A stretch of 64,000 nt of DNA, from contig NZ_JAHEVJ010000004.1 in NCBI RefSeq assembly GCF_018599245.1, positions 186,001 to 250,000 of the forward strand. The letters run 5' to 3'. The notes beneath the pieces are model-generated. The model saw nothing but the letters and a program-made list of their open reading frames with translations, did no database searches and had not been told where the DNA came from. Source of the DNA: Aliiroseovarius lamellibrachiae (lineage in GTDB: Bacteria; Pseudomonadota; Alphaproteobacteria; Rhodobacterales; Rhodobacteraceae). The translations under genes and the position numbers were made by a program. Below, piece after piece: positions 1 through 64,000 of the stretch; the stretch's first letter is position 1, and the number at the start of each line of letters is the position of its first letter.

Positions 1-321
1 GAAGAGGAATTGCCACAAAGCTTGCAGCGGTGGGAAAATATTCACGGTCGCATGCTGGATTGGGTCGCAGCCCAGCCTGCTTGCGTGGCTGATGTTGACC
101 ATCTCGCCAAGATTTACTGCCCAAATGTTGATCTGACCGCTGAGTTCAAAGCCCACCTGCTGAAAGCATCGGTGCATTCGATCCGCCGCGTGTGTGTGAA
201 CTTGGGTAAGGTTGCAGAGTTTGCAATCACCAAAGGAACAGAAGAGGTGAGCCTTGAGGATTGGGGCAACCGCGCCTTTTTCGCAAGTGCTGCCCCAGCG
301 CCTCGGAGGGAATTGGCATGA
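1..321 (+). CDS. MuB-like DNA transposition ATPase, C-terminal end (partial)
   Basis: The reading frame is open from the first base of the window, so only the C-terminal ~106 residues of a longer gene are seen. The tail has the pattern of Mu-type AAA+ transposition ATPases: a helical region, a segment reading SIRRVCVNLGKVAEFAI, then EVSLEDWGNRAFF and a basic end. In phage Mu, MuB binds target DNA, hydrolyses ATP and activates the MuA transposase. The ATPase motifs would lie upstream and cannot be checked here. The stop overlaps the next start as ATGA. Identification rests on the C-terminal pattern plus the Mu-like genes that follow. Confidence 0.6.
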   Translation, partial: EEELPQSLQRWENIHGRMLDWVAAQPACVADVDHLAKIYCPNVDLTAEFKAHLLKASVHSIRRVCVNLGKVAEFAITKGTEEVSLEDWGNRAFFASAAPAPRRELA

Positions 322-905
322 CCCGCAAACCTATCGATCAGTTGGAAGCTCAGGCAAAACCGCATGGACAAGACGGTGTTTGGGCAGAAATTCGGCGGAT
401 GAACATTTTCACTGCCGCAGAAATCCATGAGAAAACCGAAATTCACAAGAAGACCGTTGTGGACTACATAAAGCGCCTTGTGGCTGGTGGTTATGTTGTT
501 GAACACACAAGCTTTGAAGCCACCAACCGGTATGCCTTGAAGCGCGACACTGGCATTCATGCACCTCGCATCCGCCCCGATGGCTCCCCGGTCCGCCAAG
601 GTAACGGCACCAAGAACATGTGGCGGTCGATGCGCATGATGGGACAGTTTACCCCCCGTGATATCGCGGTTCATTCCACAACAGACAGTGTTTCGGTGTC
701 AGATGATACCGCCAAGAAGTACTGCTCAATGTTGCTGAAGGCGAAGTACTTGCGCGTTGTGCAAAAAGCGGTGCCCGGACAGCGTCAGGCCACCTATAAA
801 TTTATTCGCAATACGGGACCGAAACCGCCTCAGATCCAACGTGTGAAACAGGTTTATGACCCCAACATCAACGAAGTGACTTTTTACCCTGGGGCAGCAA
901 CATGA
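318..905 (+). CDS. Mu-like early-region protein with winged-helix-like segments
   Basis: 195 residues. The ATG at 318 overlaps the stop of the MuB-like gene, which supports it over the longer frame upstream. The first ~75 residues (AEIRRMNIFTAAEIHEKTEIHKKTVVDYIKRLVAGGYV) look like a helix-turn-helix followed by a wing. A second similar unit (MWRSMRMMGQFTPRDIA...DDTAKKYCSMLLKAKYLRVV) spans about residues 100-155. A tandem winged-helix DNA-binding protein is therefore likely. Its place between MuB and the other small regulators fits the early transposition and regulatory operon. I do not recognise a named family and propose no specific target. Confidence 0.6.
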   Translation: MTRKPIDQLEAQAKPHGQDGVWAEIRRMNIFTAAEIHEKTEIHKKTVVDYIKRLVAGGYVVEHTSFEATNRYALKRDTGIHAPRIRPDGSPVRQGNGTKNMWRSMRMMGQFTPRDIAVHSTTDSVSVSDDTAKKYCSMLLKAKYLRVVQKAVPGQRQATYKFIRNTGPKPPQIQRVKQVYDPNINEVTFYPGAAT

Positions 906-1276
906 CGGAGCAGACAAAAGGCTTACTTGATAATTGGCAGGGCGAAGCGCCTGATTGGGTTATCTGCTTGGCACAAGAATGCACAGCCAGCTCCCAGCGC
1001 CTGATCGCAGCAAAGCTGGAACGCTCTGGTGCGCTCGTCAATCAGGTTCTTCGGAACAAATACAAAGGCGACATGGCGGCAATCGAAAGCCGCGTGCGTG
1101 GTGTGTTTATGAATGGCACCACCACCTGTCCGGCATTGGGCGATATTCCAGCTAATGAGTGTCAGGATTGGCGGAAAAAATCACATAAATTTGGCAACGC
1201 CAATATGCTGCGGGTGCGCATGTTCAAAGCTTGCAACCGCTGCCCCAAAAACGGGAAAGGCGGACGCCATGAATAA
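902..1276 (+). CDS. Small phage regulator with HTH-like N-terminus and cysteine cluster
   Basis: 124 residues; the ATG overlaps the upstream stop. Residues ~20-60 (ECTASSQRLIAAKLERSGALVNQVLRNKYKGDMAAIESRV) resemble a Cro/YdaS-type helix-turn-helix with an extra helix. The C-terminal half carries four spaced cysteines (CPALG, ECQDW, KACNRC), which could hold a metal ion. Proteins with this layout are common in the early operon of Mu-like prophages and are usually called transcriptional regulators. The function is inferred from fold-like patterns only. Confidence 0.55.
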   Translation: MTEQTKGLLDNWQGEAPDWVICLAQECTASSQRLIAAKLERSGALVNQVLRNKYKGDMAAIESRVRGVFMNGTTTCPALGDIPANECQDWRKKSHKFGNANMLRVRMFKACNRCPKNGKGGRHE

Positions 1277-1592
1277 GTATCAGCAAGCGCTTGTTTTGTT
1301 TCGCGAAGGAAAGACCTACATCGAAATCTCTGCGTCAATTGACACTCAAGTCGAAACCATCCGCGCCTATGTATCTCGTGCCCGTCTCCGGGGTGATCTT
1401 CCCCCCGGCGTAACGCCCACACAAAAGACGCCAAGACTGGCAATCAACCAAAGCTTAATTGCCAGCTTTCGACCAGAAGCAAAACGGCGCGGGTTAACCG
1501 AAACCCAACTTGCCCGGCGGATTCTTGAGCGCGTTTGCGAGGACGGCTTAATCGGCGCGGTCTTGGATGATGGAGCCAGCGAACATGCCTGA
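1269..1592 (+). CDS. Small HTH protein of the phage early operon
   Basis: 107 residues. The ATG at 1269 overlaps the previous gene by 8 bases and is preferred over the long upstream frame, which runs antiparallel in phase through the coding region before it. Residues 1-45 ([39 protein letters not shown]) form a clear helix-turn-helix of the sigma-region-4 or homeodomain-like type. The second half ([33 protein letters not shown]) resembles a ribbon-helix-helix or short helical dimer unit. It is probably a DNA-binding regulator; the target is unknown. Confidence 0.6.
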
Positions 1593-1830
1593 TCTTACTG
1601 ACCAAACCTGCCCCTTTTGCGGCCCTGTAAAAACCAACGTCATCGATAGCCGCCCGGTTGACTATCGCGGTGTGCGGGCGATCCGCCGGCGTAGGGTTTG
1701 CCCAACGTGCACGCATCGGTTCACCACATTTGAGCTTTCAGAAGCAACAATTAATCACGGCCCAACAATCGAAGAACTCTTGAAAGAAGCAAAAATAGAT
1801 CTTCTCAAAACTCTAGCCAGCTCAATTTGA
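1585..1830 (+). CDS. NrdR-like zinc-ribbon protein lacking the ATP-cone
   Basis: 81 residues. It carries CPFCG...VIDSRP...[18 protein letters not shown], which is the zinc ribbon and linker of NrdR, the repressor of ribonucleotide reductase genes. Cellular NrdR is about 150 residues with an ATP-cone after the ribbon; here the protein stops ~30 residues after the ribbon and has no ATP-cone. The start at 1585 overlaps the previous stop; an alternative ATG lies at 1567. It may be a stand-alone DNA-binding regulator or may alter host nucleotide metabolism genes. That role is inference from the domain only. Confidence 0.65.
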
Positions 1831-1843
1831 AAGTGAGAAAGAA

Positions 1844-2485
1844 ATGACAATTCAAACGCCAATCCCAGAAGGGTTTATGCAGGACGGCCAAGGCCGCCTG
1901 GTCCCGGTTGCCAATGTGAAAACGCAGGACAAACTTGAAGACGAGCTGGTCGACCGTCTTTGCAGCTCTGCCATTGCCCTTAGCAATTCCCTAAAAGAAT
2001 TCAAAAAGGTTGCTTTGAGCGAGGTGTTCGCATTCCGCGAGCTGGTTCTTGTCGAATATAACGCCAAGCTGGGCGGCAAAAAAGGCAACATGACCCTGCG
2101 CACTTATGATGGTCGGTTTGAGCTGCAAATTGCGATTGCCGACCGTCTGGTCTTTGGCCCGCAGCTTCAAGCCGCCAAGGCCTTGATTGACGAATGCCTG
2201 ACCCGTTGGTCTGAGGGGTCAAATGAAAACCTGCACGCTATCGTAAATGACGCGTTTGACGTGGGCAAAGAGGGCAACATTGATACCCGCCGCGTTCTTG
2301 GTTTGCAGAGTTTGAAAATCGAAGACTTAAATTGGCAAAAGGCCATGACGGCAATCAAGGATGCGGTCCGCGTGGACAACACAACCACCTACATTCGTTT
2401 TTACCGCCGTGATCCTGTCACCGGTGCGCGCACCTCAATTCTTCTTGATCTGGCCGCGATCCCTGTCGATCTGGCAGAGCTGTGA
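1844..2485 (+). CDS. DUF3164 family Mu-like phage protein
   Basis: 213 residues. The opening TPIPEGFMQDGQGRLVPVANVKTQDKLEDELVDRL is typical of DUF3164, a family found in the early region of Mu-like phages. The middle contains an acidic and Lys-rich helical segment and YNAKLGGKKGNMTLRTYDGRFELQIA. The end (DNTTTYIRFYRRDPVTGARTSILLDLAAIPVDL) is also characteristic. The molecular function is not known. Some databases mislabel this family as a sulfate transporter; no membrane segments are visible. Confidence 0.8.
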   Translation: MTIQTPIPEGFMQDGQGRLVPVANVKTQDKLEDELVDRLCSSAIALSNSLKEFKKVALSEVFAFRELVLVEYNAKLGGKKGNMTLRTYDGRFELQIAIADRLVFGPQLQAAKALIDECLTRWSEGSNENLHAIVNDAFDVGKEGNIDTRRVLGLQSLKIEDLNWQKAMTAIKDAVRVDNTTTYIRFYRRDPVTGARTSILLDLAAIPVDLAEL

Positions 2486-2494
2486 GGAGTGGCC

Positions 2495-2740
2495 ATGAAA
2501 AACAAACTGCCCGACCTCACGGACCACCTTTTTGCACAAATGGAACGCCTTGGTGATGAAAGTCTGACGGATGAGCAGCTCGAGCAAGAGGTGAAACGCG
2601 CGCATGCTGTTGTATCTGTCTCTGACCAAATTATCGGCGTCGCCAAAGTCCGGCTAGCTGCGGCCAAGCTTGGCGCGGATTACGGGCATGAGGTCCAGGA
2701 CGTTGTGTACCCCATGATCGAAAAGAAGGTGGGGCCATGA
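2495..2740 (+). CDS. Small hypothetical phage protein
   Basis: 81 residues, mostly helical and charged (ERLGDESLTDEQLEQEVKRAHAVVSVSDQIIGVAKVRLAAAKL). The ATG at 2495 sits 5 bases after a strong GAGGAG ribosome site at 2484-2489, which decides it over the GTG at 2489. It lies between DUF3164 and the HNH gene and overlaps the latter by 4 bases. Proteins of this size and pattern are common in Mu-like early operons. No function can be assigned. Confidence 0.6.
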   Translation: MKNKLPDLTDHLFAQMERLGDESLTDEQLEQEVKRAHAVVSVSDQIIGVAKVRLAAAKLGADYGHEVQDVVYPMIEKKVGP

Positions 2741-3438
2741 GTGCAACCAAGAATTACACCGAAGAAGAGCTTTCTTGGGTTGAGGCGTGCAAGGATTTGC
2801 CACGCCGTAAGATACATGAAGGGTTCTGCGCTGAATTTGAGCGAACAGACATCACATACCAATCGATCGTTAACCTTTGCCAATATAAAGGGTGGCTGAC
2901 GAGACCTGGGCGAAAGCCGATCAAGTTTAACGCGGATGAACTAACATGGCTTAGAGACAATGCCTCGATGCGACGTGGTGCGTTGCATTCCAGTTTTTGC
3001 CAGACTTTTAATCGCTCCGACCTGAGCGCACGGCAACTAGCTGATGCCTGCAATCATAGAGGAATTCGCACGGGGCGTGGCGTTTACTATCAGGCCTATC
3101 CATTGGGGAGTGAATACCAATGCCCTCGTACTGGACGCATCTATATCAAAGTTTCCCTGACCGCTGGCAAGCATGAGAACTGGGTTTTTAAGCACCGTTG
3201 GCTTTGGGAAAAGACGCATGGCCCAATCCCAAAAGGCTATTGCTTGAAATGCCTTAGTGACAACAAGGCAGACGCTAGACCAGAGAATTGGAAACTCATC
3301 CCCAGTGGGATGCGAAGCTATTTGAACGGTCCATGTGGCCGTGACTACGACAACGCTCCCCCGGAACTCAAACCTATGATCATGGCAACGGCTGAGCTTG
3401 TATACAAAGCCCGGCGAGCCAAGGGGGGCCGCACATGA
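2737..3438 (+). CDS. HNH endonuclease, probably a mobile (homing-type) gene
   Basis: 233 residues. Two similar N-terminal helical units (EEELSWVEACKDLPRRKIHEGFCAEFERTDITYQSIVNLCQYKGW and DELTWLRDNASMRRGALHSSFCQTFNRSDLSARQLADACNHRGI) look like tandem DNA-binding repeats. After them comes IYIKVS...NWVFKHRWLWEKTHGPIPKGYCLKCLSDNKADARPENW, which matches the HNH nuclease core of phage homing-type endonucleases (His in FKHRWLWE, Asn near DNKADARPENW). Such genes cut DNA and often spread between phages. It is slotted into the early operon with 4-base overlaps on both sides, so it is co-translated rather than free-standing. Confidence 0.8.
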   Translation: MSATKNYTEEELSWVEACKDLPRRKIHEGFCAEFERTDITYQSIVNLCQYKGWLTRPGRKPIKFNADELTWLRDNASMRRGALHSSFCQTFNRSDLSARQLADACNHRGIRTGRGVYYQAYPLGSEYQCPRTGRIYIKVSLTAGKHENWVFKHRWLWEKTHGPIPKGYCLKCLSDNKADARPENWKLIPSGMRSYLNGPCGRDYDNAPPELKPMIMATAELVYKARRAKGGRT

Positions 3439-3875
3439 GCAATAAAGCCCACCTTAAAAAGCTTGTGTTTGCCGGTTGCCGCGAGTTGGGTCTTGATCAA
3501 GACACCCGCCGCGACTTGCAGTTGGTGGCTTGCAATAAAGCCAGCATGACAGACATGTCAGAGGCCGATTTGCTTAAGGTTGTTGACGCCCTAAAGGAGA
3601 AAGGGTTTCGCCCGCAGAAAGGCGGCCGCCGCCCCACCGCCAGCCGCGCAGACGTTCGCTTTTGCCATGTGCTGTGGAAACTGTTGTTTGAGGCTGGCGA
3701 GGCCAAGGTGAAAGGCGCAAAAGGGTTAAACGCCTTTATCCGCGCCCGCTTTGAGACCAAGTGGGTTGCAGTGCCAATCGACATTGACGCAATGGATGAT
3801 TGGGCCAAGATCAACGACGTCGTTGAAGCTTTGAAAAGCTGGTGTGACCGCGCCGGTGTGGAACTGGACAAATGA
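3435..3875 (+). CDS. GemA-like protein (Mu gp16 / DUF1018)
   Basis: 146 residues. The pattern KLVFAGCRELGLDQDTRRDLQLVACNKASMTDMSEADLLKVVDALKEKGF, then a basic linker and VRFCHVLWKLLFEAGEAKVKG, is that of the GemA/gp16 family. In phage Mu, GemA modulates host gene expression and DNA topology. The C-terminus (INDVVEALKSWCDRAGVEL) is also typical. It overlaps its neighbours by 4 bases on each side and precedes the Mor-like activator, as in other Mu-like phages. Confidence 0.8.
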   Translation: MSNKAHLKKLVFAGCRELGLDQDTRRDLQLVACNKASMTDMSEADLLKVVDALKEKGFRPQKGGRRPTASRADVRFCHVLWKLLFEAGEAKVKGAKGLNAFIRARFETKWVAVPIDIDAMDDWAKINDVVEALKSWCDRAGVELDK

Positions 3876-4270
3876 GCCAGCCCCGCAAGCCCTATCTGCC
3901 CGGCGTGCTGGCCATGATATCTGAAAAGGTCGGTGAAGACGCCGCCGTCAAATTGGCAAAGGCGCGCGGCGGCCGTGCTGTCTGGGTGCCCAAATACCCA
4001 AAACCGGACAGCGAATTGTCCAAAATTGTTGGGCATGAAAACGCCCTAAAAATCAGAGACTTGTTCGGCATGAGTAACCTAATGGTGCCGTGCGGAAACT
4101 TTGGCGGCACGGCCGGTCGCCGGGCGCGCGTGAAAGAACTCTTGCAAACCGGCCTGTCTCACAGCGATATTGCGGCACAGGTTGATGTGACCACCCGCAC
4201 GGTTGAGCGGGTCGCGGCTGAGCTGAACGCGGAAAACGCCGCCCCCAGCAAACAACCCCGCCTAATCTAA
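3872..4270 (+). CDS. Mor-like transcription activator of the middle/late genes
   Basis: 132 residues. The N-terminal half (LPGVLAMISEKVGEDAAVKLAKARGGRAVWVPKYP) matches the dimerisation part of the Mor/C family, and residues ~95-122 (VKELLQTGLSHSDIAAQVDVTTRTVERVAAEL) form the helix-turn-helix. In Mu, Mor and C activate the middle and late promoters. This is the last gene of the early operon, and the lysis genes start 77 bases downstream behind a candidate promoter motif (4273-4292). No second C-like gene is seen, so this protein may drive the late promoters itself; that is inference. Confidence 0.75.
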   Translation: MSQPRKPYLPGVLAMISEKVGEDAAVKLAKARGGRAVWVPKYPKPDSELSKIVGHENALKIRDLFGMSNLMVPCGNFGGTAGRRARVKELLQTGLSHSDIAAQVDVTTRTVERVAAELNAENAAPSKQPRLI

Positions 4271-4272
4271 AA

Positions 4273-4347
4273 CACCCCCCGACACACGACGGCGCGCAAG
4301 CGGTGCGCCGAGTTGCCTAGTTTCGTTTTCAACAAACGGAGCTAGCA
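4273..4347 (+). promoter_or_regulatory. Candidate late promoter / activator site ahead of the lysis operon
   Basis: The 77-base gap between the Mor-like gene and the muramidase gene begins with the 20-mer CACCCCCCGACACACGACGG (4273-4292). The same 20-mer with one change occurs at 11461-11480 ahead of the protease operon. It is followed by a short inverted repeat (GGCGC at 4291-4295, GCGCC at 4305-4309). In Mu the lysis promoter lies at this position and depends on an activator. The repeat is seen directly; the promoter role is inferred. Confidence 0.5.
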
Positions 4348-4959
4348 ATGAAAACGGTCAAACAGATCGCCACGGAAATTGTCGCGCGCGAGGGCGGGTA
4401 TGTAAACGACCCAGACGACCCCGGCGGCGCCACCAATTTTGGCGTAACCATCCGCACAATGCGCCGCCTCAAGATTGATCTTGACCGCGACGGCGACACC
4501 GACACCCGCGACGTGCGCCTTTTGACGCGCGACCATGCCGTCGATATTTTCATCCGCCACTATTTCAAAGCCCCCCGCATCGATCTATTGCCCGAACCGC
4601 TGCAAGCCACCGTGTTTGATATGCAGGTCAACGCGGGTGCAAACGCCGTGAAGATCCTGCAACGGCTTTTGGGGCAGTTTCAGGAAGGAGTGGTTGTTGA
4701 TGGCGCGCTTGGCCCGAACACCGCCGCCGCTGTGGCCCGTGTCTACAAGAAAGCTGGGCTCGCCCTGGTCGATGCTTACGGCATTGCCCGCCGCAACTAC
4801 TACCTGTCGCTGGCTGAACACCGCCCCCGGCTGCGCAAATTCGCCCGCCGTCGCAATGGCGGCAAAGGCGGTTGGATCCTGCGCGCCGAAGAATTCATTT
4901 CCCCCAAATACCATTTGAGCGCCGCGCAGTTTCAAGCGCGTGTGGCCCGTTGGTCGTGA
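4348..4959 (+). CDS. Phage endolysin: GH108 / holin-associated N-acetylmuramidase
   Basis: 203 residues. The start AREGGYVNDPDDPGGATNFGVT (residues 13-34) is the glycoside hydrolase 108 signature, with Glu15 as the expected catalytic acid. The middle holds FDMQVNAGANAVKILQRLLG and the peptidoglycan-binding-like stretch VVDGALGPNTAAAVAR. It should cleave glycan strands of the cell wall at lysis. No signal peptide is visible, so export would depend on the holin encoded 17 bases downstream. Lysis genes before the packaging genes is the usual order in Mu-like phages. Confidence 0.85.
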   Translation: MKTVKQIATEIVAREGGYVNDPDDPGGATNFGVTIRTMRRLKIDLDRDGDTDTRDVRLLTRDHAVDIFIRHYFKAPRIDLLPEPLQATVFDMQVNAGANAVKILQRLLGQFQEGVVVDGALGPNTAAAVARVYKKAGLALVDAYGIARRNYYLSLAEHRPRLRKFARRRNGGKGGWILRAEEFISPKYHLSAAQFQARVARWS

Positions 4960-4976
4960 TCACCGAGGATTAAACC

Positions 4977-5543
4977 ATGCCTTTAACCCCATTAAAATTC
5001 CTCTTTGGTAGCGGGAAAAATGTCGTCACGGAAACCGTGGGTGCGTTTCGGGAAAACGCCGAAGCTGGTGCACAGCGCCGGGCCGAATTTGACCAGGCGG
5101 CGCTTGCTCAATATGCGGCGGAATTCAAGATCGCCCGCACCGGCCGCTTTGATCGGTTCATGGACGGCCTTAACCGTCTGCCCCGACCACTTATGGTCCT
5201 AACTGTGTTCATGCTGTTTGCAGCGGCTATGATTGACCCCTTGTGGTTCGCCGCGCGCATGACAGGGCTTGCCCTGGTACCGGAGCCGCTTTGGTGGTTT
5301 GCGGGCACGGTTGTCACCTTCTATTTCGGTGGGCGTTTCCAGATCAAATCGCAGGAATTCCACAAGGCGGCGCTTGCTATTGCGGACGACGCTCCCCGTG
5401 TTCTGGGGCGCATCAAAGAGATTGAGGCTATGCGCCATGACACGCCCGGAGCGGCTGACACCGGCACAGACGCAAGCTTGGGCGACGCCGCACTTATCGA
5501 AGATGACAACCCGGCCGTTCAGGATTGGAAGGGGCGCAAGTGA
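4977..5543 (+). CDS. Holin of the three-TM GTA-holin type
   Basis: 188 residues. A hydrophilic N-terminal helix region is followed by hydrophobic segments at about residues 71-92 (PLMVLTVFMLFAAAMIDPLWF) and 103-122 (PLWWFAGTVVTFYFGGRF), with an acidic C-terminal tail. The sequence FGGRFQIKSQEFHKAA fits the GTA_holin_3TM family found in gene transfer agents and phages of alphaproteobacteria. It would permeabilise the inner membrane to release or activate the muramidase encoded just upstream. The stop overlaps the following GTG start. Confidence 0.75.
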   Translation: MPLTPLKFLFGSGKNVVTETVGAFRENAEAGAQRRAEFDQAALAQYAAEFKIARTGRFDRFMDGLNRLPRPLMVLTVFMLFAAAMIDPLWFAARMTGLALVPEPLWWFAGTVVTFYFGGRFQIKSQEFHKAALAIADDAPRVLGRIKEIEAMRHDTPGAADTGTDASLGDAALIEDDNPAVQDWKGRK

Positions 5544-5887
5544 CCATTGATCTTGATACCGCCCTTAAGCTTTTCACAGTCATTCTCTCGGTAGGCACAG
5601 CCGTCTATGCGTTTTTTGTGAACCGTAAAAAAGACACCGACGAGCGCTTTACCGCAGGCTCTAAGCGGATGGACGACCACGACAAAGATATTGCGTCGTT
5701 AAAGCAATCTGTCCGGTCGATGCCCGGCAAAGACGACATCCATGCCCTACAATTAGAGGCGGTGAAACAAACCGGCGCGCTGAGAGAAATGCAGGCTGTC
5801 ATGGATGGAAACGCCAAGATCATGAGCCGCCTTGAAACTATCGTTAGCCGCCACGAAGACCACCTGCTTGACGGAGGCAAGAAATGA
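5540..5887 (+). CDS. DUF2730-like membrane-anchored coiled-coil protein
   Basis: 115 residues. One N-terminal membrane segment (LKLFTVILSVGTAVYAFFV) is followed by a charged coiled coil (RFTAGSKRMDDHDKDIASLKQSVRSM). The layout matches DUF2730, a small family found next to lysis genes in Mu-like phages. The GTG at 5540 overlaps the holin stop (GTGA) and has a GGAAGGGG ribosome site, so it is preferred to the TTG at 5525. It may act as a spanin-like or holin-modulating factor; this is inferred from location and topology. Confidence 0.6.
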   Translation: MTIDLDTALKLFTVILSVGTAVYAFFVNRKKDTDERFTAGSKRMDDHDKDIASLKQSVRSMPGKDDIHALQLEAVKQTGALREMQAVMDGNAKIMSRLETIVSRHEDHLLDGGKK

Positions 5888-6183
5888 GCAGCTATGCCAA
5901 CACCCTGTCCCAGCACCGCCGCCTGACCATTCTGCGCTTTCTGGCGGGCAGCCCGGAATATACGTCCAACGCATCGATCCTTGTCGAAGTCTGCGACAGC
6001 TTCGGCGTGACCTCTACCCGCGACCAAGTTGCGGGCGACATAGCTTGGTTGTCAGAGCAAGGCATGGTCACCTATGAGGAGAATGAAGGCTTCATGGTTG
6101 TCACGACCACGGCGCGCGGCATTGAAATCTCCGAAGGGAAAGCCCGCCATGACGGCGTGAAGCGCCCCCGTCCGGGGGTGTGA
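5884..6183 (+). CDS. VpaChn25_0724-type phage winged-helix protein
   Basis: 99 residues. LSQHRRLTILRFLAGSPEYTSNASILVEVCDSFGVTSTRDQVAGDIAWLSEQGMVTYEE is a typical winged helix, and the TTTARGIEISEG ending is found in the small phage family named VpaChn25_0724, which sits between lysis and terminase genes in Mu-like phages. It probably binds DNA, possibly at packaging or in late regulation. Overlap with the upstream gene is 4 bases. Confidence 0.7.
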   Translation: MSSYANTLSQHRRLTILRFLAGSPEYTSNASILVEVCDSFGVTSTRDQVAGDIAWLSEQGMVTYEENEGFMVVTTTARGIEISEGKARHDGVKRPRPGV

Positions 6184-6184
6184 C

Positions 6185-6721
6185 ATGCCCCCACCGCGCA
6201 AAGTTGACCTACTGCCCAAAGAGCTGCGCCAATGGCTGCAAGACGAGCTGAAGGAGCGCGGCTTTTCCGGTTATGAGGATCTGGCCGAAAGCCTGAATTT
6301 TCGCCTGGAAGAAAGCGGGCTTGAGCTGCGCGTCGGCAAGTCTGCCATTCATGCCTACGGGCAGGAGTTTCAGCAATACGCCGCCCTTCAGGAGCAAGCC
6401 CAAGACGAAATCCGCGCCTTCATGGAAGAGGCCAATTTGCAAGATGAGGTGGACGTCACGTCTGCCCTTTTCCAACAGCTCACCGTTGTTCAATGGAAGC
6501 TGCAAAAGGCCATGACCGACCCTGAGAACTTGCCCGATGCGCGCGGCATGAAAGACCTAACCACGGCGCTTAACAACCTGATCCGGTCCACCTCGTTGCG
6601 CGACGGGATCTTGAAAGCCGAACGCGCGGCCCAATCCACAAAGCTCGATCAAGCGGTAGAGGCTGGCGATATCGACAAGGCAGCGGCTGACCGCGCCCGC
6701 GAAATCATGGGGTTTGGCTGA
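6185..6721 (+). CDS. DUF3486 / Mu gp27-like protein (small terminase subunit candidate)
   Basis: 178 residues. MPPPRKVDLLPKELRQWLQDELKERGFSGYEDLAESLNFRLEESGLELRVGKSAIHAYGQEF matches the DUF3486 family (phage Mu gp27). The N-terminal part carries a helix-turn-helix, as expected of a small terminase subunit that selects DNA for packaging. The remainder is a long helical region. Position directly before the large terminase, with one small gene between, supports the assignment. Confidence 0.8.
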   Translation: MPPPRKVDLLPKELRQWLQDELKERGFSGYEDLAESLNFRLEESGLELRVGKSAIHAYGQEFQQYAALQEQAQDEIRAFMEEANLQDEVDVTSALFQQLTVVQWKLQKAMTDPENLPDARGMKDLTTALNNLIRSTSLRDGILKAERAAQSTKLDQAVEAGDIDKAAADRAREIMGFG

Positions 6722-7056
6722 TGCAAGATGGGCCAACACTACGGATGCGGCGCTTTGGTTTCGAAGTGCATGAAAACAGCCAATTGGGTCACCTGTGGGT
6801 GATCCATGACGGCACCATCACTTGGGACCAGCTCCAAGCCATTAAGAATGACGTGTGGGGAAAATCCGCGCGCGCAATTGAGGTCTACCCTGCGGAATGT
6901 GATGTGGTGAATTCCTTGGATTGCCGCCACCTGTGGCGCATGGGCGCTTTTGATTTTGTGCCCGACTTACTGGGGGCAGATGACCCCCGCGACACTTTAG
7001 AGGCACGGCACACCGCCGCCTGGTCTGAAGCGCGTGGGGTTGGCAATGGTGATTAA
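6721..7056 (+). CDS. DUF7694-like hypothetical phage protein
   Basis: 111 residues. The core HLWVIHDGTITWDQLQAIKNDVWGKSARAIEVYPAECDVVNSLDCRHLWRM is a small conserved phage domain (DUF7694-like) found near terminase genes. The ATG at 6721 overlaps the end of the gp27-like gene by a single base, and its own end overlaps the terminase start by 11 bases. Function unknown; no membrane segments or catalytic motifs are apparent. Confidence 0.6.
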   Translation: MQDGPTLRMRRFGFEVHENSQLGHLWVIHDGTITWDQLQAIKNDVWGKSARAIEVYPAECDVVNSLDCRHLWRMGAFDFVPDLLGADDPRDTLEARHTAAWSEARGVGNGD

Positions 7057-8443
7057 ACCCGTAATCAATTTCTACCCCTACCAAAAACGCTGGTTGCAAG
7101 ACGACAGCCGCTTCAAGATCGGCATGTTCTCTCGCCAAACCGGCAAGACCTTCACCACCTGTGGCGAATTGGTGGATGATTGCATCCAAGCAGAAATTGA
7201 CGCGCGACGGGCGCGTTGGGTGATCTTGTCACGCGGTGAACGCCAGGCGGCCGAGGCCATGACCGAAGCGATTAAACCGCTCACCAAGGCATTTTACGGG
7301 GCCTATAACACCCTGCTTAAAGGCGGCGAGCCGGTTTACAGTGAAAGCGAGTTCCGCGCGCCCCAAGCCAAAGGGGCGGACGCTGTATATAAAGCGCTTG
7401 AGGTGACGTTCCCAGGCGGAAGCCGTGTAACAGCGTTGCCAGCCAACCCCGACACCGCTCGTGGTTTTTCGGCAAATGTGGTGCTGGATGAATTTGCATT
7501 CCATCAAAACAGCCGTGCCATTTGGTCCGCGCTCTTTCCGGTTATTTCCAAAGGTGACCAAAAGTTGCGGGTCATTTCGACGCCAAACGGCAAAGGCAAC
7601 AAGTTCTATGAGCTGATGGCGGGCGAAGATGAAATCTGGTCGCGCCACCATGTCGATATCTATGAAGCCGTGGCGCAAGGATGCCCCCGCGATGTGGATG
7701 CCCTGCGATCAGGCATGGCCGACGAAGATGCTTGGGCGCAGGAATACGAACTACGCTGGCTCGACGGGGCAAGCGCGTGGCTTGATTATGACCTGATATC
7801 ATCCTGCGAAGATCCACAGGCGGGCAAGCCGTCTCTTTATCAAGGCGGCATGTGTTTTGTTGGCGTTGATATCGCCGCGCGAAATGACCTCTTTGTCATT
7901 TGGGTGAAAGAGCTGGTGAACGGCCAATTGATCACCCGCGAAATCATTTCAAAACGCCGGATCACCTTTGCCGAACAAGACGCGCTTTTGGATGATGCGT
8001 TCCGACGTTACCGCGTGGTGCGGTGCCGGATGGACCAAACCGGTATGGGCGAAAAACCTGTGGAAGACGCCAAACGCCGCTACGGTGAAGACCGCGTTGA
8101 AGGCGTGATTTTCAGCAGCGCGTCAAAGCTTGATATGGCAACCTCATTTAAAGAGGCGTTCCAAGATCGCCGCGCGCTCATTCCTGCGGGCGACCCGCAA
8201 TTGCGCGCGGATCTTCATTCCATCAAATCCGTGACCGGCCCCACCGGAAACCGCCGCCTTGTCTCAGATGGTGAAACCGACGGCCACGCCGACCGTTTCT
8301 GGGCAGGTGCGCTTGCCGTGTCCGCAGCCGAAACCGAATACCAACCATTTGCCTATCGCCCCGTCCCCCCAGGCGGCGGGCGTGACGTAAGCCGCCCGGT
8401 CAAAATCACCGCCGGGTTTCGGGCGAAAAAAGGATTGTTCTAA
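7046..8443 (+). CDS. Terminase large subunit (Mu gp28-like)
   Basis: 465 residues. Walker A-like SRQTGKT is at residues 29-35 and Walker B VVLDEF at 145-150. A nuclease-type segment follows (FVGVDIAARNDLFVIWV, near residue 270, and MDQTGMGEKPVEDA near 335). This is the motor and nuclease that packages phage DNA; Mu-type terminases cut host DNA outside the prophage ends to fill the head. The start at 7046 is taken over the GTG at 7034 because the following MVIKPVINFYPYQKRW begins the conserved region. The last base is shared with the portal start. Confidence 0.85.
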   Translation: MVIKPVINFYPYQKRWLQDDSRFKIGMFSRQTGKTFTTCGELVDDCIQAEIDARRARWVILSRGERQAAEAMTEAIKPLTKAFYGAYNTLLKGGEPVYSESEFRAPQAKGADAVYKALEVTFPGGSRVTALPANPDTARGFSANVVLDEFAFHQNSRAIWSALFPVISKGDQKLRVISTPNGKGNKFYELMAGEDEIWSRHHVDIYEAVAQGCPRDVDALRSGMADEDAWAQEYELRWLDGASAWLDYDLISSCEDPQAGKPSLYQGGMCFVGVDIAARNDLFVIWVKELVNGQLITREIISKRRITFAEQDALLDDAFRRYRVVRCRMDQTGMGEKPVEDAKRRYGEDRVEGVIFSSASKLDMATSFKEAFQDRRALIPAGDPQLRADLHSIKSVTGPTGNRRLVSDGETDGHADRFWAGALAVSAAETEYQPFAYRPVPPGGGRDVSRPVKITAGFRAKKGLF

Positions 8444-9972
8444 TGTCTTCCCCCCTTCTTGACCAATACGGCCGCCCCATTCGCAAACAGGTTTTGACGG
8501 AGCGCGCAGCCGAGCCGGGTGTGACGTCCATTCGCAACGCCTGGGCAAACTCAATTGCATCCGGTCTAACGCCGTCGCGTTTAAGCGCCATTCTTGCGGC
8601 CGCCGCCGACGGCAATATGCACGACTACCTTGTGCTTGCTGAAGAAATGGAAGAGCGCGACCCGCATTATGCGTCTGTGCTGGGCATTCGAAAGCGCGCT
8701 ATCTCTGGAATTGAACCCATCGTTACGCCCGCGTCAGACAGTCCAAGCGACGTCAAAATCGCGGATGACGTGCGCGAAAAGATTGCAGAGCATGATGGGT
8801 TTAGCGACCTTGTTGAAGACATGCTGGATGCCCTGGGCAAAGGGTTTTCGCAAACTGAAATCGTGTGGGGCAGAAACAAGCGCGAATGGTGGCCCGCTGA
8901 GTTTGTTCACCGCGACCCGCGCTTTTTCACCTTTGACCAAGACACCGGGCGCGAAGTTCGGTTGATTGACGAACGCGACATGGTTGGCGGCCTTGCGCTG
9001 GAGCCGTTCAAATGGATCAGCCACAAGGCCAAGCTAAAATCCGGCCTTCCAATCCGGGGCGGTTTGGCCCGGCTCGTGGCGTTCGGCTGGATGTGCAAAA
9101 GCTACACCATGAAGGATTGGATAGCCTTTGTGGAAACCTACGGGCTGCCCTTGCGGTTGGGTCGATATGGGCCAAGCGCCACCGCTGAAGATGTGGAAAT
9201 GCTGTTTCTCGCGGTGTCCAATATTGGCACCGATGCGGCGGCTGTCTTGCCTGAAAGTATGAGAATTGATTTTGAGCAGATTGCCAGCGGCCCCGGCAAT
9301 GACGTCTTTGAAAAATTCGCACGCTGGGCAGATGAGCAAACGTCAAAGGCGGTTCTGGGACAGACGATGACGTCTGACAATGGGTCATCACAATCCCAAG
9401 CGGAGGTTCATAATGAGGTCCGCCACGACATTGCCAAAGCGGACGCCAAATCTGTTTGCGGCAATATCAATAGTGATCTGGTTAAGCCGTTCGTGGATCT
9501 AAACTACGGCGTACAAGAGAAATACCCGCGCCTAAAGCTGATCATCGAAGAGCCTGAAGACACCGACATGATCTTGCGAAACACGTTTCGCCTGGTCAGT
9601 CAGGGAATGCGGGTCAAGCAATCTGAAGTCCGCGCCAAATTGGGATATTCGGAACCGGATGACGACGACGAAGTTATGGGCAGCCCGACCAAACCCAAAG
9701 CCGCGTCCAAAACCGAAGTGGCAAAAAACCGGGCTGAAGGCGGCGACGCGGACGTGATGGCGACGCTGGAAGAGGACGCCGCGTCCGATTGGGAGGATAT
9801 CATGGGTGATATTCTTGACCCGGTTCTGGATCTTCTCGACACTGCGACAGGCTATGACGAGGCTTTAGAAATCCTGTCCGACGCTTTCCCTAAGATGGGC
9901 AATGCGGTGATTGAAAGCCTTGTTAAAGGGGCTGTTAAAGCCCGTGCTGAAGGTGACACAAAGGATGCCTGA
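8443..9972 (+). CDS. Portal protein (DUF935, Mu gp29-like)
   Basis: 509 residues. The series LTPSRLSAILAAAADGNMHDYLVLAEEMEERDPHYASVLGIRKRAI and later GWMCKSYTMKDWIAFVETYGLPLRLGRYG is diagnostic of DUF935. It forms the ring at the head vertex through which DNA enters. The length is normal for the family. A charged, less conserved C-terminal part (~residues 400-450) precedes the end. Its stop overlaps the MuF-like start by 8 bases, fitting coupled translation of portal and minor head protein. Confidence 0.85.
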   Translation: MSSPLLDQYGRPIRKQVLTERAAEPGVTSIRNAWANSIASGLTPSRLSAILAAAADGNMHDYLVLAEEMEERDPHYASVLGIRKRAISGIEPIVTPASDSPSDVKIADDVREKIAEHDGFSDLVEDMLDALGKGFSQTEIVWGRNKREWWPAEFVHRDPRFFTFDQDTGREVRLIDERDMVGGLALEPFKWISHKAKLKSGLPIRGGLARLVAFGWMCKSYTMKDWIAFVETYGLPLRLGRYGPSATAEDVEMLFLAVSNIGTDAAAVLPESMRIDFEQIASGPGNDVFEKFARWADEQTSKAVLGQTMTSDNGSSQSQAEVHNEVRHDIAKADAKSVCGNINSDLVKPFVDLNYGVQEKYPRLKLIIEEPEDTDMILRNTFRLVSQGMRVKQSEVRAKLGYSEPDDDDEVMGSPTKPKAASKTEVAKNRAEGGDADVMATLEEDAASDWEDIMGDILDPVLDLLDTATGYDEALEILSDAFPKMGNAVIESLVKGAVKARAEGDTKDA

Positions 9973-11173
9973 CTATACCGACAAGCCCGGCTATGCCTTT
10001 GATGTTGGCGCGCCGCCCGAGGTTGCGTCGTTTTTCAACAACAAATCCCTAAAGCCAAGCTTCTCCTGGCAAGATGTTGAGCCAGAGGAACACGCGGTTA
10101 GCTTTGCTGTCGCCAAAGCCATGCAGGTTGATGTGCTGGAAGCGATCCAGGGCGCGCTAAAAGAGGCGCTGGACGAAGGCATTCCTTACGACCAATTTGC
10201 AAAAGAGCTGAAACCACGCTTACGCAAAATGGGCTGGTGGGGCGTGAAAGAGCAAACGGACCCAATTACGGGAGAGGCCCGCAAGGTTCGCCTGGGCAGC
10301 CCGCGCCGCCTCAAAACGATCTATCGGGCCAATAAGAGGTCCGCCCGCGCCGCCGGGCAATGGGACCGGATCCAGCGCACCAAACGCGCCTTGCCTTATC
10401 TGATATATGGGCTTGGGCCAAGCGAGCGCCACCGGCCACACCACCAGGCGAAAGAAGGGCTAGTGCTGCCCGTTGACGATCCATTCTGGCAAACTTGGTA
10501 CCCCCCGAACGGTTGGGGCTGCAAATGCCATGTGCGCCAAATCACCAAGCGAGAAGCGGAAAGCCGGGGCGTATCTGAAAGCCCGGAGATCCCCATGCGC
10601 CGGGTCGTCAACACCCGGACAGGCGAGATAAAAGAAATCCCCTCGGGCATTGACGCGGGCTGGGAAATGAACCCCGGTCTATATCGTCAAAAGCGCATGG
10701 CTGAATTTCTCGCTGAAAAACTAGACGCCGCAGACCCTGCCATTGCCCACGCCGCCGCCCGTGACATGGCCGCGTCTTGGCGCTTGCGTCGCATCCACGA
10801 AGGCACGGCCAAAGGATCTGTGCCGGTCGCGATGCTGCCCCAGGACTTGGCGGACGCCATTGGCGCGCGCACCCGTGTCGTGCAGTTCTCAGACTACACA
10901 GCCGAAAAGACCAGGCGCAAACATGGCGAAGCAACGGCCGACGAGTTTGTCCGGGTCGCGGATCTGATTGAAAACGGCGCGGTTGCCCATGAGGTGTCGG
11001 GGAATGGCACCGAAAGCCTGATTATTGAGGGCGGCGACGATAAGCGCTGGCGGATGGTTTTGAAGCGCACCAGGGCGGGGAATGAAATCTTCTTAAGCAC
11101 GTTCCACCGCTCGACCTTGGCGAAGTGGCAACAATTGCTCCGCAATAAGAATGTCAAACTGGTGGGGGAGTAA
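9965..11173 (+). CDS. MuF-like head morphogenesis protein with C-terminal PBECR-type nuclease-like domain
   Basis: 402 residues. The MuF/SPP1 gp7 part spans about residues 1-220 and includes ERHRPHHQAKEGLVLPVDDPFWQTWYPPNGWGCKCHVRQITKREAE with paired cysteines. Residues ~300-400 (FSDYTAEKTRRKHGEATADEFVRVADLIENGAV...KRWRMVLKRTRAGNEIFLSTFHRST) resemble the phage PBECR/Barnase-EndoU-like nuclease fold fused to many MuF proteins. Such domains are thought to be delivered with the virion. The start at 9965 follows the 8-base overlap with the portal; an earlier in-frame start at 9911 is less likely. Confidence 0.75.
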   Translation: MPDYTDKPGYAFDVGAPPEVASFFNNKSLKPSFSWQDVEPEEHAVSFAVAKAMQVDVLEAIQGALKEALDEGIPYDQFAKELKPRLRKMGWWGVKEQTDPITGEARKVRLGSPRRLKTIYRANKRSARAAGQWDRIQRTKRALPYLIYGLGPSERHRPHHQAKEGLVLPVDDPFWQTWYPPNGWGCKCHVRQITKREAESRGVSESPEIPMRRVVNTRTGEIKEIPSGIDAGWEMNPGLYRQKRMAEFLAEKLDAADPAIAHAAARDMAASWRLRRIHEGTAKGSVPVAMLPQDLADAIGARTRVVQFSDYTAEKTRRKHGEATADEFVRVADLIENGAVAHEVSGNGTESLIIEGGDDKRWRMVLKRTRAGNEIFLSTFHRSTLAKWQQLLRNKNVKLVGE

Positions 11174-11517
11174 ACGCGTGGAGGGGCGGAAATTCCCTCG
11201 CGGCTCAAGACCGGCTTCCCTAGGCTCACGCGCAATACATAGATATGCCCGAAAGACTGGAAATTCAATAGATTTGGCCACCAATTGGCCGCATGGCCCA
11301 AAGCGCGCCGCAGGTTTGGTTTGAAATTGGCCGTTAAACACCGTTTAAACGCCCTGTCAGCCCTCTTGAGGATTTGCGCGCCGCACGATAGCGTTTGGGT
11401 AGGTCTTGCGCTGTGGGGGCGTTTTTGGGCTTCTCGCCCGCCGCGACTTTCCCGCCCAATCACCCCCCGACACCCGACGGACTGCATTAGGGATACGCGC
11501 TAGGGCAATTTTGCCCC
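11174..11517 (+). promoter_or_regulatory. Intergenic region with candidate late promoter before the protease operon
   Basis: 344 bases without a convincing gene; a 72-codon frame at 11285-11503 has no family-like features. The end carries the 20-mer CACCCCCCGACACCCGACGG (11461-11480), 19 of 20 identical to the motif at 4273-4292. A perfect inverted repeat GGGCAA-TT-TTGCCC (11503-11516) ends one base before the protease ATG. In phage Mu the activator-dependent promoter for gene I sits in this interval. The motif and repeat are seen; the promoter role is inferred. Confidence 0.45.
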
Positions 11518-12492
11518 ATGACGCTCACCAATCTTGCACATATCACCGCCCTCGCTTTGAACGCAGAAGCTGACCAGGTTCCTGAGTGGATCCAGCTTTT
11601 GCCCGCCGGGCCGGAAGTCTCTGGCCGTGACGGCCGGGAATGGCTGGTGCCAAACCCTGAAGCTGTTGTTTCCGCATTCCGCGAAAACGGCGGCGACCTT
11701 CCCGTAGATTTTGAACATGCCACCCAAGTGAAAGGCGACAAGGGCGAAGCCGCCCCCGCCGTTGGTTGGATCAAAGATATGGAAGTTCGCGACGGTCAGG
11801 TCTGGGCGCGTGTGGAATGGAATGAGGCCGGTCGCACGGCAATCGCAACGAAAGGCTACCGTTATGTAAGCCCCGTTTTCAAAGCAACCAAGGTCGCAAA
11901 AACCATCACCCGTATGGTTTCCGCTGGCCTGACCAATCAACCCAACTTGCAACTAGCCGCTCTCAATTCCGAGGGCGACCAGGAGGACAATGCCATGGAT
12001 AAGGCGATCCTTGAGGCCCTCGGCCTGTCGGAAGGCGCATCCGAAACGGATGTGTTGACGGCGATCAACAAGATGAAAACCGACACGGACACCGCCATGA
12101 ACCGTGCCGAAAACCCCGACGCCACCAAATTCGTGCCGCGCGCCGACCTCGATCTGGCCCTCAATAAGGTGAAAACCTTTGAGAAGGCGGAAGCCGACCG
12201 CGAAGAAGAAGCGGTCAACACCGTGATCGACGCCGCGATTGAAGACGGCAAGATTGCCCCGGCCAGCCGCGACTTTTATGTCGCTGCGTGCCGTGCCGAA
12301 GGCGGCTTGGAAAGCTTCAAAAAGTTCATTGAAGCCAGCCCAGTTATCGCTGGCGACAGCGGCTTGAATGACAAAGACGTCACCGCCCAAAACAAAACCG
12401 CATTGTCGGAAGAAGAGCTGGCCACATGCCGCGCTCTTGGCATGTCTGAAGAAGACTTCGCCGCCGCCAAAGCCGAAGACGCTAAGGAGTAA
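11518..12492 (+). CDS. Head maturation protease with scaffold tail (Mu gpI-like)
   Basis: 324 residues. VPEWIQLLPAGPEVSGRDGREWLVPNPEAVVSAFRENGGDLPVDFEHAT and RTAIATKGYRYVSPVFKATK are typical of the Mu I-type phage protease (serine fold, His in DFEHAT). The C-terminal half from residue ~160 is acidic and helical, as expected of the scaffold. It processes the head assembly and precedes the major head gene by 6 bases. The ATG has no clear Shine-Dalgarno because an inverted repeat (11503-11516) occupies that site. Confidence 0.85.
   Translation: MTLTNLAHITALALNAEADQVPEWIQLLPAGPEVSGRDGREWLVPNPEAVVSAFRENGGDLPVDFEHATQVKGDKGEAAPAVGWIKDMEVRDGQVWARVEWNEAGRTAIATKGYRYVSPVFKATKVAKTITRMVSAGLTNQPNLQLAALNSEGDQEDNAMDKAILEALGLSEGASETDVLTAINKMKTDTDTAMNRAENPDATKFVPRADLDLALNKVKTFEKAEADREEEAVNTVIDAAIEDGKIAPASRDFYVAACRAEGGLESFKKFIEASPVIAGDSGLNDKDVTAQNKTALSEEELATCRALGMSEEDFAAAKAEDAKE
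11995..12492 (+). CDS. Scaffold protein from an internal in-frame start (Mu gpZ-like)
   Basis: A strong ribosome site AGGAGG (11981-11986) lies 8 bases before an in-frame ATG at 11995 inside the protease gene. It would yield a separate 165-residue product, MDKAILEALGLSEGASETDVLTAINKMK..., equal to the scaffold half. In phage Mu, gene Z is translated in the same way from within gene I. The ribosome site and ATG are seen directly; use of the start is inferred from the Mu parallel. Confidence 0.65.
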   Translation: MDKAILEALGLSEGASETDVLTAINKMKTDTDTAMNRAENPDATKFVPRADLDLALNKVKTFEKAEADREEEAVNTVIDAAIEDGKIAPASRDFYVAACRAEGGLESFKKFIEASPVIAGDSGLNDKDVTAQNKTALSEEELATCRALGMSEEDFAAAKAEDAKE

Positions 12493-12498
12493 CCCGAC

Positions 12499-13410
12499 AT
12501 GATGGTCACCGCAGCATCCCTCGCCGCCCTGCAAGTGGGCTTTAAGAAGAATTTTCAGGACGCGTTTACGGCAATGCGCCCGGACGCCGACTACGCCAAG
12601 ATTGCCACGGTCATTCAGTCGACCTCCGCGTCGGAAACCTACGGCTGGCTGGGCAAATTCCCCAAAATGCGGGAATGGATTGGCGAACGTGTCATCAAAG
12701 ACATGGCGGCCAAAGGCTACAGCATCACCAACAAAGATTTTGAAGCCACCGTTGGGGTCAGCCGCAATGATATCGACGATGACAATTTGGGTATCTATGC
12801 GCCGCTCTTCCAAGAAATGGGCAACAGCGCCGCGCAACAGCCTGACGACCTGACGTTTGGCTTGCTGGCCAACGGTCGCACCGAAGAGTGTTTTGACGGC
12901 CAGTATTTCTTTGACACTGACCACCCGTCGTTCAACCAAAACGGCGATGCCGCCGTCGCGTCCAATGTGGATGCGTCTGGGCTGGTAGGGAACCCTTGGT
13001 GGTATTTGCTCGATACGTCGCGGCCGCTCAAGCCGATGATTTTCCAAGAGCGCAAAAAGCCTGAGTTTATCGCTCATGTTGACCCGACCAATTCGGATCA
13101 TGTGTTCAAGAAAAAAGAGTTCCTCTACGGCGTCGACGCGCGGTGCAACGTGGGTTTTGGCCTCTGGCAAATGGCCTATGCATCAAACGCGGCACTTGAT
13201 GGTGACAGCCTGGACGCTGCGATTGAGAAAATGCGCTCTCTTCTGGACAGCAATGGCCGCCCTCTGGGCGTCAAACCGGGCCTTCTGGTTTGCGGTCCCA
13301 AGCTGCGGGCGCACGCCAACAAAACCGTCAAGGTGATGTTGGGCGAAGGCGGTGCATCCAACGCCAACTACAACGCGGTCGACGTCCTCGACACGCCTTG
13401 GGTCGCTTAA
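12499..13410 (+). CDS. Major head (capsid) protein, Mu gpT-like
   Basis: 303 residues. VTAASLAALQVGFKKNFQDAF, SETYGWLGKFPKMREWIGERVIKDM, YSITNKDFEATVGVSRNDIDDDNLGIYAPLFQEMG and FDTDHP are hallmarks of the Mu gpT major head subunit. AAGGAG at 12484-12489 supports the first ATG at 12499; the second ATG at 12502 is possible. The gene follows protease/scaffold as in Mu. It is followed within 8 bases by a tRNA gene, which is unusual. Confidence 0.9.
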   Translation: MMVTAASLAALQVGFKKNFQDAFTAMRPDADYAKIATVIQSTSASETYGWLGKFPKMREWIGERVIKDMAAKGYSITNKDFEATVGVSRNDIDDDNLGIYAPLFQEMGNSAAQQPDDLTFGLLANGRTEECFDGQYFFDTDHPSFNQNGDAAVASNVDASGLVGNPWWYLLDTSRPLKPMIFQERKKPEFIAHVDPTNSDHVFKKKEFLYGVDARCNVGFGLWQMAYASNAALDGDSLDAAIEKMRSLLDSNGRPLGVKPGLLVCGPKLRAHANKTVKVMLGEGGASNANYNAVDVLDTPWVA

Positions 13411-13417
13411 GCCTTAG

Positions 13418-13492
13418 CGCGGGGTAGAGCAGCGGTAGCTCACCAGCCTCATAAGCTGGAGGTCGCGGGTTCAAATCCCGCCCCCGCAACCA
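13418..13492 (+). tRNA. Phage-borne tRNA-Met(CAT) with initiator-type features
   Basis: A 75-base cloverleaf with encoded CCA. Acceptor strands are CGCGGGG (13418-13424) and CCCCGCA (13482-13488), giving a C1-A72 mismatch with six good pairs below. D stem GAGC/GCTC has A11:U24. The anticodon loop is CTCATAA with anticodon CAT, and the T stem is GCGGG/CCCGC. The C1-A72 mismatch and loop match bacterial initiator tRNA. However, the anticodon stem is CCAGC/GCTGG rather than ending in three G:C pairs. It lies between the major head gene and the next head gene on the same strand. Confidence 0.9.
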
Positions 13493-13514
13493 ATTCTTTT
13501 CAGGAGACAGAAAT

Positions 13515-13898
13515 ATGTCTGGCAAGAAACTCATTATCTCAGCCGTCCCTAAAGCCGGTTTTTGGCGGTGCGGCCGTCACTTTACACACGCGGGCACGCC
13601 CGTTTCGAAAGGTGACTTTGACGACACACAATGGGCGCGCCTGGAAGCGGAGCCAAAGCTGCGCATCAAGCCCGCCACCGCCGAGGATCTGGCAAGCGCT
13701 GAGGACCGCGCGTTTCAAATCAAAGAAGCCATTACCTCTTTGACCGCTGGTGACTTCCAACAAGACGGCAAGCCCAAAATGGACGCGCTGAAGGCCCTTC
13801 TGCATGACGGGTTGGGCAAGATCCCCGCCACAGAACGCGATGCCGTTTGGGCTGACATGCTGGCCGCCAATTTTGAGGCCCCCAAAGCCTCTGAATAA
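13515..13898 (+). CDS. HI1506-related Mu-like head-region protein
   Basis: 127 residues. The start KLIISAVPKAGFWRCGRHFTHAGTPVSKGDFDDTQWARLEAEPKLRI matches the small family typified by HI1506 of the FluMu prophage, a probable head-decorating or stabilising protein found directly after gpT. The C-terminal half (SLTAGDFQQDGKPKMDALKALLHDGLGKIPATERDAVWADML) is a helical HeH/Lem-like segment. AGGAGA at 13501-13506 is the ribosome site. Exact role unknown. Confidence 0.65.
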   Translation: MSGKKLIISAVPKAGFWRCGRHFTHAGTPVSKGDFDDTQWARLEAEPKLRIKPATAEDLASAEDRAFQIKEAITSLTAGDFQQDGKPKMDALKALLHDGLGKIPATERDAVWADMLAANFEAPKASE

Positions 13899-13916
13899 TC
13901 CCCCCCCGGAGAGGGA

Positions 13917-14059
13917 ACGCCGCTGATGATCAAGGCGTGACAGTCGGGAGAGACCGGCCCCCAAATTCAAACACCGACAAGCCGCGCGGGCAAACCCGCA
14001 AAATGCGTCCTTGTCGGAATAGGTCCGGCACGCGGAGTGGGAGCGCTGCCAGCCGGGCC
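13917..14059 (+). ncRNA. Candidate structured RNA: four successive stem-loops between head genes
   Basis: The 180 bases between two head genes hold no plausible gene but four adjacent hairpins. They are ACGCC/GGCGT (13917-13921, 13934-13938), GTCGG/CCGGC around GAGAGA (13943-13958), CCGACAAG/CTTGTCGG (13974-13981, 14010-14017) with nested GCGGG/CCCGC (13986-13990, 13995-13999), and GGTCCGGC/GCCGGGCC (14022-14029, 14052-14059, one G-U pair). A structured RNA class called Mu-gpT-DE has been described downstream of Mu-like gpT genes; whether this is a member cannot be judged here. The structures are seen; function is unknown. Confidence 0.4.
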
Positions 14060-14078
14060 AACCAAAAAAAGAAGAGCC

Positions 14079-14522
14079 ATGACCTACGCCACGCAAGACG
14101 ACATTGTTACGCTGTATTCTGAGGACGCCCTTTATGTGGCGGACCGAGATGGCGACGGCGTTGTTGATGCCGAAGCTGTGGCCCGCGCCTTGCGGTCGGC
14201 TGGAGGCGAAATCGACAGCTATATTGGCATTCGCTACACGCTCCCAATCCCCGGTGAACACGAATTATTAAAGCAGTTTTGCGTTGATATCTCAGTCTAC
14301 CGTCTTGCGTCTTCGCGCGACGTTCTGACCGAAGAACACCGCACCCGTTATGACGACGCAATCAAGCACCTCATAAAAATTGGCGAAGGTAAGGCGTCGT
14401 TGAACCTGCCCGGACCGGTCAACCCTGACACCGGCGAAGAGACCACACCCGCCAAGCCACGCCCAATTGTGACGGGCGGCCCGGAGCGCGAATTTACCCG
14501 CCCCAAAATGAGGGGCCTTTAA
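14079..14522 (+). CDS. DUF1320 / Mu gp36-like head-tail connector
   Basis: 147 residues. MTYATQDDIVTLYSEDALYVADRDGDGVVDAEAVARALRSAGGEIDSYIGIRYTLPI is the standard opening of the DUF1320 (gp36) family, probably an adaptor between portal and tail. The start at 14079 is set by this homologous opening and the GAAGAG upstream. It is the first gene after the candidate structured RNA region. Confidence 0.85.
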   Translation: MTYATQDDIVTLYSEDALYVADRDGDGVVDAEAVARALRSAGGEIDSYIGIRYTLPIPGEHELLKQFCVDISVYRLASSRDVLTEEHRTRYDDAIKHLIKIGEGKASLNLPGPVNPDTGEETTPAKPRPIVTGGPEREFTRPKMRGL

Positions 14523-14525
14523 GCC

Positions 14526-14969
14526 ATGTCAGGTGCGATCTTATCCCTCACCACGCCGGGTTTAGACGAGGCGATTAAACGCTTAAGCGTGTTGCCCGGC
14601 TTTGAAATGGCAGAGCTGGCAGACGATGCCGCCGCCATTCTGGAAAGCTCAACCCGCGCACGGTTTGAAACCAAAGAAGCGCCAGACGGCACGCCCTGGG
14701 CAGATTGGTCCGACGACTATGCCGCCACCCGTGGCAGCAACCATTCCCTTTTGATCAATGAAGGCGAAATGCGTGACAGCATTGCAAGCTATGCCACTGG
14801 CGATGAAGCGGCCGTTGGTTCAAACCTTGTGTATTTCGCCCACCAGCATTTCGGCGGCGAAGAAATCGACAGCGGCATTCCTGCCCGCCCTGTGCTGGGC
14901 ATGTCTGACCAGGACGAACAGGATATTTACGATTTGGCGACCGGCCGGTTAGAGGAGCTGCTGCAATGA
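14526..14969 (+). CDS. Virion morphogenesis protein (Mu gpG / phage_tail_S family)
   Basis: 147 residues. AAAILESSTRARFETKEAPDGTPWADWSDDYAATRGSNHSLLINEGEMRDSIASYATGDEAAVGSNLVYFAHQHFGG and IPARPVLGMSDQD are diagnostic of the phage virion morphogenesis family. These proteins act at the head-tail joint or tail completion. In Mu the gene lies before protease I; here it follows gp36. The ending overlaps the gp37-like start by 4 bases. Confidence 0.85.
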   Translation: MSGAILSLTTPGLDEAIKRLSVLPGFEMAELADDAAAILESSTRARFETKEAPDGTPWADWSDDYAATRGSNHSLLINEGEMRDSIASYATGDEAAVGSNLVYFAHQHFGGEEIDSGIPARPVLGMSDQDEQDIYDLATGRLEELLQ

Positions 14970-15511
14970 GCGACACGCTTCTTTCTGATTTGCCACAAGC
15001 CGTTTGCGACGAGCTGAAGAGCTTCATGCCCAAGCTGAAGAAATGCGACCCGCACGCTGGAAAGTTTGACCTGGGCGAGTTGAAGAAGGCGGGTTTCCCG
15101 GCCTCTTCTGTGCTGGTGTCCAATCTGGGCGCAAAACAAGACACGACCTATGGCCAGGGCGCGCCGTCTTACATGCTGCGCATGGCCGCCTATGTGGTCA
15201 CAAAAGACGGCCTTGGCGTGAACCGTGACACATTGGCCGCAAATATCTGCCAAGTCCTGTTGCGAGTCATCCCAGGAAAGACCTGGTCACAATCTGGCTA
15301 TGGTCAGGCGCGTGATGTTGCCATGCAAACGCTGGTTTCAAGCAAGATCAAAGACAAGGGCGTGTCGCTTTGGGCCGTCACTTGGCACCAGCCCATTAGC
15401 TTTTTTGCGCCCGAACCCACCGAAATTGGAGCCGAATTATACGTCGGGCAATCGCCAGCGATCGGGGCCGCCAATGTGGCGGACTACGACCAGGTCGGAG
15501 GGGCGAGCTGA
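14966..15511 (+). CDS. Mu gp37-like tail terminator candidate
   Basis: 181 residues. LPQAVCDELKSFMPKLKKCDPHAGKFDLGELKKAGFPASSVLVSNLGAKQ and the following beta-rich region with WAVTWHQPISF resemble the phage gp37 family next to the virion morphogenesis gene in Mu-like phages. A role as tail terminator is likely from size and position. It is the last Mu-type gene before the P2-type tail block; the baseplate V start shares its last base. Confidence 0.6.
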   Translation: MSDTLLSDLPQAVCDELKSFMPKLKKCDPHAGKFDLGELKKAGFPASSVLVSNLGAKQDTTYGQGAPSYMLRMAAYVVTKDGLGVNRDTLAANICQVLLRVIPGKTWSQSGYGQARDVAMQTLVSSKIKDKGVSLWAVTWHQPISFFAPEPTEIGAELYVGQSPAIGAANVADYDQVGGAS

Positions 15512-15936
15512 TGTCGATGGAAGCCGCTGAAAACGACCGCCGGATTGGCAATGTTGTGCGCGTGGGCAAAGTCGCCTCTGTGGATCCGGGCAGCGCAAAA
15601 GCCGTTGTGGATTTTGGCGACCTGAAAAGCCCGCCGCTTCCGGTTGGGCAGTTGCGCGCCGGTGGGTTGCAATTCTGGTGGATGCCCACGACAGGCGAGC
15701 AAGTGCTTGTTGCCTGTGAAGGCGGCGACTTGGCCCAAGGCGTGATCGTTTGTTCCCTTTATGCCGGCAACGCCCCCAGCGCGGACGGCGCGGTGCCCCA
15801 GATCAATCTAGCCGGCGGAAAAATGATCGTGGACGGCGACATTGAAGTGACCGGCGATGTGATCGCCAGCGGCGTTAGCCTGGTCAACCACACTCACCCC
15901 GAAAGCATCGGAAGCAACACAGGGAAACCAAGCTGA
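15511..15936 (+). CDS. Baseplate spike protein, P2 gpV-like
   Basis: 141 residues. The OB-fold opening RRIGNVVRVGKVASVDPGSAKAVVDFGD, MPTTGEQVLVACEGGDLAQGVIVCSLY and the end DIEVTGDVIASGVSLVNHTHP match gpV of P2. The NHTHP segment holds the His pair that binds iron at the tip of the membrane-piercing spike. At 141 residues it is shorter than P2 gpV (about 210), so the beta-helix is short. It opens the P2-type tail cluster. Confidence 0.85.
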   Translation: MSMEAAENDRRIGNVVRVGKVASVDPGSAKAVVDFGDLKSPPLPVGQLRAGGLQFWWMPTTGEQVLVACEGGDLAQGVIVCSLYAGNAPSADGAVPQINLAGGKMIVDGDIEVTGDVIASGVSLVNHTHPESIGSNTGKPS

Positions 15937-16187
15937 TGACCATTAAGAACCAAAAGCAAGAGTACCGCGTGAAAGCCGCCGGTCCTGTTGCTGGCACGCG
16001 GCGCAAAGAGGGCGAGATTGTCTCTTTGACCGCAGCGCAAGCCAAATATGAGAATGTCACCTTGGTTAAAGACGAAGGCGCGCGTGTGGAAATCGTTGGT
16101 TCATTGGATGACCCAACGGTCAAAGCCACGGGGCTTGCGGGCAATGCAAAAACCGAAACAGCCAAACGCGGCCGCGCGAAGAAATGA
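15936..16187 (+). CDS. Small basic hypothetical protein in the baseplate block
   Basis: 83 residues. EYRVKAAGPVAGTRRKEGEIVSLTAAQAKYENVTLVKDEG has the pattern of short phage SH3-like proteins (pG..VAG..R..GE.V.LT..QA.Y), followed by a Lys/Arg-rich tail. Similar genes occur in head-tail regions of other phages as possible capsid or tail decorations. It sits between V and W with overlaps on both sides, so it is translated with them. Function unknown. Confidence 0.5.
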   Translation: MTIKNQKQEYRVKAAGPVAGTRRKEGEIVSLTAAQAKYENVTLVKDEGARVEIVGSLDDPTVKATGLAGNAKTETAKRGRAKK

Positions 16188-16525
16188 GCGGGATGAACCG
16201 GCATACGGGTCGCAAGATCGAAGGCGGCGCGCATCTTGCGCAGTCGATCCACGATATTTTGACCACGCCCAAAGGCACGCGGGTTATGCAGCGTGACTAC
16301 GGGTCAGATTTGCCGGATATCATCGACCAACCGTTAAACGGTGAAACCCTCATTGATGCCTATCAGGCCACGGCCGAAGCCCTTGATGAATGGGAGCCGC
16401 GCATCGCGCTTGCCCGCGTTCAAGTTGTTGAGGCGCGCGCCGGGTTCGCAGCGCTTGAGCTGACAGACACCGACGGCAACGTGATCCCTATGCCAATTGA
16501 TCTGACCGACGGGGGCACAGAATGA
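16184..16525 (+). CDS. Baseplate wedge protein, P2 gpW / gp25-like
   Basis: 113 residues. LAQSIHDILTTPKGTRVMQRDYGSDLPDIIDQPLNGETLIDAYQATAEALDEWEPRIALARVQV is diagnostic of the gp25/gpW lysozyme-like baseplate wedge family. It joins the tail sheath to the baseplate. The gene overlaps the next (gpJ) by 4 bases, as in P2. Confidence 0.9.
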   Translation: MSGMNRHTGRKIEGGAHLAQSIHDILTTPKGTRVMQRDYGSDLPDIIDQPLNGETLIDAYQATAEALDEWEPRIALARVQVVEARAGFAALELTDTDGNVIPMPIDLTDGGTE

Positions 16526-17433
16526 GCGGTTTCACCTCCATCGATCTGAGCAAACTGCCCAAGCCTGATGTGATCAAACAGGTGGATTATGATGCGTTGT
16601 TTTCAGAAATGAAGACCGAAGCCATTGCGCATTTGCCAGAGCTTGCCCCGTTCCTTGAACTGGAGAGTGAGCCGGTTACAAAACTGCTGCGTGTTTGCGC
16701 CTATTTTCGGATGCTGGACCGCGTGGAGTTTAACGACGGCGCGCGCGCGAACATGTTGGCGTTTTCGACCGGCGCGGATCTGGACGGGCTGGCCGCATTC
16801 TGGGGCGTTGAGCGCCTAACAGTGCAAGCGGCCGACGACAGTGTTTCGCCGCCCATCGCAGAAATCAACGAAGACGACGCGGCGTTTCGCGCGCGGGTCC
16901 AGCTTTCGCTTGAAGGCCACACCACAGCCGGGCCGCGCGGGTCATATTTGTTCTGGACGTTGTCCGCTTCAGGCGAAGTCAAAGACGCGGCCGTTGATAG
17001 CCTTTCCCCTGGTGAAGTGACCATCACAGTGTTGGCGCATGGCGAAGGTGACGGGGCACCCTCAAGCGAGCTTTTAACAGCCGTTGAAACCGCCTTAAAC
17101 GACGAAGACGTCCGACCCCTGTGCGACACTGTGATTGTGCAGGCGGTAACGGTTTTACCTTTTGAGGTTGAGGCCGAGCTGACCCTTTATGAAGGCCCCG
17201 GCGAAGCACAGGTATTAGAGGCCGCAGAAACCGCCTTGGCTGAATACCTGGCCCAACACCACCGGATTGGTCACGACATCACTCTGTCGGGCTTATATGC
17301 CGCCCTGCACCAGCCGGGCGTGCAAAAGGTAACGCTCACCAAACCGGCGGCCGATATCATTGTCGGGCCAACCGAAGTGGGCTTTTGCCCCAATGGTGGC
17401 TTGACCGTCACGGTAGGCGGTCGCGATGTTTGA
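16522..17433 (+). CDS. Baseplate protein, P2 gpJ-like
   Basis: 303 residues. FLELESEPVTKLLRVCAYFRMLDRVEFNDGARANMLAFSTGADLDGLAAFWGVERL and the later FRARVQLSLEGHTTAGPRGSYLFWTLSASGEVKDAAVDSLSPGEVTITVL are hallmarks of the baseplate J family. It forms the outer wedge of the contractile baseplate. The length matches P2 gpJ. It overlaps gpI by 8 bases. Confidence 0.9.
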   Translation: MSGFTSIDLSKLPKPDVIKQVDYDALFSEMKTEAIAHLPELAPFLELESEPVTKLLRVCAYFRMLDRVEFNDGARANMLAFSTGADLDGLAAFWGVERLTVQAADDSVSPPIAEINEDDAAFRARVQLSLEGHTTAGPRGSYLFWTLSASGEVKDAAVDSLSPGEVTITVLAHGEGDGAPSSELLTAVETALNDEDVRPLCDTVIVQAVTVLPFEVEAELTLYEGPGEAQVLEAAETALAEYLAQHHRIGHDITLSGLYAALHQPGVQKVTLTKPAADIIVGPTEVGFCPNGGLTVTVGGRDV

Positions 17434-17998
17434 TTTTGCCTCAATCCTTCCCCCCAATCACACGCCGCTGGAAGGCGCGTTAGAGCAAGCCATTGCCAGC
17501 TCCAAGCCCAACCTTGCGCCGGTTTCGCAACTGATGAACCCGCAAACCTGCCCGGCTGAATTGTTGGATTGGTTGGCTTGGGCGTTTTCGGTTGATGATT
17601 GGGACACAGATTGGGGTGAGCAACGCAAACGCATTGCGATCCAAGCCGCCGTCTTCATTCACCGCCGCAAAGGCACGCCTGGCGCAATCCGCCGCGCTCT
17701 TGATGCCTTTGGGTATGGCGGGGCCGCAATCACTGAGGGCTTTGGGGCATTCCTTTATAACGGTGAGTTGATCCATGACGGGTCAGAAGACTATGGCGAG
17801 CCTGACAACTGGGCAGAATACCGGGTCTATTTGGAACGCCCAATCACCATCGACCAAGCGGAGAAATTGAAGCGCATTCTTCGAAATGTCGCCCCCGCCC
17901 GGTGCCACCTCAAAGGGCTGTTTTTCACGCAAGCTGCAAACCGTTACAACGCCGCCATCTCATATGACGGCACCAACACCTATGGAGTTGTTCAATGA
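17426..17998 (+). CDS. Tail protein, P2 gpI-like
   Basis: 190 residues. LPPNHTPLEGALEQAIA...MNPQTCPAELLDWLAWAFSVDDWDTDWGEQRKRIAIQAAVFIHRRKGTPGAIRRALDAFGYG is a very clear P2 gpI match. The protein connects baseplate wedges to tail fibres. The end overlaps the fibre gene by 4 bases. Confidence 0.9.
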   Translation: MFDFASILPPNHTPLEGALEQAIASSKPNLAPVSQLMNPQTCPAELLDWLAWAFSVDDWDTDWGEQRKRIAIQAAVFIHRRKGTPGAIRRALDAFGYGGAAITEGFGAFLYNGELIHDGSEDYGEPDNWAEYRVYLERPITIDQAEKLKRILRNVAPARCHLKGLFFTQAANRYNAAISYDGTNTYGVVQ

Positions 17999-18837
17999 GC
18001 AATTTGACCGAAACTCCCATTTGGGAAGAATTCATTTATCTGGTTGAGCAAACCGACCCTGTGCTTGGCGGGGAGCCTAATCTTGCGACCAAGGCGGGGC
18101 TTGCGAACATTCAACCGCAACAGCTTGCGAACCGGACTGCATATCTGAAACAGCTTATTGACGGTATTTTGGGCGGTGCGCCCGACGCGTTGAATACCCT
18201 GCAAGAGATTGCGGCCGCGTTGAATGACGACGCTAATCTGGCGGCGACGTTGACCGCCCTCATTGCCACGAAAATGAATGCCGCTGACGGTGTTGGCACA
18301 GGCATTACCTCTCTCGAAAAGCTGATTGTTGGCGCGGCAATCGTCGCGGAAACCCACGCCAAGATGCAGGTAAATGGGTTCCTACGTTCTGGCGCACTTT
18401 TCCTTTACCCACACGTCGGTGATGACCCACTCAACGCATTGGTGCCTGGACAAGATAGTGTCTTGCGAAAAATGCTGGATGGTTCTCTCAGCTATGGAGC
18501 CGGTGAAACCGTCTTCACTTACATCTCAACCCATGTGCAAAAAACGGCGGCGGGGTCTGTCCCACTTCCCGGCGGATTGATCCTGAAATGGGGTGCCAGC
18601 GCCAATAGTGGCAACACAGGTTATGCCCAGGCCGTGTTTCCCATTGCATTCCCAAACGCTTGCTTGTTCGCCATGGGGGTTGACCGGTCATCGGCGGCGG
18701 CTGGCGCGGCGGGCGTAAGCCGCGCAGGCGTGCTGCATGATCAAATGCTTGCAGCGACTGTGGCCTTTCGCATCACAGATCATACTGGGGCAATTGTGAA
18801 CGGCGACAGCGTTCACTATTTGGCGATTGGACACTGA
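17995..18837 (+). CDS. Tail fibre protein (P2 gpH-like N-terminus, gp53-like tip)
   Basis: 280 residues, short for a fibre. The N-terminus (WEEFIYLVEQTDPVLGGEPNLATKAGLANIQPQQLANRTAYLKQLID) matches the attachment part of P2-type fibres. The C-terminal ~80 residues (GGLILKWGASANSGNTGYAQAVFPIAFPNACLFAMG...FRITDHTGAIVNGDSVHYLAIGH) resemble the receptor-binding tip of gp53-like fibres. It should decide host range. The small assembly gene next to it is its likely chaperone. Confidence 0.8.
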   Translation: MSNLTETPIWEEFIYLVEQTDPVLGGEPNLATKAGLANIQPQQLANRTAYLKQLIDGILGGAPDALNTLQEIAAALNDDANLAATLTALIATKMNAADGVGTGITSLEKLIVGAAIVAETHAKMQVNGFLRSGALFLYPHVGDDPLNALVPGQDSVLRKMLDGSLSYGAGETVFTYISTHVQKTAAGSVPLPGGLILKWGASANSGNTGYAQAVFPIAFPNACLFAMGVDRSSAAAGAAGVSRAGVLHDQMLAATVAFRITDHTGAIVNGDSVHYLAIGH

Positions 18838-18839
18838 AC

Positions 18840-19484
18840 ATGAAACATTTTGCACATTACGACAGTGAAGGTCAGATTATCGGTTTCTATGCGGATGATA
18901 CACACAAGGTCATTCCAGAACCGCATGTGGAAATCACTCTTGATGACCTGTCGAAACATGCTTCAAACGAGCAAATCCTATGTGTCGATTTGGCAGGCGG
19001 CAAGCCGTCTTTGAAGGAATACATGCCGCCACCGCCCTCTTTAGAGGAACAGAAAACGGCTGCATTGCAGACCGCCAGTGCCACGGCCAGCGCTTACCGC
19101 CGCCAAATCGCCAAGCAAGCCCATGAAGATCGGGCCATTGCGTGGGCGCTGAAAACCCCGCTGGCACTGCTTTGGCAGATGCACGAAGGCACCACCGACC
19201 CGGCGATTGTACCATTGGTGGCCGAGGCTCAAGCCGGATTTGAGGACGAAGCGGAAGCGTTGGGCGAAACCCCAGAAGAATTGCGCGCGGCGTGTATTGG
19301 CAAGTGGGTCGCGTTCTTCCGCGCCACCCAAATTGTTGAGGGCATGGAACGCTTGGCAGAACGCCGCATCCCCGCCGCCCAATCCCCTGAAGAACTGCAA
19401 ACGGTCATTGCAGAGTTGCAAGCCAAAGAGACGGTTGCAACTGCGAAACTGGCCACCCTAAATGAAGGAGGCGAACATGCCTGA
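18840..19484 (+). CDS. Tail fibre assembly protein candidate
   Basis: 214 residues. The start KHFAHYDSEGQIIGFYADDTH resembles the small tail fibre assembly (Tfa-like) proteins that follow fibre genes, but the rest is a long, charged helical region with little family signature. It follows the fibre by 2 bases and overlaps the sheath start by 8. Call is by position and the N-terminal pattern. Confidence 0.5.
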   Translation: MKHFAHYDSEGQIIGFYADDTHKVIPEPHVEITLDDLSKHASNEQILCVDLAGGKPSLKEYMPPPPSLEEQKTAALQTASATASAYRRQIAKQAHEDRAIAWALKTPLALLWQMHEGTTDPAIVPLVAEAQAGFEDEAEALGETPEELRAACIGKWVAFFRATQIVEGMERLAERRIPAAQSPEELQTVIAELQAKETVATAKLATLNEGGEHA

Positions 19485-20661
19485 ACAATTCCTACACGGC
19501 GCTGAAGTTGTCCAAATTGACGACGGCATTCGCCCAATCCGTACCGCCAAAAGCTCTGTGATCGGCTTGGTCGGCACCGCACCAGATGCCGACCCGGCGG
19601 TCTTCCCAGAAAACGTGCCGGTGCTTGTCGAAGGCCCCCGCAAAGCGGCAATTGCGGGCGCGGGCGGCACCCTGAAAGACGCCTATGAGGCGATCTATGC
19701 CCAAGGCGCAAGCGTGGCTATCTTTGTCAATGTGCCGGTCGGGGCAGACGACGCCGCCACATTGGCAAATATTGTGGGCGACGCCACCTTGGGCACCGGC
19801 GTTTGGGCCTTGGAACATTCTGCATCCAAATTGGATCTGGTACCGCGCATTCTTGCCGCCCCTGGCTTCACCTCAACCGGCGCCGCAGATCCCGCCAGCC
19901 CAGTTGTCACCAATCTGATCGCCGTGGCCGAAAAGCTCCGCGCGACGGTCATCTCGGACGGCCCCAACACCAATGAGACCGACGCCAAAACCGAACGCGA
20001 GAAATGGGGGTCTGACCGACTGTTTATCGTTGACCCGGCTGTAACCGTTTTTGACTCCGATGCGGCCGATTATGTGACCCGCCCGGCGTCTGGTTATGCG
20101 GCTGGCTTGATCGCCAAACGTGACATTGAAAAGGGCTTTTGGTGGTCGCCTTCCAACCAGGTGATCAATGGAATTTCCGGCACCGCCCGGCCTGTTTCGT
20201 TTAACCTGAGTTCAACAGAAACCGAAGCCAACCGCATGAATGAAGCCGAGGTGGCGACCATCATTCGCCGCAATGGTTTCCGCCTTTGGGGCAACCGTTC
20301 CGCCAGCGCTGATGCGCAATGGGCGTTTCTGTCTGTGCGCCGCACCGCAGATATCATCTATGAAAGCATTGAGGCCGCGCATCTTTGGGCAATGGATCGT
20401 CCCATGTCGGCACAGCTTTTCCAAGACATTCGCGACAGCGTTCAAGGCTTTGGTGACAACCTGGTCAACCAGGGCGCTTTGCTGGGCTTCAAGTGCTGGC
20501 TGGATCCAGAGTTGAACACAGAGGCCACGCTGAAGGCCGGGAAACTCTATCTCGACTTTGACTTTGAACCGCCAGCGCCGCTTGAGCACCTTGTGTTCCG
20601 TGCCCACCGCGAAGGCAAATATTATGACGAGCTGATCTCTTCGGTCAAAGCCGCAGCATAA
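19477..20661 (+). CDS. Contractile tail sheath, P2 gpFI-like
   Basis: 394 residues. FLHGAEVVQIDDGIRPIRTAKSSVIGLVGTAPDAD and the C-terminal part (RNGFRLWGNRSASADAQWAFLSVRRTADIIYESIEAAHLWAMDRPMS) identify the P2-type sheath. Contraction of the sheath drives the tube through the envelope. The ATG at 19477 has AAGGAGG at 19465-19471, which decides it over the in-frame ATG at 19462. The tube gene follows after 12 bases with its own AGGAGG site. Confidence 0.9.
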   Translation: MPEQFLHGAEVVQIDDGIRPIRTAKSSVIGLVGTAPDADPAVFPENVPVLVEGPRKAAIAGAGGTLKDAYEAIYAQGASVAIFVNVPVGADDAATLANIVGDATLGTGVWALEHSASKLDLVPRILAAPGFTSTGAADPASPVVTNLIAVAEKLRATVISDGPNTNETDAKTEREKWGSDRLFIVDPAVTVFDSDAADYVTRPASGYAAGLIAKRDIEKGFWWSPSNQVINGISGTARPVSFNLSSTETEANRMNEAEVATIIRRNGFRLWGNRSASADAQWAFLSVRRTADIIYESIEAAHLWAMDRPMSAQLFQDIRDSVQGFGDNLVNQGALLGFKCWLDPELNTEATLKAGKLYLDFDFEPPAPLEHLVFRAHREGKYYDELISSVKAAA

Positions 20662-20673
20662 GGAGGACTGTCA

Positions 20674-21171
20674 ATGCAGTACCCGCGCACAATTCGCAAC
20701 TTTAACGCCTTTATCAACGCCCAGAGCTATGCCGGGCGCGTGCTGGAAGGCAAGCCGCCAGAGGTCAAGCTGATCACCGCCAATCACCGCGCTGGTGGCA
20801 TGGATGGAAGCATTGCCCAGGACATGGGCATTGAGGCCATGAAAACCGAAATCACCTTGGCGGAATGGGCCACAGAGGCGATCAAACTGATCGGCACACG
20901 GGAGCGCGTGACCTTCCGCCCCGGCGCTATGGGGCAAGAAGATTTTTCGGCTGACAGCTTTGTCATGACGATGGGCGGCCTTTGGTCTTCCACCAACTTT
21001 GGCGACCTGAAGCCGGGGTCCGACGCGCCGCTGAAATTGTCACAAGAGACTGATTATTTCCGCGTCATCAAGAACGGTAAAACGCTGATTGAAATCGACA
21101 CCAAAGGCGGAAAACGGAAGGTCGGCGACACTGACCAACTGGCTGAACTTCGCAAAGCAATGGGCATTTAA
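20674..21171 (+). CDS. Major tail tube protein, P2 gpFII-like
   Basis: 165 residues. The opening LRP-like segment TIRNFNAFINAQSYAGRVLEGKPPEVKLITANHRAGGMDGSIAQDMGIEAMKTEITLAEW is typical of P2 gpFII. It stacks as hexamers to form the inner tube. Length agrees with the family (~170). The next gene starts after a 72-base gap holding a GC-rich hairpin. Confidence 0.9.
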   Translation: MQYPRTIRNFNAFINAQSYAGRVLEGKPPEVKLITANHRAGGMDGSIAQDMGIEAMKTEITLAEWATEAIKLIGTRERVTFRPGAMGQEDFSADSFVMTMGGLWSSTNFGDLKPGSDAPLKLSQETDYFRVIKNGKTLIEIDTKGGKRKVGDTDQLAELRKAMGI

Positions 21172-21243
21172 TACGCCCCAACACACAGGCGCGCGGAGCC
21201 GTTCGCGCGCCCCGTAAACTCCCCTTTAAACAGGATTAAAACC
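21172..21243 (+). promoter_or_regulatory. GC-rich hairpin between tube and gpE genes
   Basis: The 72-base gap holds an 8-bp inverted repeat, GGCGCGCG (21188-21195) and CGCGCGCC (21204-21211), with an 8-base loop. It is preceded by CCCCAACACACA, which partly resembles the CCCCGACACACGACGG motif at 4277-4292. No T-run follows the hairpin, so a simple intrinsic terminator is unlikely. It may be an mRNA processing or attenuation element that sets the level of tube versus downstream tail proteins. Function inferred. Confidence 0.35.
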
Positions 21244-21564
21244 ATGTCGAAAGTCACGAAATTGAACGCCACCACCTTGTCAAAGCCTCTCAAGATTGAT
21301 GGCGAAAAGGTCACCGAAATCACCCTGCGCAAACCGTCACCGGGCGAGCTGCGCGGATTGGCGCTGACCGACATTCTGCGCATGGAAGTCGACGCCGTCA
21401 CCAAGCTGTTGCCGCGCGTCACAATGCCGCCGCTTTCGCCCGCCCAAATTTCAACCGAACTTGCCACCGAAGACTTCATGGATTTGGCGGGGAAGGCTGT
21501 GCTTTTTTTCGTGAAGAAGGAGCAGATGGACGGGGAGGTTCTGGAACTACCGGAACCGGCCTAG
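21244..21564 (+). CDS. Tail assembly protein, P2 gpE-like
   Basis: 106 residues. VTEITLRKPSPGELRGLALTDILRMEVDAVTKLLPRVTMPPLSPAQISTELATEDFMDLAGKAVLFF is characteristic of gpE, a chaperone for tail tube and tape measure assembly. In P2, a -1 ribosomal frameshift near the end of E makes the longer E+E' form. The same layout is visible here: slippery T TTT TTC at 21504-21510 and an overlapping -1 frame that stays open to the E' gene. Confidence 0.85.
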   Translation: MSKVTKLNATTLSKPLKIDGEKVTEITLRKPSPGELRGLALTDILRMEVDAVTKLLPRVTMPPLSPAQISTELATEDFMDLAGKAVLFFVKKEQMDGEVLELPEPA

Positions 21565-21728
21565 GTCTGCCCGATGATGTAACCGAAGCCATGGCAGATA
21601 TTGCCATGGTCTTTGGCTGGGGGCCGGATCAGATGGACAATATGTCAATCGAAGATCTGGCCATGTGGCGGGAAAAAGCCCGCGAGCGGTATGAGGCGCA
21701 AATGAAAGCCAACACACCGCAGATTTAA
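21504..21728 (+). other. Programmed -1 frameshift site and E' extension
   Basis: In the gpE frame the codons read CTT TTT TTC, giving the ideal slippery heptamer T TTT TTC at 21504-21510. A -1 shift leads into a frame that stays open through 21591 to the E' stop at 21726-21728, so an E+E' product of 161 residues would result. A short inverted repeat GGTTC/GAACC lies just downstream of the heptamer. The site matches the well-known P2 E/E' arrangement; actual slippage is not shown by sequence alone. Confidence 0.75.
21591..21728 (+). CDS. gpE'-like tail protein (frameshift-encoded partner of gpE)
   Basis: 45 codons from ATG at 21591: MADIAMVFGWGPDQMDNMSIEDLAMW then a short charged end. This is the standard GpE'-type sequence (MADlA..fgW....l..m.l.eL..W...A). 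It is in the -1 frame relative to gpE and most likely made mainly as the C-terminal part of the E+E' fusion through the slippery site at 21504-21510. It could also be started separately. The tape measure gene follows 17 bases later. Confidence 0.75.
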   Translation: MADIAMVFGWGPDQMDNMSIEDLAMWREKARERYEAQMKANTPQI

Positions 21729-21745
21729 GGCAAAGCAACACACAC

Positions 21746-24013
21746 ATGAGCGTTGGCGATCTAAATATTGCGATGGTTCTGAGGCTGGTTGACCGGGTCA
21801 CGGCGCCTGCAAAACCCGTGCTTGAGAAGGTGCGCGAGATCGGCACGCTGTCAGAGAAAGCCGGTCGTGCAGGCGTTGATTGGTCCAACCGGCAGATTGA
21901 GGCCAACCGCGCGCGCCAGGACGCATTAAAGGGCGAAGCCTTGGGCGTGGCAGCTTTGGCTGGTAGCCTATTGGCGCTGACCGAACCCGCCATTCAAGCT
22001 GAAAAGCGATTGGCCGAAGTTGCCAAGGTTGTTGATTTTGAAGCGGCGGACGGTCTGTCGATCATGGCAAAGGAGATCCGCGACCTAGTCACGTCGGGCG
22101 GGCTGGCGACAACCGCGCAAGGCGTGACGGATATCGTAGCCGCAGGCGCGCGCATGGGCGTTGTGAACGAAAACCTACCCGACGCTGAAAAGCGAAAACA
22201 ACTTTTAGAGTTTGCTACGGCCGCCAGCAAAATGTCGGTCGCCTTTGGCATTTCAGCCGATGAAGCGGGCGAAACCTTAGCCCGCTGGCGGCAAAACCTT
22301 GGGCTGACCCAAACGGAAGCCATGGCGCTTGGCGACACGGTCAACTTTCTGGGCAACACAATGGCCACGACCGAGGCTGACATTCTTCAGGTAATCAACC
22401 GGCAAGGTGTGGTTGCCAAAACGGCCGGGCTTGCCGCAAACGAAACCGCCGCTTTAAGCGCCGCAATTCTTGCCGCCGGTGCCAGCCCTGAGATTGCCGC
22501 AACGGGCCTGAAGAACTTCACAAACGCCCTGGTGAAAGGTGCCAGCCTTACAGACCGTCAAAGCTCCGTTTTCAAGGCGCTGGGGCTTGATGGTGTGGAA
22601 ATGGCAAAGCGGATGCAAACCGACGCTAAGGGCGGCATTATGGCCGTGCTTGAAGCCTTCCAAGAGATTGAACCATACCGCCGCAGCTCGTTAATCGGTG
22701 ATCTGTTTGGCGAAGAGGCCAAGGGCGCAATCACCCCGCTGATCGACAACGTCGAGCTGCTAGGCAACACCTTTGCAAATACCGCCGACACATCCGCTTT
22801 ATTGGGATTGATGGAAAAGGAATATCAGGCCCAAGCGGCAACCACACACGCACAGCGCCAGCGCCTCTTGCAATATGTGAGCGGTTTGGCCGTTGTTGTG
22901 GGCGGCGCTCTGTTGCCCGCCCTAAACGAGCTTATGGCGAGCGTCATGCCGTTGGTTTCCGGCTTTACAGATTGGGCGGCCGCGCATCCTGAATTGATTG
23001 CAAACGGGGCAAAGTTGGCAGGCGTGTTCTTGCTTTTGCGGGTCGCTTCAATTGCCGCCCGATTTGGTTTTTTCGCCTTGGCTGGTCCGGTACTGAAACT
23101 CATTCGTTTTGGCGGTTATCTCATGATCATTTTGCCCAAAGTTGGCGGCGTTCTTCTGTGGTTGGCGCGCGGTCCAACAAAGTTGTTGTTGTCGGCTGTC
23201 GGGCTGCTGGTCAAAGCGTTTGCGCGCCTGGCCATTGCCGCGCTTGCAAACCCCATCGGTGCAACCATCGCAGCGGTCGCGGCGCTGGCTTATGTGGTCT
23301 ACCAGAATTGGGACAAGATCGTTGCGTGGCTTATGGGCAAGATCGACACCGTGAAAGCCGCCTTTGAAGACGGGCTGTTTAAAGGCATTTTTACGCTCTT
23401 TAAAGAGTTCAACCCCATCACCCTGATCGCAGAAGCGATTGGCGGTCTGGCGGGGTATTTGGTTGAGGTCGGCGGGGGGCTTATGCAATCCATTTGGGAC
23501 GGCATGAGTTCGGTTTTAGGCACCATGGTTGAGGCGATCAAAAACAAGCTGTCTGGCATTGTGCCCGATTGGCTGCGCAAAGCCTGGAACTATGTAAACG
23601 GCGGATCTGGTGAAGGATCTGGCAAGCCGCCTGGACGCGATGCGGGTGGGCCGGTGCGCGCGGGCGTTCCTTATGAGGTTGGCGAACGCGGGCGGGAGAT
23701 CTTCATTCCCGGCGTGTCTGGCTCAATTCTGCCCGGTCGTGCGGTCAAAGCGGCAATGGCTGCGTCTATGATTGCAGGCCCGGCCGCTGCCATGCCGTCC
23801 AAAAATGAAATCACCCAGCGCATCGATGCGCGCCCCGCAATGCAAGCGCCCGCACAGCCGCAACAGATCATTCGCCAGGGCGACACCATTCATATCAGCA
23901 TCACATCCGCGCCAGGAATGGACAGCCGCGAGATTGCCCGTGCGGTTGCGCGCGAGCTGGACCGCCGGGGGGATGCCAAAAGCGGTGACCTACATGACGG
24001 GGGGGACTTCTGA
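21746..24013 (+). CDS. Tail tape measure protein, P2 gpT-like
   Basis: 755 residues. The N-terminal region (LNIAMVLRLVDRVTAPAKPVLEKVREIG) and the TP901-type core (ANETAALSAAILAAGASPEIAATGLKNFTNALVKGASLTDRQSSVFKALGLDG) mark a tape measure protein. Long helical stretches and a hydrophobic zone at about residues 380-530 (membrane-crossing candidate) are present. Its length sets tail length; 755 residues is close to P2 gpT (815). The gpU gene starts on its last base. Confidence 0.9.
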   Translation: MSVGDLNIAMVLRLVDRVTAPAKPVLEKVREIGTLSEKAGRAGVDWSNRQIEANRARQDALKGEALGVAALAGSLLALTEPAIQAEKRLAEVAKVVDFEAADGLSIMAKEIRDLVTSGGLATTAQGVTDIVAAGARMGVVNENLPDAEKRKQLLEFATAASKMSVAFGISADEAGETLARWRQNLGLTQTEAMALGDTVNFLGNTMATTEADILQVINRQGVVAKTAGLAANETAALSAAILAAGASPEIAATGLKNFTNALVKGASLTDRQSSVFKALGLDGVEMAKRMQTDAKGGIMAVLEAFQEIEPYRRSSLIGDLFGEEAKGAITPLIDNVELLGNTFANTADTSALLGLMEKEYQAQAATTHAQRQRLLQYVSGLAVVVGGALLPALNELMASVMPLVSGFTDWAAAHPELIANGAKLAGVFLLLRVASIAARFGFFALAGPVLKLIRFGGYLMIILPKVGGVLLWLARGPTKLLLSAVGLLVKAFARLAIAALANPIGATIAAVAALAYVVYQNWDKIVAWLMGKIDTVKAAFEDGLFKGIFTLFKEFNPITLIAEAIGGLAGYLVEVGGGLMQSIWDGMSSVLGTMVEAIKNKLSGIVPDWLRKAWNYVNGGSGEGSGKPPGRDAGGPVRAGVPYEVGERGREIFIPGVSGSILPGRAVKAAMAASMIAGPAAAMPSKNEITQRIDARPAMQAPAQPQQIIRQGDTIHISITSAPGMDSREIARAVARELDRRGDAKSGDLHDGGDF

Positions 24014-24435
24014 TGAACTTTGGGGGTGTAATGATGGCGCTTGGGGCCTTCCGTTTTGGAATGGCAAATGGGGCCTATCAAGAGTTTAACCGCAGCACGC
24101 CGCACCGTTGGAGCAAGGTCAACCGAATTGGCCGCGCGCCCGCGCTTCAGTATGGCGGGCCGGGCACAGAAGAAATTACAATTTCAGGTGTGATCTATCC
24201 CGCCTTCAGGGGCGGTTTACGCCAGGTTGACGGGATGCGCGCGAAAGCATCGTTGAGAGCGCCGCTTATGATGACCGACGGGTTGGGCTGGATCTGGAAC
24301 CGTTGGGTGATCACCAATGTGGATGAAGGCAAAAGCTTCTTCCTTGCCGACGGCGCGCCCCGCAAAATCGAATTCACTTTGAAACTTGAAGCCTATGGCG
24401 GTGACAGCACCGGCAGGCTTGGGGGGCTGTTTTGA
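24013..24435 (+). CDS. Tail protein, P2 gpU-like
   Basis: 140 residues. MMALGAFRFGMANGAYQEFNRSTPHRWSKVNRIGRAPALQYGGPGTEEITISGVIYPAFRGGLRQVDGMRAKA is diagnostic of gpU, which caps the tail tube end or links to the baseplate hub. The length matches P2. Its stop TGA overlaps a TTG start of gpX. Confidence 0.9.
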   Translation: MNFGGVMMALGAFRFGMANGAYQEFNRSTPHRWSKVNRIGRAPALQYGGPGTEEITISGVIYPAFRGGLRQVDGMRAKASLRAPLMMTDGLGWIWNRWVITNVDEGKSFFLADGAPRKIEFTLKLEAYGGDSTGRLGGLF

Positions 24436-24635
24436 ACACGCATCGCACAATTGACGGCGACATGGTGGACGCCATTTGCAAGGCCCACTATGGCCGCGAA
24501 GATATGACGGCCGCCGTCTATGAGGCGAACCCCGGTCTGGCGGGTCTGGGGCCGGTTCTGTCAAAAGGCGTGCTGATCATCTTGCCAAACGCCCCCGCCG
24601 CCCCTGTGCGCAAACCCGTAAGGTTGTGGACATGA
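24432..24635 (+). CDS. Tail protein X, P2 gpX-like, TTG start
   Basis: 67 residues. RTIDGDMVDAICKAHYGREDMTAAVYEANPGLAGLGPVLSKGVLIILPN is the LysM-like gpX family of baseplate proteins. Family members begin with a segment equal to the residues before the first internal ATG, so the TTG at 24432 (overlapping the gpU stop) is the likely start rather than ATG at 24462. The end overlaps gpD by 4 bases. Confidence 0.85.
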   Translation: MNTHRTIDGDMVDAICKAHYGREDMTAAVYEANPGLAGLGPVLSKGVLIILPNAPAAPVRKPVRLWT

Positions 24636-25612
24636 AGGTTGCCTATAAGATCGTGGCCAACGGTGCGGACGTCACCGGCGCGTTTAGTGACCGCCTTGTG
24701 AGCCTGACTATTACTGATGAAGCGGGCGGCGCATCCGACACGGCCGAGATCAGGCTTGATGACCGCGATTATGCCGTGGCGCTTCCACCTGAAGGGGCGG
24801 AACTGGAAATATCCATCGGGTTTGAAGGCAACCTGACCCTCATGGGCAAATATGTTGTGGACGAATTCAGCGGCGACATTTTCCCCGCCATGCTGGCAAT
24901 CAAAGCCAAAGCCGCAAACATGCTTGGCGGCATTCGCGACCGCAAAACCCGGTCATGGGAAAAGGCTAGCGTTCAAGACATTGTTGAAAAGATCGCGGGC
25001 GAACATGGCTTAAAGCCGGTTGTGGGCGACAGCGTGAAATCTGCCTTCTTTGAGTATCTGGCGCAAACGTCAGAAAGTGACCTGCATTTCCTCACCCGGT
25101 TGGCAAAGGATCTGGACGCTGTGGCCAAGCCAGCGGGCGGCGCATTGGTGTTTATGGCGCGCGGTGAAGGCAAGGCGGCCGACGGATCAGCGCTGCCCGT
25201 GACAACCGTTTTCCAGCATGAAATCGACACCGGGTCATGGTCCTTGCCCCAGCGCGGCAAATACGGCCGCGTCATCGCGGAATGGGGCGACAAGGGCGCG
25301 GGCAGCCTTAACACAGTGACGGCCGGGGATGAAAAACCAGAGCTGAAGCTCCGCCACCCCTACGCCACGAAAGATGAGGCGCAGCGCGCGGCAAAGGCGG
25401 CGCTGAAGAAATCGCAGCGGACTGGCGGAAAGCTCAAAATTCAGATGGGCGGGTTTTACCCAGACATGATGGCAGAGGCGTTTGTGAACCTTCCCGATAT
25501 CAAACCGGAATTGCGTGGCGAGTGGCTTATGACGCGCGTTGAACACCAGCTTGAAGACAGCTTAACAACCAGTTTTAACGCCGAACGCGGCAACGATGGT
25601 GCCAAGACATGA
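24632..25612 (+). CDS. Baseplate hub protein, P2 gpD-like
   Basis: 326 residues. AYKIVANGADVTGAFSDRLVSLTITDEAGGASDTAEIRLDDRDYAVALPPEGAELEISIGFEG and SDLHFLTRLAKDLDAVAKPAGGALVF are typical of gpD, the hub that holds the spike. The ATG at 24632 makes an ATGA overlap with gpX; GTG at 24626 is an alternative. Order U-X-D is as in P2, and this is the last tail gene proper. Confidence 0.9.
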   Translation: MKVAYKIVANGADVTGAFSDRLVSLTITDEAGGASDTAEIRLDDRDYAVALPPEGAELEISIGFEGNLTLMGKYVVDEFSGDIFPAMLAIKAKAANMLGGIRDRKTRSWEKASVQDIVEKIAGEHGLKPVVGDSVKSAFFEYLAQTSESDLHFLTRLAKDLDAVAKPAGGALVFMARGEGKAADGSALPVTTVFQHEIDTGSWSLPQRGKYGRVIAEWGDKGAGSLNTVTAGDEKPELKLRHPYATKDEAQRAAKAALKKSQRTGGKLKIQMGGFYPDMMAEAFVNLPDIKPELRGEWLMTRVEHQLEDSLTTSFNAERGNDGAKT

Positions 25613-25962
25613 AGCGCCCGCAATTCGAAGACCTAACCCCAGATCAGCAAGCGCAATTCGGCAACGGCGTTGGCCCTTATTGGCTGTCAGATCGGGCGCG
25701 CGCGGTGATCACCGGGGCCGCGAGCTGGTTCTTTGACGAGGCAAGCTGGCGGCACCACGACTTTGGCTATGCCGTTGGCGGTGATCGCTATGACCGCCGC
25801 CGCTGCGACGACAAGTTTCTGGCAGCCATGTTGCGCGATGCCATGCGCCAGAACGGCCCCATCTTTGGGCGTGAGCTGGTCGCGGTGCTGATAGCCATTA
25901 TTTTCTATCTGGCCGTCCGCATTGGTGGGCAATTTGGGTCATTTCAATATCGCGACGGGTAA
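25609..25962 (+). CDS. Small phospholipase A2-like protein with C-terminal membrane segment
   Basis: 117 residues. ASWFFDEASWRHHDFGYAVGGDRYDRRRCDDKFLAAML (residues 38-75) resembles the active-site region of phospholipase A2: a His-Asp pair (H50, D51), then Y54, and a CDD..F segment (C66-F70). A hydrophobic segment follows (residues ~88-105). The gene overlaps gpD by 4 bases, so it belongs to the tail operon. A role in membrane penetration or lysis is plausible. Only the catalytic motif is seen; calcium-binding loop residues are not clear. Confidence 0.55.
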   Translation: MKRPQFEDLTPDQQAQFGNGVGPYWLSDRARAVITGAASWFFDEASWRHHDFGYAVGGDRYDRRRCDDKFLAAMLRDAMRQNGPIFGRELVAVLIAIIFYLAVRIGGQFGSFQYRDG

Positions 25963-26091
25963 GTGCGACCTCATACCCCACTGACCAATATACTCTTTTG
26001 GCCGGAAATCATTGCAGAATCACCTATAGATTGAAACTCTGCATGAAATCCATTTCATCCTGCAACCAATGCAGCTGCAAAGAGAATTACC
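25963..26091 (+). other. Boundary between tail operon and AT-rich cargo
   Basis: 129 bases with no gene. Composition turns from GC-rich to AT-rich here, and this continues to about 27,830. No copy of the 20-bp late motif (4273-4292) is present, so the cargo genes may have their own promoter. A short weak ribosome site (AAAGAG, 26077-26082) precedes the next ATG. Confidence 0.4.
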
Positions 26092-27093
26092 ATGTCCAAA
26101 AAAAGAGCAACCGTCCAATATCGATATGTCAACACGGATGGTTTATGGAAGGAATTTCACCTCAAAGATATGGTGGTTGATATTCTTAGAAGAGCAACGC
26201 CAACTGGTTCAAATAAATATTTCGAAGACGTTAGCTTGAGAAAAATTGATCTTGATCAGGATGGAAGTTTTGTCGTTCTAAATAAACTTTCTGAAGAGGC
26301 GTCTTGGGATGGACCTCTAATTTGCGGTCAGCTTATCCATGTAAAAGCAGGAACAAACCTACCAGGTATTGATGGCAACCTAGATCAACCAATTCCCGAA
26401 CTCTCACTTCAAAACTTCAACATTGGTGAAAGTAAACAACTTGTGGAAGGCGTGCTTTATTTTGCTATCGGACAAAACCATGTGGGAATAATTGAAGGGC
26501 AGCGCACAAGAGCTCGAACTCTCGAAAGGTATCTTACCAGATTGCTGCAAGATGCGGAGGAAATGGAGCCAGGGAAGCATATCCTTCTAAACGCAAAACT
26601 TGAGGGAAAGGTTCGCTCAGTAAAAGCGCTCGAAGTTTCTCCTAGACGAATTCAAAAACACTCAACATCGGAGGCTTCGGATCCAACTGTATCATCTACA
26701 GCAGGATCAGCCGAAAGCGAAGGTTCTACAGTATTTGACGTCTTGCAACTTCTTGGGTGGAGCCAAGAAGACCTAATGAAGTTGGAAGATAGCGTTCCTG
26801 ATGACGGCTGGATTGAAGGAATGTTCAAGGTGGCGTTCAAACGGAAGGGCCGCAAATCAACATCCGTCGATAGAAAAATTTTAGAAACAGCACTTAGAAA
26901 TGTAGACGCCAATTCGATTGGATTGTTAGGAGAAGGAGCTAAAGAGCGAGGCGGCACAATTAAGCTGTCTAAAGTATGCAACATTCCAACTGAGGGTGAG
27001 CTTTTGAACCCGTCAGAAGCAATGAAAGCAATCGTTGAGAACCTTCGAACATGGTCGACTTCAGGTCGAATTGACTATAACTTTGAGCCATGA
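26092..27093 (+). CDS. Unrecognised 333-residue cargo protein, AT-rich
   Basis: I do not recognise a family. The N-terminal ~190 residues are mixed alpha/beta with LYFAIGQNHVGIIEGQRTRARTLERYLTRLLQDA (near residues 122-155). This pattern is seen in proteins of other accessory and defence loci, but not diagnostic. A Ser/Thr-rich linker (residues ~195-215) leads to a C-terminal part (FDVLQLLGWSQEDLMKLEDSVPDDGWIEGMFKVAFKRKGRKS). No signal peptide or membrane segment is visible. Base composition is clearly more AT-rich than the phage genes before it. It overlaps the next gene by 4 bases, so the two are co-translated. Confidence 0.75.
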   Translation: MSKKRATVQYRYVNTDGLWKEFHLKDMVVDILRRATPTGSNKYFEDVSLRKIDLDQDGSFVVLNKLSEEASWDGPLICGQLIHVKAGTNLPGIDGNLDQPIPELSLQNFNIGESKQLVEGVLYFAIGQNHVGIIEGQRTRARTLERYLTRLLQDAEEMEPGKHILLNAKLEGKVRSVKALEVSPRRIQKHSTSEASDPTVSSTAGSAESEGSTVFDVLQLLGWSQEDLMKLEDSVPDDGWIEGMFKVAFKRKGRKSTSVDRKILETALRNVDANSIGLLGEGAKERGGTIKLSKVCNIPTEGELLNPSEAMKAIVENLRTWSTSGRIDYNFEP

Positions 27094-27668
27094 TTTGGAT
27101 TGTTGCCATCATAGCTTTTGCTGCGGGACTTTGGATCCCTATCGGTGCTATTGATATTGGATTAGCTGGGCTTTTGGTGACATTTTTCGGGCTGCTAAGT
27201 GCCAGCGTGCTTCCGGCGATGTCACTACTGGTGGCAAACACACTGTCGCCCCGAAATAGCGTCAAATCACTTAATAGGCTATATGACAGGACAGCTCGCC
27301 TTATTAGAAAGTTGTGGCAGACACTTGGATTTCTCGTCACGGGTGCCATTTTTTCAATCGTTGTTGCTAAAACAAATACGCCACTACCAAATGAGATTTT
27401 ATCTTTGGACGTTCCCTGTTGGGCTAAGAACGCGCCAAATCAGATTATTCAGTCAATTGTGTGTACTTGCTTCGTAGTTGGCCTAGATCGGCTGCGTGTG
27501 ATCGGATCTGCTTTTAAAAGCGTTTTGGATGAACGCTATGATTTAGCCGTATCTGCAAGCCAAAAAAATGCCCGCGACAACTTAAAAGAACAAAAAAAAA
27601 TCGATGAAATCTTCCCAAAGTCAGAACGGTTCGGAGAAACAGTCGAAGTTGTAGCTGAAGACACCTAA
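27090..27668 (+). CDS. Cargo membrane protein, partner of the preceding gene
   Basis: 192 residues. Hydrophobic segments occur at about residues 2-18, 22-50 (IDIGLAGLLVTFFGLLSASVLPAMSLLVANTL), 75-92 (LWQTLGFLVTGAIFSIVV) and 118-135 (IIQSIVCTCFVVGLDRL), so three or four membrane passes are likely. The C-terminal ~50 residues are charged and probably cytoplasmic. It is the last gene of the prophage and is AT-rich like its partner. A soluble sensor plus membrane effector would fit an immunity or exclusion module; this is inference without a family match. Confidence 0.75.
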   Translation: MIWIVAIIAFAAGLWIPIGAIDIGLAGLLVTFFGLLSASVLPAMSLLVANTLSPRNSVKSLNRLYDRTARLIRKLWQTLGFLVTGAIFSIVVAKTNTPLPNEILSLDVPCWAKNAPNQIIQSIVCTCFVVGLDRLRVIGSAFKSVLDERYDLAVSASQKNARDNLKEQKKIDEIFPKSERFGETVEVVAEDT

Positions 27669-27692
27669 CTTTTCAAATATTGCACCGCTGCA

Positions 27693-27822
27693 ATTTTTTC
27701 AGTGTTCGCCTGAAACTGCGTCCCCTGTTTAAACAGACGTTTAATTGGAGTGTTTAAGCGTAGGCGTACCAATTACCAAAAAACGCGCTGCTGAAATTAT
27801 TTCTGTCAAACACTGAAAAAAT
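27693..27822. repeat. Candidate right end of the prophage with inverted and direct repeats
   Basis: A perfect 14-bp inverted repeat ATTTTTTCAGTGTT (27693-27706) and AACACTGAAAAAAT (27809-27822) brackets three copies of GTTTAA (27727, 27739, 27752), spaced 12 and 13 bases. Mu-type ends carry several transposase-binding repeats. The host gene stop is at 27833, so the prophage end lies just before it. The exact CA terminus and the 5-bp target duplication cannot be placed without the left end. Confidence 0.45.
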
Positions 27823-27832
27823 CCGTGGCGAG

Positions 27833-28054
27833 CTACAGCGGTGGCTGCCTGCGCATCCGAACCAGTTTAATTCCCAACACAATCCACGGTGCGCCATGCA
27901 TCATCAAATCAAAGATATCAATTGGCACCCGAAGCTCTCCATGCCACAACATGACCATCTTTTCCCAGACATGCGGCGGGGCAAAGGGCGCGAGCCCAAT
28001 GGTCAGACAAAAGACCAAAATCGTTCCGAAAGGAATGTCGTCAAGGATCGCCAT
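27833..28054 (-). CDS. Small host membrane protein (RND-transporter-annotated family)
   Basis: 73 residues. FGTILVFCLTIGLAPFAPPHVWEKMVMLWHGELRVPIDIFDLMMHGAPWIVLGIKLVRM has two membrane segments around VWEKM...GEL..PIDIFDL.MHG.P, a pattern of a short protein that databases often label RND transporter although it is far too small for one. Its true role is unknown. The stop lies within about 10 bases of the prophage right end, so the insertion is just downstream and the gene appears intact. Confidence 0.6.
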   Translation of the reverse strand: MAILDDIPFGTILVFCLTIGLAPFAPPHVWEKMVMLWHGELRVPIDIFDLMMHGAPWIVLGIKLVRMRRQPPL

Positions 28055-28187
28055 AATGCCCTCATATTACCGATTACATCATGATATCGCCTGCTCATTT
28101 TCGTCGAAATGTGGTGATAAGACGCGGCAGCAACTTTGCTGGGGCATCAATACCGTGACATCAATGACGAACTTCTGCTTGGGGAAA

Positions 28188-28264
28188 TGGCGCGGTTGAC
28201 GGGACTCGAACCCGCGACCCCCGGCGTGACAGGCCGGTACTCTAACCAACTGAGCTACAACCGC
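28188..28264 (-). tRNA. tRNA-Asp(GTC), copy 1
   Basis: 77 bases including encoded CCA (TGG on the + strand at 28188-28190). Acceptor GCGGTTG/CAACCGC, anticodon loop CTGTCAC giving anticodon GTC, and T loop TTCGAGT. An identical gene lies 315 bases away. It is read leftwards. Confidence 0.97.
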
Positions 28265-28502
28265 GCATGAGGGGGTATTTAGGCCGGGGGGGCTGGGGCG
28301 TCAATGGAAAAAGTGGTCCGAAATGAAATCAAATACACTCTGGCAACACATCACATGACTGGTCGCGATTTCGGGTCGAAACGCCTCGTCCATCCGCCTG
28401 CGACCCAAGCACATGTGCAACATCACATCGTCATTACAGAACGTGGAAAGTAAAAAAGCCCCGCCGATTGGCAGGGCCTTTTTAAAGCAAATCAGGCAGT
28501 GA
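28265..28502. other. Spacer between the two tRNA-Asp genes
   Basis: 238 bases with no plausible gene. A terminator at 28452-28483 lies 19 bases past the second tRNA-Asp. The remainder shows nothing recognisable. Confidence 0.5.
28452..28483 (-). terminator. Intrinsic terminator after tRNA-Asp copy 2
   Basis: GGCCCTGCC-AATC-GGCGGGGC on the minus strand forms a stem (one mismatch) followed by six T residues. The plus strand also ends in TTTTT, so it may work both ways. It lies just downstream of the tRNA gene read leftwards. Confidence 0.75.
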
Positions 28503-28579
28503 TGGCGCGGTTGACGGGACTCGAACCCGCGACCCCCGGCGTGACAGGCCGGTACTCTAACCAACTGAGCTACAACCGC
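28503..28579 (-). tRNA. tRNA-Asp(GTC), copy 2
   Basis: 77 bases, same sequence as the copy at 28188-28264, with encoded CCA and anticodon GTC. Followed by a terminator on the same strand. Confidence 0.97.
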
Positions 28580-28656
28580 CCACTGCCAGTCTTGCGACTG
28601 TTTGGGCGTTCTATTCTGCGCGCGCTGCACCGTCAAGCGACAAAGTGAACTTTTTC

Positions 28657-29250
28657 TCACTTTTCCAGTGTCACATGGCCAAGCGCTTGAGATAGATGGA
28701 AAATCACCCCCTGCCCGCCCGGAAGCTCTAACATTTCATACGGGTTTAAACCCAACCAGCGGGCACGTATCACCCGTGACAATATCCCGTGCGTAAAAAG
28801 AACCGCTGGCCCAGATAATTCCGCCAAGAAGGCATCACACCGGTGCTCAAGATCCGTCAGGGATTCTCCTCCTGGGCTCTGAAAGTTCCAAACAATTGGA
28901 TCCTCTTCAGCCAGCTTTGACAGCTCAGGCCAACCAAGATCAATTTCGCTCTGCGTCTTGCCTTCCCATTGGCCGAAGTCGATTTCAGACAACCGATCAT
29001 CCCCTTGAAGGGCGACGTTAAATCCCGCCAAGGCGATGTCGGCGGTTTTCCGGGCACGACCAAGCGGGCTGGAGAAAAACTTAACTTTGGACAGGTCCAG
29101 GTTTTGCCGTTGCAGAATGCCCCCCATCAGCCGCGCCTGCTCTCGCCCCTTGTCGGTCAGTGGGCTGTCCAACTTTCCTTGGTGGCGTTGCGCGACATTC
29201 CATTCTGTTTGCCCGTGCCGGATCACGTAAATCTCTGGGACTTCAGGCAT
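28657..29250 (-). CDS. Histidine phosphatase family protein (phosphoglycerate mutase-like)
   Basis: 197 residues. The catalytic motif IYVIRHGQTEWN is at the start, with SSPLGRARKTADIA, ERLSEIDFGQWEGKT-like DRLSEIDFGQWEGKT and VLFTHGILSRVIRARWLG supplying the rest of the phosphatase pocket. Members remove phosphate from small molecules or proteins through a phosphohistidine; the substrate here cannot be told. The start at 29250 is chosen because the catalytic motif begins a few residues later and the longer frame runs into the tRNA-Val gene. Confidence 0.85.
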   Translation of the reverse strand: MPEVPEIYVIRHGQTEWNVAQRHQGKLDSPLTDKGREQARLMGGILQRQNLDLSKVKFFSSPLGRARKTADIALAGFNVALQGDDRLSEIDFGQWEGKTQSEIDLGWPELSKLAEEDPIVWNFQSPGGESLTDLEHRCDAFLAELSGPAVLFTHGILSRVIRARWLGLNPYEMLELPGGQGVIFHLSQALGHVTLEK

Positions 29251-29325
29251 GGGCTCTCCAATACGAATTCGTGACGAATACACCCCTTTTACATCGGATG
29301 AGGCAGTATCAATATCAGGAGAAAA

Positions 29326-29401
<76 letters not shown>

Positions 29402-29517
29402 ATTCCGGAGCTTTGATTAACGCTGTGATCCGGTCAGCGCAAGAGTGTTTTTATAACAAACAGAAAAATCTTCCGTCCATCACCTGACGCCAATCCCTTG
29501 ATTTGGCATCTGTTAAT

Positions 29518-29593
<76 letters not shown>

Positions 29594-29612
29594 AACGCCG
29601 GCGTATTTATCG

Positions 29613-30119
29613 TCAGTCGGCGGCGGGCGCAAGGGGGTCAGTCGCGGATTTTTCAATCTTTTTCCGACGCAGTTTACAGATCAGAATTTCCGCATCCCCA
29701 AGGTCCTTTTTACGCTTCACCTGCATTTTGCCAAGCGACGGAAGTTTCAATTCCTCTCCCGCAGACAAAGACGCACCAAGCTCGGCCAAAGCGGCCTCTG
29801 TGATGTCGCGCACTTGATTGGGGCGCATACCCAAACGCTTTGCCACACGGACAATCATTTCTTTCTTGTTAACAGGGGCCCCATCCGCTGGTGTCACGTC
29901 TGACATTGCGCTCTTTTCCGCAGGCTTAGCGACGGCAACGGGCTTGCTGACCACAGGGGCAATAGCCGCATCAATGGCAGCGTTCGCTTTGGTTTCTGTG
30001 GCGCGCACCTTAAGCGGCGAAGTGGATTTCGGTGCCTTTGCACGGATTGCACCATCAGCGGATTTCGCACTGGTCCGCGTTTTGCTTCCAGCGGTCGATT
30101 TTCTTGATTTCGTGGCCAT
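29613..30119 (-). CDS. HU-like DNA-binding protein with Lys/Ala/Ser-rich N-terminal tail
   Basis: 168 residues. The C-terminal ~90 residues (KKEMIVRVAKRLGMRPNQVRDITEAALAELGASLSAGEELKLPSLGKMQVKRKKDLGDAEILICKLRRKK) follow the HU/IHF fold pattern. The first ~75 residues are low-complexity, rich in Lys, Ala, Ser and Thr, similar to a histone H1 tail. This would compact or coat DNA rather than bind a defined site. It lies directly downstream of lon; such extended HU proteins are found in several roseobacters. AT-rich DNA with TATATT at 30155-30160 precedes it. Confidence 0.75.
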   Translation of the reverse strand: MATKSRKSTAGSKTRTSAKSADGAIRAKAPKSTSPLKVRATETKANAAIDAAIAPVVSKPVAVAKPAEKSAMSDVTPADGAPVNKKEMIVRVAKRLGMRPNQVRDITEAALAELGASLSAGEELKLPSLGKMQVKRKKDLGDAEILICKLRRKKIEKSATDPLAPAAD

Positions 30120-30201
30120 TGTTACGCTCAGCCCCTTATTGTTTTCATTTGGGAATATATTAACCCGGTTGAGTTAACAAATCCAGTGCGCCGGGCAAAA
30201 G

Positions 30202-30234
30202 AAAACGGCGCACCGAAAACCAGCGCGCCGTTTT
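30202..30234 (-). terminator. Intrinsic terminator after lon
   Basis: AAAACGGCGC (30202-30211) and GCGCCGTTTT (30225-30234) form a 10-bp stem with A-rich and T-rich ends, placed 29 bases past the lon stop. It separates lon from the HU-like gene. Confidence 0.8.
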
Positions 30235-30262
30235 GATCAATATTCACGATGGGTTACGTAGG

Positions 30263-32668
30263 TTAGTGCGCAACCTGGCTCGACCCACCCGCCTTCTTGG
30301 CAAGCGCCGCAGCGGCTGCCTCTTCTGCGGCTTCATCCCATTCGACTGGCTCTGGGACATCGACCAATGCCAGCTTCAACACCTCTGACACATGTGACAC
30401 CGGAATGATCTCCATCCCCTCTTTCACACTATCAGGCAGATCCGGAAGGTCCTTTTCATTTTCCGCAGGGATCAGCACGGTTTTGATGCCGCCACGCAAA
30501 GCCGCCAAAAGCTTTTCTTTCAGCCCGCCAATGGCCAGCGCATTGCCACGCAGTGAAACTTCACCGGTCATCGCGATGTCTTTGCGCACAGGAATACCTG
30601 TGAGCACCGATACAATCGATGTCACCATGGCCAAACCAGCGGACGGACCATCCTTTGGCGTCGCCCCATCCGGCACATGTACGTGAATATCCCATTTCTC
30701 AAACTTGGGAGGTTTCACACCAATTTCAGGCGCGATGGAACGCACATAGCTTGACGCCGCTTCGATGCTTTCTTTCATCACATCGCCCAGCTTACCGGTG
30801 GTTTTCATGCGACCTTTGCCCGGCAGGCGCAACGCTTCGATCGACAAAAGATCGCCACCCACCGAAGTATAGGCCAGCCCGGTCACAACCCCGACCTGAT
30901 TTTCTTCCTCGGCCAATCCGTACCGATGGCGGCGCACACCCAACATATCCCCCAGCTCATCCGGGGTTACATCAATGCGGACCTCTTCTTTCTTGACGAT
31001 TTTTGTCACCACTTTCCGCGCCAGTTTGCCAATCTCACGCTTCAGGTTCCGCACCCCTGCTTCGCGGGTGTAGTACCGGATCAAATCCGTCAGCGCGGCG
31101 TCAGAAACCGAGAATTCCTTGGCTTTCAGCCCGTGATCTTTCACCTGTTGCGGCACAAGGTGTTGGCGCGCAATTTCAAGCTTTTCTTCTTCGGTGTAAC
31201 CCGCCAGCGGAATGATCTCCATCCGGTCCAAAAGCGGTCCCGGCATGTTGTAGCTGTTCGCCGTGGTCAGGAACATCACATCCGACAGGTCATATTCCAC
31301 CTCAAGATAGTGATCGACAAAGGTCGAGTTCTGTTCGGGGTCAAGCACCTCCAGCATCGCGGAGGCCGGATCGCCACGGAAATCCTGACCCATCTTGTCA
31401 ATTTCATCGAGCAAGATCAGCGGATTGGTGGTCTTCGCCTTTTTCAGCGCCTGAATAATCTTACCGGGCATCGAGCCAATATAGGTCCGACGGTGACCGC
31501 GGATTTCACTTTCATCACGCACACCGCCCAAAGAGATGCGAATAAACTCGCGCCCCGTGGCCTTGGCAACCGATTTCCCAAGCGAGGTCTTCCCAACACC
31601 GGGCGGGCCAACAAGGCACATGATTGGGCCTTTCAGCTTTTTGGAACGCTGCTGTACGGCAAGATATTCAATAATGCGTTCTTTGACCTTCTCAAGACCA
31701 TAATGGTCACGATCCAGTACTTTTTGCGCATTGTTCAGGTCTTTTTTCACGCGGGATTTCAGACCCCATGGAAGACCCAGCATCCAATCGAGATAGTTGC
31801 GCACAACCGTGGCCTCAGCCGACATCGGCGACATATTCTTGAGCTTTTTCAGCTCAGCATCCGCCTTTTCTTTGGCTTCTTTTGACAGCTTGGTGCCGGC
31901 GATTTTCTCTTCCAGCTCACCAAGTTCGTTTTGACCTTCATCCCCATCGCCCAGTTCTTTCTGAATGGCCTTCATTTGCTCATTCAAATAGTACTCACGC
32001 TGGGTGCGCTCCATCTGGGATTTCACGCGGGTTTTGATCTTTTTCTCAACCTGCAGCACGGACATTTCGCCCTGCATCAGCCCCATGACTTTTTCAAGCC
32101 GTTCTGCGACCGTGAAAGTTTCAAGAAGCTCTTGTTTTTGTTCTACGTCGACACCCAGATGCCCAGCCACAAGATCCGCGAGCTTTTCTGGCGCACGGGT
32201 TTCAGCCACGGCTGCCAGCGCTTCTTCTGGGATGTTTTTCTTGATCTTGGCATAGCGCTCAAAATCTTCACCGACAGAACGCAAAAGCGCCTCAAGCTCC
32301 TCGGGGTCACCGGGGCGCTCCTCGATCAATTCGGCCTGTGCCTCGAAGTAGGTGTCGTTATCAAGGAATTCGGTGATCTGCACCCGCGCCTGCCCCTCGA
32401 CCAACACCTTCACAGTGCCATCAGGCAGCTTCAAGAGTTGCAGCACGTTGGCCAAAACACCAACAGAATATATGCCTTCGACTTCAGGCTCATCCACAGC
32501 GGGGTCAATCTGGCTGGACAGCAGGATCTGCTTGTCATGCGCCATCACCTCTTCCAAAGCGCGCACCGATTTTTCGCGCCCTACAAAAAGCGGCACGATC
32601 ATATGTGGGAACACGACAATGTCGCGCAGGGGCAGCACTGGATAGGATTGGTTAAGTTGCTCGGTCAT
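30263..32668 (-). CDS. lon: ATP-dependent protease Lon
   Basis: 801 residues, the usual length. The N-terminal substrate domain (YPVLPLRDIVVFPHMIVPLFVGREKS) is followed by a coiled region, the AAA+ ATPase with Walker A GPPGVGKTS and Walker B LILLDEIDKM, and the protease domain with the catalytic serine in PKDGPSAGLAM (Ser676) and a Lys in GGLKEK. Lon degrades misfolded and regulatory proteins in the cytoplasm. A heat-shock-type promoter is visible upstream (32746-32775). The gene is followed by a clear terminator. Confidence 0.98.
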   Translation of the reverse strand: MTEQLNQSYPVLPLRDIVVFPHMIVPLFVGREKSVRALEEVMAHDKQILLSSQIDPAVDEPEVEGIYSVGVLANVLQLLKLPDGTVKVLVEGQARVQITEFLDNDTYFEAQAELIEERPGDPEELEALLRSVGEDFERYAKIKKNIPEEALAAVAETRAPEKLADLVAGHLGVDVEQKQELLETFTVAERLEKVMGLMQGEMSVLQVEKKIKTRVKSQMERTQREYYLNEQMKAIQKELGDGDEGQNELGELEEKIAGTKLSKEAKEKADAELKKLKNMSPMSAEATVVRNYLDWMLGLPWGLKSRVKKDLNNAQKVLDRDHYGLEKVKERIIEYLAVQQRSKKLKGPIMCLVGPPGVGKTSLGKSVAKATGREFIRISLGGVRDESEIRGHRRTYIGSMPGKIIQALKKAKTTNPLILLDEIDKMGQDFRGDPASAMLEVLDPEQNSTFVDHYLEVEYDLSDVMFLTTANSYNMPGPLLDRMEIIPLAGYTEEEKLEIARQHLVPQQVKDHGLKAKEFSVSDAALTDLIRYYTREAGVRNLKREIGKLARKVVTKIVKKEEVRIDVTPDELGDMLGVRRHRYGLAEEENQVGVVTGLAYTSVGGDLLSIEALRLPGKGRMKTTGKLGDVMKESIEAASSYVRSIAPEIGVKPPKFEKWDIHVHVPDGATPKDGPSAGLAMVTSIVSVLTGIPVRKDIAMTGEVSLRGNALAIGGLKEKLLAALRGGIKTVLIPAENEKDLPDLPDSVKEGMEIIPVSHVSEVLKLALVDVPEPVEWDEAAEEAAAAALAKKAGGSSQVAH

Positions 32669-32973
32669 GAGGCTTCCTTATTACTGGCAAAACACATGAT
32701 CCCTATGTCTCGGCAATCAAAGTGTTTCCGCGTTTCTGGTCGTGTATTTGGGGAGCACACGCCTGTTTTTCAACCTTGTTGGCACCAAGTTTGCCCGCCT
32801 ATTCCAACAAGCACAAGGGCAAGTTCGCGGTGTTTGCGTCAATTGGGGCCATCAACATATGGTGTTTTGTTGCATTTTCATCAAATAGGCAGAGGAATGC
32901 TGTCCTAAAACGGCGTGACAGGATTTGCCTTGCCCCCAGAAACCACACACAGAAACCACTCACAGATCTGATC
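32669..32973. other. lon-tgt intergenic region
   Basis: 305 bases. It contains the candidate heat-shock promoter of lon (32746-32775). A short inverted repeat GATCTGA/TCAGATC (32965-32980) falls at the tgt stop. No gene is seen. Confidence 0.5.
32746..32775 (-). promoter_or_regulatory. Candidate heat-shock (sigma-32, RpoH) promoter of lon
   Basis: Read on the minus strand: GTTGAAA (complement of 32768-32774), 14 bases, then CCCCAAAT (32746-32753). This is close to the RpoH consensus CTTGAAA-N11-15-CCCCATNT. It lies 78 bases ahead of the lon ATG. Lon is a classic heat-shock gene, so the match is expected; usage has not been shown. Confidence 0.55.
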
Positions 32974-34101
32974 TCAGATCGGTTCAATGTCACCCTGCGC
33001 ACGACCTGCATGGAAATCCGCTTCCCATGCCGCAAACTGACCGGCGGCAATCGCATCGCGCATACCCTGCATGATCTCTTGGTAATAATGCAGGTTGTGC
33101 CAAGTCAAAAGCATGCCCGAAATCATCTCGTGCGAGCGAAACACATGATGCAAATAAGCGCGCGAGTAGTTGCGGCAGGCAGGACAAGAACAGTTTTCAT
33201 CAATCGGGCGTGGGTCATCTTTGTGCCGGGTGTTTTTGATGTTCAGCACACCGCGACGAGACCAGACCTGCCCCGTACGCCCGGATCGGGACGGCAGCAC
33301 ACAATCCATCATATCAATCCCGCGTTTCACGGCGCCCACGATATCATCGGGTTTGCCCACCCCCATCAAATAGCGTGGCTTATCCTCTGGCAAGAACCCC
33401 GGCGCGAAATCGAGGCAATCAAACATCTTTTCCTGGCCCTCGCCCACAGCAAGCCCGCCGACGGCATAGCCGTCAAACCCAATCGCTTTCAGCGCCTCTG
33501 CACTTTCCTCGCGGAAATCTTTCTCAAGCCCGCCTTGCATGATTCCAAACAGGGCATGTCCCGGCCGGTCGCCAAACGCATCCTTTGAACGCTCCGCCCA
33601 GCGCATCGACAAGCGCATGCTTTCGGCGATGCGTTTGCGGTCAGCGGGCAATGCGGGGCATTCGTCAAAACACATCACAATGTCAGACCCCAAAAGCTTT
33701 TGGATCTCCATCGAGCGTTCCGGTGTCAGCTCATGCTTTGACCCATCAATATGCGAACGGAAGGTCACGCCCTTTTCGGTCAGCTTGCGCAGATCAGCCA
33801 AGCTCATCACCTGAAAGCCGCCACTGTCCGTCAGGATCGGCTTGTCCCAGTTCATGAACTTATGCAGCCCGCCCAGCGCATGAATGCGTTCTGCCGTGGG
33901 ACGCAGCATCAAATGATAGGTGTTCCCCAGCAAGATATCCGCCCCCGTGGCCGCCACACTTTCTGGCATCATCGCCTTTACGGTGGCCGCTGTGCCCACG
34001 GGCATAAAGGCGGGTGTACGAATGTCTCCACGCGGTGTTGAAATCACACCGGTGCGCGCTTGGCCATCTGTGGCCTTAAGGGAATAGCTGAATTGGGTCA
34101 T
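32974..34101 (-). CDS. tgt: tRNA-guanine transglycosylase
   Basis: 375 residues. The catalytic Asp is in [13 protein letters not shown] (Asp92), the substrate loop reads [17 protein letters not shown]-like [16 protein letters not shown], and the zinc site is [29 protein letters not shown] at the end. It exchanges G34 for preQ1 in tRNAs decoding Asp, Asn, His and Tyr, the first step of queuosine on tRNA. The ATG at 34101 is chosen because [13 protein letters not shown] begins the family. Two tRNA-Asp(GTC) genes, potential substrates, lie 5 kb away. Confidence 0.97.
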
Positions 34102-34268
34102 ATCCCCCGAATGTCGCAAAATCTGGAAAATGCCAAGAGGGAAATGCTGCGGATGCCCGTCAATTGATCTGTATCATATGCTTTTTGTCGGGGTTGCGAC
34201 ATTGCTCCTCTGGACCTTGGCACATGTAATCCTTATATGTTCGCTCAGGAATAAGACGGGATCCAAAG

Positions 34269-34634
34269 ATGACCATGGAATCGCAAAGCCAGCTCGAAGG
34301 CGAGCCGCTGATCAAACCCTCAACGGCAGATCACCCCCTGTATGACGCGGTGGTAGAAGCCTGCCGCTCGGTCTATGACCCGGAAATCCCGGTGAACATT
34401 TATGACCTTGGGTTGATTTATACGATTGAAATCAACGAGCAGAACGAGGTCGACATTATTATGACCCTCACCGCGCCAGGCTGCCCCGTGGCGGGCGACA
34501 TGCCCGGATGGATCGTTGAAGCCATTGAACCTGTGGCCGGGATCAAGATGGTCAATATCGAACTTGTGTGGGAGCCGCCTTGGGGCATGGAGATGATGTC
34601 GGATGAGGCGCGTCTGGAATTGGGCTTTATGTAA
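34269..34634 (+). CDS. sufT: SufT / MIP18-type Fe-S assembly protein (DUF59)
   Basis: 121 residues. HPLYDAVVEACRSVYDPEIPVNIYDLGLIYTIEINEQNEVDIIMTLTAPGCPVAGDMPGWIVEAI is a clear DUF59 domain with the conserved DPEIPVNI and TAPGCP. These proteins assist Fe-S cluster maturation in the SUF system. The ATG at 34269 is preferred. A strong terminator (34658-34684) follows, so it is a single transcription unit or the end of one. Confidence 0.85.
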   Translation: MTMESQSQLEGEPLIKPSTADHPLYDAVVEACRSVYDPEIPVNIYDLGLIYTIEINEQNEVDIIMTLTAPGCPVAGDMPGWIVEAIEPVAGIKMVNIELVWEPPWGMEMMSDEARLELGFM

Positions 34635-34657
34635 GCCCCTTCCCTTTGCAAGATCAT

Positions 34658-34684
34658 AAGGCAGGCCCAGCGCCTGCCTTTTTT
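34658..34684 (+). terminator. Intrinsic terminator after sufT
   Basis: AAGGCAGGC (34658-34666) and GCCTGCCTT (34672-34680) form a perfect 9-bp stem with loop CCAGC, followed by TTTT. It lies 23 bases beyond the sufT stop. Confidence 0.9.
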
Positions 34685-34731
34685 GTTGCCGCAAGCCCTG
34701 AGGCTTGCCTTGCCATATATCAAGCCCCTAC

Positions 34732-34752
34732 ACTTGACAAACACCATCAAGT
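34732..34752. promoter_or_regulatory. Inverted repeat upstream of the SatD-like gene (possible operator)
   Basis: ACTTGA (34732-34737) and TCAAGT (34747-34752) form a perfect 6-bp repeat with a 9-base spacer, 43 bases before the GTG. The SatD-like protein has a C-terminal helix-turn-helix, so autoregulation is possible. A TTGACA-like -35 overlaps the first arm. Function inferred. Confidence 0.35.
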
Positions 34753-34794
34753 CTGCAAGCTTTATTATACCAGAATCAAGCGACAGGACTTAAC

Positions 34795-35469
34795 GTGGGT
34801 CACCTTCCCCCCATTGCCGTGTTAACCGGCGACATTGTTGGGTCAACCAAAGCCACCCCAGACGCGGTTTCACAGGCGCTTGCTTTAATACAGCGCCTTG
34901 CGGAAGACATCACAGCACACAGCCCTCCAGAAACGATGCCCCGCTTTACAAGATTCCGGGGGGATGGCTGGCAATGCTATTTCGACGCGCCCGTATTTGC
35001 GCCTCGAATAGCCCTAGCGATGGTTGCCAAATTGCGAGGGGCTGACATTGGACTGGAAACCCGCATTGCCATTGGAATCGGCTCATATACGTCTCTTGGC
35101 CACCGCGACCTTTCAGATGCAGGCGGGGACGTGTTTGAAAAATCCGGACGCGCGCTGGACAAGATGTCAACGCAATCCCGTATGGCCTTTGCCTGGCGCA
35201 ATGCCACGGCCACAGATCAAATCGCCCTAACCTTATTGCGTGAGCGTGCAAGCAAATGGTCACAGGAACAGGCTGAAGCCATGGCAGAAACGCTGCTGCC
35301 CAGCGCCCCCACCCAAAGCACCATTGCCGACCGCTTGGGCATTTCCCCCCAAGCGGTGTCGTATCGCTTATCAGGCGCCGGCGCCCCTGCGATTAAAAAA
35401 GCTATAGACCTGTGGGAGGGCGACATTACAAAACGCCTCGCCCTAAATAAGGATCAACCCCATGCTTGA
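34795..35469 (+). CDS. SatD-like protein with C-terminal HTH
   Basis: 224 residues, GTG start. The N-terminal part (IAVLTGDIVGSTKATPDAVSQALALIQRLAEDI...FRGDGWQCYFDAPVFAPRIALAMVAKLR) resembles the SatD family, which shares features with nucleotide-cyclase-like folds. The last ~60 residues (TQSTIADRLGISPQAVSYRLSGAGAPAIKKAIDLW) are a helix-turn-helix. The partner gene (DUF3307) overlaps by 8 bases, a common pairing. A regulatory or signalling role is likely but unproven. Confidence 0.65.
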   Translation: MGHLPPIAVLTGDIVGSTKATPDAVSQALALIQRLAEDITAHSPPETMPRFTRFRGDGWQCYFDAPVFAPRIALAMVAKLRGADIGLETRIAIGIGSYTSLGHRDLSDAGGDVFEKSGRALDKMSTQSRMAFAWRNATATDQIALTLLRERASKWSQEQAEAMAETLLPSAPTQSTIADRLGISPQAVSYRLSGAGAPAIKKAIDLWEGDITKRLALNKDQPHA

Positions 35470-36169
35470 AACGGTCCTTGCCCTCACCCTTGCGCATCTC
35501 TTGGCGGATTTCGTACTTCAGACCGGCGCAATGGTGGCAAGCAAACGCCGCATGGATGTCTTTTCCCTGCATATCGGCACCGTAGCCCTTCTTAGCCTGA
35601 TCGCACTGGGCGGCAGTTGGCAGGCCGCCTTGGCCGTTACCCTCGCCCACGCCATCATCGACAGCATAAAGACATTTGGCCTCTCCCCCCGCCAGTCGCA
35701 AAGACTATGGGCGTTTCTCACCGATCAAATCGCCCATATCGCCAGCATTGCCCTTGTCACCCTTTATTGGCCCCTAGGCTTTGCCACGGGCCTTTGGGGC
35801 TTCACCTCTCCCCAAATCCTCCCTCCACTTATTCTCGCCATCGGCTTTCTCACCGCCACCACAATGGGCGGGCCTATCGTTGGGGGGCTCATGCAACATT
35901 TCCCGCAACGCTTCGCCATTCAGGGGCTTAAAAACGCGGGCCGGGTGATTGGCCTGCTGGAGCGCGCCTTTATCTTTTTCCTGATCCTCTTCAACAGCCC
36001 CATCGGCATCGGCTTCCTGCTCACTGCAAAATCCGTCCTGCGCTTTGACACCACCCGCAAGGGGCAACGCGCCTCGGAATACGTGATCATCGGCACTTTG
36101 GCCTCTTTTGGCTGGGCCATGGCCACCGCATTTCTCACAAAAGAGGCACTTACGCTGATCACCCCTTGA
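35462..36169 (+). CDS. DUF3307 membrane protein
   Basis: 235 residues with several hydrophobic segments. LETVLALTLAHLLADFVLQTGAMVASKRRMDVFSLHIGTVALLSL and VTLAHAIIDSIKTFGL carry the conserved His and Asp residues of DUF3307 integral membrane proteins. It overlaps the SatD-like gene, suggesting a sensor/membrane pair. The reaction is unknown. Confidence 0.75.
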   Translation: MLETVLALTLAHLLADFVLQTGAMVASKRRMDVFSLHIGTVALLSLIALGGSWQAALAVTLAHAIIDSIKTFGLSPRQSQRLWAFLTDQIAHIASIALVTLYWPLGFATGLWGFTSPQILPPLILAIGFLTATTMGGPIVGGLMQHFPQRFAIQGLKNAGRVIGLLERAFIFFLILFNSPIGIGFLLTAKSVLRFDTTRKGQRASEYVIIGTLASFGWAMATAFLTKEALTLITP

Positions 36170-36232
36170 GAGATGCGCCTTAACCCCCTAAATTTGTCAG
36201 GCTCACCTGATTGGGCAAAAGGAGAACGCGCG

Positions 36233-36628
36233 ATGTTCGGAATTCCCGGAAAACAGGCCCTGACCATGACAACTCAGGCCGCCAAACAAATCTCTAAGTT
36301 GATGGAGAAAGACGGCCATGCGGGGTTGCGCATCGGCCTGAAAAAAGGCGGCTGTGCGGGTATGGAATATACCATGGATTATGTGGACGAGGCCGATCCC
36401 CACGATGAAGTGGTGGAACAAGACGGCGCGCGCGTCCTGATTGCCCCTATGGCACAGATGTTTCTGTTCGGGACCGAGATTGATTACGAAATCGGCCTTC
36501 TGGAAAGCGGCTTTAAGTTCAACAACCCCAATGTGGACGAAGCCTGTGGCTGTGGGGAATCGGTGACCTTCAAAAGCGTGGAAGAGCTGACAGAAGAGTT
36601 CCCAAACGGTGTACCAAAGCTGAGCTAA
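36233..36628 (+). CDS. HesB/IscA family Fe-S carrier (SufA-type)
   Basis: 131 residues. LTMTTQAAKQISKLMEKDGHAGLRIGLKKGGCAGMEYTMDYVDEADPHDEVVEQDGARVLIAPMAQMFLFGTEIDYE ends with EACGCGESVTF. The three cysteines (GGCAG and CGC) are the cluster ligands of A-type carriers. AAGGAG (36219-36224) decides the ATG at 36233. The gene is separated from sufT by the SatD/DUF3307 pair, which looks inserted between two SUF genes. Confidence 0.8.
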   Translation: MFGIPGKQALTMTTQAAKQISKLMEKDGHAGLRIGLKKGGCAGMEYTMDYVDEADPHDEVVEQDGARVLIAPMAQMFLFGTEIDYEIGLLESGFKFNNPNVDEACGCGESVTFKSVEELTEEFPNGVPKLS

Positions 36629-36708
36629 GCCCCAAACGCCCCCCACACAGCCCTTGACGCCCTGCCCCGCAAGCCTGACAACAAGCTCAGACAAAACGGG
36701 AGGCTACG

Positions 36709-37455
36709 ATGCGGCGTAAAATGGCAGCAGGCAATTGGAAAATGAACGGCTCAACGGCGGCGTTGAGCGAGCTTACAGCGCTTGGTGACGCCCACAGCGA
36801 CCCAAAGTGCGAGCTTTTGATCTGCCCCCCCGCGACCCTTATCACCGCAGCGCGCAACACGGCTGCCAAACAGATTGCGATCGGCGGGCAGGATTGCCAC
36901 GAGGCGCCCTCTGGTGCGCATACTGGTGACATCTCCGCCGACATGCTGGTGGATGCTGGCGCATCTTACGTGATCCTTGGCCACTCAGAGCGTCGCGAAG
37001 ACCATAACGAGGGTGACAGCGACGTGCGCCAAAAGGCACGCACCGCCCTTGAGGCTGGATTGAAGGTTGTGATCTGTCTGGGCGAAAGTCTTGAAGAACG
37101 CGAAAGCAACAACACCCTCGACATCATCGGTGGTCAGCTTGCCGGATCCATTCCTGATCAGGTCACCGGTGAAAACCTTGTGGTCGCTTATGAGCCCATT
37201 TGGGCCATTGGCACCGGCAAAGTCCCAACCTTGGATCAGATCGGCGAAGTGCATGATTTCATCCGCGCCCGTCTGGAACGTCGATTTGGCGCAGGCATCG
37301 GCCGCTCAACCCGCATTCTTTATGGCGGGTCGGTCAAACCGACAAATGCCGCAGATATCTTTGCCGTATCCAACGTGGATGGGGCTTTGGTGGGCGGGGC
37401 CAGCCTGAAGGCCGCCGACTTCTCTGCCATAATTACGGCGCTAGAGGACGCCTAG
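36709..37455 (+). CDS. tpiA: Triose-phosphate isomerase
   Basis: 248 residues. Active-site residues are visible: Asn9 and Lys11 in AAGNWKMNG, His92 in YVILGHSERR and Glu162 in VAYEPIWAIGTG. Phosphate loop GGSVKPTNAADIF is near the end. It interconverts dihydroxyacetone phosphate and glyceraldehyde 3-phosphate. The gene follows the SufA-type gene by 80 bases on the same strand. Confidence 0.97.
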   Translation: MRRKMAAGNWKMNGSTAALSELTALGDAHSDPKCELLICPPATLITAARNTAAKQIAIGGQDCHEAPSGAHTGDISADMLVDAGASYVILGHSERREDHNEGDSDVRQKARTALEAGLKVVICLGESLEERESNNTLDIIGGQLAGSIPDQVTGENLVVAYEPIWAIGTGKVPTLDQIGEVHDFIRARLERRFGAGIGRSTRILYGGSVKPTNAADIFAVSNVDGALVGGASLKAADFSAIITALEDA

Positions 37456-37561
37456 GTAAAGGACGTTTATGCCACAAAAACAACAAGCTCCTGCCGAGGT
37501 TGGGGCTTGACCTGACGCGCGGCTTAATTAACACGTTAACTACCCTAAGATGGAGCTGACA

Positions 37562-38959
37562 ATGAATCACGACGATCTGGTCACATGGTCCGCGAAAGCC
37601 GCCGAATGGACACGCGACTATCATAAATCCCTACGAGATCGTCCGGTTCGCCCAAAGATCGCCCCCGGCGAGTTTTTGGCCAAGATCGAAGCCCCCGTGC
37701 CAGAACAGCCAGATCCCGTGGACGCCATCTTTGACGACTTCACCCAGCTGGTGCCAGATGCCATGACCCATTGGCAGCACCCGCGTTTCTTTGCCTATTT
37801 CCCCGGCAACGCCGCCCCTGCCTCTATGCTGGCCGAGCAATTGGCCAACGCGATGGCCGCCCAAGCAATGCTTTGGCAAACCGCCCCCGCCGCCAATGAG
37901 ATGGAAGACCTGACAATCCGTTGGTTGCGCGATGGGCTGGGATTGCCCGCCGATTTCACCGGCACCATCCACGACAGCGCCACAACCGCCACTTTCAGCG
38001 CCGTAACCACCATGCGCGAGCTGGCGTTGGGCCATGAAGGCGTGACCAAAGGGCTGGCCAACGCACCAACTCTGCGCATTTACGCCAGCGCGCAAACCCA
38101 TTCCAGCGTCGACAAAGCCGTGCGCCTGTCTGGCATCGGTCAGGACAATCTGGTCAAAGTGCCCACCATCCCAGGTCACCCAACATGGTCGATGGATCCG
38201 AACGCCCTCGACCAACTCATTCGGGACGACATCGCCGCGGGATTGAAACCGGCGGGCGTGGTCCTTTGTGTGGGCGGCACCTCTATTGGCGCTTGTGATC
38301 TGATCGGGGAGTGTATCGCCGTCGCGCACGCCCACGGGCTGACCGTGCATGTGGACGCCGCTTGGGCCGGATCTGCGATGATCTGCGAAGAATTCCGCCC
38401 GCTGTGGGCCGGGATTGAGGCGGCTGACAGCATTGTCTTTAACCCCCATAAATGGCTGGGGGCACAGTTTGACTGTGCGGTGCAATTCCTGCGGGATCCT
38501 GCCCCGCAGATCGGCGCGATGGGGCTGCGGCCGGATTATTTGAAGACCCAAGGTGCCGAGGATATCGTTAATTATAACGAATGGACCCTGCCGCTTGGTC
38601 GGCGTTTCCGCGCGCTGAAACTGTGGTTTCTTCTGCGCGCCGAGGGGCTAACCGGCCTGCGCACCCGCATCCGCAATCATGTGACCTGGTCGCATGAGGC
38701 CGCCGATGCCATTGCCGCCCTAAAAGGGTTTGAAATCACCACTCCGCCGATCTTATCCCTGTTCAGCTTTCGCTTTGAAAATGATGCAAAAACGGCAGAG
38801 CTGTTAGACCGCGTGAACCGGGATGGGCGCATCTATCTGACCCAAACCAACCACAACGGATCCTTTGTGATCCGGGTGCAAGTTGGCCAGTTTGATTGCA
38901 CCCGCGATGATGTGATGATGATCCCAACCGTGTTGTCCGAGCTATCACACGACCTGTAG
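37562..38959 (+). CDS. PLP-dependent group II decarboxylase (aromatic amino acid type)
   Basis: 465 residues. THWQHPRFFAYFPGNAAPASMLAEQLANAMAAQAMLWQTAPAANEMEDLTIRWLRDGLGLP, VHVDAAWAGSAMICEEFR and SIVFNPHKWLGAQFDCAVQF (PLP lysine in PHKWLG) identify the glutamate/DOPA/tryptophan decarboxylase group, closest in pattern to aromatic L-amino acid decarboxylases. The substrate cannot be fixed from sequence alone. GGAG at 37552-37555 supports ATG 37562 over 37550. Confidence 0.85.
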   Translation: MNHDDLVTWSAKAAEWTRDYHKSLRDRPVRPKIAPGEFLAKIEAPVPEQPDPVDAIFDDFTQLVPDAMTHWQHPRFFAYFPGNAAPASMLAEQLANAMAAQAMLWQTAPAANEMEDLTIRWLRDGLGLPADFTGTIHDSATTATFSAVTTMRELALGHEGVTKGLANAPTLRIYASAQTHSSVDKAVRLSGIGQDNLVKVPTIPGHPTWSMDPNALDQLIRDDIAAGLKPAGVVLCVGGTSIGACDLIGECIAVAHAHGLTVHVDAAWAGSAMICEEFRPLWAGIEAADSIVFNPHKWLGAQFDCAVQFLRDPAPQIGAMGLRPDYLKTQGAEDIVNYNEWTLPLGRRFRALKLWFLLRAEGLTGLRTRIRNHVTWSHEAADAIAALKGFEITTPPILSLFSFRFENDAKTAELLDRVNRDGRIYLTQTNHNGSFVIRVQVGQFDCTRDDVMMIPTVLSELSHDL

Positions 38960-39282
38960 GGCAAGGATTTCTTTACATAATCATGCAACCCTGCTTATCC
39001 CGATCGGGAAGGATGGGGCTGTTACAGTTCACTGCCAGACCACGACCAACAGTTGCCCCCCTTCGGCACCGGATTGCCACATTTTGGGAGTATCCTGAAA
39101 TGACCGATCAATAAGCGCACGGCTTGTAAGTCCGGTCTAAGAACACCTCTGCCCCTGGCCCGTTTCAGCCAGACCCCGACCAGAAACAAGCAAACGCGCA
39201 GGCACAAAACGAAGTGTGTGGGTGTTTCGCAAGGTTCCCCAACCCAACGCGCGACACCCCGGGTGGTAAAGGGAACAGCCAT
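38960..39282. other. Intergenic region before the TrhA gene
   Basis: 323 bases with no plausible gene. The only open frames are very short. No clear promoter boxes or hairpins were found beyond scattered short repeats. Confidence 0.4.
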
Positions 39283-39924
39283 ATGGAGTTTGGAGAAGAG
39301 TTTACATTCAGAGAATACATCGCGGACGGCGTGATCCACGGATTAGGTGTGCTTGCCGCAGGTATCGGCGCCACGGCCCTTGTGATCTGGGCGGCAATGG
39401 CGGGCCCAATGGGGCAAATGACACCGATCATGGCATACGCAGCGGGGCTTTTGGCCTCTTTTTTATTGTCCGCCGCTTACAATATGACATTACACCGTCA
39501 AGCAAGATCTGTTTTGCGCAGATTTGATCACGCGGCGATTTTCATCATGATCGCAGGAACTTACACACCGCTTGCCCTGATCGGAATTGGCGGCGCAAAC
39601 GGGATGGCCCTAAACATGGCCGTTTGGACCATCGCCTTGGTGGGGGTTACGATGAAACTGTTCTTCTTTGGTCGGTTTGAGCGGTTCACCTTTCAACTGA
39701 CATTGATGCAAGGTTGGCTTGCGGTACTGGCCATCGGCCCACTGATTGCGGCCTTCAGCTTAACGGTGCTGATCCTTCTGGTCGGCGGCGGTGTGCTCTT
39801 TACCCTTGGTACGGTTTTTCATCTGCGTGACCACCTCCCTTTCAACCGTGCAATCTGGCACAGCCACGTTTTGGTGGGCGCGGCCATGCACTATGCCGCT
39901 GTCTTTTTGATCCTGCGCGGCTGA
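39283..39924 (+). CDS. trhA: TrhA / hemolysin III family membrane protein
   Basis: 213 residues with seven hydrophobic segments. IADGVIHGLGVLAAGIGATALV, YNMTLHRQARSVLRRFDHAAIFIMIAGTYTPLAL and LRDHLPFNRAIWHSHVLVGAAMHYAAVF are the hallmark motifs of the TrhA/PAQR-type family (His in GVIHG, FDHAAIF and SHVLVGAAMH). They act on membrane energetics or lipid composition; hemolysin naming is historical. The ATG at 39283 follows a GGTAAAGGGAAC region. Confidence 0.85.
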   Translation: MEFGEEFTFREYIADGVIHGLGVLAAGIGATALVIWAAMAGPMGQMTPIMAYAAGLLASFLLSAAYNMTLHRQARSVLRRFDHAAIFIMIAGTYTPLALIGIGGANGMALNMAVWTIALVGVTMKLFFFGRFERFTFQLTLMQGWLAVLAIGPLIAAFSLTVLILLVGGGVLFTLGTVFHLRDHLPFNRAIWHSHVLVGAAMHYAAVFLILRG

Positions 39925-40026
39925 CCCCCTGCGTCAAAACACCGCTCATTTGCGACATCATCAGGTGACGCAAATAGAAAAGACCCCCTTCGAATCTGCA
40001 CGCTTAATGGGGGAAGGGAGGATGAA

Positions 40027-40110
40027 ATGGGCAGATACGACTGGATCATTTCCATTGTAGTGAGAACGATCGGCGCTGAGCGCGGACGTGCAGCGCGTGG
40101 CAGACCCTGA
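40027..40110 (+). CDS. Possible 27-residue leader peptide before the MttB gene
   Basis: An ATG 5-6 bases after a strong AAGGGAGG site (40014-40021) opens a 27-codon frame, MGRYDWIISIVVRTIGAERG and 7 more residues. It lies 50 bases before the methyltransferase start. No family is recognised; a real small peptide or a translational leader is possible. Support is the ribosome site alone. Confidence 0.2.
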   Translation: MGRYDWIISIVVRTIGAERGRAARGRP

Positions 40111-40159
40111 GGGTTCCCCCTCACCCCACACGCAAACTCTCACATACACGGATATTTTC

Positions 40160-41698
40160 ATGAGCTCACCTTCAGCCCGCCGTTCTGGCGGTCGCGCCGC
40201 CCGTAAAGCCATGCGCGCAGCCCCCCTTACAGATGACATTCGCCCGGTTCGCCCCGGTATGGAGGGCGGCACCCTACGTGTCCTTTCCGATGCGGACGTT
40301 CTGCGCATTCACAACGCCGCCCTTGAGGCCCTGGAAACCATCGGGTTGGCCGACGCGCCCCCCAGCGGGATCGAATACCTGACCAAAGCCGGTGCGATCT
40401 TGGGCGACGATGGCCGCCTGCGGTTCCCCCGCGCCTTGGTCGAAGAGACCATCGCCATGGCAAACAAATCCGTCACCCTGCACGGGCGCGATCCAAAGCA
40501 CGACATGCAGCTGTCCGGCAACCGCGTTCATTACGGCACAGCCGGGGCCGCCGTACATCTTGTGGACGTACACGGGCGAGATTACCGCGACAGCACCGTG
40601 CAAGATCTGCATGACGCCGCCCGGATCACCGACAAGCTCGATAATGTCCATTTTCTTCAACGGCCTATGGTCTGTCGTGATATTCTCGACAATTGCGAAA
40701 TGGACATAAACTCGATCTATGCCAGCTGCTCGGGCACAACCAAACATGTCGGGACCTCATTTTCCGAACCCGGTTTTGTCGCCCCAGCCATTGAAATGCT
40801 GCACATGATTGCAGGTGGTGAAGACAAATGGCGCGAGCGGCCTTTTGTGTCCAACTCCAACTGCTTTGTGGTGCCGCCGATGAAATTCGCCACCGAAAGC
40901 TGTGAGGTGATGGAGGAATGCATCAAACACGGCATGCCGGTGCTGCTGTTGTCTGCTGGCATGGCCGGAGCCACCGCACCATCCACCGTCGCGGGCGCCA
41001 TTGTTCAAGCCACCGCCGAAGTGCTGGGCGGTCTGGTCTATGTCAACGCCGTGAAACCGGGCGCACCTGCCATCATTGGCACATGGCCCTTTGGTCTTGA
41101 TCTGCGCACCGGCGCGATGTCTGTCGGATCAGGCGAACAGGCTTTGCTAACGGCAGGCTGCGCCCAGATGCACAAGTTTTATGGTCTTCCTGGTGGGGCG
41201 GCTGCGGGCGCATCCGATTCCAAATTGCCGGATATGCAAGCCGGATGGGAGCAGATGTGCTCTAACGTTATGGCCGGTCTGTCCGGGTTGAACATGGTCT
41301 ATGAAGCGGCCGGAATGCACGCGTCATTGCTGGGGTTCTGTCACGAAAGCCTGATCCTGGGCGATGACATCATCGGACAGGCGCAACGCTGTGTGCGCGG
41401 TATTGAAGTAAGCGATGAAACCATGGCGTTGGATCAAATCGCCGAAGTGTGCATCGGCGGGCCCGGTCATTACCTTGGCACCAGCCAAACCCTCAGCCGG
41501 ATGCAAGCCGACTATGTTTATCCAACGCTGGGGGACCGAACGTCGCCCAAAGAATGGGCCGAGCTTGAAAAGCCTGATCTGTTGGAAAAAGCGACGGCCC
41601 GAAAAGAGGCAATTTTGACAGAACGCTCATCCGCCGCCTTTGAGCCTGACACAGATGCCAAGATTCGCGCAGCGTTTAACATTCACCTGAGCGTGTAA
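40160..41698 (+). CDS. MttB superfamily methyltransferase (non-pyrrolysine)
   Basis: 512 residues. The TIM-barrel type sequence HGRDPKHDMQLSGNRVHYGTAGAAVHLVDVHGRDYRDSTVQDLHDAARITD and GTWPFGLDLRTGAMSVGSGEQALLTAGCAQMHKFYGLPG is clearly MttB-like. There is no in-frame TAG read through as pyrrolysine, so it belongs to the larger non-Pyl group that acts on quaternary amines such as glycine betaine. A corrinoid protein and activator are not seen nearby. ATG 40160 lies after a CTCACATACACGG stretch with no strong ribosome site. Confidence 0.85.
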   Translation: MSSPSARRSGGRAARKAMRAAPLTDDIRPVRPGMEGGTLRVLSDADVLRIHNAALEALETIGLADAPPSGIEYLTKAGAILGDDGRLRFPRALVEETIAMANKSVTLHGRDPKHDMQLSGNRVHYGTAGAAVHLVDVHGRDYRDSTVQDLHDAARITDKLDNVHFLQRPMVCRDILDNCEMDINSIYASCSGTTKHVGTSFSEPGFVAPAIEMLHMIAGGEDKWRERPFVSNSNCFVVPPMKFATESCEVMEECIKHGMPVLLLSAGMAGATAPSTVAGAIVQATAEVLGGLVYVNAVKPGAPAIIGTWPFGLDLRTGAMSVGSGEQALLTAGCAQMHKFYGLPGGAAAGASDSKLPDMQAGWEQMCSNVMAGLSGLNMVYEAAGMHASLLGFCHESLILGDDIIGQAQRCVRGIEVSDETMALDQIAEVCIGGPGHYLGTSQTLSRMQADYVYPTLGDRTSPKEWAELEKPDLLEKATARKEAILTERSSAAFEPDTDAKIRAAFNIHLSV

Positions 41699-41721
41699 GA
41701 CACAACACGCGCGGAACACAG

Positions 41722-41757
41722 AAACGGGGCCGGTGATCACGCACCCGGCCCCGTTTT
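41722..41757. terminator. Bidirectional terminator between the MttB gene and uup
   Basis: AAACGGGGCCGG (41722-41733) and CCGGCCCCGTTT (41745-41756) form a perfect 12-bp stem with A-rich and T-rich flanks. It lies between convergent genes and can stop transcription from both sides. Confidence 0.9.
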
Positions 41758-41771
41758 CATTTCAATCGCAA

Positions 41772-43589
41772 TTAGCTTTGTGCCGCTTCGGCCTTTTCCT
41801 CAAGCGCCATCCATTCTTCTTCTGACTTGGCGAGTTTTTGCTGCCGCTCGGTCAGGCCTTCAGTGGCCTTTTTGAACTTCACCGGCGCGTCTGAAAACAG
41901 CTTCGGATCCATCAGAAACTCTTCCAGCTTGGCAATTTCAGCCGTCAGACGATCAATCTCAGCGGGCAAAACCTCAAGCCGGTGCTGTTCGGTGAAGGAC
42001 AGGCCCGTTTTGGGGGCTGCCTTCTCAGCAGGCTTCTCAGACGGTTTGGATTTCTTTTTTTGCGTTGGCGTTTGGGGTACATCTTGTCGCTGCGCTTGAT
42101 AATCCGACCAACCACCCGGATAAATCACCGCCTTGCCGTTCCCCTCCATCGCGATGGTGCGCAACGCGACCCGATCAAGGAAATCCCGGTCGTGGCTGAC
42201 CAAAATCGCGGTGCCTTCGTAAGACCCTAGAATGTCTTGCAGCAAATCAAGCGTTTCCACATCCAAATCATTGGTCGGTTCGTCCAAGACCAAAAGATTG
42301 GATTGGCGCGCCATGATTTTTGCAAGGATCAACCGCGCCTTTTCCCCACCAGACAAGGACCTGACCGGCGCGCGCGCCTGTGCTTCGTCAAACAGAAATT
42401 CTTTCAGATATCCCACCACATGCTTGGGATAGCCGCGCACCATCACCTGATCCGCTTTGCCAGAGACGCGCATTTCTGGATCCCCCGTCAGGTTGTCCCA
42501 AAGGCTGTCATCCTCGACCAAGGTGGATCTGTTTTGGTCAAACACCGCAAGCTCAATGCCCGTACCAAAGGACACCGTTCCCGTATCAGGTTCTTCTTGT
42601 CCAATCAGCATTTTCAAAAGGGTCGTTTTGCCGGTTCCATTGGGGCCAACCAGGGCAATCCGGTCCCCCCGCATCACGCGCAAATCAAATTCATTCAAGA
42701 TGCGCTTATCACCGTAAGACTTTGAAATCCCTTGCGCTTCGATCACGCGACGGCCGGATTTCGGCCCTGCCTCGAACACCATCTCAGCCGCACCTTGCCG
42801 CTTGATCTGGCTTGATCTTTCATCCCGCAATTTGCCCAATTCGCGCAGGCGACCTTGGTTGCGTTTGCGTCGCGCGCTGATGCCTTCCACCGCCCAACGG
42901 GCTTCGGATTTGATTTTACGGTTCAGCTTGTGGCGGTTCAGATCTTCTTCTTCCCACGCCTTGTCCCGCCAAGCTTCAAAATGCTCAAAGCCCTTTTCCT
43001 GCCGGCGCACTTGTCCGCGATCAACCCACAGCGTGGCGCGGGTCAGATTGCGCAAAAAGGCCCGGTCGTGGCTGATCAAAACATAGCCCGCACGGGTGGT
43101 TGAAAGCTCATCCTCAAGCCATTGAATTGCCTGAATATCAAGGTGGTTTGTTGGCTCATCCAGCAGCATCAAATCTGGGGCCTCGGCCAACAGTTTTGCC
43201 AAAGCCGCGCGTCGCCGCTCGCCGCCAGATGCCGTTGCAACGGGCGCATCAAGGTTCATCTTCAACCCTTCTGCCACGCGTGCAACCAGATATTCTTGTC
43301 CGGGCTCCAACCCGCTCACCGCGAAATCGCCAAGGGTTTCAAAAGCGGACAGATCCGGGTGCTGTTCCATGTATCCAACGGACACACCGGGCGACAAAAC
43401 GCGCGTGCCAGTGTCCGCCTCGATCAATCCGGCCATAACCTTCATCAGCGTGGATTTGCCGGATCCGTTGCGCCCAACCAGCGCCACGCGGTCTTGCGGC
43501 TGGACCACCAGATCCAAACCGTCAAATACAGGATCACCGCCGAAGGTCAGCGAGATATCGTTCATTTGCAAAAGGGGTATACGAGCCAT
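41772..43589 (-). CDS. uup: ABC-F ATPase Uup
   Basis: 605 residues. Two ATP-binding cassettes: Walker A VGRNGSGKST (near residue 40) and VGPNGTGKTT (near 320), signatures ASGGERRRAALAKLL and LSGGEKARLILAKIM, Walker B LMLLDEPTNHLD and LLVLDEPTNDLD. A C-terminal coiled coil (last ~90 residues) identifies Uup rather than EttA. It has no membrane domain and acts on ribosomes or branched DNA. The following gene (OlsB-like) is on the same strand upstream. Confidence 0.92.
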   Translation of the reverse strand: MARIPLLQMNDISLTFGGDPVFDGLDLVVQPQDRVALVGRNGSGKSTLMKVMAGLIEADTGTRVLSPGVSVGYMEQHPDLSAFETLGDFAVSGLEPGQEYLVARVAEGLKMNLDAPVATASGGERRRAALAKLLAEAPDLMLLDEPTNHLDIQAIQWLEDELSTTRAGYVLISHDRAFLRNLTRATLWVDRGQVRRQEKGFEHFEAWRDKAWEEEDLNRHKLNRKIKSEARWAVEGISARRKRNQGRLRELGKLRDERSSQIKRQGAAEMVFEAGPKSGRRVIEAQGISKSYGDKRILNEFDLRVMRGDRIALVGPNGTGKTTLLKMLIGQEEPDTGTVSFGTGIELAVFDQNRSTLVEDDSLWDNLTGDPEMRVSGKADQVMVRGYPKHVVGYLKEFLFDEAQARAPVRSLSGGEKARLILAKIMARQSNLLVLDEPTNDLDVETLDLLQDILGSYEGTAILVSHDRDFLDRVALRTIAMEGNGKAVIYPGGWSDYQAQRQDVPQTPTQKKKSKPSEKPAEKAAPKTGLSFTEQHRLEVLPAEIDRLTAEIAKLEEFLMDPKLFSDAPVKFKKATEGLTERQQKLAKSEEEWMALEEKAEAAQS

Positions 43590-43637
43590 GGGGCTGAGTT
43601 AGGGGGACAAGGCGGTCAGGTCAACGGTAAAGGCGCC

Positions 43638-44372
43638 TTATCCCACCACAGCCCGCAAAAGACGCGCGCGGGCGGGCGGAACGGAGGCGATTTCCAATCC
43701 TGTAAAGACATGCAGCGTGTTCAGGTCGTGATCCACAACCGCGTGATCCGACACCCACCCGCCCATGGTCAAATAGCTGCGCAACAGCGGCGGCATCATC
43801 CGCAATCCACGTTTGCGATCTGTTGTGCGGCGTTTGCCCTCGCCATAGCGGAACACTTTGGGCGCCTTCACCCGCGGCAACCACCGTTTGGGCGCTAGAT
43901 GATTGTCTTTCAACATGGAAAACGTATCAAAATAGGCCGCCTCATCCGTGCCTTTGAACGACGAACAGCCAAACAACATCCCCGTTTTGCTGTCATCCAC
44001 ACATTGGGTCAACATTGCCCAAGCGACGCGCAAAACATCCGCCCCGTCTTCAACCTCTGGGGCGATACAGAACCGCCCAAGCTCCACCATTGGGGCCTTG
44101 TAAGACTTGAGCGCGGATAATTCGTAATATTGCGCGGCATAGCTGGTGTTGATCTGAGAGCCGTCCCGAAAGAACATCAGCCGAAAGCACCCCGCCACCT
44201 CTCCCGTCGTCTGATCCTCAATCAAAACATGGCGGCACATCGCATCAAACAGATCAACGTCCATGCCATCGCCACCCCGAAAACAGCGATAACGCAAAGT
44301 TTGCGCCGCCTGCACATCCGCATCCGTCTCAGCAAACCTGGCCAGATAACGACTGTTACACTTTCTCGGCAT
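43638..44372 (-). CDS. olsB: GNAT-type acyltransferase, OlsB-like (ornithine lipid synthesis)
   Basis: 244 residues. RYLARFAETDADVQAAQTLRYRCFRGGDGMDVDLFDAMCRHVLIEDQTTGEVAGCFRLMFF and YELSALKSYKAPMVELGRFCIAPEVEDGADVLRVAWAML follow the pattern of OlsB ornithine-ACP N-acyltransferases. These attach a 3-hydroxy fatty acid to ornithine, the first step of ornithine lipid. The start at 44372 begins the conserved region. An OlsA partner is not in view. Confidence 0.75.
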   Translation of the reverse strand: MPRKCNSRYLARFAETDADVQAAQTLRYRCFRGGDGMDVDLFDAMCRHVLIEDQTTGEVAGCFRLMFFRDGSQINTSYAAQYYELSALKSYKAPMVELGRFCIAPEVEDGADVLRVAWAMLTQCVDDSKTGMLFGCSSFKGTDEAAYFDTFSMLKDNHLAPKRWLPRVKAPKVFRYGEGKRRTTDRKRGLRMMPPLLRSYLTMGGWVSDHAVVDHDLNTLHVFTGLEIASVPPARARLLRAVVG

Positions 44373-44521
44373 TGGCTGTCTCCGGACTTGGCGCAGGGTG
44401 TCCCCTCGCCTAAATATGCTCTGCCCCCAGTGAACACACAAGTTTATGCACATCAGTTGTGACATGATTTTGAACATAAAATCGTTTATTTTCACGGGGA
44501 ACAGGAAAGAAAGAGGCGCAA

Positions 44522-44920
44522 ATGACCAAAATTAAAAAATCCGACGACGAATGGCGCAAAGAGCTTGGCGATGATTTGACCTTTCAGGTCACCCGGAAAG
44601 CCGCCACAGAACGCGCGTTTTCACATCCCGGCTTTCCAGAGGAAGACGGCGTGTTTCGCTGTGTCTGTTGTGGCGCGCAACTTTTTGACAAAGAAGGAAA
44701 ATTTGAAAGCCATTGTGGCTGGCCGTCCTTTTCAACCCCCGCAAAAGACGCCCCGATTGGCGAGAAAAGCGATACAAGCTTTGGCATGACTCGCACCGAA
44801 GTTGTCTGTACGGAATGTGATGCCCATTTGGGGCATGTGTTTCCAGATGGGCCCGGGCCAGGCGGGCTTCGGTATTGCATCAATGGGGTCTGTTTGACCT
44901 TTGAACCTGCGGAAAAATAG
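44522..44920 (+). CDS. msrB: Methionine-(R)-sulfoxide reductase B
   Basis: 132 residues. Zinc ligands CVCC and CTEC, SHCGWPSFSTPAK and the catalytic RYCINGVCLTFEPA are all present. The active cysteine lies in RYCING, and the zinc pairs hold the fold. It repairs oxidised methionine in proteins. A terminator follows at 44954-44979. Confidence 0.97.
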   Translation: MTKIKKSDDEWRKELGDDLTFQVTRKAATERAFSHPGFPEEDGVFRCVCCGAQLFDKEGKFESHCGWPSFSTPAKDAPIGEKSDTSFGMTRTEVVCTECDAHLGHVFPDGPGPGGLRYCINGVCLTFEPAEK

Positions 44921-44953
44921 CGTTCCACAGCGGTAAAGCGTTTCAAAGACAAA

Positions 44954-44979
44954 AAAGGGCGGCCAATTGGTCGCCCTTT
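44954..44979. terminator. Bidirectional terminator after msrB
   Basis: AAAGGGCG (44954-44961) and CGCCCTTT (44972-44979) pair over an internal AATT loop region. It lies between the convergent genes msrB and bamE. Confidence 0.7.
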
Positions 44980-45009
44980 GGGATTTTATCACGGTCATCG
45001 CGGTGCCGG

Positions 45010-45456
45010 TTACTTAAGCGAATCTTCCAAAGTGATCCGGCCAAATGAACCAAACAGCTGACGCAAGAAGCTGACGCCCTTGATGTTCGTTGCCGTCACC
45101 CGACGCGACAGAACGACCACACGACCGTCTTCCAACCCAAACCGTTCGATGTTTGTCACCGTGCCAGCATCGCTAAAGCTGACCGCAAGAACTTGCCGAT
45201 CAATTTCTTCCGGTGCATTATAGGTAAAATGTTTGAAACGGCTTTGTACATAGTACCAACCGCTACTTGTCAGCAGACCCGCAGTCCCAGGTTGCCCAAT
45301 GGCTTGCGCCACGGTTTCACGCGTATCGACGCCAATTTGAAGCACTTCGACATCGGTGTCTGTGGGCATATATCCATGGTTGCGATAAGTCGCCGAACAG
45401 GCCGCAATAAGGCCCGCCAGCATCACCGCCAGCCCAAAACGCATCACTCTCGACAT
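45010..45456 (-). CDS. bamE: Outer membrane assembly lipoprotein BamE
   Basis: 148 residues. The signal with lipobox LIAAC (Cys ~20) marks a lipoprotein. YRNHGYMPTDTDVEVLQIGVDTRETVAQAIGQPGTAG and WYYVQSRFKHFTYNAPEEIDRQVLAVSFSDAGTVTNIERF match the SmpA/OmlA fold. It is part of the BAM complex that inserts outer-membrane proteins. The start at 45456 gives a proper signal peptide. Divergent to yceD. Confidence 0.9.
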   Translation of the reverse strand: MSRVMRFGLAVMLAGLIAACSATYRNHGYMPTDTDVEVLQIGVDTRETVAQAIGQPGTAGLLTSSGWYYVQSRFKHFTYNAPEEIDRQVLAVSFSDAGTVTNIERFGLEDGRVVVLSRRVTATNIKGVSFLRQLFGSFGRITLEDSLK

Positions 45457-45548
45457 AAGCCCCCCCACGTTTGGCATCTTGCATTTTACTGCCTGTCTCG
45501 CGTATCGGCTTACCTCAGGATTGCCCAACGTTCAAGAAACGATACATA

Positions 45549-46130
45549 ATGACCCAAACTGACACACCCCTTCCCTTTTCGCACCCGCTGCGCCCGGCCG
45601 ACCTGGCCACCCATGAACCGACCCGCTTTGAGTTGGTGTTGGACGAGGCCACCTGTGCCGCAATTGCACGCGACATCGATATCCCGGGATTGCGCAAGGT
45701 TCGGTTCAAAGGCGAACTTAAGCCCATCGGCAAACGCGACTGGCAATTGACGGCCCACCTGGGCGCAACGGTCTCTCAGGAATGCGTTGTCACATTGGCT
45801 CCTGTCACCACACGGATCGAAGATGATGTCACACGGCAATGGCTTGCCGCCGCACGCAAAACCGTGAACGAGCAAGAAGTGGAAATGCCCGAAGACGTGA
45901 CCCAAGACCCGTTGGGCGAGGTCATAGATCTGGGCGAGGTGTTGATCGAGACCTTGGCCTTGGCTTTGCCTCTCTACCCCCGTGCGGAGGGCGCGGACTT
46001 GGCTGAGCAGAACTTCGCCGAGAAGGGCATCACCCCAATGACCGACGAAGACGCCCGCCCTTTTGCCGGTCTGGCGAGCCTGCGGGACAAACTGGCGGGC
46101 GAGTCGGACCCATCGGACACTGACACGTAA
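45549..46130 (+). CDS. yceD: DUF177 (YceD) protein, rpmF operon
   Basis: 193 residues. GLRKVRFKGELKPIGKRDWQLTAHLGATVSQECVVTLAPVTTRI and the acidic middle (EMPEDVTQDPLGEVIDLGEVLIETLALALPLYPRA) are typical of DUF177, encoded before rpmF in many bacteria. It contains a single conserved QECVVTL segment. It is linked to 23S rRNA or ribosome maturation in some bacteria. A 264-base gap to rpmF holds no other gene. Confidence 0.85.
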   Translation: MTQTDTPLPFSHPLRPADLATHEPTRFELVLDEATCAAIARDIDIPGLRKVRFKGELKPIGKRDWQLTAHLGATVSQECVVTLAPVTTRIEDDVTRQWLAAARKTVNEQEVEMPEDVTQDPLGEVIDLGEVLIETLALALPLYPRAEGADLAEQNFAEKGITPMTDEDARPFAGLASLRDKLAGESDPSDTDT

Positions 46131-46394
46131 ACATACCAAATGCAGATGTGGCCCAATTGGCCCTCGGATCGACAAAATTCGCTGCTTTGGGCTGAAAACG
46201 CCCGTATTGCCCCTTGCGCAAACGCCGAAAAGCAGTATTTTCCCGGCTTCTCCGCAAGATGGGTTGGACAGCGCACGCGAAACCGCGTATGACGCGCCAG
46301 ACTCAGACGCTGATAACAGACGACTGAACAAGATCACCGGGCGTGAGCCCCAGAATTCAACGGCCCCGCGCCCCTAATACCAAAGGTTGAGACG

Positions 46395-46604
46395 ATGGCT
46401 GTCCAACAGAACAAAGTATCCAAATCGCGCCGCAACAATCGCCGCGCACATGACGCTCTGGTTGCTGCAAACCCGAACGAATGCACAAACTGTGGCGAGC
46501 TGAAGCGCCCCCACCATGTTTGCCCATCTTGCGGTCACTATGACGACCGTGAAGTTGTTGCAATGACAGGTGAAGCTGACTTCGACGACGAAGACGCAGC
46601 GTAA
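46395..46604 (+). CDS. rpmF: 50S ribosomal protein L32
   Basis: 69 residues. [23 protein letters not shown] and the zinc ribbon [25 protein letters not shown] are the standard L32 sequence. An acidic tail ([10 protein letters not shown]) is a lineage-specific addition. Order yceD-rpmF-plsX-fabH is conserved. Confidence 0.98.
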
Positions 46605-46693
46605 GGCTCTTGCCCTCTTCGGGCGGTCATGTCAGTAAAAGTGCCAAAAGCAGGGGTGCCCACAGGCAGGGCCCTCAGGCCAAGGGACTAAAA

Positions 46694-47776
46694 ATGACAA
46701 CGAACGCCCCGAAACGTACAATTATTTCGGTCGACGCCATGGGCGGCGATCAGGGGCCGGCAGCTGTAGTTGCCGGCCTTGCGCTGTCTGCGGACAAGAA
46801 CCCTGATATTGGGTTTTTGCTGCACGGCGACAAACCCACTTTGGAAAAACTGCTCGATCGCACGCCAGAATTGGCGGGAAGCGTAGAGATTCGCCACGCG
46901 GAAGAAGTGGTGACGATGGATGCGAAGCCCTCTTACGTCATGCGGAATGGGCAGCAGACCTCGATGTGGTCCACCATTGATGCGGTGAGAGCAGGCGAAG
47001 CCGATGTTGCCGTGAGCTGCGGCAACACCGGTGCGCTGATGCTTCTGTCGATGGTGCGCCTCCGCAAATTGCCCGGAGTGAATCGCCCCGCCATTGCCTG
47101 CCTTTGGCCCTCGCGCAATCCCGGCGGATTTAATATCATGCTGGATGTGGGCGCCGATATTCGCGCGGATGACACCGACCTTCTGCAATATGCCATGATG
47201 GGCGCCTCGTATGCGCGCAACGGGTTGGGCATTACACGCCCGCGCATCGGCTTGTTGAATGTTGGCACCGAGGAACACAAGGGCCACCCCGTTCTGAAAT
47301 CCGCGCATGAGCTGATCACCAATGCCTCAGATGCTGCCAATATTGATTTTGTCGGCTTTGTCGAAGGGGTCGATATTCCGTCTGATCGGGTGGATGTGAT
47401 TGTCACCGATGGGTTCACCGGCAATGTTGCGCTGAAAACTGCCGAAGGGACCGCAGATTTGATGGCGGGTTTCATTCGAGAATCGTTTACTGAAACTTTG
47501 TTTTCTAAGTTGGCCGCTTTGGTGTCGATGACATCTTTGGGGCGACTCAAAAAACGCATGGACCCGCGCAGGTCAAATGGTGGTGTTTTCTTGGGACTGA
47601 ACGGGACGGTGGTGAAAAGCCATGGTTCGGCAGATGCAACGGCCATTTCAGCGGCGGTAAAGCTGGCCTTTACCCTCGCTCGATCGGGTTTCAACGAGAA
47701 ACTGGCCGCACGGGTTGCATCCACCGAGACCCCACGTCAAGATAGCGCATCAACGAAGGGTGAGCAGCAAGAATGA
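46694..47776 (+). CDS. plsX: Phosphate acyltransferase PlsX
   Basis: 360 residues. SVDAMGGDQGPAAVVAGLALSADKNPDIGFLLHGD and GLLNVGTEEHKGHPVLKSAHELI are hallmarks. It makes acyl-phosphate from acyl-ACP for phospholipid synthesis. The ATG at 46694 begins the family; the longer frame upstream is not conserved. Stop overlaps fabH by 4 bases. Confidence 0.96.
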   Translation: MTTNAPKRTIISVDAMGGDQGPAAVVAGLALSADKNPDIGFLLHGDKPTLEKLLDRTPELAGSVEIRHAEEVVTMDAKPSYVMRNGQQTSMWSTIDAVRAGEADVAVSCGNTGALMLLSMVRLRKLPGVNRPAIACLWPSRNPGGFNIMLDVGADIRADDTDLLQYAMMGASYARNGLGITRPRIGLLNVGTEEHKGHPVLKSAHELITNASDAANIDFVGFVEGVDIPSDRVDVIVTDGFTGNVALKTAEGTADLMAGFIRESFTETLFSKLAALVSMTSLGRLKKRMDPRRSNGGVFLGLNGTVVKSHGSADATAISAAVKLAFTLARSGFNEKLAARVASTETPRQDSASTKGEQQE

Positions 47777-48747
47777 CAATTCGCGCCGTGGTAAAAGGCG
47801 TCGGGCATTATCTGCCTGAACGCGTTGTGGAAAACTCCTATTTTGAAAGCATCGTCGACACGTCGGATGAATGGATTCGCGCGCGTTCTGGTATTGAACG
47901 GCGCCGATTTGCGGCGGAGGGCGAGACGACCTCGCAAATGGCAGCAACCGCCGCCCGCGAAGCCCTGTCGGACGCTGGACTTGATGCAAATGACATTGAC
48001 GCCATCGTGCTTGCAACCTCGACCCCTGATCTGACGTTCCCTTCTGTGGCCACAATGGTGCAAAGCGAACTGGGTATGACGCATGGTTTTGCTTTTGATG
48101 TGCAGGCGGTCTGCGCCGGATTTGTGTTTGCCCTGACCAACGCCAATGCCCTGATCCTGTCGGGGCAAGCAAAGCGTGTGCTGGTCATTGGTGCGGAAAC
48201 CTTCTCTCGCATCCTTGATATGACCGATCGCTCAACCTGTGTGCTGTTTGGTGATGGCGCGGGTGCTTTGATTCTTGAAGCCGCCGAAGGGACCGGAACC
48301 ACCGAAGACCGGGGCATCCTCTCGGCGGATCTGAATTCCGACGGGCGTATGCGCGAGATGCTTTATGTGGATGGCGGCGTGTCCACCAACCAGCAATCCG
48401 GTTTTCTGCGCATGCAGGGCAACCAATTGTTCCGCCAAGCTGTCGGCAAATTGGCCGAAACCGCGGAAACCGCATTGACCAAGGTCGGACTATGCGATGA
48501 CGATGTGGATTGGATTGTCCCCCATCAGGCCAATATCCGCATTATTCAAGGCACCGCCAAGAAGCTGGGCGTGCCGATGGAGCGTGTGATTGTGACCGTG
48601 CAAGAGCATGGCAACACCTCTGCCGCGTCAATTCCTCTGGCCCTTTACGAAGGACGAAAGCAGGGGAAAATCAAAGACGGCGATTTGCTTGTGACCGAGG
48701 CAATCGGCGGTGGTTTGGCATGGGGTGCCGTGGCCCTTCGCTGGTAA
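47773..48747 (+). CDS. fabH: 3-oxoacyl-ACP synthase III
   Basis: 324 residues. Catalytic Cys114 in FDVQAVCAGF, His in WIVPHQANIRI and Asn in EHGNTSAASIPLAL form the KAS III triad. It starts fatty acid synthesis from acyl-CoA and malonyl-ACP. Coupled to plsX by an ATGA overlap. Confidence 0.97.
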   Translation: MTIRAVVKGVGHYLPERVVENSYFESIVDTSDEWIRARSGIERRRFAAEGETTSQMAATAAREALSDAGLDANDIDAIVLATSTPDLTFPSVATMVQSELGMTHGFAFDVQAVCAGFVFALTNANALILSGQAKRVLVIGAETFSRILDMTDRSTCVLFGDGAGALILEAAEGTGTTEDRGILSADLNSDGRMREMLYVDGGVSTNQQSGFLRMQGNQLFRQAVGKLAETAETALTKVGLCDDDVDWIVPHQANIRIIQGTAKKLGVPMERVIVTVQEHGNTSAASIPLALYEGRKQGKIKDGDLLVTEAIGGGLAWGAVALRW

Positions 48748-48815
48748 CCACAGGCGTCAGGCCCGCCCTCTGAGGTGAAAACTCTGCCACAAGTCTTTGA
48801 TTTTGGTCATCCTTA

Positions 48816-48845
48816 TTGACAGGCCAAAGCAAAATACTCATTCTC
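48816..48845 (+). promoter_or_regulatory. Candidate promoter of ihfA
   Basis: A perfect -35 hexamer TTGACA (48816-48821) followed by an AT-rich stretch with a weak -10 (CATTCT at 17-base spacing). It lies 30 bases before an AT-rich leader and 54 bases before the ihfA start. Weak -10 boxes are common in this group. Confidence 0.4.
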
Positions 48846-48875
48846 TTCCTCAACAACACATCAGGGGGATGATCA

Positions 48876-49178
48876 ATGAGTGAAAAGACTTTGACGCGTA
48901 TGGATCTAAGCGAGGCCGTGTTTCGCGAAGTGGGCCTGTCACGAAACGAAAGCGCACAGTTGGTTGAAAGTGTACTTGGCCATATGTCCGATGCATTGGT
49001 TGATGGCGAAAGCGTCAAGATCTCGTCTTTTGGAACCTTCTCTGTGCGCGATAAAGCCGCACGGGTGGGCCGCAACCCCAAAACTGGCGAAGAAGTGCCA
49101 ATCCTGCCACGTCGCGTGCTGACCTTCCGCCCTTCGCATCTTATGAAAGATCGCGTCACTGACGGAAATAAAAGCTAA
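48876..49178 (+). CDS. ihfA: Integration host factor subunit alpha
   Basis: 100 residues. [87 protein letters not shown] is standard IHF alpha with the Pro-containing DNA-bending arm. It bends DNA at promoters and att sites. It sits between fabH and the MerR gene, a common order. Confidence 0.95.
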
Positions 49179-49243
49179 TATATCAAATCCTTATCTAGGG
49201 TTTGTATCGTAATTGTCGCCACAGTAAATCCGGGTAAACCACC

Positions 49244-50971
49244 ATGGACAAAAAGTCGCCTGACGCCTTCCGCACCATCAGCGAGGTGGCCGAGTGGCTT
49301 GGCGTGCCAACGCACGTCCTGCGCTTTTGGGAAAGTCGTTTCACCCAAGTGAAACCTGTAAAACGCGCCGGTGGGCGACGTTACTATCGTCCTGCGGATA
49401 TGGAGCTGTTGGGCGGCATCCGCAAATTGCTGCATGAAGATGGCGTGACCATTCGCGGCGTTCAAAAACTGCTGCGTGAAAATGGTGTGAAACATGTCGC
49501 CGCGATGTCACCGGCCATCGATTCGGATGAATTGCGCGATGGGGGATCCTCAAACGTCGTGTCGCTGGCCACTCTGCGCGACGACGCCCAGGAGGGTGTG
49601 ACGGCGCCCTCCGACAGTGTTGTACCCGCGGCGGCCCCAACGCCCCCGACAACAGAAGACACGCAAGACGCGCCCCCTGCCCCTGTTTCTGCCCCCGTTG
49701 ACGCCAGCCAAACTGGATCTGCGGACCCTGTGGCGAACGTAGAACAAATCGAGGCCGAGATCCCAACGCAGGCGCCACCGCTGGAGGATCCGTCATATGA
49801 GGTCGAACCAGAAACCGCCCTCTCATCGGATGTTGACGTGTCAGATACGTCAGACGACACCACGACCCCGCGCGATACAGCCCCTGACGTCGCCGACAAA
49901 CTCGCCGAAACTGTTGCGCCGATTGATCCGCTAGAGCCGATTCCCCATGATGGCCCCACCATCGCCGAAACCTTGGCTGCGCATCACACCATGGACGACC
50001 CTCCCGTGCTTGCGACAGATGACTTGCCCGCAACTGACGAACTGCCAACCGTCACCCCGGATGATGTATTGGTCTCAGCGGAGCATGACACCGCGGCCGG
50101 CGAAGCCACACCTATGGATTTATTTGCCTTTGCCGACACGGTGTCGTCCGAAGATCCTGCACCAACGGCCCCTGTGTCTGACGAAATCGAAACTGTTGAT
50201 CTGACAGAGGACACACAAAGCGCGGCCTCGGGCCGTGATGAAACCGCGCCTGATGCTGATACAGATACCGATGATGCCGATGCCGATGCCGACGCCGATG
50301 CCGATGCCGATGCCGATGCCGATGCCGATGCCGATGAAACACGCGGGGCGGCGGTACAAGATGCAATAGAAGAGCTCCCCCCTATCGCAGCAACCACCGA
50401 AACACCCGAAATGCCGGCACAAGCCGTCAGCTTACCCCCCTCTATGGACAGCGCGCCCAAAGCCGCCACATTGGTCGAGCCTGCCTCGACGCTGCCAGAA
50501 ATGGCAATCTCTGCCACGGATGGGGACACCGCCAAAGGTGACCTGCCCGAAGTGGGTAACATGCCCGAAGATGTCGTTGCGCCAGAAAGCCAGATGGACG
50601 CCCCGACACCAGAATTCGTCGAAAAGACTGCGGCCGCAGGAGCGCCAGATGCCCTGCCAGAGATGCCAGAGGTCGCGGATAAAACCGCTGCTGATCTGCC
50701 GCAACCCGAGGCGTCAATACCGCCCGTACCAGAGATGGCCGCCAGCGTGACCGAAGAATTGCCGTCGACTGTGACACCGGATATGCCAGATATCTCGCAT
50801 ATCCCGGCTGATCCGACTCCGGGGCAAACTGTAGAGCAACCTGACAGCGCAACACTCTCCATTCGCAGGGCCCGTGCAAACGGAACCGACGCACATCTGC
50901 CCGTTCTTCAGGCCTTGGCGGACCGTCTGGATGCTCTCGCCGTTCAGATGAACCGCTCTGGCAGGTCGTAA
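49244..50971 (+). CDS. MerR-family regulator with long acidic, disordered tail
   Basis: 575 residues. The MerR-like HTH is at residues 10-80 ([72 protein letters not shown]). The remaining ~490 residues are rich in Asp, Pro, Ala, Thr and Glu and look disordered, including ten Asp-Ala repeats at residues 344-363. A short conserved end ([18 protein letters not shown]) resembles a helix. Usual MerR proteins are 120-300 residues. It follows ihfA in many Rhodobacterales; the target is unknown. Confidence 0.85.
50273..50332 (+). repeat. Hexanucleotide GATGCC repeat in the MerR gene
   Basis: Ten tandem units of GATGCC (the fourth reads GACGCC) encode (Asp-Ala)10. Such a repeat can gain or lose units by slippage without breaking the frame, since each unit is six bases. 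It is a microsatellite, not a CRISPR array. Confidence 0.95.
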
Positions 50972-51055
50972 GGGAAAAGAAGTGCGCATTAGGGAAGAAT
51001 TCGTGCGGTTTCCGGCTTGCCCTACTCGTGAAAATCACTATGTAAGGGCCTCAGT

Positions 51056-51132
51056 CGGGCTATGGCGCAGTCTGGTAGCGCGTCCGTCTGGGGGACGGAA
51101 GGTCGCAGGTTCGAGTCCTGCTAGCCCGACCA
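51056..51132 (+). tRNA. tRNA-Pro(GGG)
   Basis: 77 bases with encoded CCA. Acceptor CGGGCTA/TAGCCCG, D stem GCGC/GCGC, anticodon stem TCCGT/ACGGA with loop CTGGGGG giving anticodon GGG, and T stem GCAGG/CCTGC. A terminator lies at 51219-51247. Confidence 0.97.
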
Positions 51133-51218
51133 ACATCACCGCAGCAACTGCGGTTCAAATCATGGGCCCCCAGCTTGATTTGACAGACCCCACCGGGGTA
51201 GGACAAACACAGAAAACA

Positions 51219-51247
51219 GCCCGCCCCTTATTGGGGTGGGCGTTTTT
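51219..51247 (+). terminator. Intrinsic terminator after tRNA-Pro
   Basis: GCCCGCCCC (51219-51227) and GGGGTGGGC (51233-51241) pair with one G-T wobble, followed by GTTTTT. It lies 86 bases past the tRNA and 37 bases before the dcd ATG. Confidence 0.85.
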
Positions 51248-51283
51248 GTATATGGGCCCCAATGCCCCACAGGGAGAACCGCA

Positions 51284-52384
51284 ATGACATCAGATGTACA
51301 AGCATGTGTATCGGCAGGTGTATTGGCCGATAGTCAAATTCGGCAGATGATCACCGACGGCCTTATTGCGGCCTCCTCTCCGATCCTCAACAATCAAATT
51401 CAACCCGCCAGTCTGGATTTGCGCTTGGGCGAGCATGCCTATCGGGTGCGCGCCTCATTCCTTCCCGGACGTGGTCGTACTGTCACCGAACGTCTTGCTG
51501 ACCTGACCATGCATGAGTTCCCGTTGACCGGCGGCGCGGTGTTGGAAAAAGGCTGTGTCTATGTGGTTCCCCTGATGGAACATCTGACGTTGCCAAGCGG
51601 CACCTCGGGGGCGGCCAGCGCAAAATCCTCCATCGGGCGGCTGGACCTCATGACCCGTGTGATAACCGATCAGGGGGTGGAATTCGACCGTGTTCCAGAT
51701 GGCTACAATGGACCACTATTTGCAGAGATTTGCCCGCAGAGCTTTTCGGTCGTGGCCCAACCCGGACAGATGCTGACACAAATCATTTTCCGGCACGGCC
51801 GCACATTTCTCGACGATGAAGAGCTGCGCGAAGTGCATGCCAAAACGCCGATCGTCTCGGGCACTCCGGTCATCTCTGATGGGTTGGGGTTTTCGGTTGA
51901 TCTGAAACCAACCACCGGTGATTTGGTGGGCTACCGCGCCAAACGCCATTCCGGCGTGGTCGACCTGTCAAAGCTGGCACATTACGATCCGGCTGAGTAT
52001 TGGGAAGAGGTGCGCACCACCGAAGGGCGCATTATCCTTGATCCCGGTGCATTCTATATTCTGGTCAGCCGCGAAGCGATTTCCATCCCACCCAATTGCG
52101 CCGCTGAAATGGCCCCTTATCTGGCCATGGTCGGGGAATTTCGCGTGCATTATGCAGGCTTTTTCGACCCCGGCTTTGGTTATGATGCAGCAGGTGGTTC
52201 GGGGTCACGCGGTGTTTTGGAGGTGCGCTGTCACGAGGCGCCCTTTGTGTTGGAACACGGACAGATTGTCGGGCGGTTGGTATATGAGCGTATGTCACAA
52301 ACCCCGCAGGCGCTGTACGGGGTAGACATTGCGTCAAACTACCAGGGGCAAGGCTTGAAGCTGTCCAAACACTTTAAATCCTAG
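51284..52384 (+). CDS. dcd: dCTP deaminase, long alphaproteobacterial form
   Basis: 366 residues. ILADSQIRQMI-like VLADSQIRQMITDGLIAASSPILNNQIQPASLDLRLG and SAKSSIGRLDLMTRVITDQGVEFDRVPDGYNGPLFAEICPQSFSVVAQPGQMLTQIIFRHG match the dCTP deaminase family. A second, similar half follows, so the protein is nearly twice the usual ~190 residues. It converts dCTP to dUTP to supply thymidylate. The ATG at 51284 follows AGGGAGAA and the terminator. Confidence 0.9.
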   Translation: MTSDVQACVSAGVLADSQIRQMITDGLIAASSPILNNQIQPASLDLRLGEHAYRVRASFLPGRGRTVTERLADLTMHEFPLTGGAVLEKGCVYVVPLMEHLTLPSGTSGAASAKSSIGRLDLMTRVITDQGVEFDRVPDGYNGPLFAEICPQSFSVVAQPGQMLTQIIFRHGRTFLDDEELREVHAKTPIVSGTPVISDGLGFSVDLKPTTGDLVGYRAKRHSGVVDLSKLAHYDPAEYWEEVRTTEGRIILDPGAFYILVSREAISIPPNCAAEMAPYLAMVGEFRVHYAGFFDPGFGYDAAGGSGSRGVLEVRCHEAPFVLEHGQIVGRLVYERMSQTPQALYGVDIASNYQGQGLKLSKHFKS

Positions 52385-52411
52385 CGGCCTGTCGCCCGCA
52401 AAATCCGTTGT

Positions 52412-52636
52412 TCAAAACAGCTTTCGCGTGATCCTGGCGCCTTTTCGGGCTTTCTTCGCCAGCGCTTTGGCTTGGGATGCGCGCGCGCGCTCCTCGGGTG
52501 TCATCGCTTGAGTGGAGCTGCCGCCCCCACTCCGGCCACGTTTTGCCGCCAAATCAATTCCTGCATCCACACCGCGGTTGATCAGTTTTCCAACGACCCG
52601 CCGTATAATCATATTCACGATTCTGTTCACGTTCAT
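52412..52636 (-). CDS. Small basic hypothetical protein
   Basis: 74 residues. NVNRIVNMIIRRVVGKLINRGVDAGIDLAAKRGRSGGGSSTQAMTPEERARASQAKALAKKARKGARITRKLF has a hydrophobic start and a strongly basic end. Similar small proteins follow dcd or precede scpB in related genomes. The start at 52636 has a GTGAGAG ribosome-like site. Function unknown. Confidence 0.55.
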   Translation of the reverse strand: MNVNRIVNMIIRRVVGKLINRGVDAGIDLAAKRGRSGGGSSTQAMTPEERARASQAKALAKKARKGARITRKLF

Positions 52637-52716
52637 GTCTGCTCTCACTTTGTTACTTCCGCGCAGGATAGCAGAGAATTAGGGCGAATTCACGACCCCT
52701 TTACGCCCTCGGAGCC

Positions 52717-53373
52717 TCAATCCTCAAACAGTTCAGACTGGCCCGTGGTGGCCTCATCCTCTTCTTCGCTATCAGGTCCGGGCATCATACCGGGCGGCGG
52801 GCGGCTTTCCAACAGACCGGCGGCGCGCAACTCTTTCAACCCCGGAAGATCGCGTGCGCTTTCCAACCCGAAGTGATCGAGAAAATGAGGTGTAACCACA
52901 AAGGTAACAGGTCGACCGGGGGTCATTCGCCGACGACCAAACCGGATCCATTCCATTTCGATCAGCTGGTCAACCGTACCGCGTGAAACGGACACACCGC
53001 GAATCTCTTCAATCTCGGCCCGAGTAACCGGCTGGTGATAGGCGATGATCGCCAAAGTTTCGATCGCAGCGCGGCTTAATTTCCGTGTCTCGACAATTTC
53101 TTTTTGCATCAAATGACCCAGATCCGGCGCAGTACGGATCGCCCATGCATCGCCAACACGCACCACCCGCACACCGCGGCCCTCGTATCGCTTGACCAGA
53201 TAGGCCAGCGCCTCGGCGGCATCCGCACCATGTGGCATCCGCACCTCAAGTTCGGCAACACTCACCGGTTCTTCGGACGCAAATAATATTGCCTCAACCA
53301 TGCGCTCTTGCTCACCCATTGGCGGGGCATCAAACAGGCTTTCTTCTTGGTTTTCTGTCACTTGATCACTCAT
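52717..53373 (-). CDS. scpB: Chromosome segregation protein ScpB
   Basis: 218 residues. MVEAILFASEEPVSVAELEVRMPHGADAAEALAYLVKRYEGRGVRVVRVGDAWAIRTAPDLGHLMQKEIVETRKLSRAAIETLAIIAYHQPVTRAEIEEIRGVSVSRGTVDQLIEMEWIRFGRR is standard ScpB with two winged helices. It binds ScpA and the SMC condensin. Overlap with scpA is 4 bases. Confidence 0.96.
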   Translation of the reverse strand: MSDQVTENQEESLFDAPPMGEQERMVEAILFASEEPVSVAELEVRMPHGADAAEALAYLVKRYEGRGVRVVRVGDAWAIRTAPDLGHLMQKEIVETRKLSRAAIETLAIIAYHQPVTRAEIEEIRGVSVSRGTVDQLIEMEWIRFGRRRMTPGRPVTFVVTPHFLDHFGLESARDLPGLKELRAAGLLESRPPPGMMPGPDSEEEDEATTGQSELFED

Positions 53374-54158
53374 ACTGATTTCCTGCGGATCTCAATCGGG
53401 GCAAAGGTATCCTCTTGCCTAAGGTCGATGATACCCCGTTTTGCAAGCTCAAGCGTGGCTGCAAAATTGGCCGCCGTGGCCGAGCGCCGCCGCTTGCCAT
53501 CCAGCACCCAGCCTTCGGGCAAATAATTTGATAAATCGGTCCAGTCGCCCGCGTAGCCAACCAGATCGCGCATCCGTTCCAATGCCTGCTCCATCGTCAT
53601 CAGACTGTCGCGATCCATAACGAACGGGCGAAACTCGTCCTTGGTGCGAATGCGCGCATACCCTTGCATAAGATCCAGCAGCGTGGCGGTATAGGTGACC
53701 CTGCGCACCCGCATCACATCCTCGGGGATGCCGCGCGCAAAGAAGTCCCGCCCAAGCTGATCGCGCGCCATCAACTTGGCTGCGACATCGCGCATCCCCT
53801 GCAAGCGCTCCAGTTGGAACGCCAGATGCGCCGCCAAATCTTCACCAGACGGTCCCTCTTCTGTTGGATCCGGAGGCAAAAGAAGGCGCGATTTAAGAAA
53901 GGCCAGCCACGCCGCCATCACCAAATAATCCGCCGCCAATTCAATGCGAAGGTGCCGCGCCTTTTCAACAAAGCCAAGGTATTGCTCGGACAATTCAAGA
54001 ATAGAAATCTGGCGAAGATCCACCTTTTGTGTCCGCGACAACGTCAGCAAAAGGTCAAGTGGCCCCTCAAAGCCCTCGACATCAACAATCAGCGCCTCAG
54101 CCGCCAAGCGTTCTGAGACCGACATTACATCTTCTGAAAAAGCGTCCTGCTCTGCCAT
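53370..54158 (-). CDS. scpA: Chromosome segregation protein ScpA
   Basis: 262 residues. FEGPLDLLLTLSRTQKVDLRQISILELSEQYLGFVEKARHLRIELAADYLVMAAWLAFLKSRLLLP is diagnostic of the kleisin ScpA, which bridges SMC heads. It lies directly before scpB and after nagZ. Confidence 0.96.
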   Translation of the reverse strand: MAEQDAFSEDVMSVSERLAAEALIVDVEGFEGPLDLLLTLSRTQKVDLRQISILELSEQYLGFVEKARHLRIELAADYLVMAAWLAFLKSRLLLPPDPTEEGPSGEDLAAHLAFQLERLQGMRDVAAKLMARDQLGRDFFARGIPEDVMRVRRVTYTATLLDLMQGYARIRTKDEFRPFVMDRDSLMTMEQALERMRDLVGYAGDWTDLSNYLPEGWVLDGKRRRSATAANFAATLELAKRGIIDLRQEDTFAPIEIRRKSV

Positions 54159-54167
54159 TCGCCCCGT

Positions 54168-55181
54168 TCAGTTCTCTGTTGCCTGACCAGTCATCAAGCT
54201 TTGAAATTCAGCCTCAAGCGCTGAAATGTCAACAGAAACGGGGGATTTACGCCAAGAGAGCGCGTTTTCGGCACGGAAAGCGGCAATTTCGCTCAATGTC
54301 CCAGTCGCGTCGGCAATCTCGGCCATTTCGTCCAGATGCCCATTACAGTGCAGGACCATGTCGCACCCCGCATCCAACGATCGGCGTGCGCGCAAAGAAA
54401 GCGGACCATCAAGCGCCTGCATCGACAGATCATCCGTCATCAATAGCCCACCAAAGCCAATTTCTTCGCGGATCAGATCCATCATTATGACCGATTGCGT
54501 CGCTGGATGGTCTGGATCGATATCTTCAAAAACGATATGGGCAGACATTCCGATTGGCAGGCTGGACAGACCTTCGAAGGCAAGGAAATCGGTGTTGTGA
54601 AGGATCTTGGCGCGTGTATTTACACGGGGCAATTCCTTGTGGCTATCAAGCGTCGCGCGCCCATGACCGGGGAAATGCTTCACAACGGGCAACACACCAC
54701 CGTCAAGCAGACCCTGCGCCACAGAAAGCGCCCGATCGACCACATGAACAACATCTTCACCAAGACAGCGGTTGCGCAAGATCGGGTGCGTATCCGCAAA
54801 CGCCAAATCCGCGACCGGCGCGCAATTGCCATCAATCCCCACTGACATCAATTCATCCGCAATCAAACGGTAGCGGATATACATCGCGCGCGACGCATCC
54901 CGTTTGTTGAGCTGCGCCTGCTCCAGCGCGGGCAACCAAACGCGCCAATGTGGCGCAGCCATACGTGCGACCCGCCCACCTTCTTGGTCAATGAAAATCG
55001 GAACATTTCGACCGACGGATCCGCGCAACTCAGCGGTTAACGCCCGCAATTGCTCGGGCGTTTCGACATTGCGGGCAAACAGAATAAAGCCCCAAGGCTG
55101 GGACCGTTCAAAAAAATCACGTTCGGCACGAGACAGTTTTGTGCCTTCGCAGCCAAAAATATAGGCGCCCGGATCAGACAT
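54168..55181 (-). CDS. nagZ: Beta-N-acetylhexosaminidase NagZ
   Basis: 337 residues. GH3 motifs include FIDQEGGRVARM, NCAPVADLAFADTHPILRNRCLGEDVVHVVDRALSVAQGLLDGGVLPVVKHFPGHGRATLDSHKELP and the nucleophile segment LLMTDDLSM. It cleaves GlcNAc from anhydromuropeptides in cell-wall recycling. GAGGAG precedes the ATG at 55181. Confidence 0.95.
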   Translation of the reverse strand: MSDPGAYIFGCEGTKLSRAERDFFERSQPWGFILFARNVETPEQLRALTAELRGSVGRNVPIFIDQEGGRVARMAAPHWRVWLPALEQAQLNKRDASRAMYIRYRLIADELMSVGIDGNCAPVADLAFADTHPILRNRCLGEDVVHVVDRALSVAQGLLDGGVLPVVKHFPGHGRATLDSHKELPRVNTRAKILHNTDFLAFEGLSSLPIGMSAHIVFEDIDPDHPATQSVIMMDLIREEIGFGGLLMTDDLSMQALDGPLSLRARRSLDAGCDMVLHCNGHLDEMAEIADATGTLSEIAAFRAENALSWRKSPVSVDISALEAEFQSLMTGQATEN

Positions 55182-55217
55182 GGCACACTCCTCAACGAAT
55201 ACAGATCGCAAGACCCG

Positions 55218-56537
55218 TTAACGGGTCACCACAGGAATGCAGGCGGCTTTGCCCGCCATCAAAGCTGAACAGAAACGGCGCGCATCGGCAAGATCTTTGA
55301 ATCCCATTGCTCGCAACCGATAGAACGTCTTACCACCTGATTTTGCTTTTTGGATCACGCGGGTTTTGCCAGGAATGTAATCTTCAAACCGGTCCGACAG
55401 TTTGCTCCATTCCGCGCGTGCCACATCTTCGCTGTCAAATGCGCCAAGCTGCACCAAACGGGTGCCCGCCGCAATCGCATCCGGTGTGATCTCTGCTGTT
55501 GTTGCTGCCGTAGGGCTGGACAATGCCACAGGCAAAGGCGCCACGGTTGGCAAGCTTGCGGGCCGTATCAGTGGGCGTGGCGACTGACGCACGCCGGGCA
55601 CAGACGCCGCAATCACTTTCGGCCTTGTGATCAGCGGGGCGACCGAGGGGCTTGGCGCTGAAACGCGCGTGACCTCTTCGCCAACCTCAGAGAGCGGCTG
55701 CGTATTTTTGCTAATCTGTTCGGCAATCGCCAAAGCCGCGGCCACCGGATCCACGGGAAGCGTGGCGATATCAACCGCCGTATCAGAGCCAGACGGCAAA
55801 ATGCGTTTCGCTGCCACTTCAATAGGTTCCAACGCTTTTTCCGTTGCGGACTGGGCCACCACAGCAGAGGGGTTTGCGGGTAAATCGTCGTCGGCCAACA
55901 GATCCGGCGCAGGGGCTAACGCGACCCGATCAGACGGCGCGCTGGCCTCGCCTGACGCCTGAACCGCGTTGACGGCAAGCCCTTGATGGGCCGCAGCTTG
56001 TCCGCCCGGATCAACAGGTTGAACCCGCATCGGCCCCTCAAGCGCACGCACCACAGGGATGCCAGAGACATCACGCACCGCAAGCTGGTATCCCCAGACC
56101 GCCAAACCGGCGACCAAGGCAAGGGAAACAGCGGCACCAGCATAGTTGGCAATTGCCGAAAAACGCGTTGGGGTTCCGCCATTTGCGGGCGGCATATGTC
56201 CATGCATCGGTGCATAGCCGTTTTCGGCATATCCGCCGTGATCGGGCGCCGGGCCCGGATAGGGCGCCGTAAAATGTGCCTGAGGTTGTGAAGGATATCC
56301 CGCAGGATCGGGATGTGGATAACCATGCGCCTGTGACGGCAAATGCCCGCCCTGCCCATAGGCCTGTCCCTGCATTTGATTGACACCGTGATACCCATGC
56401 GCGCCATAGCCCACAGCATGAGCGGGGTGTGACTGCTTTGCCCCATACCCCGGTTGCTCTGCACCAAATTGCGCGCCATTACCCATGTGTTCTGGGTGCA
56501 TAGGGGTACGTGTATTGCCCCAATCGTTTTCTGCCAT
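55218..56537 (-). CDS. SPOR-domain protein with a Gly/Pro/His-rich N-terminus
   Basis: 439 residues. The first ~120 residues are low-complexity (Gly, His, Pro, Tyr). One membrane segment (residues ~132-152, YAGAAVSLALVAGLAVWGYQLAV) follows, then a Pro/Ala-rich periplasmic linker and a C-terminal SPOR domain (VQLGAFDSEDVARAEWSKLSDRFEDYIPGKTRVIQKAKSGGKTFYRLRAMGFKDLADARRFCSALM). SPOR domains bind denuded glycan at the division site. The cytoplasmic N-terminal tail is unusual in composition. A hairpin (56558-56576) sits 20 bases before the ATG. Confidence 0.8.
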   Translation of the reverse strand: MAENDWGNTRTPMHPEHMGNGAQFGAEQPGYGAKQSHPAHAVGYGAHGYHGVNQMQGQAYGQGGHLPSQAHGYPHPDPAGYPSQPQAHFTAPYPGPAPDHGGYAENGYAPMHGHMPPANGGTPTRFSAIANYAGAAVSLALVAGLAVWGYQLAVRDVSGIPVVRALEGPMRVQPVDPGGQAAAHQGLAVNAVQASGEASAPSDRVALAPAPDLLADDDLPANPSAVVAQSATEKALEPIEVAAKRILPSGSDTAVDIATLPVDPVAAALAIAEQISKNTQPLSEVGEEVTRVSAPSPSVAPLITRPKVIAASVPGVRQSPRPLIRPASLPTVAPLPVALSSPTAATTAEITPDAIAAGTRLVQLGAFDSEDVARAEWSKLSDRFEDYIPGKTRVIQKAKSGGKTFYRLRAMGFKDLADARRFCSALMAGKAACIPVVTR

Positions 56538-56647
56538 TCCTGCCTCACACCCGGTTGGGACACGTTTTGCGTGTCCTCTCCGGTCTCTGCTCGTTGCCTC
56601 GGTGAACGCCCTTAGGGCGCCCTATCCGGACCGAGCTGAGCTTGTGA

Positions 56648-58369
56648 TCAGCGCATTTCCTCGGCCGGAGTTACCCCCAAAATACCAAGACCCGAGGAAA
56701 TAACAACCGCCACGGCACGCGGCAAAGCGATTTTCGCGGCAGATGATGCGTTATTGCCATCCTGCACAAACCGAAGCTCGGGTTTTTCGTTTCCGCGGTT
56801 GTACAAAGACTGAAATTCTGACGCGAGTTCATAGAGATAGAAGGCGACGCGGTGCGGTTCATGGGTGCGCGCAGCGATCTCAACCAAACGCGGCCATTCG
56901 GCCAGTTTCTTGGCCACGGCAAGCTCTGCCTCATCCTCGATCAGCGGCGTTCCGTCCAGCGGCACACCTTGTTCAGCGGCTTTACGCAACACCGACCGGA
57001 TCCGCGCATGGGCATATTGCACATACCAAACCGGGTTGTCGCGGCTGGCTTCTTTCACCTTGTCAAAGTCAAAATCAAGCGGCGCGTCGTTTTTACGGGT
57101 CAGCATCACAAAGCGGGTCACATCGGCCCCAACCTGATCCACCACATCGCGCAAGGTCACAAAGGTCCCTGCCCGTTTTGACATCTTAAACGGCTCGCCG
57201 TTCTTATAGAGTTTCACCAGTTGTGTCAGTTTGATGTCCAATGGAACCTTGCCGTCAGACAGGGCAGACACCGCGGCCTTCATCCGTTTGACATAGCCAC
57301 CATGATCGGCGCCAAAAATATCGATCAGCTGATCAAAGCCACGCTCTACCTTGTCATAATGATAGGCAATATCTGGCGCAAAATAGGTCCAGCCACCATC
57401 GGATTTCTTGACCGGGCGGTCCACATCATCCCCGTGTTCGGTGGATTTAAACAAGGTCTGCTCGCGCGGTTCCCAATCTTCGGGCGTCTTGCCCTTTGGC
57501 GGCTCAAGCACGCCTTCATAAATCAAGCCCTTGCCTTCAAGATGTCCAAGCGCCGCTTCAATCCGGCCGGTGCCGTAGAGCGATTTTTCCGAATAGAACA
57601 CATCCATCTTGATCCCAAGCTGGGCCAAATCCTCACGGATCAGATCCATCATCTGGGCGGTCGCAAATTCGCGGATCTCCGCAAGCCATTCGGCTTCGGG
57701 CTTGCCCACATAGGCGTCGCCGACCTTATCCTTAAGCGCTTGCCCGACCGGAACCAGATAATCCCCTGGATAGGTGCCATCCTCAAACGCGACCTCCTGC
57801 CCATGGGCTTCGAGATAACGCAAATAGACCGAGCGCGCCAATACATCGACCTGCGCGCCACCATCGTTGATGTAGTATTCACGGGTCACATCATACCCAG
57901 CATATTCCAAGAGACTTGCCAGCGCATCGCCAAACACCGCACCGCGCGTGTGTCCCACATGCAATGGTCCGGTTGGGTTTGCGGACACATATTCCACATT
58001 CACCTTTTGCCCGCCGCCCATTGCGGACCGTCCGAAGGTTGCGTTTGCCAGAACATCCTGTACCAGACCCGACCAGAGATCGCCCGCCAGTCGCAGGTTC
58101 AAAAAGCCGGGCCCCGCCACTTCGGCCACCTCGATGCGGGCATCCTCTGCCAATTTCACCGCAAGCGCATCTGCAATATCGCGCGGTTTCATCTTGGCTG
58201 GTTTTGCCAACACCATCGCAGCATTGGTTGCCATATCACCATGCGCGGCATCGCGCGGCGGCTCAACAGCCACATTCTCAAAACTCAAGCCCTCAGGCAG
58301 CGCGCCTTCGGTCACCATCGCCTCAAGGCTTTTGATCACAAGCACGCGAATTTCGGCAAACAAGTTCAT
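56648..58369 (-). CDS. argS: Arginyl-tRNA synthetase
   Basis: 573 residues. Class I motifs [32 protein letters not shown] (HVGH in place of HIGH) and later [25 protein letters not shown] (KMSKR) are present. It charges tRNA-Arg. C-terminal DALR domain ([21 protein letters not shown]) is complete. Ends divergent neighbours: dgt lies upstream on the same strand. Confidence 0.97.
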
Positions 58370-58519
58370 GTCACAGGTCCTTTATACGTCCCGCGCAGTC
58401 CTATCAGCCCGAGACCAAAGGTCAAGAGATCGGCCAAGCCGGCAGGGGCAGAACATCCTTTTTCTTACACGCAACCTTCGCCGTGGATGACCAAGGCGCA
58501 GACGCAAACCCCGGTTTCG

Positions 58520-59656
58520 TCAACCCAGCCCCAGCCTTGCGTGTTCCTGCAATGCAAAGCGATCGGTCATTCCGGCAATATAATCAGCCACATGGCGCGC
58601 AATTGCGGTTTCATTTGCCCCGCCGAGCTGGCCTTGCCAGTTTGACGGAAGATCCGATGGGTTGGCCAGCATATGCGCAAACAAATCCTCAAGCACCTTG
58701 GACACCCGTTCGCGCATTTCAACGACAGAGGGCGCGCGGTACATACGTTTAAATAAAAACTTGCGAATGAGTTTAATGTCGGACCAGAGACCATTGGAAA
58801 ACTGGATCACCGCATGATCAAGCGCGCGCACCTCTTCGACACTGGCCGGGTTATCCTGTTGGATTAACCGCTTAGATGTGACCAGCACATCCTCGACCAT
58901 CACGCCAAAGACCCGGCGCAAGGCTTCGTGTTGCCGTCGCCCAGCTTCCAAGCCCGGATATTTGACATCCACCTCGCGCACCATGTCACCGACGATCGGC
59001 AACACCGCAAGCTCGTCCAAGGTGAACAACCCCGCCCGCAGCCCGTCATGCAAATCATGATTGTTATAGGCGATATCATCCGCCAGCGCCGCCACCTGCG
59101 CCTCGGCTCCCGCATGGGTGCCCAGTTCAAGATCGTGATGCGCATTATATTCCGCCAAAGCATAGGGAAGCGCGCCGGTGACCGGGCCATTGTGCTTTGC
59201 AATCCCTTCGAGCGTTTCCCAGGTCAGGTTCAAGCCGTCCCATTCCGCGTAATGCTGCTCAAGCGAGGTCACGATCCGCAATGCTTGCGCGTTGTGATCA
59301 AAACCACCATGCGGCGCCATCAATTCGTCCAGACGGTCTTCCCCAGTGTGACCAAAGGGTGTGTGTCCCAGATCATGCGCCAAGGCGACCGCTTCGGTCA
59401 GATGCGAATTCAGCCCCAATGCCGCCGCAACAGTGCGCGCCACCTGGGCCACTTCGATGGAATGGGTCAACCGCGTGCGGAAGTAGTCGCCCTCATGTTC
59501 CACAAAGACTTGTGTCTTGTGCTTCAGGCGCCGAAAGGCCGAAGAATGGATTATTCTGTCGCGATCCCTTTGATAAGGCTCACGAAACGCGCTTTCCCCT
59601 TCGGGATACAGACGCCCGCGCGTCCGCTCTGGATGAGTTGCATAAGTGGCGAGCAT
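58520..59656 (-). CDS. dgt: dGTP triphosphohydrolase (dGTPase-like)
   Basis: 378 residues. The HD-domain metal ligands lie in RLTHSIEVAQVARTVAAALGLNSHLTEAVALAHDLGHTPFGHTGEDRLDELM. RDRDRIIHSSAFRRLKHKTQVFVEHEGDYFRTR is the conserved opening. It splits dNTPs to deoxynucleosides and tripolyphosphate. The ATG at 59656 (MLATYATHPERTRGRLYPEGES) is preferred to an upstream ATG at 59725. Confidence 0.93.
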   Translation of the reverse strand: MLATYATHPERTRGRLYPEGESAFREPYQRDRDRIIHSSAFRRLKHKTQVFVEHEGDYFRTRLTHSIEVAQVARTVAAALGLNSHLTEAVALAHDLGHTPFGHTGEDRLDELMAPHGGFDHNAQALRIVTSLEQHYAEWDGLNLTWETLEGIAKHNGPVTGALPYALAEYNAHHDLELGTHAGAEAQVAALADDIAYNNHDLHDGLRAGLFTLDELAVLPIVGDMVREVDVKYPGLEAGRRQHEALRRVFGVMVEDVLVTSKRLIQQDNPASVEEVRALDHAVIQFSNGLWSDIKLIRKFLFKRMYRAPSVVEMRERVSKVLEDLFAHMLANPSDLPSNWQGQLGGANETAIARHVADYIAGMTDRFALQEHARLGLG

Positions 59657-59804
59657 CTCGCGTGCTCCTTTTCTGCCGATCACTGCGTGGCCCGTGCGCT
59701 GTCCCAGCGAAGAAATCGGGCCCATTGCTCAGGGCATCTTGTCGTGCCCTGTTGTCCCACCTATATTCAATTAGCGCAGAACATGAAATGGAATTCCCTC
59801 CGAT

Positions 59805-60140
59805 ATGGCTATGGATCTCACCCTCCCCCCGAAAGTGACCCCTCGCGCTTTTGAACGGCTCGCCGAAATCGGCGCGGCGGATCAGGGCAAAGCCCTTCGT
59901 GTCGCGGTAGAGGGCGGCGGATGTTCAGGGTTTCAATATGATATTGCTTTGGACGCGCCAAATGACGGCGACCTCGTCTTGGAAGGGGCCGGCGAAAAAG
60001 TGGTGGTTGATGAAATGTCCCTGCCCTTTTTATCAAACGCGGTGATCGATTTTTCCGAAGAACTGATCGGCGCACGATTTGTCATCGAAAACCCCAACGC
60101 CACCGCATCCTGCGGCTGTGGCACATCTTTTTCGATCTAA
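59805..60140 (+). CDS. erpA: Fe-S carrier ErpA / IscA family
   Basis: 111 residues. RLAEIGAADQGKALRVAVEGGGCSGFQYDIAL and NATASCGCGTSFSI provide the three cluster cysteines of A-type carriers. It is a second member besides that at 36233-36628. It is divergent to dgt, a common arrangement in Rhodobacterales. Confidence 0.9.
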   Translation: MAMDLTLPPKVTPRAFERLAEIGAADQGKALRVAVEGGGCSGFQYDIALDAPNDGDLVLEGAGEKVVVDEMSLPFLSNAVIDFSEELIGARFVIENPNATASCGCGTSFSI

Positions 60141-60168
60141 TTCATCAGCTTAGGGCACACCAGACGGA

Positions 60169-60585
60169 TCAAGCGGCGCGATCTTGCGCCCCCAAAATCA
60201 TTTCGGTGGCCACATAGGCCATCAAGGCACGCCAGGCGTGCTCAAATTCGGGACGCCAGTCCCCCCCTAACAGATCCGACAGAACCGTCACGATGGCCTC
60301 CGCGACCACAGGGTAGTGATGATCTTTCACACCACGCGCGGCATGTGCCCCACCTAAACTGCGAAGTTTTGGCCCCAGCACCTTGGGATCATCCAGCAAC
60401 CCGACCGCCATACGCAACATGATGGATTGGCGCACGGCAAAATCCTCGATCGAATCGTCGAACAGCAGGCGAATTTCGGGCGCACGCACAAAGACCTCCG
60501 CATATAAGGCGTCGACAAATCGCTCATCCTGCCCTGCCAGCAAATCAAGACTGTCCTGGCAAACATATGCATCATTGGGATCCAT
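60169..60585 (-). CDS. Globin family protein
   Basis: 138 residues. DSLDLLAGQDERFVDALYAEVFVRAPEIRLLFDDSIEDFAVRQSIMLRMAVGLLDD and GVKDHHYPVVAEAIVTVLSDLLGGDW have the globin helix pattern with the proximal His in KDHHYPVV. It could bind haem and sense or bind NO or oxygen. No reductase domain is attached, so it is a single-domain globin. Confidence 0.75.
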   Translation of the reverse strand: MDPNDAYVCQDSLDLLAGQDERFVDALYAEVFVRAPEIRLLFDDSIEDFAVRQSIMLRMAVGLLDDPKVLGPKLRSLGGAHAARGVKDHHYPVVAEAIVTVLSDLLGGDWRPEFEHAWRALMAYVATEMILGAQDRAA

Positions 60586-60673
60586 GGGCTTTCCTTTCGT
60601 AACAAAGTTGCCATAAATGCCTTAAGAATTTCTGAGCTTTCACCTCTCCAAAAGAACAGCTACCCCGCTTGAT

Positions 60674-61843
60674 ATGACATGCAACACACTCATCATAGGC
60701 GCCGGAGCGGCAGGGCTGTTTTGCGCAGCGCACAGTGGCAAAGACACGCTGCTGATTGATCACGCGAAACGCGCGGGCGAAAAGATCCGTATCTCTGGTG
60801 GCGGGCGATGCAACTTTACCAATATGCACACTGAACCCGGTAATTTCATCAGCCAGAACAAGCACTTTCACAAATCCGCCCTTGCGCGCTACAGTCAGTG
60901 GGACTTTATCGACCGGATGGATCGCGCGGGCATCGCGTGGCATGAAAAAACCCTGGGGCAGCTCTTTTGCGATGAAAAAGCCACTCAGATTGTTGATATG
61001 TTGGTGCGGGACGCCATCGCCGCGGGGACCAAAATCAATCTGGGATGTGGTGTGACTTCCGTGCGCAAAACGTCCGATGGGTTTCAGGTCATCACCGATC
61101 AAGGCACGTTTGACACGCGCAACCTGGTGCTTGCCACCGGCGGCAAATCCATCCCCAAAATGGGGGCGACCGGATTTGCCTATGAAATTGCCCGCCAGTT
61201 TGGCCATGACATCACAGAGGTTCGCCCCGCCCTGGTGCCCTTCACCTTTACCGATGGGCGGTTTGCCCCTCTCGCTGGCCTTGCCCTGCCGGTCCGGGCT
61301 TTTAACGCCCGCGCCAGCTTTAACGAGGCGATGCTGTTCACCCATCGCGGGTTGTCGGGGCCCGCCATCCTGCAAATATCTTCTTACTGGCGCGATGGCG
61401 AGGCGGTGACCATCGACCTGACCGGCGGGCGTGATCTTTTCACCGCCCTACGGGATCAGCGCCAAAGCGAGGGGCGCCGCCAGCTCACCACAGAACTCGG
61501 GCGTCTTTTACCCAGCAAACTGGTGGATTTTTTAACGCCCGAACTGGCGCTAACAGGCAACCTCGCTGACCAATCAGATCAGCGCCTGATCGAGATTTGT
61601 GATCAGTTGAAAAACTGGACGGTGACCCCGTCCGGATCCGAAGGATATCGCACGGCCGAGGTCACATTGGGCGGGATTTCCACCGATGGGGTCGACAGTA
61701 AAACCATGATGTCAAAAACCACACCGGGGCTTTATTTCATCGGCGAATGTCTGGATGTGACCGGTTGGCTGGGTGGGTTTAATTTTCAATGGGCTTGGTC
61801 GTCTGGCTATGTGGCGGGCACCGACATCGCCTCCAGATTCTGA
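60674..61843 (+). CDS. BaiN / HI0933-like flavoprotein
   Basis: 389 residues. The FAD-binding motif TLIIGAGAAGLFCAAHSG (residues 5-22), KRAGEKIRISGGGRCNFTN and the C-terminal LYFIGECLDVTGWLGGFNFQWAWSSGYVAG are diagnostic of the HI0933/BaiN family. Substrate unknown. The gene is followed by xth. Confidence 0.9.
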   Translation: MTCNTLIIGAGAAGLFCAAHSGKDTLLIDHAKRAGEKIRISGGGRCNFTNMHTEPGNFISQNKHFHKSALARYSQWDFIDRMDRAGIAWHEKTLGQLFCDEKATQIVDMLVRDAIAAGTKINLGCGVTSVRKTSDGFQVITDQGTFDTRNLVLATGGKSIPKMGATGFAYEIARQFGHDITEVRPALVPFTFTDGRFAPLAGLALPVRAFNARASFNEAMLFTHRGLSGPAILQISSYWRDGEAVTIDLTGGRDLFTALRDQRQSEGRRQLTTELGRLLPSKLVDFLTPELALTGNLADQSDQRLIEICDQLKNWTVTPSGSEGYRTAEVTLGGISTDGVDSKTMMSKTTPGLYFIGECLDVTGWLGGFNFQWAWSSGYVAGTDIASRF

Positions 61844-61960
61844 ACAGCACTGCTTGGCGCATTCCCGCCTTTTGCAGATCGAACCCAACGGACGCAAGGA
61901 TGACACCTTGTGTCCACCGTCATTTCCCCCCACATTATGCGCAATCAAATGGAGGGCTTC

Positions 61961-62767
61961 ATGAAAATCGCCAGCTACAATATCGCCGGGATCAAAGCCC
62001 GCATGCCCGCCTTGACCGCTTGGCTGGAAGACACCCAACCTGACGTGGTGATCTTGCAAGAAGTGAAATCCGTGGATGAGAACTTCCCCCGAGAACACTT
62101 TGAAAACATGGGATATAACATCGCGGCCCATGGGCAGAAAAGTTTTAACGGCGTGGCGATCCTGTCTAAATTCCCGCTCGAAGATGTGATGTGTGGCCTG
62201 CCGGGGGATGAGACCGATGAACAAGCGCGTTACATTGAGGCCACCATTGTCAATGAACAGGCCATTCGTATTTGCGGGCTGTATCTGCCCAACGGAAATC
62301 CCGTTGACTTTGACGCAGACGGCGCGCCGATCCATGAGGGGAAATACGGCTATAAACTCGGCTGGATGGCCCGGTTATATGCGCGCGCGCAGGTGTTGAT
62401 GGCCAAAGAGGAACCGTTCCTCATGGCGGGCGATTACAACATCATCCCCCAACCAGAAGACGCGGCCCGCCCTGAGGCTTGGACCAAAGATGCATTGTTC
62501 CTACCCGACAGCCGAAATGCCTTTCGCAAGCTGGTTAATCTTGGCCTGACCGAAGCCTTCCGCGCACGCAACCCAGCCCCCGAACAATACACGTTCTGGG
62601 ATTTTCAACGCGGCGCGTGGCAACGCAATGACGGCATCCGCATTGACCACTTCTTGCTGTCGCCAGAATGCGCAGATTTGTTGACGGATTGCCAGATCGA
62701 CAAAGAGATCCGAGGCCGTGAAAAACCCTCTGATCATGTGCCGATCTGGGTTCAGATTGCAGCGTAA
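61961..62767 (+). CDS. xth: Exodeoxyribonuclease III
   Basis: 268 residues. KIASYNIAGIKARMPALTAWLEDTQPDVVILQEVKSVDENFP (catalytic Glu in LQEVK), MAGDYNIIPQPEDA and the end RIDHFLLSPECADLL...REKPSDHVPIWVQI show the EEP nuclease. It repairs abasic sites. GGAGG (61952-61956) before ATG 61961 sets the start. Confidence 0.95.
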   Translation: MKIASYNIAGIKARMPALTAWLEDTQPDVVILQEVKSVDENFPREHFENMGYNIAAHGQKSFNGVAILSKFPLEDVMCGLPGDETDEQARYIEATIVNEQAIRICGLYLPNGNPVDFDADGAPIHEGKYGYKLGWMARLYARAQVLMAKEEPFLMAGDYNIIPQPEDAARPEAWTKDALFLPDSRNAFRKLVNLGLTEAFRARNPAPEQYTFWDFQRGAWQRNDGIRIDHFLLSPECADLLTDCQIDKEIRGREKPSDHVPIWVQIAA

Positions 62768-62789
62768 CATCCCCCGATAAGGATCTAAT

Positions 62790-63728
62790 ATGGCTAGAAA
62801 AATCATCATTGACACGGACCCCGGACAAGATGATGCCGTGGCGATCCTTTTGGCGTTGTCCAGCCCAGAGGCGCTTGAGGTTTTGGGTATTACCGCGGTT
62901 GCTGGAAACGTGCCTCTGGCCCTGACATTGAAAAACGCACGGATCATCTGCGAATTGGCGGGAAAGCCGGACACCAAGGTTTTTTCCGGTTGTGATTGCC
63001 CGATGGCGCGCAGCCTTGTCACCGCCGAATACGTGCATGGTAAAACCGGATTGGACGGGCCAGTCCTACCTGATCCCGTGATGCCCGTGCAGGATCAACA
63101 CGCCGTTGATTTCATTATTGAAACCCTACGAACTGAGCCTTCGGGAACGGTCACGCTGTGCCCGCTTGGGCCGCTGACCAACATTGCAACCGCTTTTGAT
63201 CGTGCCCCAGATATCGCCGAACGCGTGCAAGAAATTGTGCTGATGGGGGGGGCTTATTTTGAAGTTGGCAATGTCACCCCCACGGCGGAATTCAACATCT
63301 ACGTTGACCCGCAAGCCGCTGATATTGTGTTTAAATCAGGCGCGCCCATTGCTGTGATGCCCCTCGATGTCACCCACAAAGCACTGGTCACCAAACCCCG
63401 CAACGATGCCTTTCGTGCGCTTCCCGGTCCGGTTGGACATGCGGTTGCCGAAATGACCGATTTCTTTGAACGGTTTGATCGAGAAAAATATGGCTCAGAA
63501 GGCGCGCCGCTACACGACCCCACCGTGATCGCCTATTTGTTGCAGCCAGAGCTTTTCAAGGGCCGCCACATCAATGTCGAGATCGAAACCACGTCCGAGC
63601 TGACCATGGGCATGACCGTGGCCGATTGGTGGGGCGTCACAGATCGCACGCCCAACGCAACCTTTATGCGCGACCTCGATGCGGACGGTTTTTTCACCCT
63701 TTTGACAGATCGGATCGCCAGATTATGA
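62790..63728 (+). CDS. Inosine-uridine preferring nucleoside hydrolase
   Basis: 312 residues. KIIIDTDPGQDDAVAILLALSSPEALEVLGITAVAGNVPLALTLKNARIICELAG contains the Asp cluster that binds calcium; EGAPLHDPTVIAYLL holds the catalytic-region His. It frees the base from purine or pyrimidine nucleosides. Stop overlaps the next start (ATGA). Confidence 0.94.
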   Translation: MARKIIIDTDPGQDDAVAILLALSSPEALEVLGITAVAGNVPLALTLKNARIICELAGKPDTKVFSGCDCPMARSLVTAEYVHGKTGLDGPVLPDPVMPVQDQHAVDFIIETLRTEPSGTVTLCPLGPLTNIATAFDRAPDIAERVQEIVLMGGAYFEVGNVTPTAEFNIYVDPQAADIVFKSGAPIAVMPLDVTHKALVTKPRNDAFRALPGPVGHAVAEMTDFFERFDREKYGSEGAPLHDPTVIAYLLQPELFKGRHINVEIETTSELTMGMTVADWWGVTDRTPNATFMRDLDADGFFTLLTDRIARL

Positions 63729-64000
63729 GCGCCCTACGACTTGCCACATCCGATGACCTAGAGCGGTTGATGACGCTGGTTGGCAGCCTGCATGACACCC
63801 AAGGCATCACCCAGGATGAAGACACCAGACGCGGGGCGCTTATCCCGCTTCTTGAGGGCTCACCTCATGGGGCGATTTGGATGATTGGGCCGCGCTCTGC
63901 CCCGGTTGGCTATATCGCCATCAGCTTTGGCTGGTCGATCGAATTTGGCGGGTTGGAAGCCGCGGTGGATGAGTTTTTTGTCCGTGAACGTGTGCGCCGG
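63725..64000 (+). CDS. GNAT N-acetyltransferase (partial, N-terminal)
   Basis: The first ~92 residues: SALRLATSDDLERLMTLVGSLHDTQGI...WMIGPRSAPVGYIAISFGWSIEFGGLEAAVDEFFVRERVRR follows the GNAT pattern up to the cofactor loop (V.E.FVRERVRR). The gene runs off the window. ATGA overlap with the nucleoside hydrolase suggests one operon. Substrate unknown. Confidence 0.75.
   Translation, partial: MSALRLATSDDLERLMTLVGSLHDTQGITQDEDTRRGALIPLLEGSPHGAIWMIGPRSAPVGYIAISFGWSIEFGGLEAAVDEFFVRERVRR

Follow-up and report, generated by a model that had tools for sequence, protein, structure and literature searches.

Among the head genes of a Mu-like prophage, Aliiroseovarius lamellibrachiae carries a tRNA gene that is probably (about two chances in three) a phage-owned initiator, which would be made together with the head operon and would raise the supply of initiator during late expression. 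The gene was studied within a stretch of 64,000 nucleotides of contig NZ_JAHEVJ010000004.1 (hereafter, the window). As judged from the sequence and its gene context, the tRNA would form part of the late head transcript, from which it would be released by RNase P and 3' trimming before the host MetRS charges it and it is formylated; the formylated molecule would be used in the P site, and in a host with a single initiator gene of its own the initiator supply would be raised while the late proteins are made in bulk.

The tRNA gene and its prophage setting

An earlier note on this DNA had described an initiator-type tRNA-Met with C1-A72, A11:U24, a CTCATAA loop, and an encoded CCA end, and had named a tRNA classifier as a check. 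This description was borne out: ARAGORN called a tRNA-Met (cat) with exactly the same ends, and the Rfam tRNA model RF00005 gave 69.7 bits (gathering score of 29), by which a chance fold was ruled out. The features of the gene and of the surrounding operon are listed in Table 1.

Table 1. Features of the window tRNA and of the adjacent head operon (positions in the window).
Feature	Position	Strand	Evidence
tRNA-Met (cat), predicted initiator type, 75 nt, CCA encoded	13418..13492	+	ARAGORN; Rfam RF00005; sequence
C1, unpaired acceptor-stem end opposite A72 (13488), putative formylation mark	13418..13418	+	Sequence; 1:72 behaviour across the viral group
D-arm GAGC-AGCGGTA-GCTC, A11:U24, ordinary G18	13427..13441	+	Sequence; host initiator
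Anticodon arm CCAGC-CTCATAA-GCTGG; anticodon 13450-13452	13443..13459	+	Sequence; comparison with host and viral set
T-loop TTCAAAT, ordinary U55	13470..13476	+	Sequence
Mu-like major head protein gpT, preceding the tRNA	12499..13410	+	PF10124 8.9e-116; phrog_371 major head protein 1.1e-121
FluMu_N-like small protein, next head-operon gene	13515..13898	+	PF17891 E 2.1e-4, below curated cut-off; phrog_2498 1.8e-7
TerL, Mu portal, gpF-like, Mu-like I protein (upstream head genes)	7034..12492	+	Pfam
Mu gp36-like, virion morphogenesis (Phage_tail_S), tail sheath	14037..20661	+	Pfam (four ORFs searched, one without family)

The A11:U24 pair is a mark of initiators, and in the window tRNA this purine-pyrimidine pair is formed by positions 13428 and 13440. 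The CTCATAA loop with its CAT anticodon occupies positions 13448-13454, every stem is paired, and the encoded CCA is preceded by A73. As in bacterial initiators, there is no strong 1:72 pair, and the two marks of elongator Met and Ile2, namely, a D-stem pair of the C11:G24 type and a paired 1:72, are both absent. As read from the sequence, the anticodon stem has A29:U41, G30:C40, and C31:G39, so that the three consecutive G:C pairs at 29:41, 30:40, and 31:39 (hereafter, full 3GC) are not present. Overall, the assignment of the gene to the initiator type is supported by all of these marks except full 3GC, by identity to the host initiator, and by the behavior of 1:72 across the viral group (see below).

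The position directly behind the major head gene, which had also been reported in the earlier note, was confirmed, with seven bases between the gpT stop codon and the tRNA. The sequence AGGAG at 13502-13506 precedes the start of the FluMu_N-like gene, and gpT, the tRNA, and this gene are encoded on the same strand. No promoter-like site was found between 12300 and 14100 with the sigma-70 consensus as the sole model; therefore, expression of the tRNA together with the head operon is the likeliest. The Mu-like nature of the prophage follows from the MuA transposase (L650, just upstream of the window), Mu portal, gpI, gpT, and sheath, identified with Pfam and PHROG; a holin-like gene and a baseplate hub were found as well, and, judged by gene content, the Mu gene set is apparently complete. 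Apart from the window tRNA, no tRNA lies between C15:133168 and the tRNA-Asp of the host at 214191. Just to the right of the prophage, at 28188-29593 of the minus strand, two tRNA-Asp and two tRNA-Val genes with pairwise equal scores were located. A match to Rfam PYLIS_3 at 41210-41309 of the window (39.1 against a gathering score of 38) is perhaps due to chance. Elsewhere, a 27-kb contig (L038, G000:C3) carried tRNA-Trp in three copies at intervals of about 1.9 kb, the third copy having altered first bases.

Comparison with the host and other chromosomal initiators

All 44 tRNA matches of the host genome were typed, and the CAT anticodon was found in four of them, namely, in the host initiator, the elongator Met, an Ile2-like tRNA, and the window tRNA. 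Thus typed, the genome contains one initiator gene besides the window tRNA (L002, 77 nt). Both molecules have C1 × A72, A11:U24, CTCATAA, A29:U41, G30:C40, A73, and encoded CCA; they differ in size (77 vs. 75 nt), the D-loop of the host initiator being 2 nt longer, and in the anticodon stem, which in the host is TCAGG/CCTGA with U27:A43 and G31:C39. Among the bottom three pairs of this stem, 31:39 alone is flipped between the two. The identity of the window tRNA to the host initiator was 81.8%, compared with 74.7% for elongator Met and 65.9% for Ile2. Comparison with the host initiator had been suggested in the earlier note, and it placed the window tRNA closest to that molecule, which itself does not have full 3GC. 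The statement of the earlier note that the CCAGC/GCTGG stem does not end in three G:C pairs is therefore true, but it is only in part a peculiarity of the window tRNA, as the host initiator has A29:U41 too. In a sample of the class of the host, in which 118 of 190 genomes gave a match, AGG was present at 29-31 in every match listed. It follows that the absence of full 3GC is partly a host trait and that, with full 3GC present in 49 of 193 viral initiators (see below), this feature does not define the initiators of the host class.

Initiators with a short D-loop were detected in 60 of 299 phylum genomes, namely, that of the window and 59 from three other families (f28, f47, and f68), the listed 5' stem halves of which end in GGG, except for one ending in AGG. 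The phage type may have arisen from such chromosomal short D-loop initiators.

Initiator-type tRNAs of related prophages and other viruses

The site behind gpT was analyzed in 111 gpT loci (31 genomic and 80 from viral contigs, with some elements present in both sets), the closest relatives being from Roseobacter, Halocynthiibacter, Pelagimonas, and others, including one labelled as a Phycisphaerae MAG. A tRNA directly behind gpT on the same strand was found in three of the loci (L051, L079, and L096), and all three were initiator-like, one of the window type and two of other types. The earlier note had pointed to related Mu-like prophages as the means of recognizing a lone remnant; such a remnant is made less probable by these same-site tRNAs, but 108 of the 111 relatives had no tRNA at this site, and the tRNA is thus dispensable there. 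The tRNA of L079 (3924-3998) was 92% identical to the window tRNA and had the same CCAGC/GCTGG stem, at a gpT identity of 84%; it deviates in the loop (CTCATTA) and in C73. The tRNA of L096 (85.5% identity) has another stem, U1:A72, and a U31 × U39 mismatch, and the odd features of the L079 and L096 copies could be decay. The L051 tRNA (L051:3928-4002), also with another stem, was 80% identical to the window tRNA and nearer (94.7%) to a tRNA of contigs in which gpT gave no match, such as L488, and which there lies shortly before a terminase large-subunit gene. The loop CTCATTA, with U37 replacing A37, was observed in the initiator-type tRNAs of L079, L307, L372, L375, and L387.

An order-wide search revealed gpT in 42 of 390 genomes, and among 30 loci that of the window alone had a tRNA directly behind gpT; L399, L403, and L422 had other tRNAs, on the opposite strand. 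The tRNA of L403 (898-972, minus strand), located upstream of gpT, is a mixed tRNA-Met with an elongator-like D-stem, U1:A72, and a poorly paired anticodon stem. In a further scan of 33 loci, 17 of which were examined anew (six new contigs), only L546, identical with the L079 contig, had a tRNA at the site. On the gpT tree (34 rows), the distribution of the tRNA called for three changes, of which well-supported branches made two unavoidable; shuffling of the labels gave 3.9 changes on average, with as few as three in 52 of 500 shuffles, and clear clustering of the tRNA was thus not evident. Either initiator-type tRNAs arrived at the gpT site repeatedly, or loss and exchange of the tRNA took place at this site. 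When 290 sampled viral loci carrying initiator-type tRNAs were compared with the gpT of the window, a match was found in one alone (the L079 contig), and the gpT site is thus rare among viral initiators.

Among named phages, tRNAs with an initiator-type D-arm like that of the window tRNA were found in Rhizobium phage RHph_TM3_3_3, Sinorhizobium phage NV1.1.1, and Pseudomonas phage D3, with the CCAGC/GCTGG stem being identical in the first two. Unlike in the window, the annotated neighbors were not named head genes in any of them: the gene lies among small genes in RHph_TM3_3_3, among hypothetical genes in NV1.1.1, and near other tRNAs, with the loop CCCATAA, in D3. The window tRNA, alone in a head operon, also differs from phage tRNA arrays, which have several tRNAs per locus. 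According to PMC12429752, 15 of 25 phiLM21-like Sinorhizobium prophages have a single tRNA gene, tRNA-Met in 10 and tRNA-fMet in four, and such single genes fit a role of their own rather than codon supply. Among the titles listed in searches of the open-access PMC literature, no study dealt with phage initiator tRNAs as a group. The window gene is of a known but little-discussed kind, a variant in anticodon stem and D-loop, and its site behind gpT recurs in few relatives.

The viral group was sampled with two scans of viral contigs (at least 120 matches each, 239 readings), in which the patterns fixed the D-arm, the loop, and, in one scan, bases 5-8, leaving positions 1 and 72 and the anticodon stem free. 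After 19 readings with fewer than five of the pairs 2:71-7:66 or fewer than four T-stem pairs had been dropped, 220 remained, 193 of them distinct as counted within the D-loop class of each scan; the sample may include host genes at provirus edges, and its statistics describe the group, not the window tRNA itself. The 1:72 position was a mismatch in 145 of the 193, of many kinds (CA, TT, AA, GA, CT, AC, and CC), A:T in 40, G:T in five, and G:C in three. In a second registering, a 1:72 mismatch was found in 143 of 198 initiator-type tRNAs vs. 22 of 757 non-CAT tRNAs from the same loci (Fisher p about 2e-98, with relatedness uncorrected, the sequences not being independent, and weak-stem rows dropped); it was also present in nine of 34 other CAT tRNAs of these loci, with 10 initiator-type, 30 non-CAT, and nine other CAT tRNAs skipped. 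Since the letters at 1:72 vary while a strong pair stays absent, selection for formylation is a plausible reading. The 30:40 pair was G:C in 184 of the 193, whereas 29:41 was A:T in 94, G:C in 62, and T:A in 36; at 31:39, G:C (158) and C:G (17) were found. PMC11497404 reports that 16S A1339 grips 30:40 and G1338 grips 29:41, and that translation in vivo falls about 20-fold when 30:40 is flipped; 30:40 as the kept pair fits this grip of A1339. By its sequence features, the viral group looks as if it were under selection for formylation and P-site use. Many of the sampled initiators are on loci with several tRNAs. Of the 81 listed upstream neighbors of lone viral initiators, 65 were scanned (ten singly); matches to portal, head, or terminase families were obtained for some, with at most three members per family, and no enrichment in head genes is claimed.

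The elbow of the molecule also varies within this group. The window tRNA has ordinary G18/U55, and the L051 tRNA has A18 and G55, by which it at first looked decayed; however, A18 goes with G55, and G18 with U55, in short D-loop viral initiators, so the L051 tRNA is probably not decayed. Scans of the viral collection for short D-loop initiators gave at least 120 A18/G55 matches and neither A18/U55 nor G18/G55. With both bases free in the pattern, 25 distinct G18/U55, 11 A18/G55, and three G18/C55 sequences were obtained, the C55 readings being explained by a 4-nt variable loop that shifts the reading (rows of the L505/L506 kind). All fetched loci together gave 106 distinct G18/U55, 80 A18/G55, and one G18/C55 (nine skipped), a ratio set by the search patterns and not by frequency. 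The other phage tRNAs mostly obey this rule as well: a cruder D-loop test (96 set aside) gave, with U55, 1362 GG, three AG, and five with neither; with G55, 21 AG and no GG; and with C55, seven GG. One locus, L214, had the swap in ten non-initiator tRNAs and kept U55 in 22, its initiator being G18/U55. An A18/G55 initiator was found in none of 200 phylum genomes. Pseudouridine 55 is described as universally conserved in PMC4810234. No report of A18/G55 was found among the papers listed from the open-access PMC literature, where other spellings may exist, and no paper there was found to combine the words A18, G55, tRNA, and D-loop. The A18/G55 combination would amount to a compensatory exchange, made by nature, at a contact that is among the best conserved in tRNA.

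Alternative explanations and significance

Several other explanations of the gene were considered. The phage initiator might be an attack-resistant substitute for host tRNA-fMet destroyed by nucleases or other toxins, with C31:G39 altering nucleotide 39, an explanation that we consider unlikely. The nucleotide in question adjoins the site at which, according to PMC4105405, enteric VapC cuts tRNA-fMet (between A38 and C39), and anticodon-loop changes in phage tRNAs have been proposed as evasion in PMC10264068. C31:G39 occurs in the 17 viral initiators mentioned above as well as in RHph_TM3_3_3 and NV1.1.1, and an initiator with C31:G39 and an ordinary-length D-loop was found in none of 394 family genomes (a pattern that excludes short D-loops such as that of the window tRNA). 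Nevertheless, G31:C39 is kept in 158 of the 193 viral initiators, two of the listed chromosomal initiators of the class (G1079 and G1021) are also without C39, and PMC10264068 also states that phages generally avoid tRNA-fMet where the anticodon itself is the target. A search for the PIN domain (PF01850, the only family searched) gave no match in the host genome, compared with 10 of 14 controls, and VapC was accordingly rejected as a candidate in this host. It is less probable still that the main role of the tRNA is that of a processing site by which the abundant gpT message is parted from the genes downstream. In four elements, a tRNA does separate gpT from the gene that follows, and a GC-rich hairpin takes its place in long spacers of several relatives (L048, L056, L098/L099, L101, L122, L131, and L142). 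However, in a sample of 44 loci from 112 (window included; mechanical start rule), the spacer between gpT and the next gene was 14 nt or shorter in 27, so such punctuation is not needed; moreover, any tRNA would serve this purpose, yet every tRNA found directly behind gpT in the same orientation was of an initiator type, and the only different tRNA close to a gpT end was a tRNA-Phe on the opposite strand past a truncated gpT match (L054 and L399).

A neutral passenger or decaying remnant acquired by recombination appears improbable to a somewhat greater degree. Its patchy presence, without clear clustering on the gpT tree, the odd features of the L079 and L096 copies, and the single match to the gpT of the window among the viral initiator loci agree with such an origin, whereas the fully paired stems and encoded CCA of the window tRNA, the higher identity of the L079 copy in the tRNA than in gpT, and the group-wide absence of a strong 1:72 pair argue against it. 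That the gene encodes an elongator tRNA (Met or Ile2), or a hybrid that takes part in elongation, can hardly be credited. The incomplete 3GC is in line with this, but the GAGC/GCTC D-stem with A11:U24 and the unpaired 1:72 contrast with the host elongator Met and Ile2, in which the D-stem is GCTC/GAGC and 1:72 is G1:C72 and G1:U72, respectively, and to both of which the identity is lower than to the host initiator. The elongator hybrid was thus rejected on the D-arm and 1:72, and the suggestion of a hybrid in the earlier note was not supported, since other viral initiators, too, have identical or similar stems.

A phage-owned initiator made with the head operon remains the preferred reading, and it bears on the usual explanation of phage tRNAs. 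Codon supply does not cover an initiator, because AUG starts need no rare decoding. The group-level features are more interesting than the single gene. Tentatively, and at somewhat less than even odds, phages may keep partly independent lineages of initiator tRNA, characterized by a short D-loop, a 1:72 that changes but is hardly ever strongly paired, and relaxed 29:41 and 31:39, the window tRNA being one of them; a large branch would have swapped the near-universal G18-U55 for A18-G55, and the purpose would be initiation when the host initiator is scarce or attacked. A large natural set that varies at 29:41, 31:39, 1:72, and the elbow, but in which the acceptor end stays without a strong pair and G30:C40 is mostly retained, points to the initiator marks that are really needed; with it, nature supplies molecules on which initiation and the attack of hosts on tRNA-fMet could be studied.
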